A DNA stretch of 64,000 bases, from the NCBI GenBank assembly GCA_003116975.1, contig BGKB01000043.1, positions 391,353 through 455,352 of the forward strand, given 5' to 3'. The position numbers and the translations under genes are program-made. Of the stretch, positions 1 to 64,000 are shown in pieces (position 1 is the stretch's first letter; each line of letters starts with the position of its first letter). The notes under the pieces are model-generated. The model saw nothing but the letters and a program-made list of their open reading frames with translations, searched no databases and had not been told where the DNA came from. The stretch is from Aurantiochytrium sp. KH105 (lineage: Eukaryota > Sar > Bigyra > Thraustochytrida > Thraustochytriidae).

Positions 1-215
1 CAAGAAAAAGGCGAGCGTGGCAAGCGACACGACGGCCTCCGCATCGGGGCCTGGTTCTCCTGTGGTCGGTCGGTCGGTCGGTCCTCCTACGCAAAACGGC
101 TCCAAGGCACGGTCCCCGGCATTTTTGTCTGGCTGGCAGCCTGGTCTTCAATGTATGAATGAACGCAGGCTATGAAATACCTCCTTGCTCGTCCTCTGCG
201 TGTACAACATACCAC

Positions 216-246
<31 letters not shown>

Positions 247-3200
247 TGGGGGAAATCGCCACGTTCACCCTCGCCATCGATCAGAGAAAGAATTCTTTGC
301 GAGCAACCCCTGCGACGCACCCTTCGAATTAGCTCACAAGCATGCTGCCGTCCAGCTGCAGCAGTCCGCAGCCGCCAGTGGTGTGGCCGCTGCCGCTTGG
401 CCCAGCGGCCGATCGGGATGCCTCGAAGACTTTGCTCGGCGATGTCCAAAACGCAGGGTAACGCGGCCCGAGCAAGCAAGGCCCGCTCACAGTATCGACA
501 GTATCGTCTGCCTTTTGCTGCACCTCGGCCGGCCAGAGCCAGCTAGTTCCGAGTCCGTTTTCGCGTGTCCGGCTCTGCACCTGTCCTGCGGCGCGAGCAG
601 CGTGTGCCGTGGCCCTGCGCAACCCACGCAACCCAGGCCACGATTACTTACCTTTCTCCCTGCGCCCATCCCTTCCTTGAGCGAGTTTCCTGTCCACGCC
701 CGCAGCGCGAGACGGAGCTGGCTGGCCGCTCTGCCATCGGTCGCTCGCTGCCTTGTGTTGCCTGCGTTGCCTGCGTTGCTGTTGCTTGCATTTCTGGCTG
801 GATGTTATGGACGATCGAGCCTGTTCGTCTCGCGCCGCGTGCCATGCTCGTAGGGGCGAGCAATGGCCAGCGTTTCTTGCAGCTGCAGCTGGTTGCCCGC
901 GACTCGGTCTGCAGCTGCGGCAAGAGGGGGGAGGGAGACGGGCGCCAGGCAGTCAGCCTCTTGGTCAAAAAGGGATTCATTCACTCGCTCTCGGAATCGG
1001 AGGCCTTCAATGGCAGCCGTGCCGGCATGGGAGCACGCGCCCCGGAGCGAGCGAGCGAGCGAGCGTGCATGTGCACGCAAGTAGTTTCGCTCGCTAAGAG
1101 GCAGAACGCACAGTGCGTGCGTGCTTGCGTGCGTTGCGTACGTGCTTGCGTCCGCACTGCAGCTGGTAGGCCTGCAAGTCCTTGATATCGCGCTGTTATC
1201 TCTCGGAGGCCGGCCGGCCTCCACCCGCTCCTCTGTGCTTTCGCTTCGCCTCGCCAGCGACCATGGCGACCGACCGACCGACCGACCGCCCTACGCACGA
1301 GCGACGCACAGCGACCGCGGCCGCCGTCGCGAAAAGGAAAGCAAAGGAAGGTTTCGTGGCGGAGGCTGGCCGACCTGGCCCCGTCTCGGCTCGTCTCTCG
1401 CGTCTCTCCTGGCTCCGTCTCTCTCGCGTCGACCACAAAAAAAAAGAGAGTGCTTCCTGCAGCGACTGCCAGCCAGGCGCCGGGTCTTGAGATTGCGTTT
1501 CTGGCCGCAGATTCTTCCCGTCGCCCCCGCCGCGCGGAGGAAGAAGGAGAAGCTGCAGGAAGGCCCGCCGGTCCAGGTGTGGGGACCTGCTTCCAAGACA
1601 CGGACGGCGCAAGACCGAGACCAGGACCGCGGCAACACGCACAGCGGCGGCGGCAGCCGGCACCGGGATGGCTGCGCCGTTCGCGCCCAACGCTGGACGC
1701 GGAGAAGGGCAGCTTCCCTGCTGCGGCTGGTTGAGAGCGAATAGATGCTGGGCCGTCACTAGCGCGTCGCCAGCGATGCCTCCGTGGCTTGGCGGGCCGC
1801 TCAGATCTGCGACCTCACGATTTGTAAGAAATGAAAAAAAGGAGACTTGGAAAGAAATTTTGAAAAATTCCAAAGGCGAGAACTTTTATAGGCTGCAGCG
1901 GGTTCAAAACAGACCCCGCATGGCGTGCTCGCGCCAGAAGCAGCGGCCGCGCGACCCCTTGTCGGAGGCGTCTAAGACGCTCTAGCTGGCTGCTGCTGCT
2001 GCTCGCGTTGTACAATAATCAGCGAGCAGCATCAGGCCAGCCATGCGAGCAACCAAGCCTGTCGAGCGTCTTTGCTTGTTTCTCCCGGGTCCCTGACCGT
2101 TCAAATTCCAAGTCCCATGGTGCGGGGCCCGACTGCGGGGACGCCCCAAAAGTCTCTCCTGCCAACCTTGACAGAGAATATTTACGAGGCGCGGCACCTC
2201 CGGCTCCGCTCCGTCCCCGCCCCCGTCCGGACGATTCGACGAGTGGTTGCTCAAGTTTCTATGGGTTGTGCTATTGCAAGTCTTGGTTGGCAACGGTGTT
2301 CGATTGGCGGTTTCGCCTGTCCAGCTGCCCTGGCTGACTGACTGGCTGGCTTCGAAAATCCACTTTAGCTTGATCCCCGGGGCGGGTCTAGTACTACAGC
2401 TCGTGTCGCTTCTTGATGATCAGGACGCCTCGCCACTTGTCCAGAGTCCAGTGGCACTGCCACGCTTTCTTGGCTGCTCATGAATCAGAAATGGAGGAGG
2501 GAATGAAGAACGGAAACGCGCCAGTCAGGAGTAGGCGAGTTGCTTGACAGTGAAGCGGGACAAGCTTGCACAGCTCGTAGCATTGAAGAAGAAGAAGAAG
2601 AAGAAGCAGAGGAATCCTGCCTGCCTGCCTCTGCCGATCTGTCTGACTGTTTTGAAGAACAGGCATGCATTCGAAGAAGCGATGCGCTGCTGCCAGGCGT
2701 GTCTTCCTTCCTTCCTTTTTATTTTCATCTCTTGCTTACTTGCTTACTTGCTTGCTTTGCTTCCCCTTTTCTCCTTCCTCAGCCGGTCCATCATCACAGA
2801 TAGCCTAGTCCAAGCGCGGAAGCCGTCGCTGCTGCTGCTGCTGCAGCCTGCCACCGCTCCCGTCTCGCACTGCCACCACGCATGGCTCGCTCGCTCGCTC
2901 GCTCGCTCGCTCAGAAACAGCGCGTGCCCTTCGCTTCACGCGTGGGATAGAGACGCGACGGGTTGATTGATTCCCGAGCGGCACGACTTGCACGCGCTCG
3001 ATGGAATGAATGTGACGCTGCGCCCACCTTCGCTCCAGCTTCTGCTGCTGGCATGGCTGCACTGGGAGCCGTAGCACGCGCGTGCCGGCCTGGACGTCCG
3101 ATTGGCTTCTCTGCAAAAGAAGGATTCATCGGTTCATTCATTTGGCTCCTCTCTACAGCAGAAGCAGCAGCAGCAGCAGCTGCAGCAGCAGGATAACTTG

Positions 3201-4458
3201 CTTCCATGGCGTGTGTAGGCAGGCTGGCCTAGCCTGCGCGTGCATGTCCGCGCCCGCAGCGCAGCGAGCTAGCCTGCAGTGATGTGATTGGTCGGCCCTT
3301 GCTCTCCCTCCCTCCATCCCTCCATCCCATCCACCCATTCATCGATCCACGCATCCATTTCTGCGTCCATGCATCCAGTCACTGCGAGGCACCCGCCGCG
3401 GCCTGCGCCCGCGCCAAGTTGTGCGCGATGCTGCGGCCCGGCCCGAGTGACTGCCGGGCGTTCCTCGCCGTACCTTCAAGGCCGGAGCGCGGCGCGCCGC
3501 GGAGCAGGAGCGGCAGCACAGATGGAAAGATTTCGGGATTCTCGGCACGTGTCGAAATGGTCTTCTCCTTGCTCTGCCGCTATCAGGATCACCAGTGCTC
3601 AGTAGTAGTGTAGCTAGCTCCTTAGAGCGAGCGGGCGAACGGCCAAGCGTCCGCACGTGCGCTGCGTCGCGTGCATGCGCCAGCGCGCGACGGCGGCCGG
3701 CGGCTCGCCCAGGGCTTGCTTGCCTTCTTCCCTCGCTCGCACGGCGGCGCACGCGGCTGCAGGCAGCTGCAGCGGAGACGCGCCTGACGTGCAGGCTGAA
3801 AGAAAGAGGGCGTGGGATGAAAGCGGGAGGCATGAGATGAATCGTTGCAGTGAACGCACCGCGCGAGAGAAAAAAGAATGGACGAAATGAAAAAATAAAT
3901 GATAAAAGGAAAGAAAAAGAAGGAAAAGCGTCCCCCCTCCTCCCCCGCAGCATCCGCAGCTGACCTCAGAGGATAAGAGGGAACGGCGCGGGAGGCGGCC
4001 GGAACGTGGACAAGAGAATTACCGCATCACACGCGGCTTTGCGGAAGCAAGTGGCACGCGCGTGCAGCAGAGCAGAACAGAGCAGTGCAGAGCAGAGCAC
4101 GAGCAAGCGGCGGCGGAAAGCAGAACAGCAGGGAGACCTTCCGTCCAGCACGGCCGCGCGCCCACCCGTGAGCGATCCGAGCCGATCCGGACGAGCGAGC
4201 ACTCGCCCGCTCGCCCGGGACGGAAGACAAGACCAGACCAAACCGGAACAGAACAGACCCGACCGACTTAGTCTCGACCAGCAGCTGACAGCCCGCTGGC
4301 AGTCCATTCCACCCCCGCCCTCCCTGCTCCAATTCCCTAACCCGAGCTCGCTTGCTCGCTTGCTCGCGGTGAGCAAAGCAAGCGGCCAGCCAGCCAGCCA
4401 GCAAGCAGCCAAGCAGGCAAAGTAGGCACGAGGCAGGCGAGCAAGGCCCCAGGAAAGC
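1..4458. other. Gene-poor leading region with simple repeats
   Basis: I see no convincing gene here. The open frames in this stretch are short, overlap on both strands, have low-complexity compositions (poly-Leu, Arg/Ser/Ala) and match no family I know. The region holds many short tandem repeats: GGTC-type around 62-83, CTG-type at about 208-246, GAGC-type at 1046-1067, CGAC-type at about 1268-1290, GCTC-type at about 2885-2912, CAG-type at about 3160-3190, and GCAGAGCA-like and AGCC-like repeats at 4063-4420 just before the first receptor gene. A Ser/Ala-rich frame open from the window edge (2-175, +) ending in TGA might be the 3' end of a gene lying to the left, but nothing confirms it. The last few hundred bases are probably promoter and 5' UTR of the gene at 4459. 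Confidence 0.5.
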
Positions 4459-6996
4459 ATGGCACCGTCGCAGAAGAAGGCGCAATCCTGGGCCGCGGTC
4501 GCCGCCCTCGTGGCCAGCGCCGTCATCGCAGGCGCACGTGGATATGGCACCTGCGCGACCGACAGCTGCAACGACTATGTTGAAAACCGTATCTGCGCCG
4601 AGGACGTCGCCAGCGAAGGCTTGTACGAACCCACGACCAGCATGGTGACGATCGGCATCATTCGCGACCTCACGGCAGACAATGGGCCCGATTTCGCAGC
4701 CATGTGTGCCTGGCAGCACGCCCAGGATGCAGGCTTGGATGGTGCTAGTAATACCCAGCTCATCTGGCTCGATGCCGGAGAGGATATTACCGGTGGCGTC
4801 AGGGCAGGCCTGTGCATGCGCAACTCGGGAATGAACCTGGCAGTCGGCCCCAGCTACAGCACTGTCGCGCAAGGCGCTGCCATGGTGGGCACTATTTACG
4901 AGCAGAACACCGTCGGTACGGTGTGCACGTCCCCTCTTCTGAACGACACCGACACGTACAGCTACTTTTCCCGCGTCATTGCTTCGGATAACTTTCAAGG
5001 ATCCATGCTGGCGCGCTACGCTGTGGTCGAAAACGATTGGCAAAAGATTGCGACCATTTCCATCGCCACGAACCTGTACTTTTCAGGCATTACCGACGTC
5101 TTCGTAAGCACAGCTGTTGAGCTTGGTGCGGAGATCACGAGCTACACCATCCCCGCCGAGTTCACGCAGAGTCAGCTTGAGGAAGTTCTTACCAAAATCA
5201 AGAACTCGGGTGTGCGCGTTATCATGGCTGCCATGCTTCCCATGCACGATACCCTCACCGTTGCCAAAAACTTGGACATGCTCGGGGAGGGATGGGGCTG
5301 GCTCACCACCGAGTCTGCAATTTCCATCCTTTACAGCAACCTTTGGAACTTGCCTGACTCCAAGATTGACGGCATGGAGACCCTCCTCGACGGTGTTATT
5401 GGCCTCGTACCTCGAATGGACACCGAAAGCGACGCGTACACGGCTTGGCAAAGCTGCATTGACGAACACTACAATGACACCACCGGAATGTTCGCTGGCA
5501 TGGGCGAAGCAGCCACCTCTCGTGAGGGGTCGGTAAGCGCCGGTCTCGAAACGATCAAGACCATGTGGAATGGCTACTATTATGACGCAATGATGGTCAC
5601 CATGAGAGGTTTGGCTTCTCTCGACTCGACCGAACGAATGGATGCCACGGTCGTCCGAGAGGCCATTCGCAACACTCCGTACAATGGAACTTCAGGCTCG
5701 ATCATCATGGACTCTACGGGAGAGCGCACGGAAATGCTCTACGAAATTCTCAACATCTTCAACGAGACATACAATGTGATTGGGTACATCAACTCCGCCG
5801 ACGATTCCATTGTCATGACACAGAGCGCTCACTTTCCTGGAGACACGCTGGCCGTCCCTGTTGACTACGTTATGGACTGCGATTTGCAAAATGATTACGA
5901 TCAGACGGTCAGCACCTGCCACGGCTCCATGCGGACCATCACCTACACGCAAAACAGCAACGAGTCGATGCGGTACTGTCCCGACATCGAACCGTTTGAG
6001 GCTGCGTGCGACCATGCGCTCTTTACGGACGCCAGTATGCCCCTCGTTGTGGTCGGACTCGTTTTTGTGCTCTTGGCCACCATTTCTCTCCTGGCCTGCT
6101 GGAACCACAAGGTCATCCGGCTGTCGCAGCGCGAGTTCCTCTTGATCATGATGGTTGGTGCCTTTATTTCTCTCGCAGGCCCTCTTCTGTCCATGGGAAC
6201 TCTTGACGAGCTTCGTTGTGCCGCGCTCCCGTGCTTTACTGCAATTGGCTATGTGCTGCTCTTTGGCCCGCTCTTTGTCAAGACATGGCGTGTCAACGTG
6301 CTCGTGCACAACACCAAGCTTCGCCTCATGAAGATCTCCAACCACATGCTGTACCGCCGTCTCTTTGTTCTCATTCTCCTCACCTCTGCGCTCCTCGTTG
6401 CCATGTTCCTGGTCGACCCTCCGGTGCCCGTGACTGTGCAGCAGACCGTGTCGGACGGTGACGGCACGGTGCACGTCGTCGAGTCTGAGACCTGTGGTGT
6501 CGAGTCCATGACCATGGGAATCCTGGTTATTGTTCTTCTTGGTCTTATGACGGCATACGGTTGCTTTGTTTCGTACAAGATCCGCAATGTCAGCTCCGAG
6601 CTCAGTGAGGCGCGCTGGATTTTCCTTTCCGTCTACAATGGTGCTCTCCTCTCCACTGTCACTCTTTCTATTGTCCTCGGACTTGATCTTTCGTACGCTC
6701 AGCTCCACCTCTACGCCACGCTTGGCATTGTCCTCACTTGCATTGTCACAGTCTGCCTCATCATGGTCCCGAAGCTCATCAACGTGCACAAGGATGTCAC
6801 GATCAACGGGTCGTCATCCGACGGGAATCAAAGCTCGTACAAAGTCTCAAAAGGGCCTTCGTACCTCAACAACACCGAGGGCGTCAACACCTACTTGGCA
6901 GGAACGGAGGGCTCCGGCGGGTATCGTGGATCCTCCTTCGATGGGAGATCCTTTGAGACACCCGCCCCACCTCCATACTCGCAATCCTCTGTATAA
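4459..6996 (+). CDS. GABA-B-like class C GPCR, copy 1 (diverged member)
   Basis: An 845-residue protein with the class C receptor layout. It has a signal peptide (about residues 1-28, hydrophobic Ala/Val core), an extracellular Venus-flytrap (type I periplasmic-binding-like) domain to about residue 510, and seven membrane segments at about 527-775. Typical 7TM_3 features are the LSQREFL stretch after TM1, FVKTWRV after TM3 and PKLI at the end of TM7. There is no nine-cysteine linker domain, which matches GABA-B rather than metabotropic glutamate receptors. It is probably a plasma-membrane receptor for a small metabolite coupled to G proteins; the ligand cannot be read from sequence. It is clearly homologous to, but well diverged from, the next three genes. 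Its cytoplasmic tail is longer and ends close to a PPPY motif (residues 837-840) absent from the others. The start is the first ATG in frame, just before the signal peptide. Confidence 0.93.
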   Translation: MAPSQKKAQSWAAVAALVASAVIAGARGYGTCATDSCNDYVENRICAEDVASEGLYEPTTSMVTIGIIRDLTADNGPDFAAMCAWQHAQDAGLDGASNTQLIWLDAGEDITGGVRAGLCMRNSGMNLAVGPSYSTVAQGAAMVGTIYEQNTVGTVCTSPLLNDTDTYSYFSRVIASDNFQGSMLARYAVVENDWQKIATISIATNLYFSGITDVFVSTAVELGAEITSYTIPAEFTQSQLEEVLTKIKNSGVRVIMAAMLPMHDTLTVAKNLDMLGEGWGWLTTESAISILYSNLWNLPDSKIDGMETLLDGVIGLVPRMDTESDAYTAWQSCIDEHYNDTTGMFAGMGEAATSREGSVSAGLETIKTMWNGYYYDAMMVTMRGLASLDSTERMDATVVREAIRNTPYNGTSGSIIMDSTGERTEMLYEILNIFNETYNVIGYINSADDSIVMTQSAHFPGDTLAVPVDYVMDCDLQNDYDQTVSTCHGSMRTITYTQNSNESMRYCPDIEPFEAACDHALFTDASMPLVVVGLVFVLLATISLLACWNHKVIRLSQREFLLIMMVGAFISLAGPLLSMGTLDELRCAALPCFTAIGYVLLFGPLFVKTWRVNVLVHNTKLRLMKISNHMLYRRLFVLILLTSALLVAMFLVDPPVPVTVQQTVSDGDGTVHVVESETCGVESMTMGILVIVLLGLMTAYGCFVSYKIRNVSSELSEARWIFLSVYNGALLSTVTLSIVLGLDLSYAQLHLYATLGIVLTCIVTVCLIMVPKLINVHKDVTINGSSSDGNQSSYKVSKGPSYLNNTEGVNTYLAGTEGSGGYRGSSFDGRSFETPAPPPYSQSSV

Positions 6997-7246
6997 TTCG
7001 TGATGTTATGTTCCTTTTGTTTCATCGAGGCTGTGTACACGTATACCCTCGCAGGATTGCCTTTCTTTCCAAAAGCTGAGACCCCCGTCGAAAGCGAGCT
7101 AGATTCGCTGGTCCGTTTTTTCGGGACGCCCTCCATTGATCCAACAATCAGTTCTCCAACAGTGCGGCTGGGCCGGAAGCACCATTTTTTTTCTTTTTGC
7201 ATCCGTGCGTCCGCAACCATGTGACTCTAAAATAGGTCTTCAGGAG

Positions 7247-7351
7247 CCCCGCGTCCGCGTTCTCAAGCCCCGCATCCGAAGCAAGTTCCCCCGTGTCCGT
7301 TTTGAGCAGCCCCGATTCCGTGCTACGGGACCGTGCTTCCGAATCCAGTTC
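7247..7351 (+). repeat. Five degenerate tandem units with exact 21-bp period
   Basis: Five consecutive 21-bp units share a fixed core of the form CCCCGNNTCCG followed by ten variable bases; the fifth unit has drifted at the first positions. In one frame this gives a seven-residue repeat of the pattern P-R-(V/I/F)-R-x-x-x, but no longer gene surrounds it, so a non-coding role or chance relic is more likely. A 21-bp spacing equals about two helical turns, which would put each core on the same DNA face. Confidence 0.7.
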
Positions 7352-8186
7352 TGACCGTCTGCATCTGTTTTCTTCAAAATGCCTTGCAATCGATAGCCCC
7401 GGCAGGCTAGGTGGCGCTGGCCGAAGGGCTGCCAGCTCCAGCTGACAGTGAGTCCCGGCTACTTTTGTCTAGCGACGGTCGGTCAGGGCCGGGCGGCGTT
7501 GTCACCACAACGGTCAAAAAACATATTTATTGTGAGTCCGGGGTTGGCCTACACGCATAGAAAGTCGACTCCGTACGATGCGAAGATTCTTCGCAAGCAG
7601 GAAGAGGAGGAGGAGGAGGAGGAGGTTATGTGCCCTATGTGATCGTGCCCAAGAAAGCCACACATGCTTGATGCACATCCCTCCTTCTCTCTTCTATGTC
7701 GCGTACGTTGGTAGAAAATGAATATTTTAGGCTTTGTGGCTGTGGCGCTGAGGCGCCGTGCACGCGAGAACCGGCAAGATTGCGCTCTGTGACGTAGGAA
7801 CGCAGAAAACATTTTCGGCATCGGTTTCGGCACGTCTGCATACGCAGTGTATACCACTGTATTCTTTTCCAACGCCGGAGATCGGCTTGGAACTATAGAC
7901 AGCAACAGACGATGAAATATTCTCCATGCAACTCCAGGAAGAAATGGCTCAATGCCGCTTCGCAAAGCTCGTCCATGCAAGATTACACGAGCATTTTCCT
8001 ACTTCCAAAGGTCTTTGCAAGGATTCTTCTTTCGGGGTCTCGGGGCTTTCCATAGGCCACGAATACCAAAACCAACGGCTACGCGTGCTTCATCTGCACT
8101 TTTGAGGAGTGTGAGCCGTTGCAAGAAGATAGATAAGCTCAAAGGTCGTATGAAAGGTCTACCAACGGAAGGGCCTGTTCTCGAAG

Positions 8187-8193
8187 TATATAA
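8187..8193 (+). promoter_or_regulatory. TATA-like motif upstream of receptor copy 2
   Basis: TATATAA lies about 195 bp before the ATG of the second receptor gene. It is a good match to a TATA box, but no transcription start is known, so the assignment rests only on motif and position. Confidence 0.3.
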
Positions 8194-8385
8194 GAAGAAT
8201 GGGCGGCAAAGTTTCCAAGCAAACCACAATCGATGGTTGCTCACCATCTCTAATCCAATTTCAAGCAGGGCCTCGGCATAAATCAGCGATACTCTGGACT
8301 TTTGTCAAGGTTTCAGAGCAAGGCTAAATATCCTGTTGCCGGTCAAGCTGAGTAGACAAGTGCACGCGGTGGCCACCCCGACACC

Positions 8386-10827
8386 ATGAGGCTCAAGACG
8401 GGCTTCGCTCTCATTATCTCCTACGGGTTAGTTGCAGAGACAAAGAGCGACTACGGCGACTGCGGAACAAACAGCTGCAACCAGTACATCTCTGACAGAG
8501 TCTGCAACGAAGACACGATCGGCGAAGACTCGCAAGCTCCGAGCGATGACTTTTACCGCGTCGGCGTCTTACGGTCGCTATCATCAGGGCCAGGAAGTGA
8601 CTTCACCACCATGTGTGCCTGGGAGCAAGCGCTCAGCGATGGTCTCATGTCGCACGTCACAGATCTCGACATGCTCTGGATCGATTCTGGCTCAGGTATT
8701 TCTGGTGGGGTTCAAGCAGGCTTGTGCATGCGCGAGTCTGGTGTAAATCTGGTTGTAGGGCCGTCGTACAGCAGTGTTGCACGAGGCGCTTCAATCATCG
8801 GAACCATTTACGAGAAGAATGTCATTGGCGCCACGTCCACGTCCCCTCTACTGAGCGACACTGACTCGTACAGCTACTTTTCGCGTGTCATCCCTTCCGA
8901 TAACTACCAAGGCGCGATGCTCGCAGAATACGCCGTCAACACACAGGGATGGACGAAGATCGCCACGCTCTCCATCTCTTCTGAGGCGTACTTTGAAGGC
9001 ATCACCAACGTCTTTGCGGAGACCGCGGTGTCGCTTGGCGCACAAGTCACCAGCTACACCCTTACAAGCGACTACACGGAGTCTCAGATTTCCGAAGCTT
9101 TGCGCAAGATCAGAGCGTCGGGCGTCCGCGTCGTCATGATCGCAATGGAGCCTGCGCGTGATGCTCTCGTCATCGCCAACGCTACAGGAATGCTCGACGA
9201 AGGCTGGGCGTGGCTCACTACAGAGCTGACAATTACTACTCTCTCGAGTAACCTCAGGAACCTACCCGCTGAAAAGCTGGTTGACATGGAAAAGCTTCTT
9301 CACGGCTTCATCGGCCTTGTGCCCTGGATGGACACGGAAGGTCAGGCGCATCAGGATTGGCTCTCGTGCGTGGATAGCCACTACGATGACACCACCGGCA
9401 TGTTTGCCAACCTCGGCGCGATGCTGACAGCTGAGAACGGAAACTCTGTCGAAGTCGGAAAGAGCAAAGCCAAGGACATGTGGAACGGGTATTACTACGA
9501 TGCCATGATGCTCGCGCTCCGTGCGCTCGATTCTCTGACGGCTTCTGAGCGTGCAAACGCCACACGGATCCGGGAAGCGATCCGAGAAATGACTTACAAC
9601 GGTACCTCGGGTTCCATTGCACTCGATGCCGCTGGTGATCGTACCGTGGCGACGTACGATATTCTCAACATCTACAATGAAGCGCAGAACTCGGTCGGTA
9701 CCATTGGTGCGGGGACGCGTACAGTGACAACGTTTCAAGCCGAGATCTTTCCGGGCAACACCACCACTGTCCCCGTCGACTTTGTCATGGCGTGCTCCAA
9801 CGACGACTATAACATGACCGTGAGCGCGTGCGCGAACTCTCTGCGTACTGTGACGCTGACGCAGAACTCGGAAGACGCGTTGCGATACTGTCCGGACATT
9901 GAAGCGTTCGAAGCCAGCTGCGACCACGCGAGCTTGAAGAGCGCCGGAGTGGGGCTCGTCATGTTCGGGTATGCCTTCATCTTCATCTTCCTGCTCGCGC
10001 TCGCCAGAGTATGGTCACACAAGGTCATTCGTCTATCGCAGCGCAAGTTTCTGCTCATCATGATCTTTGGCGCTTTCGTCGCGCTTGCCGGGCCTCTTCT
10101 CTCTGTCGACGAGCTAAGCGCTGCACGCTGTGCTGCACTTCCGTGCTTCACGGCGGTGGGGTACGTTCTGCTGTTTGGACCTCTCTTTGTCAAGACGTGG
10201 CGAGTGAGCGTCCTCGTGAACAACTCGAGACTGCGCAGCAAGAAGGTGTCAAACTGGCGTCTGTATCGTCGTCTGGCAGCACTGATTGTCGCAACTGTCG
10301 GCTTGTTGGCGGTGATGCTTCTCGTGGATCCTCCCAAGCCGCAGACGAGCTCGAAGCCGGTCGACGATGCGAATGGCAATGTGCACTTGGTTCCTTTCGA
10401 AACCTGTGCGGTCGAGTCGGGAACACTGGGAATGCTCGTGATTCTATTGCTCGGGCTTATGACGGCGTATGGCTGCTTCGTCTCGTATCAGATTCGCCAC
10501 GTGACCTCTGAGCTCAGCGAGGCGCGGTGGATCTTCTTGTCTGTGTACAATGGCGCGTTGCTCTCGATGGTCACGCTGGCTGTGGTGCTCGGGCTTGACC
10601 TAACGTACGCTGAGCTGCACCTGTTTGCGAGTCTTGGCTCTGTGCTTACGTGCATGGTCACAGTGTCGCTAATTATGGTTCCGAAGCTCATCAACATTCA
10701 CAAGGATGTCAAGTTCACCACTATAACGGGTACCACGGGTGGACCTGGAGCAACGCTGAATGGGGGTACTTCTGCTGCAAGTGCCGCAAACGATAATGTG
10801 TCAAGTGTGCAACCCTCTGTTGGCTAG
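8386..10827 (+). CDS. GABA-B-like class C GPCR, copy 2
   Basis: An 813-residue receptor with a short signal peptide (about 20 residues), a Venus-flytrap ligand domain, seven membrane segments at about 520-768 and a short Gly/Thr/Ser/Ala-rich cytoplasmic tail. The diagnostic class C stretches LSQRKFL, FVKTWRV and PKLI are present. From just after the signal peptide to the end of TM7 it is highly similar to copies 3 and 4, with blocks of difference such as the TM2-TM3 loop (DELSAAR against NQLSDVR). It aligns to copy 3 without a single length change (constant offset of 4,128 bp from start to stop). The signal peptide and the tail are quite different. The ATG at 8386 has an ACACC context. Confidence 0.93.
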   Translation: MRLKTGFALIISYGLVAETKSDYGDCGTNSCNQYISDRVCNEDTIGEDSQAPSDDFYRVGVLRSLSSGPGSDFTTMCAWEQALSDGLMSHVTDLDMLWIDSGSGISGGVQAGLCMRESGVNLVVGPSYSSVARGASIIGTIYEKNVIGATSTSPLLSDTDSYSYFSRVIPSDNYQGAMLAEYAVNTQGWTKIATLSISSEAYFEGITNVFAETAVSLGAQVTSYTLTSDYTESQISEALRKIRASGVRVVMIAMEPARDALVIANATGMLDEGWAWLTTELTITTLSSNLRNLPAEKLVDMEKLLHGFIGLVPWMDTEGQAHQDWLSCVDSHYDDTTGMFANLGAMLTAENGNSVEVGKSKAKDMWNGYYYDAMMLALRALDSLTASERANATRIREAIREMTYNGTSGSIALDAAGDRTVATYDILNIYNEAQNSVGTIGAGTRTVTTFQAEIFPGNTTTVPVDFVMACSNDDYNMTVSACANSLRTVTLTQNSEDALRYCPDIEAFEASCDHASLKSAGVGLVMFGYAFIFIFLLALARVWSHKVIRLSQRKFLLIMIFGAFVALAGPLLSVDELSAARCAALPCFTAVGYVLLFGPLFVKTWRVSVLVNNSRLRSKKVSNWRLYRRLAALIVATVGLLAVMLLVDPPKPQTSSKPVDDANGNVHLVPFETCAVESGTLGMLVILLLGLMTAYGCFVSYQIRHVTSELSEARWIFLSVYNGALLSMVTLAVVLGLDLTYAELHLFASLGSVLTCMVTVSLIMVPKLINIHKDVKFTTITGTTGGPGATLNGGTSAASAANDNVSSVQPSVG

Positions 10828-12513
10828 GGCAAAGTCCTTGAGCCCCACTGATCATTTACCCTGTGCTGCCAAATGATAGCGACAGTCCTTGCGATTCGTT
10901 TGTCAAGGCCTGTGCTTGGAAGATTCTTTGCGAAAGAGCATACGTAGGTGGTCTGTCCCGTCGATGCAAATCCGAGATGCAAGCAAAAGCCGTTGACGAG
11001 TTCGAAGTTTCAGGAACGGTTCCGTCTCTGGATTCTGCTTCGTCCGATTGGTCTGCTACCTGGTTGGCCTATCTTTGGTTCACAGCGAAGACGACCTGCG
11101 GTCAAGAATATGAATTTACCCGGAAACGCCCAAGTTGTCCCTGTCTCGTGCAATCAAGGAAATGTTATCTCTCAACTTTACGCATAGCCTACAAACCTTT
11201 ACAGTTATTAACGTGACCTTGAACTCACGTGAAGTGTTCGTTAAATGGTGTTAGTGCTGTTGGCGCTCGTCGTGGCCCAGACATGTATTCTGACAAGCAG
11301 CCATGCAGCCACGTAAAGAGGGAGTTTGACACCACAACCAAGATCGATGCTTACAGAAAAAAGACCGCGCCCTCTCTACCCCCCCCCCCCCCCTCCTCCC
11401 TCCCCCCTCTTCCACCTTGTTTCTTCCTCGTCCTGCCGCCGCAATCTTCCTTTGCTTCCTTGCTTCCGAGTGCTTCCATTTGCGTCCTCCACCTCGATTC
11501 GGCCGCCGCGTTTCGAATGTAGAAAAGGGTATTTCCGCCAAATTTCGGCCGTTCGTTCAGCCAGGCGGCGTCAGACCAGCATTCATGCCCCTCAACTTTG
11601 TGAGAAACGCGGTTTGTTTTGAGGCTCATCAGCTTCGTCGACGTCCCGAGTGCAAGGCTATTGATCTCGACGTGCTGATGAGAATGCGGGCGCAAGAATG
11701 GGACGTAGACGTTGAAACGCTTTGAACCCGTTTGCCTGCACCCGGACCCGCACGTCCCACAGAAAGCGCCGAATTGGAAGGGAAGAAATGGGCCATGAGA
11801 CTTGAAGGCAAGCAGGTGCGTTTCACAGCCTTCACCCTGGCAGGCCTCACTGTCAGACATCCGGGCCGAGCCAATCTCGGAGCGCTCGTTGGGCGTAACA
11901 AGCAAATTGGAACAAGTGGAGGAGTGACTAATGAGGTGGTTTTCCGAAGGCTGGTGCGGTCGGCCGAAAAGACAAAAAGGTAGCTCGTCGAGAATCAATC
12001 GACAGAGAAGTACCTCGACAAAGGTCGCGGTTACAGACTTTGGTAGCCGCTTCAGTCGCGCAGAGAAGTGCTTTGCAGAGTACTCGCACTAGAACGTACG
12101 ACAGTAAGGGGTGACGCAGTGAAAGTTAATAGACGACTGAGCGTAAGGATGGATCCGTTCGACGAAACTTATCAGGTAACACTTCTTTGCTGTTTCAACA
12201 CCGAACTGAGACCCTCGCAAAGGGAGTCCCCCCCATTCTAGCATTCTGTTCGTTTGTAGACTCCATGTAAGATGTCACATGTCATACAGCTTGGAGTTCG
12301 GTCGCGATCGGTTGATCACCACTTCGGTACACTAACTTATAATAAAAAACAAAACAAATAAAAAACAGGCTTCCAATTCATGCATCTCGCGTAGCAAACA
12401 CGCAATTGAGAGAGGTTTTCTTCAGGAATCAAGAAAGAAGAGGATAGTGAAGACGCCTACTCATCCAGGACTTCTTCGTGCGCATCAGAACGTGACCCAG
12501 TTGCGTGGCCGAG
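10828..12513. other. Spacer between receptor copies 2 and 3
   Basis: No gene recognised. It includes a run of 15 C (11379-11393) inside a longer pyrimidine-rich stretch (about 11370-11435) and an A-rich segment near 12340-12368. Open frames on both strands here have no family resemblance. I find no extended similarity to the spacer before copy 4, although copies 3 and 4 are nearly identical inside their coding regions. Confidence 0.5.
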
Positions 12514-14955
12514 ATGCTTGGCCGGGGGTGGCTCATCTTAGCCCTGGCGCAGGTGATGCTGGTGGCAGGTCGGGCGGACTTTGGCGACTGTGGAACAAAC
12601 AGCTGCAACCAGTACATCTCTGACAGAGTCTGCAACGAAGACACGATCGGCGAAGACTCGCAAGCTCCGAGCGATGACTTTTACCGCGTCGGCGTCTTGC
12701 GATCGCTTTCGTCTGGACCTGAAACTGACTTTGCCACTATGTGTGCCTGGGAAAAAGCGCTCAGCGATGGTCTCATGTCGCACGTCACAGATCTCGACAT
12801 GCTCTGGATCGACACCGGATCGGGCGTCTCTGGTGGTGTGCAATCAGGCTTGTGCATACGCGAGTCTGGTATAAATCTGGCTGTTGGACCATTGTACAGC
12901 AGTGTCGCGCAAGGCGCTTCAATCATCGGAACCATTTACGAGAAGAATGTCATTGGCGCCACGTCCACGTCCCCTCTACTGAGCGACACTGACTCGTACA
13001 GCTACTTTTCGCGTGTCATCCCTTCCGATAACTACCAAGGCGCGATGCTCGCAGAATACGCCGTCAACACACAGGGCTGGACGAAGATCGCCACGATCTC
13101 CATCTCGTCCGAGGCATACTTTGAAGGCATCACCAACGTCTTTGCGGAGACCGCGGTCTCGCTTGGCGCACAAGTCACCAGCTACACCCTCACGAGTGAT
13201 TTTACAGAATCACAGATCTCCGAAGCTTTGCGCAAGATCAGAGCGTCTCGCGTCCGCGTCGTCATGATCGCAATGGAGCCTGCGCGCGATGCTCTCGTCA
13301 TCGCCAACGCTACAGGAATGCTCGACGAAGGCTGGGCGTGGCTCACGACGGAGTCGACGATCACTACTCTCACGAGCAACCTGTGGGGTCTGCCAGAAGA
13401 AAAGCTGGTTGACATGGAAAAGCTTCTTCACGGCTTCATCGGCCTTGTGCCCTGGATGGACACGGAAGGTCAGGCGCATCAGGATTGGCTCTCGTGCGTG
13501 GATAGCCACTACGATGACACCACCGGCATGTTTGCCAACCTCGGCGCGATGCTGACAGCTGCGAACGGAAACTCTGTCGAAGACGGAAAGAGCAAAGCCA
13601 AGGACATGTGGAACGGGTACTTTCATGATGCCATGATGCTCGCACTCCGTGCGCTCAGTCCTCTGACGGCTTCTGAGCGTGCAAACGCCACACGGATCCG
13701 GGAAGCGATCCGCGAAATGACTTACAACGGTACCTCGGGTTCCATTGCACTCGATGCCGCTGGTGATCGTACCGTGGCGACGTACGATATTCTCAACATC
13801 TACAATGAAGCGCAGAACTCGGTCGGTACCATTGATGCGGGGACGCGTACAGTGACAACGTTTCAAGCCGAGATCTTTCCGGGCAACACCACCACTGTCC
13901 CCGTCGACTTTGTCATGGCGTGCTCCAACGACGACTACAACATGACTGTGAGCGCGTGCGCGAACTCTCTGCGTACTGTGACGCTGACGCAGAACTCGGA
14001 AGACGCGTTGCGATACTGTCCGGACATTGAAGCGTTCGAAGCCAGCTGCGACCACGCGAGCTTGAAGAGCGCCGGGGCGGGGCTCGTCATGTTCGGGTAT
14101 GCCTTCATCTTCATCTTCCTGCTCGCGCTCGCCAGAGTATGGTCACACAAGGTCATTCGTCTATCGCAGCGCAAGTTTCTGCTCATCATGATCTTTGGCG
14201 CTTTCGTCGCGCTTGCCGGGCCTCTTCTCTCTGCGAATCAACTCAGCGATGTTCGCTGTGCTGCACTTCCGTGCTTCACGGCGGTGGGGTACGTTCTGCT
14301 GTTTGGACCTCTCTTTGTCAAGACGTGGCGAGTGAGCGTCCTCGTGAACAACTCGAGGCTGCGCAGCAAGAAGGTGTCAAACTGGCGTCTGTATCGTCGT
14401 CTGGCAGCGCTGATTGTCGCAACTGTCGGCTTGCTGGCGGTGATGCTTCTCGTGGATCCTCCCAAGCCGCAGACGAGCTCGAAGCCGGTCGACGATGCGG
14501 ATGGCAATGTGCACTTGGTTCCTTTCGAAACCTGTGCGGTCGAGTCGGGAACACTGGGAATGCTCGTGATTCTATTGCTCGGGCTTATGACGGCGTATGG
14601 CTGCTTCGTCTCGTATCAGATTCGCCACGTGACCTCTGAGCTCAGCGAGGCGCGGTGGATCTTCTTGTCTGTGTACAATGGCGCGTTGCTCTCGATGGTC
14701 ACGCTGGCTGTGGTGCTCGGGCTTGACCTAACGTACGCTGAGCTGCACCTGTTTGCGAGTCTTGGCTCTGTGCTTACGTGCATGGTCACAGTGTCGCTAA
14801 TTATGGTTCCAAAGCTCATCAACATTCACAAGGATGTCAAGTTCACCATGTTGACCGGAGCCGGAACTACTGCGGTGAATCCCTCCTCAGCTGCGAAACC
14901 TGTTTCAAGCATGCGCGACTCCACAGCAAAGGTTGTTAGTGTGGCGGAAACTTAG
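12514..14955 (+). CDS. GABA-B-like class C GPCR, copy 3
   Basis: An 813-residue class C receptor with a signal peptide of about 20 residues, Venus-flytrap domain, seven-helix domain and a 36-residue tail after the conserved PKLI/HKDVKFT end. The frame is open from a GTG at 12505, but the first ATG is at 12514 and gives exactly the same length as copies 2 and 4, so I chose it. Bases 12546-14895 are nearly identical to copy 4 (about ten differences by eye). The first 11 codons and the last 20 differ strongly but keep the same length. By family, it is probably a cell-surface sensor for a small metabolite acting through heterotrimeric G proteins. Confidence 0.93.
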   Translation: MLGRGWLILALAQVMLVAGRADFGDCGTNSCNQYISDRVCNEDTIGEDSQAPSDDFYRVGVLRSLSSGPETDFATMCAWEKALSDGLMSHVTDLDMLWIDTGSGVSGGVQSGLCIRESGINLAVGPLYSSVAQGASIIGTIYEKNVIGATSTSPLLSDTDSYSYFSRVIPSDNYQGAMLAEYAVNTQGWTKIATISISSEAYFEGITNVFAETAVSLGAQVTSYTLTSDFTESQISEALRKIRASRVRVVMIAMEPARDALVIANATGMLDEGWAWLTTESTITTLTSNLWGLPEEKLVDMEKLLHGFIGLVPWMDTEGQAHQDWLSCVDSHYDDTTGMFANLGAMLTAANGNSVEDGKSKAKDMWNGYFHDAMMLALRALSPLTASERANATRIREAIREMTYNGTSGSIALDAAGDRTVATYDILNIYNEAQNSVGTIDAGTRTVTTFQAEIFPGNTTTVPVDFVMACSNDDYNMTVSACANSLRTVTLTQNSEDALRYCPDIEAFEASCDHASLKSAGAGLVMFGYAFIFIFLLALARVWSHKVIRLSQRKFLLIMIFGAFVALAGPLLSANQLSDVRCAALPCFTAVGYVLLFGPLFVKTWRVSVLVNNSRLRSKKVSNWRLYRRLAALIVATVGLLAVMLLVDPPKPQTSSKPVDDADGNVHLVPFETCAVESGTLGMLVILLLGLMTAYGCFVSYQIRHVTSELSEARWIFLSVYNGALLSMVTLAVVLGLDLTYAELHLFASLGSVLTCMVTVSLIMVPKLINIHKDVKFTMLTGAGTTAVNPSSAAKPVSSMRDSTAKVVSVAET
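12546..14895 (+). repeat. Near-identical tract shared with 16410-18759 (unit a)
   Basis: This 2,350-bp block matches 16410-18759 at a constant offset of 3,864 bp with about ten base differences seen by eye. It begins inside the signal-peptide coding region and stops inside the tail coding region. Flanking DNA on both sides does not match. This is the expected pattern of recent gene conversion between old duplicates. Confidence 0.85.
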
Positions 14956-16377
14956 CATCCAGAATGCCCTGAGTTTCATTGAGATGAAACAATCAAACAT
15001 ATCAAAATCGTCGGTTTTCATTTTTTGTGAAGTAGTTGGCATTGCAAGTTGGGCCAAAGTCATTAACATTGCGTTTGTAGATGTTGAAGACCTTTCTCCA
15101 TCTAGCGAAAAGGTTGCCTTTCGTATCGTGTAGAAATTTTCAATCAAGCGCACAATAGGCTTTCTTTCAAAAAAAAATGAGATTTGCAAAGCTAGAAGAG
15201 AGAAGAACAAACGCAAGCTTGGGATAACAAGCCTCGATTCCTTTTGGCAGACCTCTGAGCATAGAAGAGCGTATTGAAGCTAGACATAGACTCTAAGCCT
15301 AGGTTTCTTGCCTTGATGAAGTGCGTTGATCTTTCAATGAGGCGGAATTTTCAGCCAAAAGGAAGCAGCCAGACGCAAGGTTTCAGTAATGAAACATCAT
15401 CTCGTGCTTGTTCATCGTTTCACTGTCATTTCATAGTCCCTAGCGCAGCAGTTTGGCAACCGGACAAGTTCGCGCTCACAGGGATCACCGACTCGCGCTG
15501 CACTGCTCGAGAGAGTGCCGGCGGAAAAAGATGTAGTCGAGTGGCGCCGTCGTTCCGTCGACGCGGGAAGCGAAGAGGCGCCCAGCCGGGCCCGGCTCCG
15601 CCTCAGCAACGGACCTCTCATGAAACGAGCCTTCCAGGACATGCCTGCGTTTCGATCACTTTCATGCAGAGCGTCTCCCGGTCCCTTTCCGCCCCAGGCT
15701 GCAGCGTTGCGCACGTTGCGCAGAACGGCTTGGACAGGAAGAAGCCGCAGCGCAGCACGGAGTGGACGGTTGTACCACCGGCCCCCGTGAGAAATCGGTG
15801 GGTGCTTCCGAGAGCGCAGCTGACAGTGAGACGACCGACAGCGACGCTTGGCACGATCTTGGCCGTTTCGTGCCGCAGCTCCACGCACGTTGAGCAAGCA
15901 GAAGTTGGGAAGAAAGTGGGCAAAGGGCCAAGTGGGGGGGGGGGGGGGTGTGGGTGGGTGGCGCAATAAGTTTGTGCTTCCCACGCATTGGAAAACGAGC
16001 ACGAAGATGTCCGTTTCTGTAATTTTCAGCAGGTGCGGACTGCGACAAGCGACGGATCAATCGGTCGACAGAGAGAAGTGAGAGAGCGACTGAAGCCGTT
16101 GCTAGAGGCGAAGTCTCTCCCTTGGCCGAATGAAGAAGCATGGCATTGGAGAGTTCGGGAGCGCACCGACGTGGTAAACAAATGATGGAATGGAAAATCG
16201 GCTCGAAACGTTAATCGACAGCGAAAGAAGAAGCTCTCTAACGATCACTCAACCATTCAGCAAATACTCAACTGCAACCGGTGATGAGGTGTATAGATTG
16301 TCTCTCACTAGGTCTACAGTTTGCATGCTCCACGAAAACAAAAGAACAAATAGAAGAGTCTTAATAAATCCTTCAGA
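14956..16377. other. Spacer between receptor copies 3 and 4
   Basis: No gene recognised. A run of 15 G lies at 15934-15948 followed by TG/GGGT-rich sequence. An open frame at 15274-15969 (+) runs into this G tract and has no family resemblance. The 3' UTR of copy 3 and promoter of copy 4 must be here. Confidence 0.5.
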
Positions 16378-18819
16378 ATGACACGCCACGTGTGGATTGC
16401 TTTGACAACGGCGCAGGTGATGCTGGTGGCAGGTCGGGCGGACTTTGGCGACTGTGGAACAAACAGCTGCAACCAGTACATCTCTGACAGAGTCTGCAAC
16501 GAAGACACGATCGGCGAAGACTCGCAAGCTCCGAGCGATGACTTTTACCGCGTCGGCGTCTTGCGATCGCTTTCGTCTGGACCTGAAACTGACTTTGCCA
16601 CTATGTGTGCCTGGGAAAAAGCGCTCAGCGATGGTCTCATGTCGCACGTCACAGATCTCGACATGTTCTGGATCGACACCGGATCGGGCGTCTCTGGTGG
16701 TGTGCAATCAGGCTTGTGCATACGCGAGTCTGGTATAAATCTGGCTGTTGGACCATTGTACAGCAGTGTCGCGCAAGGCGCTTCCATCATCGGAACCATT
16801 TACGAGAAGAATGTCATTGGCGCCACGTCCACGTCCCCTCTACTGAGCGACACTGACTCGTACAGCTACTTTTCGCGTGTCATCCCTTCCGATAACTACC
16901 AAGGCGCGATGCTCGCAGAATACGCCGTCAACACACAGAGATGGACGAAGATCGCCACGATCTCCATCTCGTCCGAGGCGTACTTTGAAGGCATCACCAA
17001 CGTCTTTGCGGAGACCGCGGTCTCGCTTGGCGCACAAGTCACCAGCTACACCCTCACGAGTGATTTTACAGAATCACAGATCTCCGAAGCTTTGCGCAAG
17101 ATCAGAGCGTCTGGCGTCCGCGTCGTCATGATCGCAATGGAGCCTGCGCGCGATGCTCTCGTCATCGCCAACGCTACAGGAATGCTCGACGAAGGCTGGG
17201 CGTGGCTCACGACGGAGTCGACGATCACTACTCTCACGAGCAACCTGTGGGGTCTGCCAGAAGAAAAGCTGGTTGACATGGAAAAGCTTCTTCACGGCTT
17301 CATCGGCCTTGTGCCCTGGATGGACACGGAAGGTCAGGCGCATCAGGATTGGCTCTCGTGCGTGGATAGCCACTACGATGACACCACCGGCATGTTTGCC
17401 AACCTCGGCGCGATGCTGACAGCTGCGAACGGAAACTCTGTCGAAGACGGAAAGAGCAAAGCCAAGGACATGTGGAACGGGTACTTTCATGATGCCATGA
17501 TGCTCGCACTCCGTGCGCTCAGTCCTCTGACGGCTTCTGAGCGTGCAAACGCCACACGGATCCGGGAAGCGATCCGCGAAATGACTTACAACGGTACCTC
17601 GGGTTCCATTGCACTCGATGCCGCTGGTGATCGTACCGTGGCGACGTACGATATTCTCAACATCTACAATGAAGCGCAGAACTCGGTCGGTACCATTGAT
17701 GCGGGGACGCGTACAGTGACAACGTTTCAAGCCGAGATCTTTCCGGGCAACACCACCACTGTCCCCGTCGACTTTGTCATGGCGTGCTCCAACGACGACT
17801 ACAACATGACTGTGAGCGCGTGCGCGAACTCTCTGCGTACTGTGACGCTGACGCAGAACTCGGAAGACGCGTTGCGATACTGTCCGGACATTGAAGCGTT
17901 CGAAGCCAGCTGCGACCACGCGAGCTTGAAGAGCGCCGGGGCGGGGCTCGTCATGTTCGGGTATGCCTTCATCTTCATCTTCCTGCTCGCGCTCGCCAGA
18001 GTATGGTCACACAAGGTCATTCGTCTATCGCAGCGCAAGTTTCTGCTCATCATGATCTTTGGCGCTTTCGTCGCGCTTGCCGGGCCGCTTCTCTCTGCGA
18101 ATCAACTCAGCGATGTTCGCTGTGCTGCACTTCCGTGCTTCACGGCGGTGGGGTACGTTCTGCTGTTTGGACCTCTCTTTGTCAAGACGTGGCGAGTGAG
18201 CGTCCTCGTGAACAACTCGAGGCTGCGCAGCAAGAAGGTGTCAAACTGGCGTCTGTATCGTCGTCTGGCAGCGCTGATTGTCGCAACTGTCGGCTTGCTG
18301 GCGGTGATGCTTCTCGTGGATCCTCCCAAGCCGCAGACGAGCTCGAAGCCGGTCGACGATGCGGATGGCAATGTGCACTTGGTTCCTTTCGAAACCTGTG
18401 CGGTCGAGTCGGGAACACTGGGAATGCTCGTGATTCTATTGCTCGGGCTTATGACGGCGTATGGCTGCTTCGTCTCGTATCAGATTCGCCACGTGACCTC
18501 TGAGCTCAGCGAGGCGCGGTGGATCTTCTTGTCTGTGTACAATGGCGCGTTGCTCTCGATGGTCACGCTGGCTGTGGTTCTCGGGCTTGACCTAACGTAC
18601 GCTGAGCTGCACCTGTTTGCGAGTCTTGGCTCTGTGCTTACGTGCATGGTCACAGTGTCGCTAATTATGGTTCCGAAGCTCATCAACATTCACAAGGATG
18701 TCAAGTTCACCATGTTGACCGGAGCCGGAACTACTGCGGTGAATCCCTCCTCAGCTGCGGGTCCCGTGTCGAGCGTGGCAGCTAACTCCACCAAGATTGA
18801 GACTGCGACAGAATCTTGA
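16378..18819 (+). CDS. GABA-B-like class C GPCR, copy 4
   Basis: An 813-residue class C receptor with the same layout as copy 3: signal peptide, Venus-flytrap domain, seven helices, short Ser/Thr-rich tail. The interior is almost identical to copy 3; visible protein differences there include Leu to Phe early in the ligand domain, Gly-Trp to Arg-Trp in the conserved TQxW segment, and Arg to Gly in the ASxVRVV segment. Signal peptide and tail are the same length as in copy 3 but differ in most residues. The start is the first ATG. The gene is convergent with the EF-hand gene, with 169 bp between stops. Confidence 0.93.
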   Translation: MTRHVWIALTTAQVMLVAGRADFGDCGTNSCNQYISDRVCNEDTIGEDSQAPSDDFYRVGVLRSLSSGPETDFATMCAWEKALSDGLMSHVTDLDMFWIDTGSGVSGGVQSGLCIRESGINLAVGPLYSSVAQGASIIGTIYEKNVIGATSTSPLLSDTDSYSYFSRVIPSDNYQGAMLAEYAVNTQRWTKIATISISSEAYFEGITNVFAETAVSLGAQVTSYTLTSDFTESQISEALRKIRASGVRVVMIAMEPARDALVIANATGMLDEGWAWLTTESTITTLTSNLWGLPEEKLVDMEKLLHGFIGLVPWMDTEGQAHQDWLSCVDSHYDDTTGMFANLGAMLTAANGNSVEDGKSKAKDMWNGYFHDAMMLALRALSPLTASERANATRIREAIREMTYNGTSGSIALDAAGDRTVATYDILNIYNEAQNSVGTIDAGTRTVTTFQAEIFPGNTTTVPVDFVMACSNDDYNMTVSACANSLRTVTLTQNSEDALRYCPDIEAFEASCDHASLKSAGAGLVMFGYAFIFIFLLALARVWSHKVIRLSQRKFLLIMIFGAFVALAGPLLSANQLSDVRCAALPCFTAVGYVLLFGPLFVKTWRVSVLVNNSRLRSKKVSNWRLYRRLAALIVATVGLLAVMLLVDPPKPQTSSKPVDDADGNVHLVPFETCAVESGTLGMLVILLLGLMTAYGCFVSYQIRHVTSELSEARWIFLSVYNGALLSMVTLAVVLGLDLTYAELHLFASLGSVLTCMVTVSLIMVPKLINIHKDVKFTMLTGAGTTAVNPSSAAGPVSSVAANSTKIETATES
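16410..18759 (+). repeat. Near-identical tract shared with 12546-14895 (unit b)
   Basis: Second copy of the 2,350-bp block. The matched start and end, the strictly coding limits and the constant 3,864-bp offset through the whole gene show that copies 3 and 4 are older duplicates whose middle has been homogenised. Confidence 0.85.
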
Positions 18820-18965
18820 TCACTCTGGCTCAATCGTTCATCGATGGCTTTTTCTTTATGGTGACCAACGATATTCGACCCATTGAGTGCGCAGGGGAGT
18901 CGACGGAAATGGAACAGACTGCAGGATACAAAATACAACGAGAAATAACAAAAAAACAACAACAC

Positions 18966-18971
18966 TTTATT
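18966..18971 (-). terminator. Polyadenylation signal for the EF-hand gene
   Basis: AATAAA on the minus strand about 18 bases after the TAA stop of the gene at 18989-20452. Motif and position fit a eukaryotic polyadenylation signal. Confidence 0.4.
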
Positions 18972-18988
18972 CTCTTATGACTTCTAAC

Positions 18989-20452
18989 TTAGTCTGAGAG
19001 AGAGTTCGAGGATGAAGCGGACCGTGCGCGGAGCCGTTCCTGGCCTCGTCTTGCGGCACGAAGAGACATAACCTTGCGCTGACGAAGGCGTTTGAATTGC
19101 TGCACCTCGGATCCACGACTAATGTCGGTGACGTCGTCCCAGCGCAGGCCAAGCCATTCTGGAAGACCCGCTTCCATATAGGGCAACAATGTCACCATGA
19201 GAGCTACCGCGACGGAGGTGAAAATCTGATCAGGAACGCTCGCCAATAAAGCCGCTAACGGCGTGAGTCTTGCGACGACGAAAAAGTCTTGCAGCATATG
19301 TTTCATCGGCTGCGCAAGCATAGGGAACACGATAATAACCAGCAGTATGCGCTTCGTCACGTCGAGCACAACATTGTGACAAAGGTCCTGACAAAGCGCG
19401 AGGAATTCTTCGCGGTCGAGCTTTTCATCCTCGTTGAAATCATACTTTTTCATCACATTCAATACGTGTGCGCGTTTGGGGGGTGGCTTGCGTCCTCCCC
19501 AGGGGATGCGATTCAAATTGTGATACAAGAGAAGAACCCCTGCGTAGAGCTCGCCCGTGTCGATCGCCCCATTCCCGTCAATGTCGCATTCCTCGAAAGC
19601 TTGGTCCACCATTTCGAGAAACGTCTGGCTCGTCAAAAAATCGTTACGCAGGCGCGCGAGCTCCGCTTCGCCTGCGCGTCGTCGCTCTCTGATGCGCTGC
19701 AATTGCTTGGACTGCATAACTTGATCGGTCCAGTTATTTACCACGATCATAGGCGTGACGGCTCTCTCCTTGAAGATTTTCATGAGCGAAGCTCCATCGC
19801 GCGAGCCGTCCGTTTTGCCGCTGCTACCCTTGTGCCGCCGGCGACGGTTGCGCCGTTTTCCTCTCGTACGCTCGAGGCCATCAGCTTCGCTTTCCTCGTC
19901 CTCGTCACCGTCCTCGTCCTCGTCATCGAGACTGTCGAGGTCGCTCTCGTCCTCGTCCCCTTCCTCGAACTCGAGCTCCTCCTCCAGCTGGTCGTCGAGG
20001 TCGGGATCAAACTCGAACTGGACGTGTCCTCGCTTACCCATGGTGAGTCGATCGCCTGCGCTGGTGTCGTCGTTCTTCTCGAGCGTGGCGTCCTCCTCGA
20101 GGCTTTCGACGTCGCTCGTCGCGAGCTCCCGCAGGCGCCAAAACTGCTCCTGCACGCGGCGACGCGTCGCAGCAGCTCTCGCTGCGGCGGCGGCGAGCAG
20201 CAGCTGCTGCTGCTGCTGCTCCTGGCCGTCCTCCTCGCCCTCCTCGCTGCAGGTCTCCGCGCGGGAGCTGTCCGTGCGCGCGACGTCCTCGTTCGCGGGC
20301 TCCGCGGGCTCCGCGTCCTCCTCGTGCTCCTCGTGCTCCTCCTGCGCGGCGGCCTTCTTCTTGCCCTGCCGCGTCCGCGTCTGCGGCGTCCACGCGCCCG
20401 CCAGCCACCGCGCCGCGCCCGTGCCCGCGCCCGCGCCCGCACGCGCCGGCAT
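18989..20452 (-). CDS. EF-hand calcium-binding membrane-associated protein
   Basis: A 487-residue protein from the first good ATG. The N-terminal half is low complexity: Glu/Ala/Gln-rich with a poly-Gln/Leu/Ala run, then a very acidic Asp/Glu block, then a basic Arg/Lys cluster. Two EF-hand loops follow, one canonical (DIDGNGAIDTGE, about residues 288-299) and one weaker (DFNEDEKLDREE, about 337-348). After them are two hydrophobic segments (about 362-380 and 410-425), then a basic, Ser-rich C terminus. By domain content it should bind calcium and sit at a membrane. I do not recognise a named family. The open frame extends upstream to 20647 only through a GTG and a repeat-derived Leu/Ala/Cys-rich stretch. 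A downstream ATG near 20042 (ACC ATG G context) would give a shorter protein starting just before the acidic block and is a real alternative. Confidence 0.75.
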   Translation of the reverse strand: MPARAGAGAGTGAARWLAGAWTPQTRTRQGKKKAAAQEEHEEHEEDAEPAEPANEDVARTDSSRAETCSEEGEEDGQEQQQQQLLLAAAAARAAATRRRVQEQFWRLRELATSDVESLEEDATLEKNDDTSAGDRLTMGKRGHVQFEFDPDLDDQLEEELEFEEGDEDESDLDSLDDEDEDGDEDEESEADGLERTRGKRRNRRRRHKGSSGKTDGSRDGASLMKIFKERAVTPMIVVNNWTDQVMQSKQLQRIRERRRAGEAELARLRNDFLTSQTFLEMVDQAFEECDIDGNGAIDTGELYAGVLLLYHNLNRIPWGGRKPPPKRAHVLNVMKKYDFNEDEKLDREEFLALCQDLCHNVVLDVTKRILLVIIVFPMLAQPMKHMLQDFFVVARLTPLAALLASVPDQIFTSVAVALMVTLLPYMEAGLPEWLGLRWDDVTDISRGSEVQQFKRLRQRKVMSLRAARRGQERLRARSASSSNSLSD

Positions 20453-21019
20453 CCAGCGCCGCGCCGCTCGCGGTCGGCACGTGCAAGGCGACTTGGCACT
20501 CTGCCAAGCAGATCTGATCTCCCAGGTCGACGCAAGCAAACCTAGCAAAACTAGCCAAGCAAAGCCAAGCAGAGCCAAGCAAGCAAGGCAAGGCAAGCAA
20601 GCAAGCAGGGCAAGGCAAGCACGCAAGCCTCGCGCGGCCAGCCCCACCGACCCAGCCTGCGCTGGAAACCAAGCCGCGAAGCCGCGAAGCCGCGAAGCCG
20701 CGCAGCCAGCCGCGCAGCCGCGTGCCGGGCGGATGTACGCGGTTTACGCTCGGAAATGAATGCATCGTGTGCGTGCGTGCGCCGGCGGGTACCTTTAGCA
20801 TGAGCAGCGCCGCGGTGTGCGACGCGACGCGACGCGCTAAGTGGGACGCGGGTACCGCCCGCACCTCGCAGGCGGGATAGTGCGAATCTAGTTCTCGGCA
20901 GTCAGTCGCCGGCTGGAAGACGATCAGGACCAGGTCGACGAGGAGGTCTTGGGCGAGGAGCGCGCCAGTGCCGGTTCTGCGCGGCGAGGTCGGTAGCCAG
21001 GGCGGGCGCGGAGGACTCG
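20453..21019. other. Divergent promoter region with CAAG/GGCA-type repeats
   Basis: The space between the divergently oriented EF-hand and PH-like genes. It is dominated by degenerate tetranucleotide repeats of the CAAG/GCAA type (20530-20632), an AAGCCGCG-type repeat (20670-20715) and short ACGCG-type runs (20823-20836). No gene recognised. It should contain both promoters. Confidence 0.5.
20530..20632. repeat. Degenerate CAAG/GGCA tetranucleotide repeat
   Basis: About 100 bp built from CAAG, CAAA, GCAA and GGCA words with near 4-bp spacing, directly upstream of the EF-hand gene. Similar repeats occur upstream of several other genes in the window. Confidence 0.6.
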
Positions 21020-21966
21020 ATGCAGTCCGCAGCGTGGCTCGCCGCGTCGTCGGCCAGAGGCGCGTACGCGAGCGTGGCCAAGAACGTGAACCAGACCGTA
21101 GAGGCGGTCAAGGGCTCGGGGGCAAGCAGCGCGGCAGGGGCCGCGGCCGCGCAGCAGGCGACGTCGCGATGTGGCTGTCTTGAACGGGTCTATCACCTGG
21201 TCACCGATGCAGTGTACGTTTACTTGGAAAGGCCCTACGCTTGAGAGCCCGCCAAAATGAGCCATGTCTGACGTGTCGATCCTCTAATCCTTGCATCATT
21301 GCCCTCTTTTGACAAAATAGAGGCCTGAGCTCACCAGAGGAGAAACGTCGCCGTGATTTCGAGAAAAACCATTTACCTATGCTAGAGGAGGGTATTTATG
21401 TAACACTTGTGGATTTTGACGAGCCAGAAAAGGTCTCGCTCATGGGATCCATGTCGAGATCTGTCTCTAGCTTTCTCGGCACAGGCCGAGCGCCAAGCTC
21501 GAGTGGGGCCAAAGCAGGGACAGCTACTGGTGCACATCCTGCAAGTGGTAGTCAGGTTCTTGTGCGCCTCGTTGTCGCAGACGACGGAATTCGACTCGAA
21601 TGGCAAACGCTGCAACAGCAGCAGAATCGTCCACTCCACGAGGGGGCCTTATCCCTGCGCACCGTGCAGGTCATGGATTGCTGCGGCGACGTAGAACTCC
21701 GCCTCCTTGACCACCATGGCAAAGTTCTTCTTTCCGTGGAGATGAAAGCCTCGCAGGATAGGGATCTGTGGCACGCTGCGCTCAAGGAGGCCCAGGCTGT
21801 CTTTGCTCCCCAGCTCGAAGAGGAGGCCAGTCGCTCTCGGAGTATGTTTGACCGCCAGCAGCGATATCTCGAGCTGGAGCAGCGTAAGCGAGAGCGCGAT
21901 CGCAAAAAACAGGCTCTCGGCTCTGTCGGTATGCAATTCACGGCTCAGGCCATGGCCAATCAGTAG
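21020..21966 (+). CDS. Small PH-like-domain protein with one intron (join 21020-21213, 21321-21966)
   Basis: I join an exon from the ATG at 21020 to an exon ending at the TAG at 21966, 279 residues in all. The frame of the second exon is open upstream of its first ATG (21379) through charged, coding-like residues to a stop at 21310-21312, which argues for a splice acceptor there. GTACGT at 21214 and TAG at 21319-21320 join the two frames exactly. The first exon encodes an Ala/Ser-rich helix-prone N terminus. The second encodes a PH-like fold: alternating beta-strand pattern and a final helix with the typical Trp in RDLWHAALKEA. A basic coiled segment and a short conserved-looking tail (VGMQFTAQAMANQ) follow. 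The role is unknown; lipid or protein binding is plausible from the fold. Confidence 0.65.
21214..21320 (+). other. Predicted spliceosomal intron of the PH-like gene
   Basis: A 107-nt GT-AG intron with donor GTACGT, a CTAAT branch-like motif near 21285 and a pyrimidine-rich stretch (CCCTCTTTT) before the acceptor AAATAG. Removing it keeps the reading frame exactly and creates a continuous protein. It is the only intron in the window I can support. Confidence 0.6.
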
Positions 21967-22567
21967 CACGCCAGCTACTCAGCCAGCTACTCAGCCAGCC
22001 AGCCGCCTCTCTTGTTTTCATTCGTTTCTTTCCAGTTCTCAACTGGATGAATAAAGAAAGCCGCCTTACAAAGGCAAGCCAGCTGGCCAAGTCTACATTT
22101 CATGATTCGGTGCAAATCGTCCATTGTAGCTGCGAATGTAGCGGCACTTTTTCTCCCCCAGACTTTCCAGACAGACTGGCGAACACCAATCCCCACCAAC
22201 ATGTAAATCATCTTCTTTAGTAAAGAAAAGCCTACGATGGACACTGCGAATTCGCCACGCTGTTTGGTTCCGCCTCCTTCGTTTGTCTGCTGGCTTCCCG
22301 TGCTTTTGCTCTTGATTTGATTCCTCGCTTCCAGCGTGGCCCCTATCTTCGTTAGATAGACTCCGACCAGCAGCAGCAGCAGCAGCAGCTGCTCTGCTCT
22401 GCACGTCCCGGCACAAGGCACGGCGCGGCAAACGACGAAGGCGGCGGCGAGGTGGAGCGAGACGCGTGGCGTCGGAGTTGCGTGGCGCGCGCTGGCTGCA
22501 GCGCTCCTCGATACGAAAGGCCTACGCGTAGCCCCTTCGTGTCTGCGCAACACGCTTGTTCGCTGCC
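21967..22567. other. Spacer between PH-like and PDI/ERGIC genes
   Basis: No gene seen. It contains AGCC repeats just after the stop, a polyadenylation signal at 22050-22055 and a CAG-type repeat (about 22370-22391). The promoter and 5' UTR of the next gene must lie in the second half. Confidence 0.5.
22050..22055 (+). terminator. Polyadenylation signal for the PH-like gene
   Basis: AATAAA about 85 bases after the TAG stop, in the expected orientation and position. Confidence 0.4.
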
Positions 22568-24148
22568 ATGAAGCAACGCAGCGGAGGCGGAGCCGGGGGC
22601 ATGGGCGGCAGCAGCAGTGGCACGGGAGGCGGGACCAGCGGCGGCTTGAGTGTGCCTGCAGGTGGCCTGTCGGCCCGTCTGCGGTCGTTTGATCTGTATA
22701 GAAAGATTCCCAGAGACCTCACCGAGGCAAGTGCCGTAGGCGGCAGCGTCTCGATCGCCTTCGCCCTCTTCTTTCTGCTCATCCTGTACTTGGAGCTCTC
22801 CAACTTTCTGGCAGTACGAGAGTCGACGGCCATTGAGATTGATCACAGCGAAGACAGCATCTTCCAAATGAACATCAACCTCACCTTTGAGTCCCTCAGC
22901 TGTGAGTACCTGGGTGTTGACGTGGAAAACGTCCTCGGCCGAAGACGCGTCGATATCCTTGATCACTCGCTGCACAAGTACTCGCTCGATGGTGTCAAGG
23001 TTGGATCCGTTTCCAAGGGTGGCGCTGGCGACAATGTCGAGGCCGAATGGGAACACCTCTACGACGGCACGGACAAGGATGTTTATGGCGTGAAGCGGTA
23101 TGCGATCGAACTCACCCCGGAGAACTTTGTGAAAACAGTCGACGAATTCGAGGTTCTCCTCGTCGACTTTCACGCACCGTGGTGCCCTCATTGCCAACGT
23201 CTTGCCCCCATCTATGAGCATGCGGCGCACCTGGTTCGTGAGCAGGCGCCTCACGAGGTTGACGGCCATCACAAGCACTCGATTGCACTCGCAAGTTTTG
23301 ACTGCACTGTCAAGGCCCACCAAAAGATTTGCATGGACAATGGCATCCAGGCATTTCCCACCATTCTCGTCTTTCGCCAGAGCAAGGTCAACCGAGTCAC
23401 GGGTCCTCGCGGCCGGTACAATGAGCAGTACACGGGTGCGCGCAAGGCAGAACCTTTGGCCAAGTTTGCCATTTCCGTCCTCAAGGAAGTTCAAGCCGAG
23501 GACAAGGGCGCACTTCCGGAGCCCCACAAGGGCCATGATGTGGAGAAGGACGGCAAGCCCGAATCCAAGGTCACGGCGCTCGGCTGCCGCGTCGAGGGTT
23601 TTCTCAACTTGCGTCGCGTACCGGGCAGAGTCATCTTTCACCCCAAGCTGTCCGGCCACACGTTCGAGACAGGACTTCTCAAGCTCGATCATTTCATCCG
23701 TCACCTAAGTTTTGGCAAACATAGTGCAAAGCTTGTTCGCAGCCAGACTCTTCCGGTCGAAGGCGCCTACGCTGACAAGGTTGGACGTCCGATTGTTCTT
23801 GCCGAGGGCATCGACGAGATCCCCTTCAGCGCCAGCGACAATAACTACACTCACGAGCATTACATCAAGGTCATTGGGACCTCGCGCAGGCCGCACCGTG
23901 GCAAGTCTATCAACGCATACGAATACACCATCTCCAGCGATACGCACCCAACGCTAGCTGAAGTTCCTCAGGTCATTTTCAGTTATGACCTTGCGCCGTT
24001 CAAGGTTGTCGTTGTTGAAGAGACCAAGCCTTGGATCGAGGGTTTTACTTCAATGTGCGCTATTCTGGGTGGCGTGTACACCGTCTCGGTTCTCTTCGAG
24101 GGTGTCTTATCTTCTGTCGTCAACACGCTGACGAAAAAGCTCGACTAA
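22568..24148 (+). CDS. PDI-C type thioredoxin/ERGIC fusion protein
   Basis: A 526-residue membrane protein of the early secretory pathway. Order: Gly/Ser-rich cytoplasmic start, ERGIC/Erv41-like N-terminal region with a first membrane segment (about 60-83), a thioredoxin domain with active site WCPHC (about residues 205-209), the lumenal COPII-coated ERV-type domain (about 340-480), and a second membrane segment near 494-519. This is the architecture of plant PDIL5-3/5-4 and other PDI-C proteins, in which a thioredoxin domain sits inside an Erv41/Erv46 backbone. It probably forms or isomerises disulfides in cargo cycling between ER and Golgi. The open frame starts at a TTG at 22556; I use the first ATG (GCC ATG A context). 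Confidence 0.92.
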   Translation: MKQRSGGGAGGMGGSSSGTGGGTSGGLSVPAGGLSARLRSFDLYRKIPRDLTEASAVGGSVSIAFALFFLLILYLELSNFLAVRESTAIEIDHSEDSIFQMNINLTFESLSCEYLGVDVENVLGRRRVDILDHSLHKYSLDGVKVGSVSKGGAGDNVEAEWEHLYDGTDKDVYGVKRYAIELTPENFVKTVDEFEVLLVDFHAPWCPHCQRLAPIYEHAAHLVREQAPHEVDGHHKHSIALASFDCTVKAHQKICMDNGIQAFPTILVFRQSKVNRVTGPRGRYNEQYTGARKAEPLAKFAISVLKEVQAEDKGALPEPHKGHDVEKDGKPESKVTALGCRVEGFLNLRRVPGRVIFHPKLSGHTFETGLLKLDHFIRHLSFGKHSAKLVRSQTLPVEGAYADKVGRPIVLAEGIDEIPFSASDNNYTHEHYIKVIGTSRRPHRGKSINAYEYTISSDTHPTLAEVPQVIFSYDLAPFKVVVVEETKPWIEGFTSMCAILGGVYTVSVLFEGVLSSVVNTLTKKLD

Positions 24149-24958
24149 TGTAAGGTGTATTACTTGCCCAGTTTTTACAAAGAAACTCTCTCTCTCTCCA
24201 TCTCTCTCTCTTTGACCATGGTGGTAGACGTAGTATACCATTATCATCCGCATCCGGACAAGCAGCCAGAAGCAAGTTAGGCTAAGGTCCATGATGTCTT
24301 TTCCCTCTTCGAATGTGCGTGTCGCCGCAAAAAAGAAAGACCGGAAACAAACCAATACAAGAAAAGAAAGCGATTGGCAGTGGCAAGGACTGACAGTGAC
24401 AGTGGATTGGCAACATCGAAAAAAAAGAAAAGAAAGATAAATTGACAGTGAAATAAAGAAGAAAGCGTGGTGGTTGCAGCCCAAGGACGCAGACCGCGAT
24501 CGCACGCGCGCCCCGCGCTTCTCGTTCGCCAGACACGGTCCCTCGCCTGCCTCGCCAACGCCGCTGCTGCGCGCTTCGCCGCCGGCCGCTGATCTCTGCG
24601 CAGGAAGGCGGCGGGCGCGCGAATCAAAAGCGCCACCACACGCGACCGTCAACCCATTCGCCATCGACCGGCCGGCAAACCTGGCTGCCTTGCACTCCAA
24701 GGAGCGGGAGGCGCAAGGTCGGGACGCGAGCCGGACGGAGGCCCTGCTCGCGTGGGGCCAGGCGGGCGGCTGACAGATCGACTGGCCAGGTAGCGGGCCA
24801 CAGCTTGAAGAAGCCATACAGCTTGGCCCTGGCTCGTTGTGCACAGCGTGGCACAGCCTGGGCCTAACAACTACTACCTCGCGGCCAACCAAGGCGGCCA
24901 ACGACCAATCTCGCCGCGGCGCAGAAAGGTCTTCGCGGCAACATCACTCCCTGTGGCC
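24149..24958. other. Spacer upstream of the RING/TPR/J-like gene
   Basis: No gene recognised. It carries a CT-rich stretch just after the preceding stop (about 24186-24214), an A-rich stretch (24328-24450) and GC-rich DNA in the last 400 bp. The frame at 24839-24958 is open into the next gene but starts at GTG, so I treat it as 5' UTR. Confidence 0.5.
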
Positions 24959-27900
24959 ATGTCCGCGGAAGCAGGGACCTCTGCGACGGCCAAGGCTTCA
25001 CAATGCAAATTCTATTCACGAAAGGGCGGCTGCCGCTTCGGCGACCGCTGTCGATTCGCTCATATTGACAGTGACGACCCTGGCTCCGCTGAGCCTTCAG
25101 CGCCGGTGTCGGGTAGCAAGAGCACTCCAGCTTCGGAGCCCGTTCCTCCAGGCGTGGATCCTAAGGCTTGGCGAATCATGCCGCCGGCGATCAAGAACAG
25201 GATCCTTGGCGACATGCGAACGAGCTCCACTCAATCCTCGGCCCCGCCGCGTCCTGCCGGAGCAAAGGCCAACAAAGCAGGGACTAGCGCCCCCAAATCG
25301 CTTTCAAGTCCCCCGCACCATACTTCGCAGAGCTCTGCGACCGCAGGAGCTAATAAGTCTTCGCCGCTGCAGCGCTCCGCAGTCGCAACCCCCACTTCAT
25401 CCTCTGCGGCGCGGCCCGAGGGCATCGACGCCGCGCTTTGGGAGTCAATGCCTCAGTTTCTACGCGATAAGATTCTCACTGAGCTCTCCCATAACAAGAG
25501 CGCGCAATCGCATGGGGGTGCTGCAAAAGGAACCAAGCCATCAAACGTGGATGAAGGTTCAAAGAAGACGGACAAGACACCTTTGTCAAAAAAGGCCCCT
25601 TCAGTTGCACAGGCTCCGATCGACTGGACACGTGGTCCTTTCTTGCCGGAAGCTACCCCCGTCGCACGCGTTCCTGGCAACGCGCTCGCGTATTTTGCCA
25701 TCGATCCCGTGCGCGCCGAAATTGCCATTTGCTCGCTGAGTTCCAAGCCAGACAAGGTCAACATCTACAGCTCCGACGAAGGCAACTATCAGTTCACCCT
25801 CACTCTCCCTGCGGACGGCGGACCGCTCACCTTTGATCCAAAGCGCGGAAATCTCCTCGTGCTTTTGTCCAACAAGGGCCAAATTGTCTACTTTGCTCGC
25901 CAAGGAAAAAAGTGGGTGCAGGATCGCGCCGCTATCGAAATGCGCGTTGATATCTCGCAATGCGCTGAGGCTATCCATATGTCACGCAATCCTGAATTTG
26001 CGGGCATACTTATTCGTCTCAACAAAGCCCGGGCCCAGGAGCTAGGCATGCCACCTTTTCTGGCCTACACCCCGCAGGGTATTGTGTTCCTTCCCGAGTC
26101 TTTTGAAAATTTCCAGGACATTTGCACAATTCCAGGGAGCGACATCTCAGTTCTTGCCACAGACAAACAGATCTTTGCTCGACAATCGCAGACATTCAGA
26201 GAGATTCCCTTTCTTGGCAAGGGAATGGCACCGCCTTCGACCCTTCATTTGAGCGTTGGGCCGGACGGCAAGATCTACGCACTCGCGCGCTGGGAAACCA
26301 CGCTTGAGACAAGAGTCTACTGGCTCACCGAGGAAGGTCGCAACATGCATGTCCAAATCTCCTCGCGCATTATTGCGTTCGAAAAGCCGTATTTCGCCGT
26401 GCACTCTTTTGAAGCAGGCCGCGACGGTGTTCTTTTCGTTTGCATAATCGAGTCACCTCACGCTAGTGCAAAAGGCGGCTGGAAATCGCAATGGAAATCG
26501 CACCGTGAGATCTATCGTATTGATCCGCACCCGGCAGCGAGCAAGCTACAATTCTCCGAGGCTGCAGGTCTCATCCGTCGCGTTTGCGGCGACAGCGTTA
26601 TCCTGCGTCAATCGTCGAGCCCATTGCAAGATTCGCAACATGTAGGAAGTGTAGGTGTGGCGAACGACTTGGCGCCTTCCGGGGCCTGGGAAGTCTCCGC
26701 GTCACCTGGTTCCAGCAGCGGGTCGGCACTTGCACCGCAAGTTGTGCCCCAAACGAGGTCGCAGACGGTGCCTGTTCAAGAGGCATCGCCAAAGCATGAG
26801 TCTCTCCATATCGATACGCGTGCGCCACCAGGCATGGCGCCGATCCATCGACACGGGCTGGATTCACAGGCTCCCACGAGTATCGCAACGGACGGCGTGG
26901 ATAACCAGTCCGCCTTGGGCGCAAGCCATTTTCCTCTTTCTTCGTCCGCACACGGGGCTTCTTCATCGCCATTCGGTGGCCTTCCTTCGGGGGATCTCGA
27001 CGCACATTCTCCGCTTGGGCCGGGCGCTGGGGGGTTCTTCAGCTTTGCACCATCGTCAAGCTCGGGTGGATTCTATGGGCATTTCGGAGGCGCTTTCTCT
27101 TCCGGTCCATCCGTCTCTTTGCCGCACGTGCAGACGCCTTTGGGTCAGTCTTCGACTTCCGGGCATCATCAACAGTACGTCGATGACAGCTTTCATCAGC
27201 AGGTGTCGTTGTCTTTGCCGCCAACCACTGCGGCGCCGCCTCTCACGGAGAGCCAAACCGCGACAACACCGCGCTCGCCCCCTCCTGGATTTGGTCCATC
27301 GGTTCCTGCTGCTCGACCTGACCCGCCGCAGCCAAGGGAGAATCCTATTCTTCCGCCTCGCTCCATTCCAGCTCCTGAAGCCCGTAGACCACAAGAGACT
27401 GTGGTACATGACGTCGTCGCTTCTGACCCTGAGTCAGAAAATGCAGAATCGATGTTAAACCAGGAGGTCCATGCGCAGAGTATCATGGAGCAGTTTGGAG
27501 ACCAGCCGATTGGTCAAGATGCCAATGACGCCGTTTCGAGTGTTTGGAGCGCCCCAAGCGAAACATGGAAGCCGGCTCCTTTTCCATCATCTCCGAGTCA
27601 AAGTGTAAAAGTGGCCATCTCTTCAACACCAAAGGGCAAGGATGGTGTACAGATGAAAGCCAGCGGACCTGCGAAGGTCGGCACGCAGATCAAGACGAGT
27701 GAGCAAGCGGCGAAGGCAGCCAAGCAACCGACAGCAGACGGACCGGCTGATGCTGGCGACAAGAAAAGGTCCAGCCAAGCCTCATTGAATGATTGCCCCA
27801 TTTGCTTTGAAGAGATGGATGATCCGCGACGTCTCTTGGTCGCTGGCAAATGTGGTCATTGTTTTCATCGCGTTTGCCTTGACGATTGGATGGGCAAAGA

Positions 27901-30268
27901 GGGTGAGAAGCACCAGCGATGCCCAATGTGCAACAACGCAATCAACAAGGCTGCAGTTTTTGTCCCTCACGAGCGTCCCAAAGAAGGGCGCGTCCATCTG
28001 GGCCACCAACGTTCGACATCTACTGGTCCCCTCATCACCACAAAGACCCCCGCTGCACCCGTCGCCACAAAGACCCTCGCTGCAAAGACGATCACTCCTT
28101 CTGCGGCCTTGGGCAAATCGGAGAAAGAAGTCTCTGCCTTGCGTGCTGCACCGGCAGCGGGCACAGGCGCGAGTGCAAGCGCGGGTCCGGGTACGGGTGC
28201 GGGTGCGGGCAAGACCTGGACGCGTAATCTCACTCGTCACTCGAGTTCCGGGGCTGCGAGTAACTCGGAGGATGCCTTTGTCGTGCAGCGCGCAAAGCCA
28301 GCGCATATTCTGAAAAAGGAAAAGAAGCTCGATGCCGCGCGGCGCGCAGCGCTTGCTGCGGAGGAAGCCAAAAAGAGCCTTTTCGCATCAGATGACGAGG
28401 ATGAAAGCGAGGAAAGCGAAGAGGAAGATGAGAATCGCAAGAAAAAGACCAGCGATCACGCAGATGGCAAAGAGTCCGCGACAAAGAACGCCCGCGCCTC
28501 GAAAGAGTCCGCGAGCAAGAAGGGTGACGAGGACGCAGGCAAGAATGGTAAAGCATCTTCGACCAAGAATAGCAAAGGTACCCCGAAGGAAGCAGAGAGC
28601 AACAAAGGGGATTTACTCAAGCGCAAGGCTGAGCAGCTCATGAAGAGACGCTCGTATACTGCGGCTCTCGCGCAATTCAAAGAGGCAATTGCAGAAACAC
28701 CCGGTGACTTCGATCTGCACTATGGAGCCGGCCAGTGTGCTCTCTCGATGAAGCAGTTCGAAGAAGCCGAAGAGCAATTTTCCGTGTGCGTGTTTCTGCG
28801 CGACGACAATCACAAGGTTCACCTGAGTCTCGGTCGAATCCGCATGCAACAGGGCCATCTGAGCGCGGCCGCGGAAAGCTTTGACGCTGCGATTCGCATC
28901 AACCCACTTGCGTTCGAGTCATGCGCGTCCGAAAGAAGGACTTTGGAGCAAGCAATGGAGAAGCTTGAGCGTGCTAAGCAGCTCAAAGAGCATGGCAAAC
29001 TGAAGAAGGCGCTCTCTGTGGCTGGTGAGGGTCTCAAGTTGGTTCCCTCTTGCGCGGAGCTGATACAACTCCAAGAAAATGTCAAGGTCATGAAAGATGA
29101 CCTCGACATGTCCTCCATGGTTACCAAAATCCGCAGCTACGTCGAAGTAGGAGACTACCCTACGGCGGAAGATCTCATGACGAAGGTCATGGGCCGCATG
29201 TCGGAGTCTAGCAAAGCCAAAGCCACTGCAGAGGTCTGGGCTCTCGCTGCGTCCATCGCAGTGATGCAGAGCAACTACGAGCTGGCAATTCGACAATTCG
29301 AATTTGCGTACCAATGTGACACGGACAACCAGCTTCGTTTGAAGAACTTTCACGACGCAAACCAGCTTCTGCAGGCGGGCATCAAAATGGCCGAGACCGA
29401 TCAGCACTCCGAGGCGCTGCTCAACTTCGTCCAGGCTCTCGAAAAGCAACCGCACAGCATGCCCTGGTTCGTCAGCAGCATCTTCCTTCAGATGGGCGAA
29501 TCGCTTCACGCCCTTGGGGAGAGGGAGGAAGCTCGCAGGGCGTACTCGCGCGCGGTGGAGTCGAGCCCGGGCAATATCTCGGTGGCGCTCGCAAAGATTC
29601 AGTATCTAGAGCGCCTCGGTGACTCCTCGTCCATTTTCAATGCGTTCTTGACAGCGCGCGATGCCGAGCTTCACATGCAAGACCATAATGACAAGCGGAC
29701 ACTTGCGTCGCGTCAGCGAAGACTCTTTGACGAGTACACCAGGTTGCGACGCCTGAACGATACGGACGCTCGCGCAGCGAACCACGTGGACTATTATCGA
29801 GTCCTTGGTCTCAATCACGCACGAAGAGAGGCAAGTTCGAAGCTCATCTTTGACGCCTTCGAGCGCAAGTGCATGAAGCTTCTCAAGAACCACATGCACG
29901 ACGAGGACGAAGTATCGGTGCGGCGTCACATGATCGACCTTGGCGAAGCTTTCGCAGTGCTTTCTGATCCAGAATTGCGCGAACAGTATGACAGGGGGAC
30001 TCTTTTTGAGGAGCCCTTTTTCGAAGCAGGCAAGGCCAGCCAACGCCAGGACGAGATGCTGAAAAGACTTGACAAAGCGGACCCATCGGCGGGCTGGTCT
30101 GCCTTCAAGGAGCTTCTGGATCGCTTTGAAAAAGATATCGACTACTGCAACGAGGACCTGGATTACGAGTATGTCTACGGAGATGACCCAACGCCTTCAG
30201 ACAGCTACGGAGCCGACGTCTCTCCTGCAAGTAGTCAGGACGGCTCGCAATCGCTCGATCTCGATTGA
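24959..30268 (+). CDS. Giant CCCH zinc-finger, UBM-like, RING-H2, TPR and J-like protein
   Basis: A 1,769-residue protein with an unusual domain string. A CCCH zinc finger (C-x8-C-x5-C-x3-H) is at about residues 15-34. Two segments at about 66-87 and 154-178 share the pattern (V/I)D-x-x-x-W-x-x-MP-x-x-(I/L)-(K/R)-x-(R/K)-IL, which resembles ubiquitin-binding UBM motifs. A beta-propeller-like region spans about 225-540 and a Ser/Pro/Gly-rich linker about 560-930. A RING-H2 finger lies at about 945-990 (CPIC ... C-G-H-C-F-H-R-V-C ... CPMC). A charged Lys/Glu linker is followed by TPR repeats (about 1220-1555) and a J-like domain (about 1611-1677) with YYRVLGL and VLSDPELREQYD but no HPD. It is probably a ubiquitin ligase linked to RNA or chaperone clients; that role is inference. 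The start is the first ATG (GCC ATG T), not the upstream GTG. Confidence 0.88.
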   Translation: MSAEAGTSATAKASQCKFYSRKGGCRFGDRCRFAHIDSDDPGSAEPSAPVSGSKSTPASEPVPPGVDPKAWRIMPPAIKNRILGDMRTSSTQSSAPPRPAGAKANKAGTSAPKSLSSPPHHTSQSSATAGANKSSPLQRSAVATPTSSSAARPEGIDAALWESMPQFLRDKILTELSHNKSAQSHGGAAKGTKPSNVDEGSKKTDKTPLSKKAPSVAQAPIDWTRGPFLPEATPVARVPGNALAYFAIDPVRAEIAICSLSSKPDKVNIYSSDEGNYQFTLTLPADGGPLTFDPKRGNLLVLLSNKGQIVYFARQGKKWVQDRAAIEMRVDISQCAEAIHMSRNPEFAGILIRLNKARAQELGMPPFLAYTPQGIVFLPESFENFQDICTIPGSDISVLATDKQIFARQSQTFREIPFLGKGMAPPSTLHLSVGPDGKIYALARWETTLETRVYWLTEEGRNMHVQISSRIIAFEKPYFAVHSFEAGRDGVLFVCIIESPHASAKGGWKSQWKSHREIYRIDPHPAASKLQFSEAAGLIRRVCGDSVILRQSSSPLQDSQHVGSVGVANDLAPSGAWEVSASPGSSSGSALAPQVVPQTRSQTVPVQEASPKHESLHIDTRAPPGMAPIHRHGLDSQAPTSIATDGVDNQSALGASHFPLSSSAHGASSSPFGGLPSGDLDAHSPLGPGAGGFFSFAPSSSSGGFYGHFGGAFSSGPSVSLPHVQTPLGQSSTSGHHQQYVDDSFHQQVSLSLPPTTAAPPLTESQTATTPRSPPPGFGPSVPAARPDPPQPRENPILPPRSIPAPEARRPQETVVHDVVASDPESENAESMLNQEVHAQSIMEQFGDQPIGQDANDAVSSVWSAPSETWKPAPFPSSPSQSVKVAISSTPKGKDGVQMKASGPAKVGTQIKTSEQAAKAAKQPTADGPADAGDKKRSSQASLNDCPICFEEMDDPRRLLVAGKCGHCFHRVCLDDWMGKEGEKHQRCPMCNNAINKAAVFVPHERPKEGRVHLGHQRSTSTGPLITTKTPAAPVATKTLAAKTITPSAALGKSEKEVSALRAAPAAGTGASASAGPGTGAGAGKTWTRNLTRHSSSGAASNSEDAFVVQRAKPAHILKKEKKLDAARRAALAAEEAKKSLFASDDEDESEESEEEDENRKKKTSDHADGKESATKNARASKESASKKGDEDAGKNGKASSTKNSKGTPKEAESNKGDLLKRKAEQLMKRRSYTAALAQFKEAIAETPGDFDLHYGAGQCALSMKQFEEAEEQFSVCVFLRDDNHKVHLSLGRIRMQQGHLSAAAESFDAAIRINPLAFESCASERRTLEQAMEKLERAKQLKEHGKLKKALSVAGEGLKLVPSCAELIQLQENVKVMKDDLDMSSMVTKIRSYVEVGDYPTAEDLMTKVMGRMSESSKAKATAEVWALAASIAVMQSNYELAIRQFEFAYQCDTDNQLRLKNFHDANQLLQAGIKMAETDQHSEALLNFVQALEKQPHSMPWFVSSIFLQMGESLHALGEREEARRAYSRAVESSPGNISVALAKIQYLERLGDSSSIFNAFLTARDAELHMQDHNDKRTLASRQRRLFDEYTRLRRLNDTDARAANHVDYYRVLGLNHARREASSKLIFDAFERKCMKLLKNHMHDEDEVSVRRHMIDLGEAFAVLSDPELREQYDRGTLFEEPFFEAGKASQRQDEMLKRLDKADPSAGWSAFKELLDRFEKDIDYCNEDLDYEYVYGDDPTPSDSYGADVSPASSQDGSQSLDLD

Positions 30269-30492
30269 GATTTTCTGATCTTACCCCCTCCCCCCTCCCC
30301 TTGCAAACAACAATAACAACAGCAACAGCAACGATAAAAGGATTAAAGAAACGCGCTCAGGTACCAGACGGGCACAACGATCATGTTCTCCTCCTCAGCG
30401 ACCCTTTGGGCTTCCGACCTTTTCCATCACTTTTTTCATAAATCACAACATTCATTCTTTGCTCGTCATTTTTCCTTTCTCTTTATTAAACG
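30269..30492. other. Short convergent spacer
   Basis: 3' flanks of the RING/TPR/J-like gene (+) and the aspartic protease gene (-). It includes a CAA/CAG-rich segment (30303-30331) and a minus-strand polyadenylation signal at 30482-30487. No gene. Confidence 0.5.
30482..30487 (-). terminator. Polyadenylation signal for the aspartic protease
   Basis: AATAAA on the minus strand only a few bases beyond the TGA stop of the protease gene. Confidence 0.35.
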
Positions 30493-31803
30493 TCAAAGCT
30501 TTGCTTTACTCAGAATGGTCTCGCGGAGAGAGAGAGACTGCGCCTTGAACTCATGATTGAGCGGGGCCAACGCCATGTTTGGCGCGCCGCCAGCTTGAAA
30601 GACGGATAGATAGCGTTTTAAGAAGACACGACCAGCGACAAAGAGTGGCCCAAACTCATTGTTTACGTCCAAGGACTGAAGAAGAAGCGCCGGGCAGGCA
30701 TCGTGCTCGATTTGTGCGTCGCTGCTGAAGTCTTTGCTGTCGAAAACGTAATGGTCCCCATTGATGACATACGTGAGAGTGCCATTCCCGACGAGAGGAA
30801 GTCCGTCTTTGGTGGTTTCATGTGCGTCCATGGTGGCGCATGCAGAGCGATGCCGGCGCACGAGCTCTTTGTACACAACCGAAGGCATCGTATTGAGCGT
30901 GCTTCCGGAATCAAAGGCGAGCTTGCAAATGTTGTCCGGACATGCAGTTCCTTTCCTTTCTCCATTATCGTCATTGAGAAGGGACTTGCCATTGAAAAGA
31001 ACATCGTCGAGCTTGACCGTCCAGTAATGCTCCTGAATGATGGGATATGTCCTGAGCTGGTCACCAAGATACTGGTCTTTAAAGTCTTCGGGCTCCCCGA
31101 TGGCAAAAAACTGCTCGCGAGGGCCGAGAAAAAAGTAAAACTGAGGATTGTCGAGAGAGCCTTGAGAGACAAAGTTCTCGAGAATGGGGACCGTGTCTGC
31201 GTGCGCCAATGACTTGAAGGCAAGGCCGATGAGCCCTGAAAAGGTTGGCGTCTGGAAGACAACTCCTTCTTCCTTGTTCACCAGCATGATATCTTGGTGC
31301 GGAAAGACGATAGGATTCGCTCCGCCGATGGATACCGTGTCTTTGGCCAGAGTAGCGGAAATCGTCCCGGACCCAAAGGTAATGAAGACTTCGTTCTTGT
31401 TTGCCGAAACCTCGAGGGTAGGTGATGCTGCAGGGTCAAATTGCGCATGCGATGCGCACGTTTCTGATTCGCACGACGTCGACGTCACCCATGTGTTTGC
31501 GCTCCCCGTATCAAGCGCAAGAGGAAAGTTCTGTCCGCCAATGCTGGCGTTAATCACCGAGAGCATTCGCGCGTCTTTGTTGAGCACTGTTTCCCAGTTA
31601 GTTTGTCCCTCTGCGAGGAGCTTTTGTTGCATGTGTAAGGCACGAATGTGTTCTAGCGCAAGCGATTCTGTGTGCATGTGAGCCTTCATCGCATCTGTAT
31701 TGACGATGCACATGCAGACCGCCAGCGTGCCGATAGCTGCGGCCAGCAACGAGCATGGGTTACTCTTCTTCTTCTTCTTCAGCAGCATGGCGACTACACT
31801 CAT
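30493..31803 (-). CDS. Pepsin-like aspartic protease (A1 family)
   Basis: A 436-residue secreted or membrane-anchored protease. A short N terminus with five consecutive Lys precedes a hydrophobic segment (about residues 18-35), which fits a signal peptide or signal anchor. After a propeptide-like stretch the two catalytic motifs appear: DTGSAN with Asp near residue 98 and FDSGST with Asp near 297. Strand order and paired cysteines fit the bilobal A1 fold. The flap reads ITFGSGTI, with Phe where pepsin has the conserved flap Tyr. Likely location is the secretory pathway, vacuole or outside the cell. The open frame starts at TTG (31806); I use the ATG at 31803. A second ATG five codons later is possible. 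Confidence 0.9.
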   Translation of the reverse strand: MSVVAMLLKKKKKSNPCSLLAAAIGTLAVCMCIVNTDAMKAHMHTESLALEHIRALHMQQKLLAEGQTNWETVLNKDARMLSVINASIGGQNFPLALDTGSANTWVTSTSCESETCASHAQFDPAASPTLEVSANKNEVFITFGSGTISATLAKDTVSIGGANPIVFPHQDIMLVNKEEGVVFQTPTFSGLIGLAFKSLAHADTVPILENFVSQGSLDNPQFYFFLGPREQFFAIGEPEDFKDQYLGDQLRTYPIIQEHYWTVKLDDVLFNGKSLLNDDNGERKGTACPDNICKLAFDSGSTLNTMPSVVYKELVRRHRSACATMDAHETTKDGLPLVGNGTLTYVINGDHYVFDSKDFSSDAQIEHDACPALLLQSLDVNNEFGPLFVAGRVFLKRYLSVFQAGGAPNMALAPLNHEFKAQSLSLRETILSKAKL

Positions 31804-32195
31804 CAAACCTGATTACTCTATCCGCGTGCTCGCAAGGGAGGTCACGCCGCCGCCAAGGAGCGAGAGGGAAGAGCAAAGCGACGACGAGAGAAGCGAGAGG
31901 GCTGCCCGTGCGGCGCCGGCGCGCCGCAGCGCAGGGTATGCGGGGTCGAGTCTGACGATTGTTGATTGCCGCTTGTCGCTTGTCGCTTGGAAAAGAAAGC
32001 GAGCGAGGATGATCTCTTCTCTTCGTCAACAACAAAGCAACAAACAGCCAGAGCGTGAGAGAACAAAAGAACGAAACAGTTAGGATTGATCATCATCATC
32101 ATTCATCATGGGGCATCGATTGCCCCGGTGCCCGCCTCCTAGCTGGACCAACTATTTTTCTTCGGACACAGCGAGCGAACAAAAAGAGGGCAACG
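31804..32195. other. Divergent spacer upstream of the aspartic protease
   Basis: Promoter side of the protease gene (minus strand), about 390 bp. GC-rich near the protease and A/T-richer toward the broken gene at 32196. A short CATCATCATCATT run lies at 32090-32103. No gene recognised. Confidence 0.45.
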
Positions 32196-32640
32196 ATGCC
32201 GAAAAGCAAGCCAAAATCGACTAAATCAAAACCAGATGGGAAAACCCCAAAACAGTTATGGCTTGAAAAATTGAAACAGAACCCCGAAGCGTATAAGGCA
32301 CACAGGGAAACAGAGAACGGAAAAGCACGCAACCGCGACCCTAAGTTAAAAACGAAGGTATGACGAGGCTTATCAGGAGAAGGTAAAAAACGACCCAAAC
32401 CGGAAGGAGAGACAAAGGTACTTCGAAAACTCTAAGTTCAAGGCGATCAAGGAAAACATAAGTAAAGTATACATTTGGGGCGTTATGCTACAACGACCTA
32501 CGTCGCTAGCATGAAGAGAGAGACAAGCTAGCGTACCTGCGAGAGGCGCTGCTGAGCTGGATGGATCCCATTGGCGAAGTAAGAAGCTCTTGCCATGGTG
32601 CTGATGCTTTTCATTGTTTGCAGTGCAAGAGACGAAGCGT
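32196..32640 (+). pseudogene. Broken A-rich, Lys-rich gene of unknown family
   Basis: An ATG at 32196 opens a 55-codon frame with a very basic product and AAA-rich codon use unlike the G/C-ending codons of all neighbours. It stops at TGA 32361-32363. Coding-like sequence (Lys/Asp/Asn/Arg-rich) continues at once in the +1 frame to a TGA at 32512-32514. Plausible coding sequence then goes on in the next +1 frame, where a TAG lies at 32507-32509, to near the 3' UTR of the SH2 gene; it includes a Trp-Met-Asp segment and a Cys/His-rich cluster. The simplest reading is a decayed gene with two frameshifts. I do not recognise the family. Composition suggests an origin outside this genome (mobile element or large DNA virus), but that is inference. 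Confidence 0.45.
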
Positions 32641-32653
32641 TTCGCCTTTCTTA

Positions 32654-34762
32654 TTACGTCTCCTTTTCGAATGCTGCTGCTGCTGCTGCTGCTGCTGCCT
32701 CGCTAGTAGAAGGAAAAGTACCAGCAGAAATGTATTGACTGTGAGTCAGTCTGCTATTTGCTGGCTCTGGAACACCAAAGGCATCAAAAGGGACTGCATC
32801 GTAGGCATCGCCAGGGCCAGGGCCAGGGCCAGGGGCGGGGCCGGGGTCGAGGTGATCATTATTGGTGCTACCAGTAGCAGACTCGCCACCATGATTGTAT
32901 GAACCGTCTGAAAAGGCTGGAATGTCATAACCAATCGTTCCCATCTCTCCTCCGACGCCGCCGCCCATGACGCCCAGGGGGGTTGAGTACGTTTCGTACT
33001 GCGAAGATCCACCATAGCCAACACCCAACCCAAGCCCCATGCCAGGGCTCTCACCGTGAAAGGCTCCACCCCCGCCACCCAGCATGAAGGGATCAGGCTG
33101 AGGAAAGAGTGGATCATAATGATCCGTGGCCGGCAGAGGGCGATAACGCTCCTCAAAGAGACCTGAAGCAGAGTAAGAACCAAAGCCCGAAGACAGGTCG
33201 CCCTGATCGGGAAGTGCAGCATAGCCAAGCTGAGGCGGTGCGTTGTGTTCATCCATGTCATCATTATTGGGGTCCCCAAGAGACTCGACAGATCTCTCGA
33301 CGGCAAGGGGAATTCGCAGCTTGTCGCTGTTTTCAAGCACGAGAGCTGCGATTCGCTTGTATACCTCGCCTCCAAGGATGAAGCCGCGATTTGCGTCGGT
33401 GAAGATTTTGGACTGCCGCACACCTTCTGAAGGCGTGACATAGGCCACCACAAGACATCCGTCCTGGCTCTGGCTGAATCGGATAAGAAAGGTGCCCACA
33501 GGGTGACCCTCTAGCATATCTTCGGCATCATCGAAACTAAGGAATCCGCGAAAGAGGCGAGCAGGCCCAATATTTTTCACGTCTGGAGCAGGTTGCTGGA
33601 GCTGGGCCGAATATGCTGCCACAAGTTCCGCAAAGGAATTGTACGAGTGGTTACCACTGACAAAGACGCTCTTCTCGTCCTCGTTTGGAACATAGGCGCG
33701 GAAAAGCGCATGATTGACCACGCCTGTGAGCGCATTTGCATAGCTGACAGCCCACGTGCACACGGAACTTTCGCTGAAGCGAATCAAAAAGGTTCCTGGA
33801 GGGTGCGGAGTCAGCACGCAGCGAGCTTCATCAAAAGAGAGCGCACCTGCGAACCAAGGCGGGCTCGTCAAAGAAGCCTTGAGCTGGATGAGGGCGACAC
33901 GCAGGCCAGGGCCATACCGAAACAAGAAATCTCCGAGCTGATAGACTGTGACGGCTGGCCGTGAGTTCGAGCTCAGTGCGTTTCTCAGTTCAACTCGCAC
34001 GTCTTCGTGCGCGACCAAGCGCGCAACCTTGGGGTCGGCGTGGTTGTCGAGCGCCGTAAAAAACTGCTGCCACGCAACCGCATACTTGCTCTTTCCAAAC
34101 GTTTCGACCCACCACTTGCAGCCTTCTTCGTCCTCAATGAGGTGTTGGATGGAGAGGATGCCGCCTTCAGCACGAAGTCGTGCGGCCAAGTCGGCATTTC
34201 GATCGCGAGACACGCTGGGTGGCGATCCGGCGGTCTCTTGCTCCGTGGCGGCCTTGGCCAGAGTTTCTTCTCCGCGCGGGGAAGCATTCATGGCGGGGTG
34301 AAGATAGGGCTGAACAATATCGACATGAGCGATGAGTTTCTTCTCGATGCGAGTGAAGAAGAGACGGAGCCGCGGACCCGTGAGCGTCAGGCTGAGCTTG
34401 CCATGAAGATTGCAATGGTTGATCTTGTCTCGGAGTGCGGTGAGCAGCTCGAAGAGAATGAGGCACCAGCTCTGGAAGCCAAAGTCGTGCAGGAAGGTAT
34501 TGAGGAGTTGCGGGTTGAAAATCTGGGCGAGCACAGAGCTGCAAAGGGTCAAGGCCACGCGAAGACCGGCGACCTCGTCATCGCTGGGGTGTCTCTCAAG
34601 TCCATGCGTGACCTCTCTGGCGGTCTCGATGCTCATTTTGAGCAGACGCAGACACGTCTTGGCATCCTTGCTCAGGCCCGGGCTCTCCCTGCTCGCCGCC
34701 GCCGCCGCCGACGAGCCGGCGGAGGACTCGCCGCCCTTGGCGCTGCGCCCGGTGAGCCGCAT
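32654..34762 (-). CDS. Cbl/STAT-like signalling protein with two SH2 domains
   Basis: A 702-residue protein. A helical region (about residues 30-160) is followed by an EF-like/linker segment (about 205-285: KWWVETFGKSKYAVAWQQF and later residues) and a first SH2 domain (about 298-390). A second SH2 domain follows at about 397-490. Both SH2 domains keep the phosphotyrosine-binding Arg in FLIRFSES and FLIRFSQS. The helical bundle, EF-like segment and SH2 come in the same order as in the Cbl TKB module (STAT linker-SH2 is similar), but no RING follows. The C-terminal 200 residues are Gly/Pro/Tyr-rich with a PGPGPG run and poly-Ala near the end, possibly a regulatory tail with tyrosine sites. It is likely a cytoplasmic phosphotyrosine reader. 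ATG at 34762 has an ACAAC leader. Confidence 0.85.
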   Translation of the reverse strand: MRLTGRSAKGGESSAGSSAAAAASRESPGLSKDAKTCLRLLKMSIETAREVTHGLERHPSDDEVAGLRVALTLCSSVLAQIFNPQLLNTFLHDFGFQSWCLILFELLTALRDKINHCNLHGKLSLTLTGPRLRLFFTRIEKKLIAHVDIVQPYLHPAMNASPRGEETLAKAATEQETAGSPPSVSRDRNADLAARLRAEGGILSIQHLIEDEEGCKWWVETFGKSKYAVAWQQFFTALDNHADPKVARLVAHEDVRVELRNALSSNSRPAVTVYQLGDFLFRYGPGLRVALIQLKASLTSPPWFAGALSFDEARCVLTPHPPGTFLIRFSESSVCTWAVSYANALTGVVNHALFRAYVPNEDEKSVFVSGNHSYNSFAELVAAYSAQLQQPAPDVKNIGPARLFRGFLSFDDAEDMLEGHPVGTFLIRFSQSQDGCLVVAYVTPSEGVRQSKIFTDANRGFILGGEVYKRIAALVLENSDKLRIPLAVERSVESLGDPNNDDMDEHNAPPQLGYAALPDQGDLSSGFGSYSASGLFEERYRPLPATDHYDPLFPQPDPFMLGGGGGAFHGESPGMGLGLGVGYGGSSQYETYSTPLGVMGGGVGGEMGTIGYDIPAFSDGSYNHGGESATGSTNNDHLDPGPAPGPGPGPGDAYDAVPFDAFGVPEPANSRLTHSQYISAGTFPSTSEAAAAAAAAAFEKET

Positions 34763-36351
34763 GTTGTTGTTCTCCTCCTCTCCGCGCGCGTATCCGGCGC
34801 TTCCGCTCCCGCCTCGCGCCCGTACACGCAGGCGCGCAGACGCGCGCGCAGACGGCCAGGCAGAGGGGCGCTCGAACCTGCTACGCGCGGCGGCCTCGGG
34901 CGCCGTCGGCGGGCGTCGCGCGGAAGAGCGTCGTCGGGTCGCGCGGCTTTGGCGATCTGCTCAGAGACAAGAGCAGAGCAGAGCGAGCAGACGGAAGCAG
35001 AGAGACAAGGGCAGAGCAGAGCAGAGCAGAGCCCGACCCGCAGGAGAACCGCGACGTCTGGTTCGCCGCCCGTTCTGCATGCGCGGCGGCAACGTTGCTC
35101 GCGCGGAGCGCGCGGATGATGCGTGGGGATGCTCGAAGGAGGGGACGGGACGGGGCGGGACGGGCCAGATCACGAAGGGACGAAGGCACCCACCCGTGAA
35201 TGCTGTGGACGAATGAAAAGAGACGAACGAACGAAGGAAGAAACGAGCGGAGGCAATCATTGGGGTGTTCTCTTGGTTTGGGAGACGAGGGATCTTGCGG
35301 GGAACTTCCTTGCTTCGTGCAGAGCGAGCGAGGGTGGTCGCGAAAGCGACAGGATCGGTGGGTATTTCTCAGGATCATGATGATGATGATGGATTCCGCC
35401 GAGATGCTATGTTTGGAAGTTGGCCTGGAGCCTTATTGAAGGCTAAAGGTAACCATGCACTGGGAAAGAGCGTCCCTCTCTCGACTCCTCAACGACAAAG
35501 AGACCCGCCTCATTCGTACATCATGCCCATCTCCACGATGTTCCCTGAAAGCTTCCCCCTTCCTCGTGATCTTGACCTACACTAGGCCCCAGCCGCATAC
35601 GCAGTACACACCCTGGTAATCGAAACTTCGGCTCAACAAACGTCTACTTCACTGCCGCATCGCTCTCTGCCTGCAGACTGCCGCCAGACGGCCAGACATC
35701 CAGACAGACGCCCTACCTCCCCGGCGCCATGCGCGACACCTCCTGCTGCGGCTGCTCGTCGCAAGGGCGTTCATCCACGCCGTGGCGCACAACCCTCAAG
35801 CGAGGCGCGAAGATTCTGCGCGCAGAGTGGGCCCGGTGCCCCCCGCGCGGCGCCGCCTCCACAGGTCCAGGGCGGCGCGAGGCGGGCGCGGCGCGGCGGG
35901 GGGGCACGGCGCGCGTCCGGGCCCTCGCGCAATCGCCGCCGCCAGACGCCCAACCCGAGCGAGCCCGAGCCCGAGCCCGCGCAGCCCGCGGCGCCCGAGC
36001 AGCGAGCGAGCGAGGCAGCGCGCGCGAGCGAGGCAGCGCGCGCGAGGGCCCCGAGCTCCCCCTCGCGCGCCCGGCGACCCGGCGACCCGCGAGAGGCGCC
36101 GCCACGGAGAAATTGGGAGAGAGGTAAGGCGCGAGAGGCGTCGAGACGCGACGCAACGCGACGCGACGCGACGCGACGCGACGTGTGGCGAGGCGAGAAG
36201 AGAAGAGGAGAGGAGAGAAGAGGCCGGCCGGCGGGGAAGAGGGCGGAGTCGAAGTGGAGGACTGACGAAATCTGAATGCATGCGTGCGTAGTAGAGAGGT
36301 AGTTAGGTGAACCTGGGACAGTAGTTTTCACGTGCACGCCACTGCTCCAAG
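34763..36351. other. Divergent promoter region between SH2 and methionine synthase genes
   Basis: About 1.6 kb with no credible gene. It holds CGCGCG-rich DNA, AGCAGAGC-type repeats (34972-35032), a GATGATGATGATG run (35377-35391), long Arg/Ala-rich frames on both strands that reflect GC content, an 18-bp repeat (about 36005-36045) and an ACGCG pentamer repeat (36147-36181). It should contain the promoters of both flanking genes. Confidence 0.5.
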
Positions 36352-39300
36352 ATGTCCGCTGACAATGTCACCAAGAAGCCTCGTGTCGAGTTCTCGTGGA
36401 ACTCGGGCGACGCCATTAAGCCCAAGCCCCAGACCAACGGCCCTCCTCGCCCGCAGTCCGAGGCTGCGCAGAACGCCACCCCCAACCCGTACAACTACGA
36501 GGCGTTCAACAGTGTGGAGAAGATCGCCTCTCTCCGCAAAAACGCCGACAAGCTCGACTGGTCGCAGCCTGCTGACCTCTATGACGAGAACTTTCCCGCC
36601 TTTGTCCGTGCCCGTGACAGCGTGCGGTCGTACATTGCCCAGCTCTTTGCTGAGGAGATCGCACTTTATGATGGTGCCATGGGCACGATGATCCAGAACT
36701 ATGCCAAGGACAACACCTTGGAGGAGGCCGAGTACCGCGGTGACCGCTTCAAGGACTGGTCGAACGAAGTCAAGGGCAACAACGACCTTTTGTCGCTCAC
36801 GCAGCCCAAGATCATCAAGGACATTCACCGGGCCTACCTCGACGCTGGCTCGCAGCTGATCGGCACGAACACCTTCTCTTCGACCACGATTGCGCAGGCC
36901 GATTATGCGATGGAAAGTCTTGCGTATGAGCTCAACTACATGGGTGCCAGACTTGCGCGTGAGGCGTGTGACGAAGTGACCGCAGAAGATCCTTCTCGTC
37001 CGCGCTTTGTGGTAGGTGCGCTGGGACCTACCAACCGCACAGGCTCGATCTCGCCCGACGTTGAAGACCCTAGCGCTCGTAACGTGACCTTTGACGAGCT
37101 CGTGGAGGCGTACTTTGAGCAGGTCGTCGGTCTGATGGACGGTGGCGCGGATATTCTGATGGTGGAGACGATCTTCGACACTCTGAACGCCAAGGCCGCG
37201 CTCTTTGCGATCACCGAATACTTGGAAGTGACTGGCCTTGATGTGCCGGTGTTCATCTCGGGCACCCTGGTCGACCAGTCGGGCCGCACGCTTTCAGGCC
37301 AGACGGGCGAAGCTTTCTACGCATCGGTGCGCCACGCCAAGCCGATGTGTGTTGGCCTGAACTGCGCACTTGGCGCACAGCAAATGGCGCCGTTCCTGGA
37401 GCGTCTGAGCAAGGTCGTGGAGTGCTTTGTGCACGTGTACGCCAACGCGGGTCTCCCGAACGCCATGGGCGGGTACGACGACACGCCAGAGGACATGGCG
37501 CGTTACAACACGCCGTTCTTCGAGAACCATCTTGTGAACATGGTTGGCGGCTGCTGCGGCAGCACGCCGCCTCACATTGCTGCTCTCGGTAAAAGCATCA
37601 AAGAGAACGGATACAAGACGCGCGAGCTCCCTGCTCTCGGCATGCCCAAGATGTGGCTCTCTGGACTTGAGGACTTGGTCGTCGATGATGTGTACAACCA
37701 GCATGGTATGCCGTTCCTGAACGTGGGCGAGCGCTGCAACATTGCTGGCTCGCGTAAGTTCAAGCGTCTGATCATGGAAGGCAACTACGGCGAGTGCATG
37801 GATATTGCCAAAGCGCAGGTCTCTGACGGCGCGCACGTGATCGACATCAACGTCGACGACGGCATGCTTGACGGCATGGACGCGATGCAAAAGTTCGTCA
37901 AGATCGCCATCACCGAGCCGGAAGTGTCCAAGGTCCCGTTCATGCTGGACGCGTCGAACTTTGACATTGTCGTCGCTGGCCTCAAGTGGTGCCAGGGCAA
38001 GCCGATCGTGAACAGCATCTCGCTCAAGGTCGGCGAGGAGAAGTTCAAGCAGCAGGCTACGCTTCTGCGCAAGCACGGCGCGGCCGTGGTCGTGATGGCC
38101 TTCGACGAAGAAGGTCAGGCCGCGACGGAAGACGAAAAGGTGCGCATCTGCAAGCGCTCGTACGACATTCTGGTGAACGAGGTGCGGTTCCCACCCGAGG
38201 ACATCATCTTTGATCCGAACGTACTGACGATCGGAACGGGTATGGAGGAGCACAACGCGTATGGCGTGGACTTTATTCGCGCGACGAAGCGCATCAAGGA
38301 GGCTTGTCCGTATGTGAAGATCAGCGGCGGTATCTCGAACCTGAGCTTTGGTTTTCGTGGTGTGTCAAAGATTCGCGAGTCGATCCATGCGGTGTTTCTC
38401 GAGCACGCGATCCTTGAATCGGGTATGGACGTTGGTATTGTGAACGCCGGCGAGCTCAAATGCGCGGACGACGTTGAGCCTGACCTGCGCGAGCTTTGCG
38501 AAGATCTTGTGTTGAACAAGATTCCTGAGGCCACAGAGCATATGCTCGAGGCGACGAGTTATGAACGCGCCGTTCTCGACGCCAAGAAGAAGGGACTTCC
38601 CGCGCCAAAGAAACCTCGCATCAAGGTAACCAAAAAGCCTCGTGTCGAGTTCTCGTGGAACTCGGGCGATGCCATCAAGCCCAAGCCCCAGACCAACGGC
38701 CCTCCTCGCCCGCAGTCCGAGGCTGCGCAGAACGCCACGCCCAACCCGTACAACTACGAGGCGTTCAACAGTGTGGAGAAGATTGCCTCTCTCCGCAAAA
38801 ACGCCGACAAGCTCGACTGGTCGCAGCCTGCTGACCTCTATGACGAGAACTTTCCCGCCTTTGTCCGTGCCCGTGACAGCGTGCGGTCGTACATTGCCCA
38901 GCTCTTTGCTGAGGAGATCGCACTTTACGATGGTGCCATGGGCACGATGATCCAGAACTATGCCAAGGACAACACCTTGGAGGAGGCCGAGTACCGCGGT
39001 GACCGCTTCAAGGACTGGTCGAACGAAGTCAAGGGCAACAACGACCTTTTGTCGCTCACGCAGCCCAAGATCATCAAGGACATTCACCGGGCCTACCTCG
39101 ACGCTGGCTCGCAGCTGATCGGCACGAACACCTTCTCTTCGACCACGATTGCGCAGGCCGATTATGCGATGGAAAGTCTTGCGTATGAGCTCAACTACAT
39201 GGGTGCCAGACTTGCGCGTGAGGCGTGTGACGAAGTGACCGCAGAAGATCCTTCTCGTCCGCGCTTTGTGGTAGGTGCGCTGGGACCTACCAACCGCACA

Positions 39301-42300
39301 GGCTCGATCTCGCCCGATGTGGAGGACCCTAGCGCTCGTAACGTGACCTTTGACGAGCTCGTGGAGGCGTACTTTGAGCAGGTTGTCGGTCTGATGGACG
39401 GTGGCGCGGATATTCTGATGGTGGAGACGATCTTCGACACTCTGAACGCCAAGGCCGCGCTCTTTGCGATCACCGAATACTTGGAAGTGACTGGCCTTGA
39501 TGTGCCGGTGTTCATCTCGGGCACCCTGGTCGACCAGTCGGGCCGCACGCTTTCAGGCCAGACGGGCGAAGCTTTCTACGCATCGGTGCGCCACGCCAAG
39601 CCGATGTGTGTTGGCCTGAACTGCGCACTTGGCGCACAGCAAATGGCGCCGTTCCTGGAGCGTCTGAGCAAGGTCGTGGAGTGCTTTGTGCACGTGTACG
39701 CCAACGCGGGTCTCCCGAACGCCATGGGCGGGTACGACGACACGCCAGAGGACATGGCGCGTTACAACACGCCGTTCTTCGAGAACCATCTTGTGAACAT
39801 GGTTGGCGGCTGCTGCGGCAGCACGCCGCCTCACATTGCTGCTCTCGGTAAAAGCATCAAAGAGAACGGATACAAGACGCGCGAGCTCCCTGCTCTCGGC
39901 ATGCCCAAGATGTGGCTCTCTGGACTTGAGGACTTGGTCGTCGATGATGTGTACAACCAGCATGGTATGCCGTTCCTGAACGTGGGCGAGCGCTGCAACA
40001 TTGCTGGCTCGCGCAAGTTCAAGCGTCTGATCATGGAAGGCAGCTACGGCGAGTGCATGGATATTGCCAAAGCGCAGGTCGCTGACGGCGCGCACGTGAT
40101 CGACATCAACGTCGACGACGGCATGCTTGACGGCATGGACGCGATGCAAAAGTTCGTCAAGATCGCCATCACCGAGCCGGAAGTGTCCAAGGTCCCGTTC
40201 ATGCTGGACGCGTCGAACTTTGACATTGTCGTCGCTGGCCTCAAGTGGTGCCAGGGCAAGCCGATCGTGAACAGCATCTCGCTCAAGGTCGGCGAGGAGA
40301 AGTTCAAGCAGCAGGCTACGCTTCTGTGCAAGCACGGCGCGGCCGTGGTCGTGATGGCCTTCGACGAAGAAGGTCAGGCCGCGACGGAAGACGAAAAGGT
40401 GCGCATCTGCAAGCGCTCGTACGACATTCTGGTGAACGAGGTGCGGTTCCCACCCGAGGACATCATCTTTGACCCGAACGTACTGACGATCGGAACGGGT
40501 ATGGAGGAGCACAACGCGTATGGCGTGGACTTTATTCGCGCGACGAAGCGCATCAAGGAGGCATGTCCGTATGTGAAGATCAGCGGCGGTATCTCGAACC
40601 TGAGCTTTGGTTTTCGTGGTGTGTCAAAGATTCGCGAGTCAATCCATGCGGTGTTTCTCGAGCACGCGATCCTTGAATCGGGTATGGACGTTGGTATTGT
40701 GAATGCTGGCGAGCTCAAATGCGCGGACGACGTTGAGCCTGACCTGCGCGAGCTTTGCGAAGATCTTGTGTTGAACAAGATTCCTGAGGCCACAGAGCAT
40801 ATGCTCGAGGCGACGAGTTATGAACGTGCCGTCCTCGACGCCAAGAAGAAGGGTCGGCCAGCGCCAAAGAAACCTCGCATCAAGGTAACCAAGAAGCCTC
40901 GTGTCGAGTTCTCGTGGAACTCGGGCGACGCCATCAAGCCCAAGCCCCAGACCAACGGCCCTCCTCGCCCGCAGTCCGAGGCTGCGCAGAACGCCACGCC
41001 CAACCCGTACAACTACGAGGCGTTCAACAGTGTGGAGAAGATTGCCTCTCTCCGCAAAAACGCCGACAAGCTCGACTGGTCGCAGCCTGCTGACCTCTAT
41101 GACGAGAACTTTCCCGCCTTTGTCCGTGCCCGCGATAGCGTGCGGTCGTACATTGCCCAGCTCTTTGCTGAGGAGATCGCACTTTACGATGGTGCCATGG
41201 GCACGATGATCCAGAACTATGCCAAGGACAACACCTTGGAGGAGGCCGAGTACCGCGGCGACCGCTTCAAAGACTGGTCGAACGAAGTCAAGGGCAACAA
41301 CGACCTTTTGTCGCTCACGCAGCCCAAGATCATCAAGGACATTCACCGGGCCTACCTCGACGCTGGCTCGCAACTTATTGGCACGAACACTTTCTCTTCG
41401 ACCACGATTGCGCAGGCCGATTATGCGATGGAAAGTCTTGCGTATGAGCTCAACTACATGGGTGCCAGACTTGCGCGTGAGGCGTGTGACGAAGTGACCG
41501 CAGAAGATCCTTCTCGTCCGCGCTTTGTTGTAGGTGCGCTGGGACCTACCAACCGCACAGGCTCGATCTCGCCCGACGTTGAAGACCCTAGCGCTCGTAA
41601 CGTGACCTTCGACGAGCTCGTGGAGGCGTACTTTGAGCAGGTCGTCGGTCTGATGGACGGTGGCGCGGATATTCTGATGGTGGAGACGATCTTCGACACT
41701 CTGAACGCCAAGGCCGCGCTCTTTGCGATCACCGAATACTTGGAAGTGACTGGCCTTGACGTGCCGGTGTTCATCTCGGGCACCCTGGTCGACCAGTCGG
41801 GCCGCACGCTCTCGGGGCAGACGGGCGAAGCTTTCTACGCATCGGTGCGCCACGCCAAGCCGATGTGTGTTGGCCTGAACTGCGCACTTGGCGCGCAGCA
41901 AATGGCGCCGTTCCTGGAGCGTCTGAGCAAGGTCGTGGAGTGCTTTGTGCACGTGTACGCCAACGCGGGTCTCCCGAACGCCATGGGCGGGTACGACGAC
42001 ACGCCAGAGGACATGGCGCGTTACAACACGCCGTTCTTCGAGAACCATCTTGTGAACATGGTTGGCGGCTGCTGCGGCAGCACGCCGCCTCACATTGCTG
42101 CTCTCGGTAAAAGCATCAAAGAGAACGGATACAAGACGCGCGAGCTCCCTGCTCTCGGCATGCCCAAGATGTGGCTCTCTGGTTTGCAAGATCTTGTTGT
42201 GGATGACGTCCACAATCAACTTGGCATGCCGTTCCTGAACGTGGGCGAGCGCTGCAACATTGCTGGCTCGCGTAAGTTCAAGCGTCTGATCATGGAAGGC

Positions 42301-44949
42301 AACTACGGCGAGTGCATGGATATTGCCAAAGCGCAGGTCGCTGACGGCGCGCACGTGATCGACATCAACGTCGACGACGGCATGCTTGACGGCATGGACG
42401 CGATGCAAAAGTTCGTCAAGATCGCCATCACCGAGCCGGAAGTGTCCAAGGTCCCGTTCATGCTGGACGCGTCGAACTTTGACATTGTCGTCGCTGGCCT
42501 CAAGTGGTGCCAGGGCAAGCCGATCGTGAACAGCATCTCGCTCAAGGTCGGCGAGGAGAAGTTCAAGCAGCAGGCTACGCTTCTGCGCAAGCACGGCGCG
42601 GCCGTGGTCGTGATGGCCTTCGACGAAGAAGGTCAGGCCGCGACGGAAGACGAAAAGGTGCGCATCTGCAAGCGCTCGTACGACATTCTGGTGAACGAGG
42701 TGCGGTTCCCGCCCGAGGACATCATCTTTGACCCGAACGTACTGACGATCGGAACGGGTATGGAGGAGCACAACGCGTATGGCGTGGACTTTATTCGCGC
42801 GACGAAGCGCATCAAGGAGGCATGTCCGTATGTGAAGATCAGCGGCGGTATCTCGAACCTGAGCTTTGGTTTTCGTGGTGTGTCAAAGATTCGCGAGTCG
42901 ATCCATGCGGTGTTTCTCGAGCACGCGATCCTTGAATCGGGTATGGACGTTGGTATTGTGAATGCTGGCGAACTTCTCGGCGCTGACGAGGTGGAGCCCG
43001 ATTTGCGCAAACTCTGTGAGGATCTTGTCCTGAACAAGACACCACAAGCGACGGAGCGCATGCTCGAGGCCACACAGCGTGAGCGCGAGCGACTGAAGCG
43101 TCTGAAGGAGGGTGGCGGCGAAGCAGCTGCGGCTGAGAAACCGACCGACTGGCGCGCCAAACCTGTCAAGGAGCGTCTGTCTCACGCTCTGGTCAATGGC
43201 ATCACTAAATTCATTGAAAAGGATGCGGAGGAAGCACGTCTGGCGTCCGCGAAACCTCTCGACGTGATTGAAGGCCCCCTGATGGACGGCATGGGCATCG
43301 TTGGCGATCTTTTTGGGTCGGGTAAAATGTTCTTGCCCCAGGTCATCAAATCGGCGCGTGTTATGAAGAAGGCCGTGGCGTACCTTGAGCCTTTTATCGA
43401 GGCCGAAAAAGAGGAGAACCTTCGCAAGCTCGGCATTGATCCAAACGACGCCGACCCAGACGAGGTCTCGCAGGGTACTTTTCTGATCGCAACTGTCGCT
43501 GGTGACGTGCACGATATCGGCAAGAACATCACAGCTGTCATTCTCGGATGCAATGCTGTACGTGTGATCGACCTCGGCGTCATGTGCGCTTGCGATGATA
43601 TTATCAAGGCCGCAAAGGAAAACAAGGTGGATGCGGTCGGCCTTTCAGGTCTCATCACGCCTAGTCTTGACGAAATGGTCAAGGTGGCCAAGGAGATGAA
43701 GAAGGCTGGGCTCGATATTCCTTTATTGATTGGCGGTGCAACGACGAGCAAGCGCCACACCGCCATCAAGATCTCCCCCCACTATTCGACCCCGGAGCAT
43801 CCAGTCATTCATGTTCTCGACGCTAGTCGCGCCGTCACGGTTGTGCAGACACTTCTTTCCGAGGAAGACAAGCCCGATTTCGTGGAGGAAATCCAGGAGG
43901 ATTATGCTGAAATCGTGGAAGATTACTACGCAGGCCTCGAGGAACGCAAGTTCTTTTCCCTCGAAGTTGCACAGAAGAAGCGCCTCGAGATCGATTTCGA
44001 GGCAAGCCCTCTCGCACCCGCGCCCCAGGTTGGCATCGGTGCCAAGGCCGCTCCCACGTGCGCGATCGAGGATGTCGTGCCATACATTGACTGGGGCCCC
44101 TTCTTCCAGACATTTGAGCTGCGCGGTCGCTACCCGAACCGCGGCTACCCCAAGATCTTCAACGACGCGAACGTTGGCGAGGAGGCACGCAAGCTCTTTG
44201 ACGATGGTCAGGCTCTCCTCAAGCAGATTATGGAAGACAAGAGCCTTTGGCTCGAGGGCTCGTATGGCATCTTCCCTGCGAACCGGGCTGACAATGGCGA
44301 GGATGTCATTATTTACGAAGATGAGACGCGGACGGTCGAGCGCAGCAGGCTGTGCATGCTTCGTCAGCAAGCGCAGAGCGAGGCAGCGAATATGCTTAGC
44401 CAGGCCGATTTTGTCGCGCCGCCCGGATTTGAGGACTATATCGGCGGCATGGCTGTTGCTTGCCACGGCGTCGAGGACCTCGCGAGCAAGTACAAGGCCG
44501 AGCATGATGACTTTACGGCAATTCTTGCCCAGGCCATCGGCGATCGTCTCGTTGAGGCCTTTGCGGAGAAGCTGCATCGTGATATCCGTGTCGAGCTCTG
44601 GGGCTACGCCAAGGAGGAGGCCCTCAAGCATGAGGACCTGCTTAAGATCAAGTACGACGGCATTCGCCCTGCCCCCGGTTACCCGACGCAGCCTGATCAC
44701 ACCGAGAAGGATGTCCTCTGGGATCTCATTGAGGCGGAGAAGCTGGCCCACATGACGCTCACATCAAGTTACAGCATGGTCCCCGCCTCGAGTGTCTCGG
44801 CACTCGTTTTTGCTCATCCACAGTCTGAGTACTTTGCTGTCGGCCAGATCCAGAAGGATCAGGTCGAGAGCTATGCCGAACGCAAGGGCGAGTCTGTGGA
44901 ATTCGTTGAGAAGTGGCTCGGATCCAACCTTGCCTACGATACCGCTTAG
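36352..44949 (+). CDS. Cobalamin-dependent methionine synthase with triplicated N-terminal half
   Basis: One open frame of 2,865 residues. The usual MetH has about 1,230 residues in the order homocysteine domain, folate (pterin) domain, cap plus cobalamin domain, AdoMet activation domain. Here the first two occur three times: residues 7-759, 760-1512 and 1513-2265, each 753 residues. Each unit keeps the zinc cysteines (GLNC at 338, GGCC at 401-402, repeated at +753 and +1506). Single downstream copies follow: cobalamin motif [10 protein letters not shown] with the ligand His at 2387, and the activation domain with RPAPGYP at 2772 and [13 protein letters not shown]. The enzyme transfers methyl from 5-methyl-tetrahydrofolate to homocysteine through B12. 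Each unit begins with about 100 residues not found in bacterial MetH. The C-terminal parts of units 1 and 2 end in a [10 protein letters not shown] linker, whereas unit 3 runs into the normal linker. ATG at 36352. Confidence 0.95.
36370..38628 (+). repeat. Methionine synthase tandem unit 1
   Basis: First of three direct units with an exact 2,259-bp period (753 codons). It encodes one N-terminal extension, homocysteine domain and folate domain. It differs from the others at scattered sites, for example GTCTCTGAC near 37820 where units 2 and 3 have GTCGCTGAC. Confidence 0.95.
38629..40887 (+). repeat. Methionine synthase tandem unit 2
   Basis: Second 2,259-bp unit. Private differences include an Arg to Cys change (CTTCTGTGC near 40321), Asn to Ser (GGCAGCTAC near 40039) and synonymous changes such as GATGTGGAGGAC near 39317. 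It starts at the [15 protein letters not shown] junction. Confidence 0.95.
40888..43146 (+). repeat. Methionine synthase tandem unit 3
   Basis: Third unit. It carries a private diverged patch (about 42182-42228, protein [15 protein letters not shown] against [15 protein letters not shown]) and a different last part of roughly 60 codons (from about 42970), where it continues into the normal linker to the cobalamin module instead of the [10 protein letters not shown] linker. Confidence 0.9.
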
Positions 44950-45108
44950 TTGCCCTTTTTATAACAAAACGACTCGTATTGTCCTTTTCGTTGCTTGGCC
45001 TCGCACTTGGCTCCAAAGGTGCGACCTTGTAAAGTCCGGCACAGACAGACACTTTGCTTTCCTTGTGATTCATCGCTCACTTCCCCTACTCGCTTTCCCA
45101 CAAAAAAA

Positions 45109-45114
45109 AATAAA
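45109..45114 (+). terminator. Polyadenylation signal for methionine synthase
   Basis: AATAAA in an A-rich run about 160 bases after the TAG stop, just before the convergent transporter gene's stop codon. Confidence 0.35.
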
Positions 45115-45125
45115 ATCTTTTCCGT

Positions 45126-46484
45126 CTACGTTTTACTCATGAGTCTTTGTCCCTGGCCAGAATTGGAAGCGATCAGCTCAAAATCGGTTCCATTGAGGCT
45201 CTGGTCATCCCCAAAGCCACTGCTGTGGTCATCACCGAGGTTGTCGCCGTAATCTTCAAAGATAAAGAGCCCTTCCTCCTCGTCCCGGATGTGACCTCCA
45301 CTGGCGGCGCCGTACTTACCACCTGCGTGGGGCGCCTCAGCCCTGGCACGGTGCTTAATTACAGTGTACAAGAACATTCCCAAAAGCGTCAGCAGGAATC
45401 CGAGCAAATTTAACGGCGTCAGTACGTCATGAAACACGACGACAGACAATCCGATCTGCAACATCTGCTTGACATAGCTGATGACTCCGAGCGTCACGGA
45501 CGAGGTGCGGCGCAGCAGCTCCAGTTCGACAAGAATCATGGAGAACGCAAAAAGTCCACTCCCTACAATGTTCAGAACTGTGTACGGCAATAGACTGGCG
45601 TCGATGAACTTGGATTGGAAAAATCGCTCGCCATCGACCCACAAACTCAGCGGGATGAGCGAGAGCGCCGAGGCGGGTGAGATGAGATAAATGGTTAAGA
45701 TCGCGTCCAGATTGCACCGAATTTGCTTCATGAGCACCTGTGTTAGTGACCACCGGAAACCACCAACTGCCGACGACCCAATGACAAGAAGAAATCCAAT
45801 GGTGCTGAATTCCGTGTCTCCCATTGACGCCAGCACCACCCCGACGACGATGACAGACACCGCGCAGAACAGGGACAGAGAGCACGGTTGCAGCTTGTAG
45901 AGCACCGAGAAGAGGAGTGTAAAAACCAGACTTGAGCTCTTGACAATTGTGTAAAAGGTCACACTCACGTACAGGTACGAGGCATTACTGGCAGCGACAT
46001 CAAGCGCGGTGGCGCAGCCAACTGGCACGGCTGAGAGCCACCAAACTCGTCGTGGGATGTCGGGAATTGCGAAAGAGTTGCATCGGACCATGGCGAGCGA
46101 AAGAAAGTACTTGATGCCCATGTGCAGCATCGAGATGAGCAAGGGGAAGTTGAAGCCGCCCTCCCAGCTGTGCAGCAGCCACTTGTTGTAGACGACCATG
46201 GACACCGAGAAGCCAAACCATAGTGCACTCCAGTACGCGATCTCCGCTACTTCTAGCGTGAGCTCACGCCTCTTCCCGGGCATCAGCGTCCTCCGCGCGA
46301 CCGCGCCTGCGAGCCGGCAGCAGCCCGCGAGCGCAAAGAGCACGAGGCCATCGAGCACGAGGAAGATGAATTGCTCTCGCGCCTCGTCCGCCGCCGCCGC
46401 CTGCTGCGAGGCGAGGCTTGCCGCGCTCGGCGCTGCGCTCGGCCCTGCGCTCGGCGCGGCGGTCCACGGCGCCGAGGCATTCAT
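45126..46484 (-). CDS. SLC35/TPT-family transporter (SLC35C2-like)
   Basis: A 452-residue drug/metabolite-type transporter. After an Ala/Ser-rich N terminus there are about ten hydrophobic segments. Family stretches include VVYNKWLLHSW at the second segment, FPLLISMLHMGIKY, and ALDVAASNASYLYVSVTFYTIVKSSS, which is characteristic of the triose-phosphate-translocator/SLC35C and E groups. The C terminus is acidic and cytoplasmic. It likely exchanges a nucleotide sugar or sugar phosphate across a Golgi or ER membrane; the substrate is unknown. The open frame reaches a GTG at 46568, but the first ATG is at 46484. It is convergent with methionine synthase, with 176 bp between stops. Confidence 0.88.
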   Translation of the reverse strand: MNASAPWTAAPSAGPSAAPSAASLASQQAAAADEAREQFIFLVLDGLVLFALAGCCRLAGAVARRTLMPGKRRELTLEVAEIAYWSALWFGFSVSMVVYNKWLLHSWEGGFNFPLLISMLHMGIKYFLSLAMVRCNSFAIPDIPRRVWWLSAVPVGCATALDVAASNASYLYVSVTFYTIVKSSSLVFTLLFSVLYKLQPCSLSLFCAVSVIVVGVVLASMGDTEFSTIGFLLVIGSSAVGGFRWSLTQVLMKQIRCNLDAILTIYLISPASALSLIPLSLWVDGERFFQSKFIDASLLPYTVLNIVGSGLFAFSMILVELELLRRTSSVTLGVISYVKQMLQIGLSVVVFHDVLTPLNLLGFLLTLLGMFLYTVIKHRARAEAPHAGGKYGAASGGHIRDEEEGLFIFEDYGDNLGDDHSSGFGDDQSLNGTDFELIASNSGQGQRLMSKT

Positions 46485-47489
46485 CGCAGGGCCCGCGCTC
46501 TGCTGGGCCGCTTGCAAGCTAGGCCTGCTGCTTTTGCTTCGCGGCCTGACCCGAATCGGATGGGTCACTTACTCACTCCACACACGATCGTCTTCCATTA
46601 TGATAATAGAAGCAAGTCAGGAGGACTCGATGGCGCACGAAGCTATCTGTCTGTACCTGCTCAGCTCCGACGTTAGGGCGACGAGGTGCCTTGCGGCATG
46701 GTCCCGAAAGCACGCTGCGAGGAGGGCGCCGGAAGCTCAGGTTTTAGGAAACGTATTGATTGACGAGGGAGAAGGCAGGTGGAGGTGATTGATCGAGCAG
46801 GGGACGAAAAGAAATACTTTTTGGCGTCGGTCGGTCTTGGCAGCCTTCAGGCCCAGACCTCCAGGCAAAAGCTGTTTCGCTGACTGCAGAGCGTATGCAC
46901 ATAGTCGCACGCACGTACATGTTCGATGCGGTGGTTTCGTTTTTTTATTCTTCTCTGTGATCGGAGACAGGCAGGCGGTTTCTCTTTCGGAAAATCGATT
47001 TTCGCGCGCGAAGTCTTGAGACCACGAGAATTTCAATCGCATGCGGCTCGTTCACTCAGCTTTGCGCGGCAGCTACATCAGCGTCTTTACCACATCGTTT
47101 TCTGTTCCTACGACGTCAAGCCAAGGCTGAAGAACGAATGCATTTCGGTTTCCACTTTCGGATCTCGCCATCTCCCATTTCTTCTCTGAAGACTGACGTT
47201 GAAGCCACGAGCATCCCGCCAGGAATCCTCGTTTCCTTATCCTTTCGTTTGCTTTTATCTCCTGCACCTCCGTCACCTTCTCCTCCCGACTCCTATCCGT
47301 CCAGTCACCGTCATCCTCCTCATCGTTTCTCATCGCCGGCCGTCGGGCGCCGCATCACACCCTCGCTTGTGACCTTCAGGACGTCCTCGCACTCCTCCCG
47401 CTTTCACTAATCCGCCCTCGCGAAACCTCCATTTCTCCTTCTCTTTCTCCTCTTTTCTCTCCCCTTCCTCGCCCTTCTCCGTCTCCTTC

Positions 47490-47533
47490 TCCTTCTCCAT
47501 CTCCATCTCCATCTCCATCTCCATCTCCATCTC
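47490..47533. repeat. CTCCAT hexamer repeat
   Basis: About seven consecutive CTCCAT units flanked by CT-rich DNA. Confidence 0.8.
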
Positions 47534-48356
47534 CTCCGTCTCCTCGCGCACAGGCCCGTGCCCTCTGCCCCTACTGATGTAAGGGCGCTCTCGCCCAAAC
47601 GCCCTCCGGGACACCAGGCCTTCGTCTCCTCTGCCGCGCCTCCCCCAGCGGCGCACGCGCCTTAATCTCGGGGCGATCGTCTTTCCAAGAGACGGGGCTC
47701 AACCCCTTCATTAAGGAGGGCACGGAGATAAAACCGCCCGATGCAGAGGGGGGCATGCGGCAAGTATGTGGGCGAAAGGGCGTGTGGGGCGAAGGGGGCG
47801 AGGTGGGAAGGGAGGGGGACGGATGCGGAGAGGCGCGGAGGGAACTCCCAGCGTGCGCCGACGACGGTTGCACGGCGCGAGGCCTCTTTGGAGCTGCTCG
47901 GCAGAGCCGCAACGACAACGACCGTACGCACGCACGCACGCACGCACGCACGCAGAGACGCTCGCTTGCACGCACACGCTCGCCGGCAGGAGGCCGCAGC
48001 CCGCTCCGCTCGGTCGCACGCTCGCTCGCTCGGTCGCTCGCAGCGCTAGAGCGCGCGGGCGGATAGAACCCGGGGTGGGAGGCCTCGTCGTCTGGGACGC
48101 GAGCCGTCTCGTCTCGGCTCGCTTGCTTGCAGAGACCCAAGGCCTTCTTGGAGTTGCTTGTAACCGTGCCGGCCAAGAAAGGCCCCGTGAATCGGGCCAA
48201 GGCGACGAGGAAGAGAACCGCGCGAGGCGCTCAAAGGCGCGCATCGCGGAGAGAAACACACGAACCGAGGCACGGTAATCCTTGGGGACCGGTGGAACTA
48301 AGACGCGAGACGGACTCGCTTCAGTCACGAACGCCGAGGAAGTGCACAGATCTGTG

Positions 48357-48388
48357 TACAAAACAACAACAACCACAACAACAACACA
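48357..48388 (+). promoter_or_regulatory. CAA-rich 5' leader of TPX2
   Basis: The 32 bases directly before the ATG consist almost only of CAA/AAC/ACA words. Such leaders are unstructured, and CAA-repeat leaders are known to favour translation in other systems; a role here is inference. The SH2 gene also has a short ACAACAAC leader before its ATG. Confidence 0.4.
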
Positions 48389-51300
48389 ATGGACAGCACA
48401 GCGCCAGCCGAAACAAGCCATATAGATGGCGAGAATGAAGAGGTGTCCTGGGAATTCGACTGCCCACAATACACAGACTTCGCGCTCGAGGAGGAAATGG
48501 ACGAGAACAGCGAAGTCACCAACGAAGACGGTTTTTTCGCCGTCCGCGAACAGTACCAGGTCTTTCGGAACAACATCCCTGACGACTGGCTGCGCAACAT
48601 CGAGAAGAAAATCAACGTGGAAGGCACAGAAAGATCCATGTTTCACCCATCACACCCAAACTACATGCCCCCACAGACCAAGCCAGGAGCGTCCAACGGT
48701 GGCGCAAAGGACGCGGATAACGAAAATGGCGAGAATGAAAATTCCATCAACGTCAATGTAGACCCTTCGCACGGCGTCCCGGACCCACGCAAACCGCTGA
48801 CCCCGGACTCGGAGTCGCGGAAAGAAGTCGTGCTGGACCAGTACACCGCTCCCAACGAGAAGCTGCCACATCCCAGCTTTCTCCAGGACAGCGCGGACGA
48901 CAACGTTGGCAGCCTCGGATCCGAGGGTTCGCCCGTGCCTGATCTTTTGAGCCCCGATCTGAACGACTACGATGGCCCAACTGTAGATGCTTTTGGTCAA
49001 GAAGCGACCGTCGACGAGTGGACCATGGACGATGCACAAGCCCTCGCCGACAGCGGGCTAAACGACGATGAGGATCAGATGATTTCTGGGTCCTCCGGTG
49101 ATGCGCAAGCTGCTGCAGCTTCGCCCAAAACTCCTGCCCAGGAACTGGACGTCTCCGTTGATGACGAGACAGGCCTTGAGGAGCAGCTCGATGAGCTTCA
49201 CCTCGGTACCGAGGAGACAGCTGGCCACCACGTCGAAGACCATGTAGAGAAGAACACCGAAGACACTGCATCTGCGGTGCAGTCGGACGCGGCTGCTGGG
49301 CGTAACCAAACGCCTGGCACGCCTGCCCAGTCTGCCGGGACACCCGCTGCGGTCAAGCCAGACGAGGCTTTGGAGCACAAACAAGCGGCCAGTACCCCTG
49401 CCCAGTCTGGCAGTGCACCAGACTTCGCGGCCACACCGCCCATGCCTCCAGCTTCCCCGGCTGCGGCAGAGGCAGAGAACGCGATGAACGTGTCTACAAC
49501 AGCCATTGCAAACTCACCTTTGGCTGCGACGGAGATGGAAACGCCTGCAACTGCTCAGCCTGGCACCTCTGTGACGGACACCTCTGTGACGGAGAAGCCC
49601 GGCACGCCCGCGACGACTCAGGCGAAGACGCCTGGAACTCGTCTTCCTGACACGCCTGCAACCAGCACAGCTGGCTCCCCAGTTTCTGTCACGAACGCCG
49701 ATGCAGCGACACCTGCAACCCAATCGGTCTCTTCGCCGGCCGCTTCGCCTGCGATGAGATTCACCCCGTTTGAATCTCGCATTCCGCGTTCCGCAAGCAA
49801 GGCGACGCCCGGGCACTCGTTCATGTCCCCCGCCATGCACAGCCTTGCATCGCCCAGCTCCCGTGCGCAACCATTCTCGGCGGCTTCGCGCATTCCACGC
49901 TCTGGGCAAAAGGCTTTTAGCGCGCACAAGGAGCGTGGGCGCTCAATGACTCGCCAGAATCCTGGAAGCGCTATGCGGAGTGGGAGCGTCAAGAGCTCCC
50001 GAAGCTTCGCCTCGGGTGGCGGAACTCCGTCTTACATGCTTCCCACGGACAATTGGTCGCGAAACCAGGAGGAGCACAACAATGCCCAACGCCGTCCAGG
50101 GGGATCGCGCAGGGCGACTCCTGGAAGCGGCGGATACTTTGGGACTAAGAAGGCAAAGGCCGTCTCGCGCCCCAAGTTGACCGAACCGCAGACCCCGTCG
50201 TTCATGAAAAATGTGCGACCCCGGCGTGCTAACCGTCCAAGCAGCACAACTGTGGAACTCGAGCGTGCGCGTCAAGAGCTGGAAGATCGCCGCCGCGAGC
50301 TCGAGAAGCGACCCGAGGAAATTCAGCGCGTCCTCGCCAGCAACAACGTCCCCAAGCCGGCAAAGAAGCCGCTCACCAAGGGCGAGGCTCCGTCGCTTCA
50401 GCTCGATCAGCGCCTCGGATCGAGAAAAGTCACGCCAAACTCAGCTTCGAAGAAGGATGCTCCGGAGGCCAAAGCTCGGCCCAGTGCAGCAAGCAACGGC
50501 CCCGTGCGCTTGACGAAGCCCAAGGACTTTCAGTTCGCCACGGATAAACGCGTCGGCGGTCGTCATCCCGAAGCGAGCGAATCGGCTCCCTTCGAATCTC
50601 TTGCGTCCCAAGTGCACAACTTTCTGCACAAGACCCCCGCGAGGTACAAGCATCGCACGGGACTCGAGCTCCCTGCCAAGAGCGTTCCGCAGCTGACTGA
50701 ACCAGAGGAGCCCAAGTTCCATACGGACATGCGTCTTCGGGCTCCTGTCGCCAAATCTCGCGAAGAGCTCGAGGAGGAGGCCCTGAAGAACTTCAAGCCT
50801 TTCAAGGCGCGCCCCCTGCCCGACAACGTAATGCATAGCAATGGCGAAGTGGGTGTACCCAAGGTCGAAAAGAAAGCGCCGGTTGTGCCGAAGGCATTCA
50901 ATTTCCGCACGGATCAGCGTGCGTCGACCCGTCGCCCCAACGATGAGAATGCGCCGATGAACCAAGCGACGACAAGGCCGCGACGCAACTCGCTCGGTAG
51001 CCAGCGCAGCTTGGGGAAGAGCTGGGTGCCAAAGCCGACCCGCTTCGCACCTTTCAACCTCCGTACGGACTCTCGGGCAACCACGCGACCCATGGTGGCA
51101 TCTCCCTCGGTATTTTCGGATCCGGAGCAAGAGCGAAGCTTCCATGCCCGTCCAATGCCGAACTTTAACCGCCCTCCCAATGTCCCGACGGTCAACAGGC
51201 GCGAGCTTAGCGCTCCTGCTCCGTTCAACCTGCAGGGCCTTCGTCGCCATGAGATTGCGATGCAGCGGCGTCAGGAAGAACTCCAAAGGCAGCAGGAGGA

Positions 51301-51874
51301 GGAAGAGCGGGCTCGCCATTTCAAGGCACGGCCGATCTGCGTTCCAGTGAACGAGCCTGCGGTGCTTGCCAGCGAAAAGCCTTTGACGGAGCCAGCTACT
51401 CCTATGGCGCTCCGCCGGTCTATTCTCAAGCAGCAAGCGCGCGAGGAGCGCCTGGCCCAGGAGCGCCAAGACGAGATGGAGCGACACCAATTCCATGCGC
51501 GTCAATTGCCTCGCTCAACCTTTGAAAAGACCTTTGAGCTCAAGCTTCCAGGGCGCGTCTCTGGTGTCCTTGACATCAAGCTGCAAAGTGATATTCGTGC
51601 AGAACAACGTCGGGAGTTCGATCGCATGATGGAGGAGAAACTGCGCATGCAAGAAGAAGAAAGGAAGCGCGAGGAGGAACGCAAGCGACTCGAAGAGGAG
51701 GAGGCCATTCGCGAATACCGCAAGACCCTCGTCAGCAAGGCGCGGCCCATGCCGTCCTACAGTAGAGGACGTGGGACGGCACGCATGCCCACGCCGCCCC
51801 GTTTGACTCAACCTGAGTCACCCTTCCTTGTCACCAAGGCACGTGGTGGTCCCAAGAATGCTCATGTACAGTAA
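48389..51874 (+). CDS. TPX2 spindle assembly factor
   Basis: A 1,161-residue microtubule-associated protein. The N terminus has the Aurora-A-binding type motif (VSWEFDCPQYTDF, about residues 19-31, matching the tyrosine/proline/aspartate pattern of animal TPX2). A long Thr/Pro/Ala-rich disordered stretch (about 270-560) has many TP and SP sites. The C-terminal half carries the repeated TPX2 motifs: FxFxTDxR types near 713, 837 and 889, FKARP/FHARP types near 805, 918, 978 and 1035, FELKLPGRVSG near 1049 and SKARPMP near 1116, with a Glu/Arg-rich helix at about 1072-1110. It activates Aurora kinase and nucleates spindle microtubules in mitosis. It is longer than human TPX2 (747 residues), mainly from the disordered region. 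Confidence 0.9.
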   Translation: MDSTAPAETSHIDGENEEVSWEFDCPQYTDFALEEEMDENSEVTNEDGFFAVREQYQVFRNNIPDDWLRNIEKKINVEGTERSMFHPSHPNYMPPQTKPGASNGGAKDADNENGENENSINVNVDPSHGVPDPRKPLTPDSESRKEVVLDQYTAPNEKLPHPSFLQDSADDNVGSLGSEGSPVPDLLSPDLNDYDGPTVDAFGQEATVDEWTMDDAQALADSGLNDDEDQMISGSSGDAQAAAASPKTPAQELDVSVDDETGLEEQLDELHLGTEETAGHHVEDHVEKNTEDTASAVQSDAAAGRNQTPGTPAQSAGTPAAVKPDEALEHKQAASTPAQSGSAPDFAATPPMPPASPAAAEAENAMNVSTTAIANSPLAATEMETPATAQPGTSVTDTSVTEKPGTPATTQAKTPGTRLPDTPATSTAGSPVSVTNADAATPATQSVSSPAASPAMRFTPFESRIPRSASKATPGHSFMSPAMHSLASPSSRAQPFSAASRIPRSGQKAFSAHKERGRSMTRQNPGSAMRSGSVKSSRSFASGGGTPSYMLPTDNWSRNQEEHNNAQRRPGGSRRATPGSGGYFGTKKAKAVSRPKLTEPQTPSFMKNVRPRRANRPSSTTVELERARQELEDRRRELEKRPEEIQRVLASNNVPKPAKKPLTKGEAPSLQLDQRLGSRKVTPNSASKKDAPEAKARPSAASNGPVRLTKPKDFQFATDKRVGGRHPEASESAPFESLASQVHNFLHKTPARYKHRTGLELPAKSVPQLTEPEEPKFHTDMRLRAPVAKSREELEEEALKNFKPFKARPLPDNVMHSNGEVGVPKVEKKAPVVPKAFNFRTDQRASTRRPNDENAPMNQATTRPRRNSLGSQRSLGKSWVPKPTRFAPFNLRTDSRATTRPMVASPSVFSDPEQERSFHARPMPNFNRPPNVPTVNRRELSAPAPFNLQGLRRHEIAMQRRQEELQRQQEEEERARHFKARPICVPVNEPAVLASEKPLTEPATPMALRRSILKQQAREERLAQERQDEMERHQFHARQLPRSTFEKTFELKLPGRVSGVLDIKLQSDIRAEQRREFDRMMEEKLRMQEEERKREEERKRLEEEEAIREYRKTLVSKARPMPSYSRGRGTARMPTPPRLTQPESPFLVTKARGGPKNAHVQ

Positions 51875-51936
51875 GTTTCCGACAACCTTGGATTACATCT
51901 TGTTCTGAACTCAGCAAATCAGCAAGGCAAATTTTG

Positions 51937-52005
<69 letters not shown>

Positions 52006-52124
52006 CTCTCCCTCTTGCTCTCTTCTCTTTTTGTTGTTCCTCTCGCTCTTTGCCTCTCTTTTGCGATTCGCGTTCGCCTGTTTTTGATTGGGCTGCGTGG
52101 TACCGCTTGTGGTGTTCCCTTTTC
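51875..52124. other. Convergent spacer with TC microsatellite
   Basis: 3' flanks of TPX2 (+) and the helical protein gene (-). It is almost filled by the TC repeat and pyrimidine-rich DNA. No gene. Confidence 0.5.
51939..52002. repeat. (TC)32 microsatellite
   Basis: 64 bases of perfect TC dinucleotide repeat, continuing as imperfect CTCT-rich DNA to about 52070. Confidence 0.95.
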
Positions 52125-52802
52125 TCAATTGAGACTTGCTCGCCGAACGAGGGGCGGATGATCGTCTGTGGCTTCTTTCGATCCAAATGCAAGGTCGTTC
52201 AACACCATTTGGGTTTTAGCAACCTCTTCTTGGAGCTTGGCTTTGCGGACGTGACTCGCGATGGACTTGGAATGATTCCGAAGACGCTCCCAGTTCTTGA
52301 ATTCGTCTGATCCACGAACGAAATTTGTAGTTTGCGCTCGCGACGACCGATCTTGCATGCGATGCACGACTGCTTGCGCGACAGAGAAACGACGAAGACT
52401 GTTATCGATCGAGGCCTCAACATCTTCGCTCGTGCGCCGGATATCGCGAAGACTTCTGAAAATCTCGCGCTGGCTGCGGCGCACTTCAAGCACCGAGCCC
52501 TGCAAGTCCGCCAGAGATCCTCGACGCATTGATTTGGTGCCTTCGAGCTGGATCTGGGCAAAGGCATCTTCGACGTCGCCCGACTCGACCTTGTCGAGGA
52601 ATTCTTTAGCCCGCTCGCCAGGGGATTTGGGCGAAGCCGGGGATGCCTTGGTGGCAACGAGGCCCTTCGGAGATGTCGGCGACGCGGAGGACTGCCGACC
52701 TTTGCCGACTCCGACTGCCTTGACGTGAAGTCCGAGTGCGCCTTGGCGGCCGCCCTCCTCTCGGCTTAGCCCCTGCTCTTCGTGTGCAGCAGGGCCCTCC
52801 AT
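52125..52802 (-). CDS. Unrecognised helical protein
   Basis: A 225-residue protein. The first 65 residues are Gly/Ser/Pro-rich with repeated ASPxSP words. From about residue 66 it is charged and helix-prone (ERAKEFLDKVESGDVEDAF), followed by a long amphipathic helix region (VLEVRRSQREIFRSLRDIRR to about 155) and a final helix (about 175-210). I see no enzyme motif, signal peptide or membrane segment. The pattern fits a small coiled-coil subunit of a larger complex. ATG at 52802 is directly followed by MEGPAAHEEQ; the frame ends in TGA at 52125. It lies on the same strand as TAF1, downstream of it. Confidence 0.65.
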   Translation of the reverse strand: MEGPAAHEEQGLSREEGGRQGALGLHVKAVGVGKGRQSSASPTSPKGLVATKASPASPKSPGERAKEFLDKVESGDVEDAFAQIQLEGTKSMRRGSLADLQGSVLEVRRSQREIFRSLRDIRRTSEDVEASIDNSLRRFSVAQAVVHRMQDRSSRAQTTNFVRGSDEFKNWERLRNHSKSIASHVRKAKLQEEVAKTQMVLNDLAFGSKEATDDHPPLVRRASLN

Positions 52803-53355
52803 GTTTACAAAAGCTTGCAGATTTTCAGGAACTCGTGCAGCTCTTCTTCGGAATGGGAGTGTGTTCGCTCAATCAACGTCGAGGCATGCACGCATGCGTG
52901 TGCGTACGCACGCACGCTTGCTTGCTTGCCTGCCTGGTCGCTTGCTTGCTCACGCAGAGCGCGCTATGCTTTGAACCCGGACGGAGCCTCCATGCGCATA
53001 CTTCATCTTTGATTAATTTATCCGTTGAGCTCCGAGGTACACTGGCACTGCACTGGCAGACGCCATGATGGCATTACAGAGGCTCTGGGTCAGGCTCAGC
53101 CAAGTCAGCGTCCGTCTCAGGGTTGATTTCCGAGTCAAATCAAAATTAAAGTTCAAGAATTCACGTCAGGCTGGGCCCCAAGCATGGCTAGCCCACTGGC
53201 TGACAGACAGCTATTTCGTGACTTCAATGTTGTCAATCTTACTTTTTCACTTTGATACCGAGGCAGGCAGGCAGGCAGACAGGCAAGCAGGTAGGCAGGC
53301 AGGCAGGAAGGCCCATAGACAGACAAATCACGCCCAATGAAGGGAGATAGTTGAT
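52803..53355. other. Spacer between TAF1 and the helical protein gene
   Basis: No gene recognised. It contains CGCA/CTTG-type repeats (52900-52960) near the helical gene's start and an AGGC-type repeat (53262-53312) near the TAF1 stop. Confidence 0.5.
53262..53312. repeat. AGGC/AGAC tetranucleotide repeat
   Basis: About 12 units of GGCA with substitutions in CAGG/CAGA/CAAG form, 4-bp period. Confidence 0.75.
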
Positions 53356-56300
53356 CTACACAATTTCCTCTTCCTCCTCCTCTTCCTCGACAACATTGTC
53401 GCTATTCTCGAGATCGATGTTGAAGAGTTCGCTCGCGGCTGGACTCGGTGCAGGAAGCGGCGTCATTCCTGGGCCAGGCGAAGGCGAGGGCATAGGAAAA
53501 CTGATTCCTGGGCTCGGACTCGGGCGGGGCATATCCGGACCCGGACTGGGCGTCGGACCGCCGCTGAAAAAGTCATTGCCAGGCGTCGCCGAGGGCCCAT
53601 CATCGTCCGCAAATGGGTCAAAGCTCATAGACGACTGTGAAGAAAGGTTCGCTTGCTGCTGCTGCTTTGGCTGCTGCGCCATGGTTGACGATGACGACGA
53701 TGACGAGGAACTTCCTCCAGCGGCAGCAGCGGTTGGGGGATTTGGCATCGCCTTAAAGAGAGAGTTCACTTTGCGGCGCTTGTTTGACCCGGCGCCTGAA
53801 CCAGACGATGAAGGGGGCGGAGGCGCTGCTGCGCCACTGTCGATAATGTTCTGCTCGAGCTGTGCGAGAACGTCGCTCATCTTGGCCATAGAATTCTCTG
53901 CCGTGCTCACAAGCTCGCGCGCCTTGCGCGTGATTTCGTTCTCATTGCCATTGAAAGTGGCGGCATTGCTCAGCATAAGGTTGAGATCTTCCATGAAGCC
54001 CGCGCGAGAGGTGTACTGCAAACCCTCGATCTTCTGCTTGATCTTGCCCAAGTACATGGGCTTTTTGATGATATCGTAATACCGGGGGACAGCTTGCTTG
54101 TTAACCTTCTTTCGAAAGAGCTCGGCCTCGCGCATCACGTAAAGCTCCTGATACACCTTCATGAGTTTTTCGCTCAGGTCTGACACGGGGCCCACACGCC
54201 TGTTGCCACCCCGTTTCTGTCGCTTGGCAGACTTGCTCGAGGGCTCGGTCTTGCCACCGAGCTGGCGCTTGCGCGCCTGTAGGAAACTCTTGACGCCCGT
54301 GCGCTGGCTAATGCGGCCCACCACGGGGGGAACAGATGGGGCTATGGGCAACTTCAATTTCAGACCCTTCATTTTCACCTGGTCGTTGTCCTTGAGCTCA
54401 AAGTGGTTAAGCGGGCAGATGCGCGCATTGCTCACGTGTCCAGGAAGACCGCAAGTGCGGCAGCGCTTTTGATCGCCCTCCGCTTTGACGGTTGAAGGCC
54501 AGTTCTTGCCGTACTGACGAATGTTCGCCTGATACTCTTCAAAACGTTTCTTGCCCTCGATACGGTCTCGCTCCTGCACCCTCGGCGGAGGTGGAGCGCG
54601 ATTACGCGCTTTGCTGTCCAGCGCAGGCCGCGTGAGCCTCCGCGAGCCCTCCGCAAGGCTCTCGCGCTTGCGAATATCTTCGCGCACCTGTTTGACGAGC
54701 TCTGGAGCCTTGATGTACTCGACGCTGACCTCAGTCTCCCCGTTGGGAAGGTTGCGAATCACCGTGCGCCGCACCACCTGCTGCTTGCGGAAAGGAGGCT
54801 GACCAGGGAGGTTGGCCGGGATCTGCCTCATTTTGGCACGATCCGCAGCTTCCTTCAGGATTGCCTCGTTCTTTTGCTTGTCATCATCCGTCATGTGGCG
54901 CTTGGTGATGTTCTGCTTGAATAGAGCAAGCATTCGCTCCTCGTCACTCATGCGCTCTCCCTTCTTTTTCCCAGCCGCCGCGCCTGACGCGCCGTCTTTC
55001 TGGTCGAGAAGGTTCTCGCTGGACTGCATCGGGCCTGCCAGACTTGCTTTGAACATGTCCAGATTTGCGCCGCCATCGTCCGAATCATCGGAGGAGTCTG
55101 AGTCCGAGTCCGAATCATCATCCTTGGCCGCGGCGCCAGACGCTTTGTTTGCGCCAGAAGCAGCTCCGGAGGTCGCGGCAGGCCCAGTGCCCGCGGCAGA
55201 TGCGCTTGCCTTGGCTGCCTTCTTTTTCGCCTTTTTTGCAGCCTTGGCCTGTTTTCTTGCCTCCTTGTCGTCAGCTTTGGAGCCAGACTTGTCGTCAGTC
55301 TTGGCATCTGCTTTTGCGTCAACTCCCGCGGCGTTCGCCTTGCTTGTTGAAGCCGCATCGGAGCCGGCGGCTCCGGGCTCGGTCACGTTCGCCGCTCCAC
55401 CTTCGTCGACAGAGCTTGCGTCAGAGTCATCCGAGTCATCCGAGTCCGAGTCACTGTCGAGATCTTCAAGAATCGCTTCATCCTCTTGCTCCATCTTGGC
55501 CGAAGATTTGGCTTTGGCGGACTTGGGATTCCCATCCTCGTCCTCCTCGTTTTCTGCTGCCTCGTCGTCTTCGTCCTCGTCCTCATCTTCTTCGTTCTCA
55601 TCGTCCTCGTCATCCTCGTCGTCTGCATCGTCATCCTTGCCGCCATCTTCGCCGTCGTCACCGTCTGCGTCGTCCTCGCCCTCCTCTTGACCGTCTTCAC
55701 CATTGGCCTTGCGCTTGCGCTTCTCGGCACGTTCGCGCTTACGCTTTTCCTTTTTACGCGCCTTGCGCTCGCGCCGCTTTTCCTCTTCAAGAACGTACGC
55801 GGGGGGTTGCTGCTGGCTAATAGCCTTAATCTGCTTCTCAAAGAGAGCGTTGACGCGCTTTTGCACAACGTCGCGCTCACGAATGTCCTTCTCGGTAAGC
55901 TTGGGCGCGTTGCGTGCAAACTTTGTGAGAAAAGGAATGTTAGCAGCGCCACCGTAGGCAGAGGCGTACTCTTCGACAAGCATGATGCGATCCCAGCGGT
56001 CGAGGAGATCAATCTCCTCCCATTCGTGGCCAAAAAGAGAAAGAATTTTGGCGCCCACCTCGAGGGTGAGACCACGCAGATCGCGCTCAGTACCACCATA
56101 CCGGTCACTGCGCTTTTTCTTTTCATTGTTGTCCTGTTGTTTGTCCTCTGCATCGGCAGCTTTAACAGCACTAAGGGCAGCTGCAGTGGCAGCAGCGCCA
56201 GCCACCATTCGGTGCCGAAACTTGTTGCGCGCCCCCTTACGAATGGAACCCTCAATAGACTCTGGCAAGTAGCTAATAGCCTCATGTCGGCCCGAGGGCT

Positions 56301-59300
56301 CGCCGAGACCGATGAGCTTGAGGCGTGGCTGCTCGGCAGCCTTGTTGTTGATATAGCTCTGGGTCAGGTACCAGGGCGTGAGCTGGAGCTCATCGACAAT
56401 AAATTGCGCGGCACGAAGCTCCTGCTGTGCAGTGGGCGAGAGCACGTTGTGTTTGCGCGCAATCTCGCGCTCGTGCTGCGACCCGGGTACCACGCCATGC
56501 GTGCCGCCAGAGAGCACGGCCTCTTTGAGCGCAAAACCGGCGCGCTCCTTGAGGTGGTAAAAATCCATGAGCACAGCTTGAGCGTGCATCACACGCGTCA
56601 CCTCGCACATGGAGGTCAGTTCAATACTGCGATCGCGAAGCCTCTGCAAGCCTGCCTGCAGGCTCTCATACTGGCACATGCCCGGTCCCGAGATTTTTTC
56701 ACGCAAGTCGTTCAGGTTTGCAGCCTCGCTGGTGTTGAGCACGACGCGGCCCCGATTCACGTGCGCGACCCGCTTGAGCGACTTTTGCACCACGGCCGGA
56801 GCAATGAGCGAGAACATGTGCTCGAGCGTCTTGGAGTCCATGGCAACCTGGACGAGATTATTTCGCTTGCGCGGCTCGACCTGGCTGTTGCGTTTGCGCT
56901 GCTCGCGGTTGAAGCGCCGAATCACCTGGTAGTCGACGAACCAATCAAGGAACTCGCGCATCTTGGCACGCTTGTTCGCGCGCGTCTCGGCCGTTCCGGG
57001 GTGAAAAACCTCACGCTGTGGCTCGGTTTGGCCCACGAGGTAGAGGGATTTGATGTTGCGAATATAGACGTCTTCCTTGGAACCTGCGCCATCGGCGCCC
57101 GTTCCAGTTGACGAAGAGCCCTTGCGCTTGGGTCTGACGAGCAAAAAGTCTGTCTTGCTGACCTTGTGCTCGCAGACCGGGGCAACGATGAGGTCGTTGA
57201 CAATCGCCGGATACATTTCCTTCGGCCGCAGAATGGCAAAAAAGGGCGACCGGTCGCCTGGCTGCAGGACCACGGGGCGTCCGTGGCCAGGCGGAGTTGG
57301 CGGGATAAAGCTCTCGTCTGTGGGCTTGTCGGCCTGATAAAAGTTACAAAGCATCGAGGCCATGCCCACGTTGCACAAGAGCGGCGGGCGCTCTTCCATG
57401 TACTCAAAAAGACAAATTGCGCCGGTGGACCCACTAATGTCAGCACGCGTCCAGTTTTTGCGGTTCTGGCGAATACCGCCGTCGATACCCGCGTGGAAGA
57501 TGGTGTGCTTGCCGACCTGCAATGGAACTTCCGGATTGACCACCACTTCGGGGCGATGGAGACGACGCGCGTCGGCTGCCTTGAGCTCGGCCTTGTATTC
57601 TTGCACAATGACCTCTTTGGGAATCTGAGGCAGCCGGCGGCAGCGAAGCCTTTCGCTGATGCCGCGACCCATCTCCGTGTTGCTCTCGTTCTTCTCATCG
57701 ATAAAGCGGAAGTAGCCATTCTCGCGAAGCTTGGTCCTGCGCTCGTCTTTACTAATCTTTTTGAGTTGCTTGAGACCCATTGCGCTCTTCTCGAAGACTT
57801 CTTTCTTTTTCTTCTCAACGACCATGGCCTCTCTGGCCAGAACCGCGCCCGGGCGGACATCGTTTCCGTACGCCTCGACAATCTCGTCTCTGGTGAGACA
57901 GCCCGTGTCATTGGCAGAGACGACGAGAGGCGCTCCGAAGGAAGCGTCAATGACGACGCGTTTATCGAGGAGGTCTTCATCCCAGCAAATCTGTTCAAGC
58001 CACATGCATGATGCGAGCTCTTGGTTCATCGGTGTGCGAAGATACTGGCTGACCGCCAGCTCGGTGGCCGAGACTCGAGGGGGCGGGTTTTCCATCTCGT
58101 CTGCGAAGACGCCCCAGTTGCTCGAGGTGCCCAGAGTCTGGGTTGGCAGCGAGACTTGAAAAATTTGTGCATTCGATCCCGTCGTCATACTCATTGAGCC
58201 TCCAGTTGCGCCTGCGCCGGCCCCAGCGGGGCCACTCGAGCTCCACTCGACATCAAAGTCATCGTCATCATCAGAATCGTCCACGTCCATTGCATCAGGA
58301 TTCTTGCTGGACGATGGTAGTGGCGGAGGCGGAGGCGGTGGGGCAGACGACAGCTGCTGCTGCTGCTGCGGCTGTACGGGGGATGTAGGAGACCCTTTGC
58401 TCTTGCTGAGAACTATTTTGGGAATGTTAATCTTGGGGGAACGCGGTGAGGAGGCGCCACTTTTCTTGGCGTCTTGACTCGCACTGGGCGATACTGCAGC
58501 GACATCAGGTTTGGCGGGTGGCACGGAAATATTCTTGCTGTCCAGGCTGGAAATTGAGATTGGTTGTGCGCTGACACTCGTCGATTTGGAGACGATTGCA
58601 GTCGATGAAGAGGCATTCTTGCTGTCGTTGCCGCTGGTTTCACTGCCAGCGGTGTCTTCTTCATCATCCCCCCAGCTGATTGAATTTTCCCATGCTGTAT
58701 CGATGGCGGCCACAACGGAGTCCCGCTTGGTCGGCATTTCGAGAAGGTCGGTGCAGCTTGTAATCGAGCTCTCCTCAGAGAGTGCTTTGTTTCCGTGTGA
58801 AATTTTGGTGCTTGCCGCGGCGCTGGTCGATGCATCCATATGACCATTTGCGCTGCCCGGAGTACCCTTACTAGAGGCGTGACCGTTGGCCAAAGACTCG
58901 AGAGGCTTGATCTGTTTTGCGTCGGCGCGCTCAGCAAAAGAAGAGTTGTCCGAGTCCGAGTCGTCGTCGGAGAGATCCTCCTCAATCACGTGGCCAATCG
59001 GAAGTTGCTCCGCGGGCGTACCCAAAAGAGAGAAACCCACGGAGTGACAAAGGACTTGGGCCTTTTCAAGCGCATCGTGCTCCCAGGTTTCTTCGTTCAC
59101 CTTGACCTCGCGTCTGTTACGCTTGATAACTTTGTCGGCTGGCACGAGCGGGTGCTGCTGGCCGGCCTCGGAGGGGAGGAGCGCGGAAAAGCGCAAGACG
59201 GGCTCGCCACTATCATCGACAAGCTTGGGAAAACGCGCCAGCTCCTGGTTGCCGAGCTCTTTGACTTCGTCCTCGGAAAGCTTGCTCATGATACCTCGAG

Positions 59301-59385
59301 GAGCGTAGCGGCCATCCTCCCGCGAAGGCGCTGCTTTGGCCGAAGGCGCGGCGCGGCCCGCCGCGGTCCATCTCGCAAGAGACAT
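53356..59385 (-). CDS. TAF1, largest subunit of general transcription factor TFIID
   Basis: A 2,009-residue nuclear protein. The conserved core (DUF3591/histone-acetyltransferase region) runs from about residue 600 to 1120 and includes LLCNVGMASMLCNFYQ near 672 and the GSIRKGARNKFRHRM segment near 1052. A very acidic and Lys-rich low-complexity block follows (about 1180-1450), then a CCHC zinc knuckle (CRTCGLPGHVSNARIC, near 1645). One bromodomain lies at about 1735-1830, with RYYDIIKKPMYLGKI and the acetyl-lysine Asn in the AATFNGNENEI stretch. The C terminus is Ser/Pro/Gln-rich and ends in an acidic Glu run. TAF1 anchors TFIID at core promoters. Animals have two bromodomains; this protein has one. 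ATG at 59385; a second in-frame ATG at residue 33 is possible. Confidence 0.93.
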   Translation of the reverse strand: MSLARWTAAGRAAPSAKAAPSREDGRYAPRGIMSKLSEDEVKELGNQELARFPKLVDDSGEPVLRFSALLPSEAGQQHPLVPADKVIKRNRREVKVNEETWEHDALEKAQVLCHSVGFSLLGTPAEQLPIGHVIEEDLSDDDSDSDNSSFAERADAKQIKPLESLANGHASSKGTPGSANGHMDASTSAAASTKISHGNKALSEESSITSCTDLLEMPTKRDSVVAAIDTAWENSISWGDDEEDTAGSETSGNDSKNASSSTAIVSKSTSVSAQPISISSLDSKNISVPPAKPDVAAVSPSASQDAKKSGASSPRSPKINIPKIVLSKSKGSPTSPVQPQQQQQLSSAPPPPPPPLPSSSKNPDAMDVDDSDDDDDFDVEWSSSGPAGAGAGATGGSMSMTTGSNAQIFQVSLPTQTLGTSSNWGVFADEMENPPPRVSATELAVSQYLRTPMNQELASCMWLEQICWDEDLLDKRVVIDASFGAPLVVSANDTGCLTRDEIVEAYGNDVRPGAVLAREAMVVEKKKKEVFEKSAMGLKQLKKISKDERRTKLRENGYFRFIDEKNESNTEMGRGISERLRCRRLPQIPKEVIVQEYKAELKAADARRLHRPEVVVNPEVPLQVGKHTIFHAGIDGGIRQNRKNWTRADISGSTGAICLFEYMEERPPLLCNVGMASMLCNFYQADKPTDESFIPPTPPGHGRPVVLQPGDRSPFFAILRPKEMYPAIVNDLIVAPVCEHKVSKTDFLLVRPKRKGSSSTGTGADGAGSKEDVYIRNIKSLYLVGQTEPQREVFHPGTAETRANKRAKMREFLDWFVDYQVIRRFNREQRKRNSQVEPRKRNNLVQVAMDSKTLEHMFSLIAPAVVQKSLKRVAHVNRGRVVLNTSEAANLNDLREKISGPGMCQYESLQAGLQRLRDRSIELTSMCEVTRVMHAQAVLMDFYHLKERAGFALKEAVLSGGTHGVVPGSQHEREIARKHNVLSPTAQQELRAAQFIVDELQLTPWYLTQSYINNKAAEQPRLKLIGLGEPSGRHEAISYLPESIEGSIRKGARNKFRHRMVAGAAATAAALSAVKAADAEDKQQDNNEKKKRSDRYGGTERDLRGLTLEVGAKILSLFGHEWEEIDLLDRWDRIMLVEEYASAYGGAANIPFLTKFARNAPKLTEKDIRERDVVQKRVNALFEKQIKAISQQQPPAYVLEEEKRRERKARKKEKRKRERAEKRKRKANGEDGQEEGEDDADGDDGEDGGKDDDADDEDDEDDENEEDEDEDEDDEAAENEEDEDGNPKSAKAKSSAKMEQEDEAILEDLDSDSDSDDSDDSDASSVDEGGAANVTEPGAAGSDAASTSKANAAGVDAKADAKTDDKSGSKADDKEARKQAKAAKKAKKKAAKASASAAGTGPAATSGAASGANKASGAAAKDDDSDSDSDSSDDSDDGGANLDMFKASLAGPMQSSENLLDQKDGASGAAAGKKKGERMSDEERMLALFKQNITKRHMTDDDKQKNEAILKEAADRAKMRQIPANLPGQPPFRKQQVVRRTVIRNLPNGETEVSVEYIKAPELVKQVREDIRKRESLAEGSRRLTRPALDSKARNRAPPPPRVQERDRIEGKKRFEEYQANIRQYGKNWPSTVKAEGDQKRCRTCGLPGHVSNARICPLNHFELKDNDQVKMKGLKLKLPIAPSVPPVVGRISQRTGVKSFLQARKRQLGGKTEPSSKSAKRQKRGGNRRVGPVSDLSEKLMKVYQELYVMREAELFRKKVNKQAVPRYYDIIKKPMYLGKIKQKIEGLQYTSRAGFMEDLNLMLSNAATFNGNENEITRKARELVSTAENSMAKMSDVLAQLEQNIIDSGAAAPPPPSSSGSGAGSNKRRKVNSLFKAMPNPPTAAAAGGSSSSSSSSSTMAQQPKQQQQANLSSQSSMSFDPFADDDGPSATPGNDFFSGGPTPSPGPDMPRPSPSPGISFPMPSPSPGPGMTPLPAPSPAASELFNIDLENSDNVVEEEEEEEEIV

Positions 59386-61281
59386 GGTGAAGGATGCAAA
59401 AAGTCGGCAAAGACGCGGTCAGGGCAGAACGATCGCTGCAGCGTACTCCGGCACGAGTAGCCGGCCTGCTTGTCTGCCTGCTTGCGAGCTTGCTTGCGAG
59501 CTTGTCGGCAGCAACAAGAAGCGAGCGGCGCCGCCGGCGTCAGGCCCTAGCCACGCTACAACTCACTCGCCCGCTCGCGCTCGAGCGCGGACGCGAGCCT
59601 GCTAACGGCGGCGCAGGTCTGATTTCGGCGCACGTAGCTGCTGCGGCGACGCGCGCGGCTGCGCCCGCGCGGCCGTCGCCGCGCGAGACGTCGCGTCGGG
59701 GCTTCTTCTGTCGCCCGTCTGCGCAACGGGGTCTGTGTTCTCGAGCAAGCGAGAAGGGATGATTCGCTGCCGCGGAGCGCAGCCCTCGCGCAACAGCGTC
59801 CTGAGCCCGCGCGTGCGGGCCGCGGAGCCTGCGACCTCTCCCTTTCTCCGTCGCCCTCGCCCTCGCCCGCCGCCGCCGCCGCCGCGACCGAGCAGCCGCT
59901 GCCGCGCTCGCTCGCTCGCTCTCCGGTCGGGCTTTGGTGTTTTTTTTTTTGCGCGAGGCCTACGTATCTTGGTAGTAGTAGAAGTAGTAGCAGTAGGCCC
60001 AGTAGTAGTCTTGTGGCATAGTAGTTTATTTTAATGGTGCGAGACACGGCAGCGGCGACAGCACCTCGCTCGCTCGCTCGCTCGGAGTAGTTTGCGTATG
60101 ATTAGCAGCTGTTATGACGTCAGCTCACTTTGTAAAAAACCCTTATTTTTCCCGAGACAAACTTGTAAAAATACTCTGCTGGAAATGACTCACTTCACGT
60201 TTTCGATTTCTGGAGTTTATCTTACGTTCGGCATACAGACTGCTTGCCTGCCTGCCTGCCTGACTGCCTGCCTGCGGACGCCGCAAGGACTTCCTCGTCT
60301 TCAAGTTTTCTTTGCTTTCTTTTATAAAATTGTGAGAGCATTGAATTCTTTCCGCACGATGACGCAAGGCCTTTTGAAGGTGTGTGCGCGAGGGGCGTCA
60401 CGGTGCTCTCAATCGAAGACGCGAATTTTTCCTCGTATTCAAGCTGTACAAAGTCTCACTGAAGTTGGAGTTTGCTTTTCTTTTCATGCTCGAGGTTCGC
60501 CATGCAGGAGCACAATGTATCTACTTGCCAAAGCAAGCCATAATTACAATCTCTACCAGCAGGGACAATGATTATGGCTTTGCAGTCATTCTGCTTTTAA
60601 TCAAAAGCTAACGATTGCACATCTGGACGGGATGGATTGTCCTCCAGGCGCGCCGAAGACAGCTTTCCAAAAACGACCACCTAGATCGAATCGCCCTCGT
60701 CAATCAACCTGCGTCAAGGGCATACTTCAGATTATCCATCGCGAAGATGAGGTCTGCTTTGATCTCCTTTCGAGACTTTACAGCGATAGAAGGGGGCTTC
60801 CTTCTCGTCCTCTCCTGCCAACGACAAGACAAGCGGTTCTTGTCGTGTGTCGAGAAACTATGACCCGGGAATAATTTGCGGAACTGGAGCGGATTGGCGA
60901 GAGATCCCAATTTGCACCCCCTTCCGGAGGCCACGGTGGCGTCCAGAGAATCGAGCCGTACTGTAAGACGAGGCGCTCGTTCCTGGATCGCGCCGCGAAA
61001 TTGCTTGGAGATTTCTGATTTGGCCGCAGCTCCAGAAACGTGCGGCAGCCAATACCCAAACGTTCAAGCCAGGATGTCGAACTAAAGACGCGCCACCACC
61101 TCCAACACGCGCAGAGCAGCCAGCCAGCCAGACGGAAATTCAATCATGTACAACTTCGGCACGATGCAAGATGCGGTGACGCGCGACAATCGTGGGCCAC
61201 TTGTGTCCCAAGACGATACTCGACGCTCGTCTCCTTTGCGCAAAAGGGGAGGAGGAAGTCTTCTTGCCTCGGGCGGGCGCG
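59386..61281. other. Divergent promoter region between TAF1 and GTPBP-like genes
   Basis: About 1.9 kb. The TAF1 side is GC-rich with CTTG/GCGAG repeats (59465-59508), GCTC repeats (59908-59924 and 60066-60083) and a run of T (59939-59950). The centre (60090-60600) is A/T-richer with a CCTG repeat (60243-60275). No credible gene apart from the upstream frame at 61146. Confidence 0.5.
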
Positions 61282-61394
61282 ATGAAGAAGGCGACAGAGA
61301 CCCCGACGCGACCAACAGCGATTGTGACAGCGAAAGCGACGACGACGACGACGACGACGACTGCGAGGGCGGCTTTGTCGAACTCCGAGCTTGA
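61146..61394 (+). other. Upstream open frame overlapping the GTPBP-like start
   Basis: An ATG at 61146 opens an 82-codon frame that overlaps the proposed GTPase start in another frame. Its product has an acidic end with eight consecutive Asp. The same GAC/ACG repeat reads as poly-Thr in the GTPase frame. It could be a regulatory upstream ORF, or the true N terminus joined by an intron I cannot locate. Confidence 0.3.
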
Positions 61395-63585
61395 CGTGGC
61401 CGCGGCCAGGGTGGTGGAGCCCCTGGACTCCTCGGTCTTGGCTCTCGCCTCGGACTTGGACTCGGCCTCGGAGGTCTTAAAGACGAACGGAACTGCTCGA
61501 CGAGCTGCAAAAGTTATTCACGCACTCCCGTCGCCGCCGGCGGCGGCGGTGGTGACGGCTGCCGGCGCCATGGACGTAAGAGTCGCCAGGCGTCACGGCG
61601 GTGGCGCGCCGCCCGTCGCGCCCGTGGGCGCAGGCTTGTCGGCGCGCCAGGCGTGCAAGACCGCGAAGAAGACCGCGGGAAAGATGGAAAAGGCCAAGCC
61701 GACGACGCCGCCGACGACGACGGCAAGACGCACGCACGGCAAGCGCGCCCAGCAAGGCGCATCTCGTGCCGGCGCGGTACACCCGTACCCTGCGGAAATC
61801 GAGTCCGGGAACTGGGAGTACAAGCTGCAGCTGGCAACGTGTTCGGAACTGCGGCTGGGAAGACTTACCTCGCAGCTCAAATGGCGGCTCGCTGAGGGCG
61901 GAGGCGAGGCCGTCTATGTGCTAGGCGTGGAGGACGATGGGACGCCTATAGGCATCGATAGAAAACAGATGTCGGAGTCCTTGAAAAAGCTCCGGCGCAT
62001 GGCGACCATGCTTGCGTGTGAAGTGGTGAATGTGCGCATGAAGAATGGTCAAGAAGGACAAATTGCAGAAGTGCGCATTCGCAGGAAGCGCGTGGACGTC
62101 GTTCCGGACGAGAGCGAAGCTCTGTTTTTAGGTGCAAGCGGCACGGGCAAGACGACGCTGGTTGGCGTGCTCAAAACGGACGAAACAGATGATGGTCAAG
62201 GTTTGGCGCGCTTGCATATCCTCAAGCATCAGCACGAGATGGACCTGGGTCTGACTTCGGCGACTTCTTGCCATGTCATTCGCTATGGCAGCGATGGCGA
62301 GGCAAAGCTAGACTTTGATGATGACCAAGGAGTTCCTTCTGATATCTTTACGGATGTTGATGGTGAGAGCGCGCGAAAGATGCACGGGGTTACCGAGACG
62401 GTAACTCTCATCGACACTGCGGGCCACCCGCGGTACTTCAAGACAGCTCTTTACGGGTTGACGGCCATGCACCCTGATTTTGCTGTTATTGTCATTGATG
62501 CCGAGGCGCTGCAAGCGCATGGATCTGGAAATTACGCTGGCGACGAGGGTGGCGCGGCGCAGAGGATACGCTTCACATTGGACCTGCTTGTCATGTGTAA
62601 GCTTCTCAAGGTGCCCTTCATCGTAGTTGTGACCAAGTCGGACCTCTTTGTGGGTGGTAGCGAGAGCCAAGGTGCGCAAGTTGCCACTCTCGAGACGCTC
62701 GCACGTGAGCTCGTGGCCCAAGTCTTCGAGGCGTTGTCCGATCAAGGTGCGTCCGTGCCCGGTCTGCAGGTCTTTGTTTGCTCTAGCACAACCAAGGCTG
62801 GAATCGTCACGCTCCGGCGCGCCCTGGGCGCCTTGCGTCGAAATGCCGGTCTCGGGCCATGGCCACAAGGCGCGCCGGTCGTCTGTCATCGTCTGGAGAA
62901 CTGCGCAAGCGCAGATGCGTGCATGTACGTGCGCGAGTCCTTTCAGACGTGTGATTTTGATGACTCGGGCGTCATTGTTGGCGGCCGCTTGACCTCCGGC
63001 GTTGTTGCAGTAGGAGACACTTTGCTCTTTGGGCCTGATTCTCGCGGCGGCTTTGTCAATGTTGTTGTACACAGCATTAGAACGGCCTATGGTGCAGACC
63101 TCAGCGTTGTCGCAGCTGGTCACACGGTTACCTTTGCTCTTCGCCTCGCCAAGAAGAGAGGCGCCGCGGAAAAATCTGCAGAGGGTGTCGACGGCGCCGG
63201 CAATGTCGCTGATGGCGGTGCTTCAGACACATGTGCTTTAGACGGGCCGGACTTGGTGCGAATCGCTCGTCGCGGGGCGTGTCTATGCGCGCCGGATCGC
63301 GCGCGCCATGTCGATTGGGGCGCGAAACTTCGCATCCTCGCATGTCTGGACCTGAACTCTGGCGCGATTGCGCTCGAACTAGATGCGAGCAAGCATCATG
63401 AGTTCACGTTGCGGTCGAGCACGCTCAAGCAGCGCGTCCTGTGTTCCTCTTTGCGCGCCGACGAGCTCAACGTCCAATTCCAGCACCGCCCGGAGGCCCT
63501 CCCGCTGCAGGAGCCCGTCATTCTGCAGCGCGGGGCCACCATTGTGCTTGCTCACTTTTGTATAGGCACTGTAAAAACCACCTAG
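61282..63585 (+). CDS. GTPBP1/GTPBP2-type translational GTPase
   Basis: A 767-residue GTPase from the first ATG in frame. The first 170 residues are low complexity (Thr, Ala, Val, Lys). Family similarity starts at the EIESGNWEYKL segment. The G domain has P-loop GASGTGKT (about 284-291), DTAGH (G3, about 378-382) and TKSD (G4, about 451-454, the TKxD form also found in GTPBP1). Elongation-factor-like beta-barrel domains II and III follow, including a VIVGGRLTSGVVAVGDTL segment typical of domain II. By family it acts in the cytoplasm on stalled or specific translation and in mRNA decay. The frame is open from a GTG at 61192. ATG 61282 and a strong-context ATG at 61570 are both possible starts, so the N terminus is uncertain. 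Confidence 0.85.
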   Translation: MKKATETPTRPTAIVTAKATTTTTTTTARAALSNSELDVAAARVVEPLDSSVLALASDLDSASEVLKTNGTARRAAKVIHALPSPPAAAVVTAAGAMDVRVARRHGGGAPPVAPVGAGLSARQACKTAKKTAGKMEKAKPTTPPTTTARRTHGKRAQQGASRAGAVHPYPAEIESGNWEYKLQLATCSELRLGRLTSQLKWRLAEGGGEAVYVLGVEDDGTPIGIDRKQMSESLKKLRRMATMLACEVVNVRMKNGQEGQIAEVRIRRKRVDVVPDESEALFLGASGTGKTTLVGVLKTDETDDGQGLARLHILKHQHEMDLGLTSATSCHVIRYGSDGEAKLDFDDDQGVPSDIFTDVDGESARKMHGVTETVTLIDTAGHPRYFKTALYGLTAMHPDFAVIVIDAEALQAHGSGNYAGDEGGAAQRIRFTLDLLVMCKLLKVPFIVVVTKSDLFVGGSESQGAQVATLETLARELVAQVFEALSDQGASVPGLQVFVCSSTTKAGIVTLRRALGALRRNAGLGPWPQGAPVVCHRLENCASADACMYVRESFQTCDFDDSGVIVGGRLTSGVVAVGDTLLFGPDSRGGFVNVVVHSIRTAYGADLSVVAAGHTVTFALRLAKKRGAAEKSAEGVDGAGNVADGGASDTCALDGPDLVRIARRGACLCAPDRARHVDWGAKLRILACLDLNSGAIALELDASKHHEFTLRSSTLKQRVLCSSLRADELNVQFQHRPEALPLQEPVILQRGATIVLAHFCIGTVKTT

Positions 63586-64000
63586 TATAACTAACTAACT
63601 CCCTGGCTGCTGAACGCCTTGCCTTCTAGGCTTGCTCTGCTTTGCGTTGTGTTGCTTTGGTTGCTTCTGACAAGGGCTTCAAGCTCGCGGCTCGCGTGGG
63701 CCTGCCCTTGCTCGCTCGCTCGCTCGCTGGCAGGCTGCGCCAAACTGCGTGCACAGTTCTTGCTCGCCCTAGCTCTTCACCACTTCACTTGTTGGCTGCC
63801 TGTTTCCCGAGCTCAGCTCGGCTTGCGCTCACGCTCCCACCCTCCTCCGCGTCGCTATCTAGCTAGCTCGAGCTAGCTAGCCTCGGGCGTGCTCGGCCTC
63901 AGCCAGGACTCGCTGTCGAGAGCGCAAGGTCGCAAGCCCCGCCTCGCCACGCCCTGCCTAGGCAATGCAAGGCGTGCAATGCTCGGTTCTTACTGTTAGA
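63586..64000. other. Downstream flank with GCTC repeats
   Basis: No gene recognised. A GCTCGCTCGCTCGCTC run lies at 63709-63727 and AGCTAGCTCGAGCTAGCTAG at 63861-63880, the latter being largely self-complementary. The window ends before another gene starts. Confidence 0.5.

What the first reader, a model, noticed from the sequence alone, without database searches (positions are those of the whole stretch)
36352..44949. Methionine synthase with three complete homocysteine/folate modules feeding one B12 module
Sequence shows one uninterrupted 2,865-codon frame with three 753-codon units, each with all three zinc cysteines, followed by a single cobalamin and a single activation domain. Known MetH enzymes have one of each. 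If the protein is made as read, three methyl donor and acceptor sites could share one corrinoid, which I have not seen described. Alternatives are internal processing, alternative start use, or misassembly.
Basis: partly seen in the sequence, partly recalled or inferred. Interest (0 to 1): 0.88.

Follow-up and report, generated by a model that had tools for sequence, protein, structure and literature searches.

The report
Methionine synthase with repeated catalytic halves
This marine protist's vitamin-B12-dependent methionine synthase carries three complete copies of its catalytic half but only one B12-carrying half, and the same odd design, with two to four copies per B12, turns up in many algae, where it seems almost unnoticed.

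Summary
Window 36352-44949 is one open frame of 2,865 codons (315 kDa) with three 753-codon homocysteine + folate units, then one Cap, one B12 and one activation domain. It is unlikely to be an assembly error: a second contig of the same genome, collinear with the window at mostly about 95% identity, has the same gene with two units; the units carry private variants; independent public sequences share the design. The genome looks like a Hondaea-type thraustochytrid; no MetE was found in it.

The design is not unique. Of 280 sequences examined, 157 hold two to four complete catalytic units and none more than one full B12 domain. They include thraustochytrids, diatoms, a pelagophyte, green algae, streptophyte algae and dinoflagellates. 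All 80 bacterial loci kept from one scan have a single homocysteine domain. Tails after each unit differ by position and are conserved between species, while unit cores are nearly identical within most proteins: old duplication plus concerted evolution. Each zinc cysteine persists in at least 330 of 334 units.

Best reading: one cobalamin serves several tethered catalytic halves. That step is inferred. One 2015 paper noticed a doubled domain in one diatom; my searches found no other description.

The parts
36352..44949 (+). metH with three catalytic units, 2,865 aa
36367..38625 (+). unit 1 (753 codons): N-terminal extension, Hcy barrel, Fol barrel, inner-type tail
   Evidence: unit boundaries
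38626..40884 (+). unit 2, inner-type tail
   Evidence: aligned to human MTR N-half
40885..43143 (+). unit 3, terminal-type tail that leads into the Cap domain
36664..37593 (+). homocysteine domain (S-methyl_trans) of unit 1; zinc Cys codons at 37363 and 37552-37557
   Evidence: residues 105-414
38923..39852 (+). homocysteine domain of unit 2 (same residues, +2,259 bp); zinc Cys codons at 39622 and 39811-39816
41182..42111 (+). homocysteine domain of unit 3; zinc Cys codons at 41881 and 42070-42075
37726..38445 (+). folate domain (Pterin_bind) of unit 1, placed from unit 3 by the repeat spacing
   Evidence: three stretches; coordinates printed for unit 3
39985..40704 (+). folate domain of unit 2, placed from unit 3 by the repeat spacing
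42244..42963 (+). folate domain of unit 3, residues 1965-2204
38452..38625 (+). inner-type tail after unit 1 (position-specific)
40711..40884 (+). inner-type tail after unit 2
42970..43143 (+). terminal-type tail after unit 3
43168..43389 (+). single Cap domain (B12-binding_2), residues 2273-2346
43477..43749 (+). single cobalamin domain (B12-binding), residues 2376-2466; DVHDIGKN motif begins at residue 2385 (codon at 43504)
44065..44889 (+). single activation domain (Met_synt_B12), residues 2572-2846; RPAPGYP at residue 2772

Best explanation
It is a cobalamin-dependent methionine synthase with a repeated catalytic half. One polypeptide carries two to four Hcy-Fol double barrels in series (here three; two on the other haplotype) ahead of one Cap-Cob-Act half. 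The single cobalamin is probably methylated and demethylated at whichever barrel holds substrate, so that several active sites serve one corrinoid and one repair domain. The array arose by old in-frame duplication; unequal recombination and gene conversion keep the unit cores alike and make the unit number drift, while position-specific tails persist. Shown here: the architecture, two loci with different unit number, its spread, intact residues, homogenised cores, position-specific tails. Inferred: translation as one chain in this organism, use of all units, and a gain in turnover per B12.
For: Domain content. Collinear counterpart contig with a two-unit gene. 157 of 280 sequences have at least two complete units, none has two full Cob domains. 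Core dN/dS is about 0.016 between haplotypes for unit 1 and lower for the last unit; dS within a haplotype 0.037-0.083 against 0.114-0.162 between. Zinc ligands kept in 333, 333 and 330 of 334 units. Of 20 proteins whose units have drifted below 93% identity, 14 keep all 12 checked residues in all complete units (Asp, Ser or Ala accepted at one folate-motif position). Inner and last tails are told apart by conserved motifs. Two-unit proteins from transcript sources: P0005 Mucochytrium and P0027 (mmetsp), P0247 (eukprot, 'type:complete'). Published structures describe rigid Hcy-Fol pairs on flexible linkers (PMC10567725, PMC13376404; passages). No MetE hit, MMADHC present.
Against: No expression, protein or enzyme data for this gene. 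No read data. Structure prediction could not be run. The nearest published model (Hondaea P0003), identical to the window's allele over 571 C-terminal columns, has two units, not three. 6 of the 20 drifted proteins have lost a key residue in one unit, 5 of them in an upstream unit, so upstream units are not always needed in full. Two multi-unit species, Phaeodactylum and Chlamydomonas, also have MetE (PMC4523565, section 11), so the design is not tied to B12 dependence. Single-unit forms exist among close stramenopile relatives.
Confidence: 0.62

Rival explanations
1. Only the last unit, next to the B12 half, works with the cobalamin. Upstream units are passengers of a recombination-prone in-frame repeat, kept intact because gene conversion copies them from the selected unit.
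For: Strong homogenisation. When units drift apart, 5 of 6 losses of key residues are in an upstream unit. Unit number changes often (20 changes of label on a 69-row tree) and differs between two haplotypes.
Against: 14 of 20 drifted proteins keep all checked residues in all complete units. P0247 and P0249 keep an upstream Hcy barrel at 79-83% while its folate barrel has fallen to 53-58%, which looks like selection on the upstream Hcy barrel. One loss lies in the last unit (P0067). Position-specific tails have been kept over long times.
Confidence: 0.24
2. Transcript or protein processing: unit-skipping splicing or proteolysis yields mostly single-unit enzymes, and the array is a store of alternative or extra catalytic halves.
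For: Nine AG-GT positions in unit 1 would allow exact skipping of one unit. The Phaeodactylum gene model treats one unit as a 2,280-nt in-frame intron (PMC4523565); the model P0177 here has one unit.
Against: Such sites are expected by chance in near-identical repeats. The same paper reports ESTs from the 'intron'. Multi-unit proteins come from transcript collections (P0005, P0027, P0247).
Confidence: 0.1
3. Assembly artefact: the third unit, or the whole array, is a mis-join of near-identical reads.
For: The units are near identical; the closest published model, from Hondaea (P0003), has two units and is otherwise very close to this allele. I have no reads.
Against: Unit 2 has 5 private core variants against the other four units of the genome, units 1 and 3 have 6 and 15. 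The second locus is an array too. P0002 and Chrysophaeum P0004 have three units with other linkers. P0003's two units are 100% identical, as a collapsed consensus would be; assemblers tend to collapse such repeats (general knowledge).
Confidence: 0.04

Closest known systems
Canonical MetH / MTR (human MTR 9ssp, 4ccz; Thermus 8ssc, 8g3h)
   Same: Same five domains in the same order; unit 2 and the C-terminal half align to human MTR along nearly their whole domain lengths.
   Different: Canonical MetH has one Hcy-Fol half per Cob-Act half; here there are three (two to four in relatives).
Phaeodactylum tricornutum METH, Phatr2 23399 (PMC4523565, section 11 read)
   Same: A second in-frame MetH + pterin region of 2,280 nt, about one unit long, with ESTs.
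   Different: Reported as an aside about an 'intron' in one diatom, 'to be verified experimentally'; no mention there of wider spread, three or four units, or homogenisation.
Split MetH of some bacteria (20 of 80 loci)
   Same: Shows that the Hcy module need not be fused to the rest.
   Different: One Hcy domain per locus; separate polypeptides rather than a repeated fusion.
Tandem acyl-carrier domains of PUFA synthases, also in thraustochytrids (PMC5067506, PMC3585217; abstract openings seen in the listing)
   Same: In-frame repeats of one functional module in a multidomain enzyme; productivity is reported to rise with the number of carriers.
   Different: There the carrier is repeated; here the catalytic modules are repeated and the carrier (Cob) is single.

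Membership tests
Cobalamin-dependent methionine synthase (MetH) | Homocysteine domain with three zinc cysteines | tested here: met
   Three copies, all nine cysteines
Cobalamin-dependent methionine synthase (MetH) | Folate-binding barrel next to it | tested here: met
   Three Pterin_bind stretches; unit 2 aligned through both barrels to human MTR
Cobalamin-dependent methionine synthase (MetH) | Cap and B12-binding domain with DxHxxG motif (motif recalled) | tested here: met
   B12-binding_2 and B12-binding; DVHDIGKN at residue 2385
Cobalamin-dependent methionine synthase (MetH) | SAM-binding activation domain | tested here: met
   Met_synt_B12, 347.7 bits against a cut-off of 25
Cobalamin-dependent methionine synthase (MetH) | One catalytic half per B12 half (usual architecture, not a chemical requirement) | tested here: not met
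   Three to one in the window, two to one in the second locus
Cobalamin-dependent methionine synthase (MetH) | Methyl transfer from methyl-THF to homocysteine via bound cobalamin | not testable with these tools
   Needs an enzyme assay
Cobalamin-independent methionine synthase (MetE) | Meth_synt_2 domain | tested here: not met
   No hit in the genome; 10 of 14 control genomes rang

The most novel reading that the evidence does not exclude
Multi-unit MetH is an old and widespread class of algal and protist enzyme in which one cobalamin is shared by two to four intact catalytic halves, raising methyl turnover per scarce corrinoid. It has been kept by concerted evolution since before the split of chlorophytes from streptophytes and of labyrinthulomycetes from ochrophytes, and has been hidden by collapsed assemblies and by gene models that call units introns.
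Probability: 0.42. Interest if true: 0.9.

Novelty: new variant of a known kind. Interest (0 to 1): 0.8.

Why it matters
B12 dependence of microalgae is set by the lack of MetE, so that METH must do the work (abstract of PMC6557843, seen in the listing). If one B12 serves several catalytic halves, estimates of B12 quota and turnover in plankton rest on a wrong stoichiometry. MetH is also a classic problem in domain choreography: natural enzymes with one to four catalytic halves per corrinoid make it testable whether exchange on the barrels or domain motion limits the rate. For evolution, it is a clear case of concerted evolution inside one gene, with conserved position-specific tails as the witness. 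For annotation, METH lengths in algal genomes need checking.

Tried and rejected
Misassembly as the whole explanation: rejected on the two-unit counterpart, private variants and independent relatives. Stand-alone unit genes: the genome search with the Hcy family scored 10 places, five of them the units of the two metH loci and five in other frames of 334-393 codons, not examined further. MetE rescue: no hit, with 10 of 14 control genomes positive. MMACHC: no hit, but no control rang either, so no conclusion. Unit-skipping splicing: not excluded, see rivals.

Limits. The two long-query protein searches admit only proteins of roughly 1,530 to 5,010 aa, so the counts are not frequencies; single-unit forms of green algae and dinoflagellates were hardly sampled, and only the best 120 hits of each of three searches were available (of 308, 8,000 and 337 over threshold). 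'Single-unit' entries may be collapsed assemblies, fragments or skipped units. Lineage lists were made by hand from hit order; one search grouped by best BLAST match to three reference units. Pairs are not independent. The tree (69 rows that I chose) is a quick search with 24 of 66 inner branches under 80. Domain models were built from the first hits themselves. The folate residues checked were picked from family motifs (recalled). Structure prediction could not be run, so contacts between units are unknown.

Full report
What is there. The frame at 36352-44949 (+) is 2,865 codons without a stop. It holds three S-methyl_trans, three Pterin_bind and one each of B12-binding_2 (Cap), B12-binding and Met_synt_B12 domains. 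The unit is 753 codons; repeat spacing is exactly 2,259 bp twice. All nine zinc cysteines are in place. Unit 2 aligns through both barrels to human MTR (4ccz E 4.6e-233; 9ssp E 1.7e-232) and the C-terminal part, from the end of unit 3, to 9ssp (E 2.2e-211).

Whose genome. The assembly is 76 Mb in 367 contigs. The nearest named protein is methionine synthase of Hondaea fermentalgiana, 99% identical, and a C-terminal tree puts both window genes with it (100% SH-aLRT), so I take it for a Hondaea-like thraustochytrid (inference). The three B12-related families that hit, Met_synt_B12, MMADHC and methylmalonyl-CoA mutase, gave two places each, which fits a two-haplotype assembly.

Two loci with different unit number. 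A second metH lies on contig C193. Its stop-to-stop frame is 2,121 codons against 2,874, one unit fewer; from the same start it codes for 2,112 aa with two units. The 70 kb of C193 that I fetched match the window in the same order over nearly its whole length, at 86.7-95.7% in the long pieces, mostly near 95%. Unit 2 of the window has 5 private core variants, units 1 and 3 have 6 and 15, the other locus's units 10 and 9.

Selection and homogenisation. Over the 695-codon core, unit 1 against unit 1 of the two loci gives dN 0.0019 and dS 0.119; last unit against last gives 0.0006 and 0.134; the single-copy C-terminal part gives 0.0043 and 0.134. Within a haplotype dS is 0.037-0.083, between haplotypes 0.114-0.162, so the units have been homogenised within each. 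Twenty-eight core sites separate the three A units from the two B units, but 11 join the two last units: homogenisation is incomplete. The last 58 codons behave otherwise: first against first and last against last differ at 0 and 1 amino-acid codons, first against last of the window at 25. Tails are inherited by position, cores are shared.

The design is widespread. A search with the whole protein, which admits only long proteins, gave 308 hits, best 120 listed. A search with a 900-residue piece, to find single-unit forms, scored the 8,000 candidates that share most words, best 120 listed. A third used a dinoflagellate-like protein: 337 hits, best 120 listed. Of the 280 sequences so gathered (the window protein, P0002-P0279 and the second locus), 157 have at least two complete Hcy-Fol units: 138 two, 18 three, 1 four; 114 of the 157 also have one Cap, one Cob and one Act (at 60% coverage or more). 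None has two full Cob domains; one broken gene model (Symbiodinium CCMP2592, P0242) has two Caps. Named holders include Hondaea and Mucochytrium (thraustochytrids), Nitzschia inconspicua and Epithemia (diatoms), Chrysophaeum (pelagophyte), Chlorella, Micractinium, Parachlorella, Volvox, Pleodorina, Chlamydomonas, Botryococcus, Trebouxia, Myrmecia, Bryopsis, Haematococcus and a pedinophyte (green algae), entries labelled Mesvir1 and Chlat1 (which I read as Mesostigma and Chlorokybus, streptophytes), and Polarella, Prorocentrum, Symbiodinium natans and Effrenium (dinoflagellates) (higher groups recalled). Haematococcus has four complete units; Bryopsis three and a fourth that is broken in the model. 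Single-unit forms also exist: 89 of the 280 have one complete unit with Cap, Cob and Act, some of them cut-off multi-unit proteins; named ones include Ectocarpus, Pythium, Cyclotella and Skeletonema. By contrast all 80 bacterial loci kept have one Hcy domain: 60 fused, 20 on a separate frame.

Old duplication, young-looking units. Within-protein unit identity has a median of 99.6% (lowest 79.7%); in 97 of 121 multi-unit proteins of the first two searches every within-protein value exceeds the best match outside. In a tree of all units 132 of 157 multi-unit proteins have their units as one clade; the other 25 include both window loci and other sets of near-identical relatives, but also drifted ones. 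Many recent duplications could give this too, but the tails speak against it. In stramenopile-like proteins the tail carries a K-P-R/K motif in 79 of 86 first, 4 of 4 middle, 0 of 86 last and 1 of 108 single tails, while W-R/K follows in 86 of 86 last and 1 of 86 first tails. Among 74 dereplicated stramenopile-like proteins same-position tails are closer in 2297 of 2701 pairs, crossed in 225, tied in 179; for cores 2277 of 2485 pairs tie, 132 same, 76 crossed. In green algae same-position tails are closer in 185 of 253 pairs, crossed in 26, tied in 42; one residue is Cys in 58 of 62 last and 13 of 15 middle tails but in 11 of 62 first tails, which have mostly Arg or His (44 of 62). Against this: same-position tails are closer than the tails within one protein in only 39 of 253 green pairs (1393 of 2701 stramenopile-like pairs), so green tails are partly homogenised too, and three dinoflagellate-like proteins gave 1 same and 2 crossed. 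So the duplication looks ancestral at least to thraustochytrids plus diatoms, and to the green line; unit number has changed often (20 changes of label on a 69-row tree). Whether the green, dinoflagellate and stramenopile arrays share one origin I cannot say; by eye their linkers are not alike.

Are the extra units alive? The three zinc cysteines are kept in 333, 333 and 330 of 334 units of multi-unit proteins (118, 118 and 117 of 118 in the rest); eight of nine folate-motif residues in 332 to 334, the ninth, an Asp, in 315, being Ser or Ala in 19 units, all from dinoflagellate-like proteins. Gene conversion alone could keep dead units intact, so drifted proteins are the better test: of 20 with units below 93% identity, 14 keep all residues in all complete units (Asp, Ser or Ala accepted at that one place) and 6 do not. 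In 5 of these 6 the changed unit is upstream; in P0067 it is the last. P0049, P0098 and P0127 lost zinc ligands upstream (P0127 is cut off before the Cap). P0247 and P0249, whose first units group together, kept the upstream Hcy barrel (79-83% identical to the last) while the folate barrel fell to 53-58%. This points to a last unit that is rarely dispensable and upstream units that are useful but can be pared down to one barrel.

Mechanism. MetH is described as domains on flexible linkers 'akin to beads on a string', with Hcy and Fol moving as one rigid body (PMC10567725, passages), and human MTR as two or three independent modules (PMC13376404, abstract and passages). More rigid Hcy-Fol bodies on the string ask for no new chemistry: Cob would meet whichever holds substrate. 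The likely gain is turnover per cobalamin, if exchange of substrate and product on a barrel pair is slow against domain encounter; I found no source here for which step limits the rate. This organism seems to depend on the enzyme: no MetE hit with 10 of 14 controls positive, while MMADHC and methylmalonyl-CoA mutase are present. But Phaeodactylum and Chlamydomonas have METE as well (PMC4523565, section 11), so B12 economy is not the whole story.

Prior description. Ten literature searches ran (eight aimed at this enzyme's make-up, 57 at kinetics, 64 at tandem carriers; open-access library only), and I looked into seven papers, mostly by passages. One precedent: PMC4523565 (section 11 read) notes that the Phaeodactylum gene has a 2,280-nt in-frame 'intron' coding a second MetH and pterin domain, with ESTs, to be verified. 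A 2024 survey of METH in algae and plants (PMC11439496, 12 of 17 passages shown) checked Pfam presence; those passages do not describe repeats. Subscription papers and supplements were not searchable.

Verdict. A real and apparently ancient variant of MetH that seems overlooked. The architecture is close to certain; the shared use of one cobalamin is the leading but untested reading.

Noticed in passing
window 4459-18819 (+): Four tandem class-C GPCR-like genes (ANF_receptor + 7tm_3), three of them close copies; the C193 counterpart seems to have one fewer, so a second repeat in the window also differs in copy number between the haplotypes.
   Followed up: partly
P0100 (Chlamydomonas reinhardtii CHLRE_06g250902v5): The deposited model has three Hcy domains but a mostly missing middle folate domain and no Cap; it looks like a gene-model break in an array.
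   Followed up: no
P0247, P0249: Dinoflagellate-like two-unit METH in which the upstream folate barrel has decayed while the upstream Hcy barrel is kept: a natural test of module sharing.
   Followed up: partly
P0049, P0098, P0127: Upstream unit has lost zinc ligands while its folate barrel is 90-98% identical to the other unit's.
   Followed up: no
P0177 (Phaeodactylum METH model): One-unit model whereas the literature reports an in-frame second unit called an intron; other 'single-unit' diatom models may be alike.
   Followed up: no
window 32654-34762 (-), 45126-46568 (-), 48389-51874 (+), 53356-59385 (-), 22556-24148 (+), 61192-63585 (+): Neighbours by Pfam: double SH2 protein, TPT-type transporter, TPX2, DUF3591 + bromodomain (TAF1-like), ERGIC/ERV with thioredoxin, GTP_EFTU. 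Nothing that bears on metH.
   Followed up: partly
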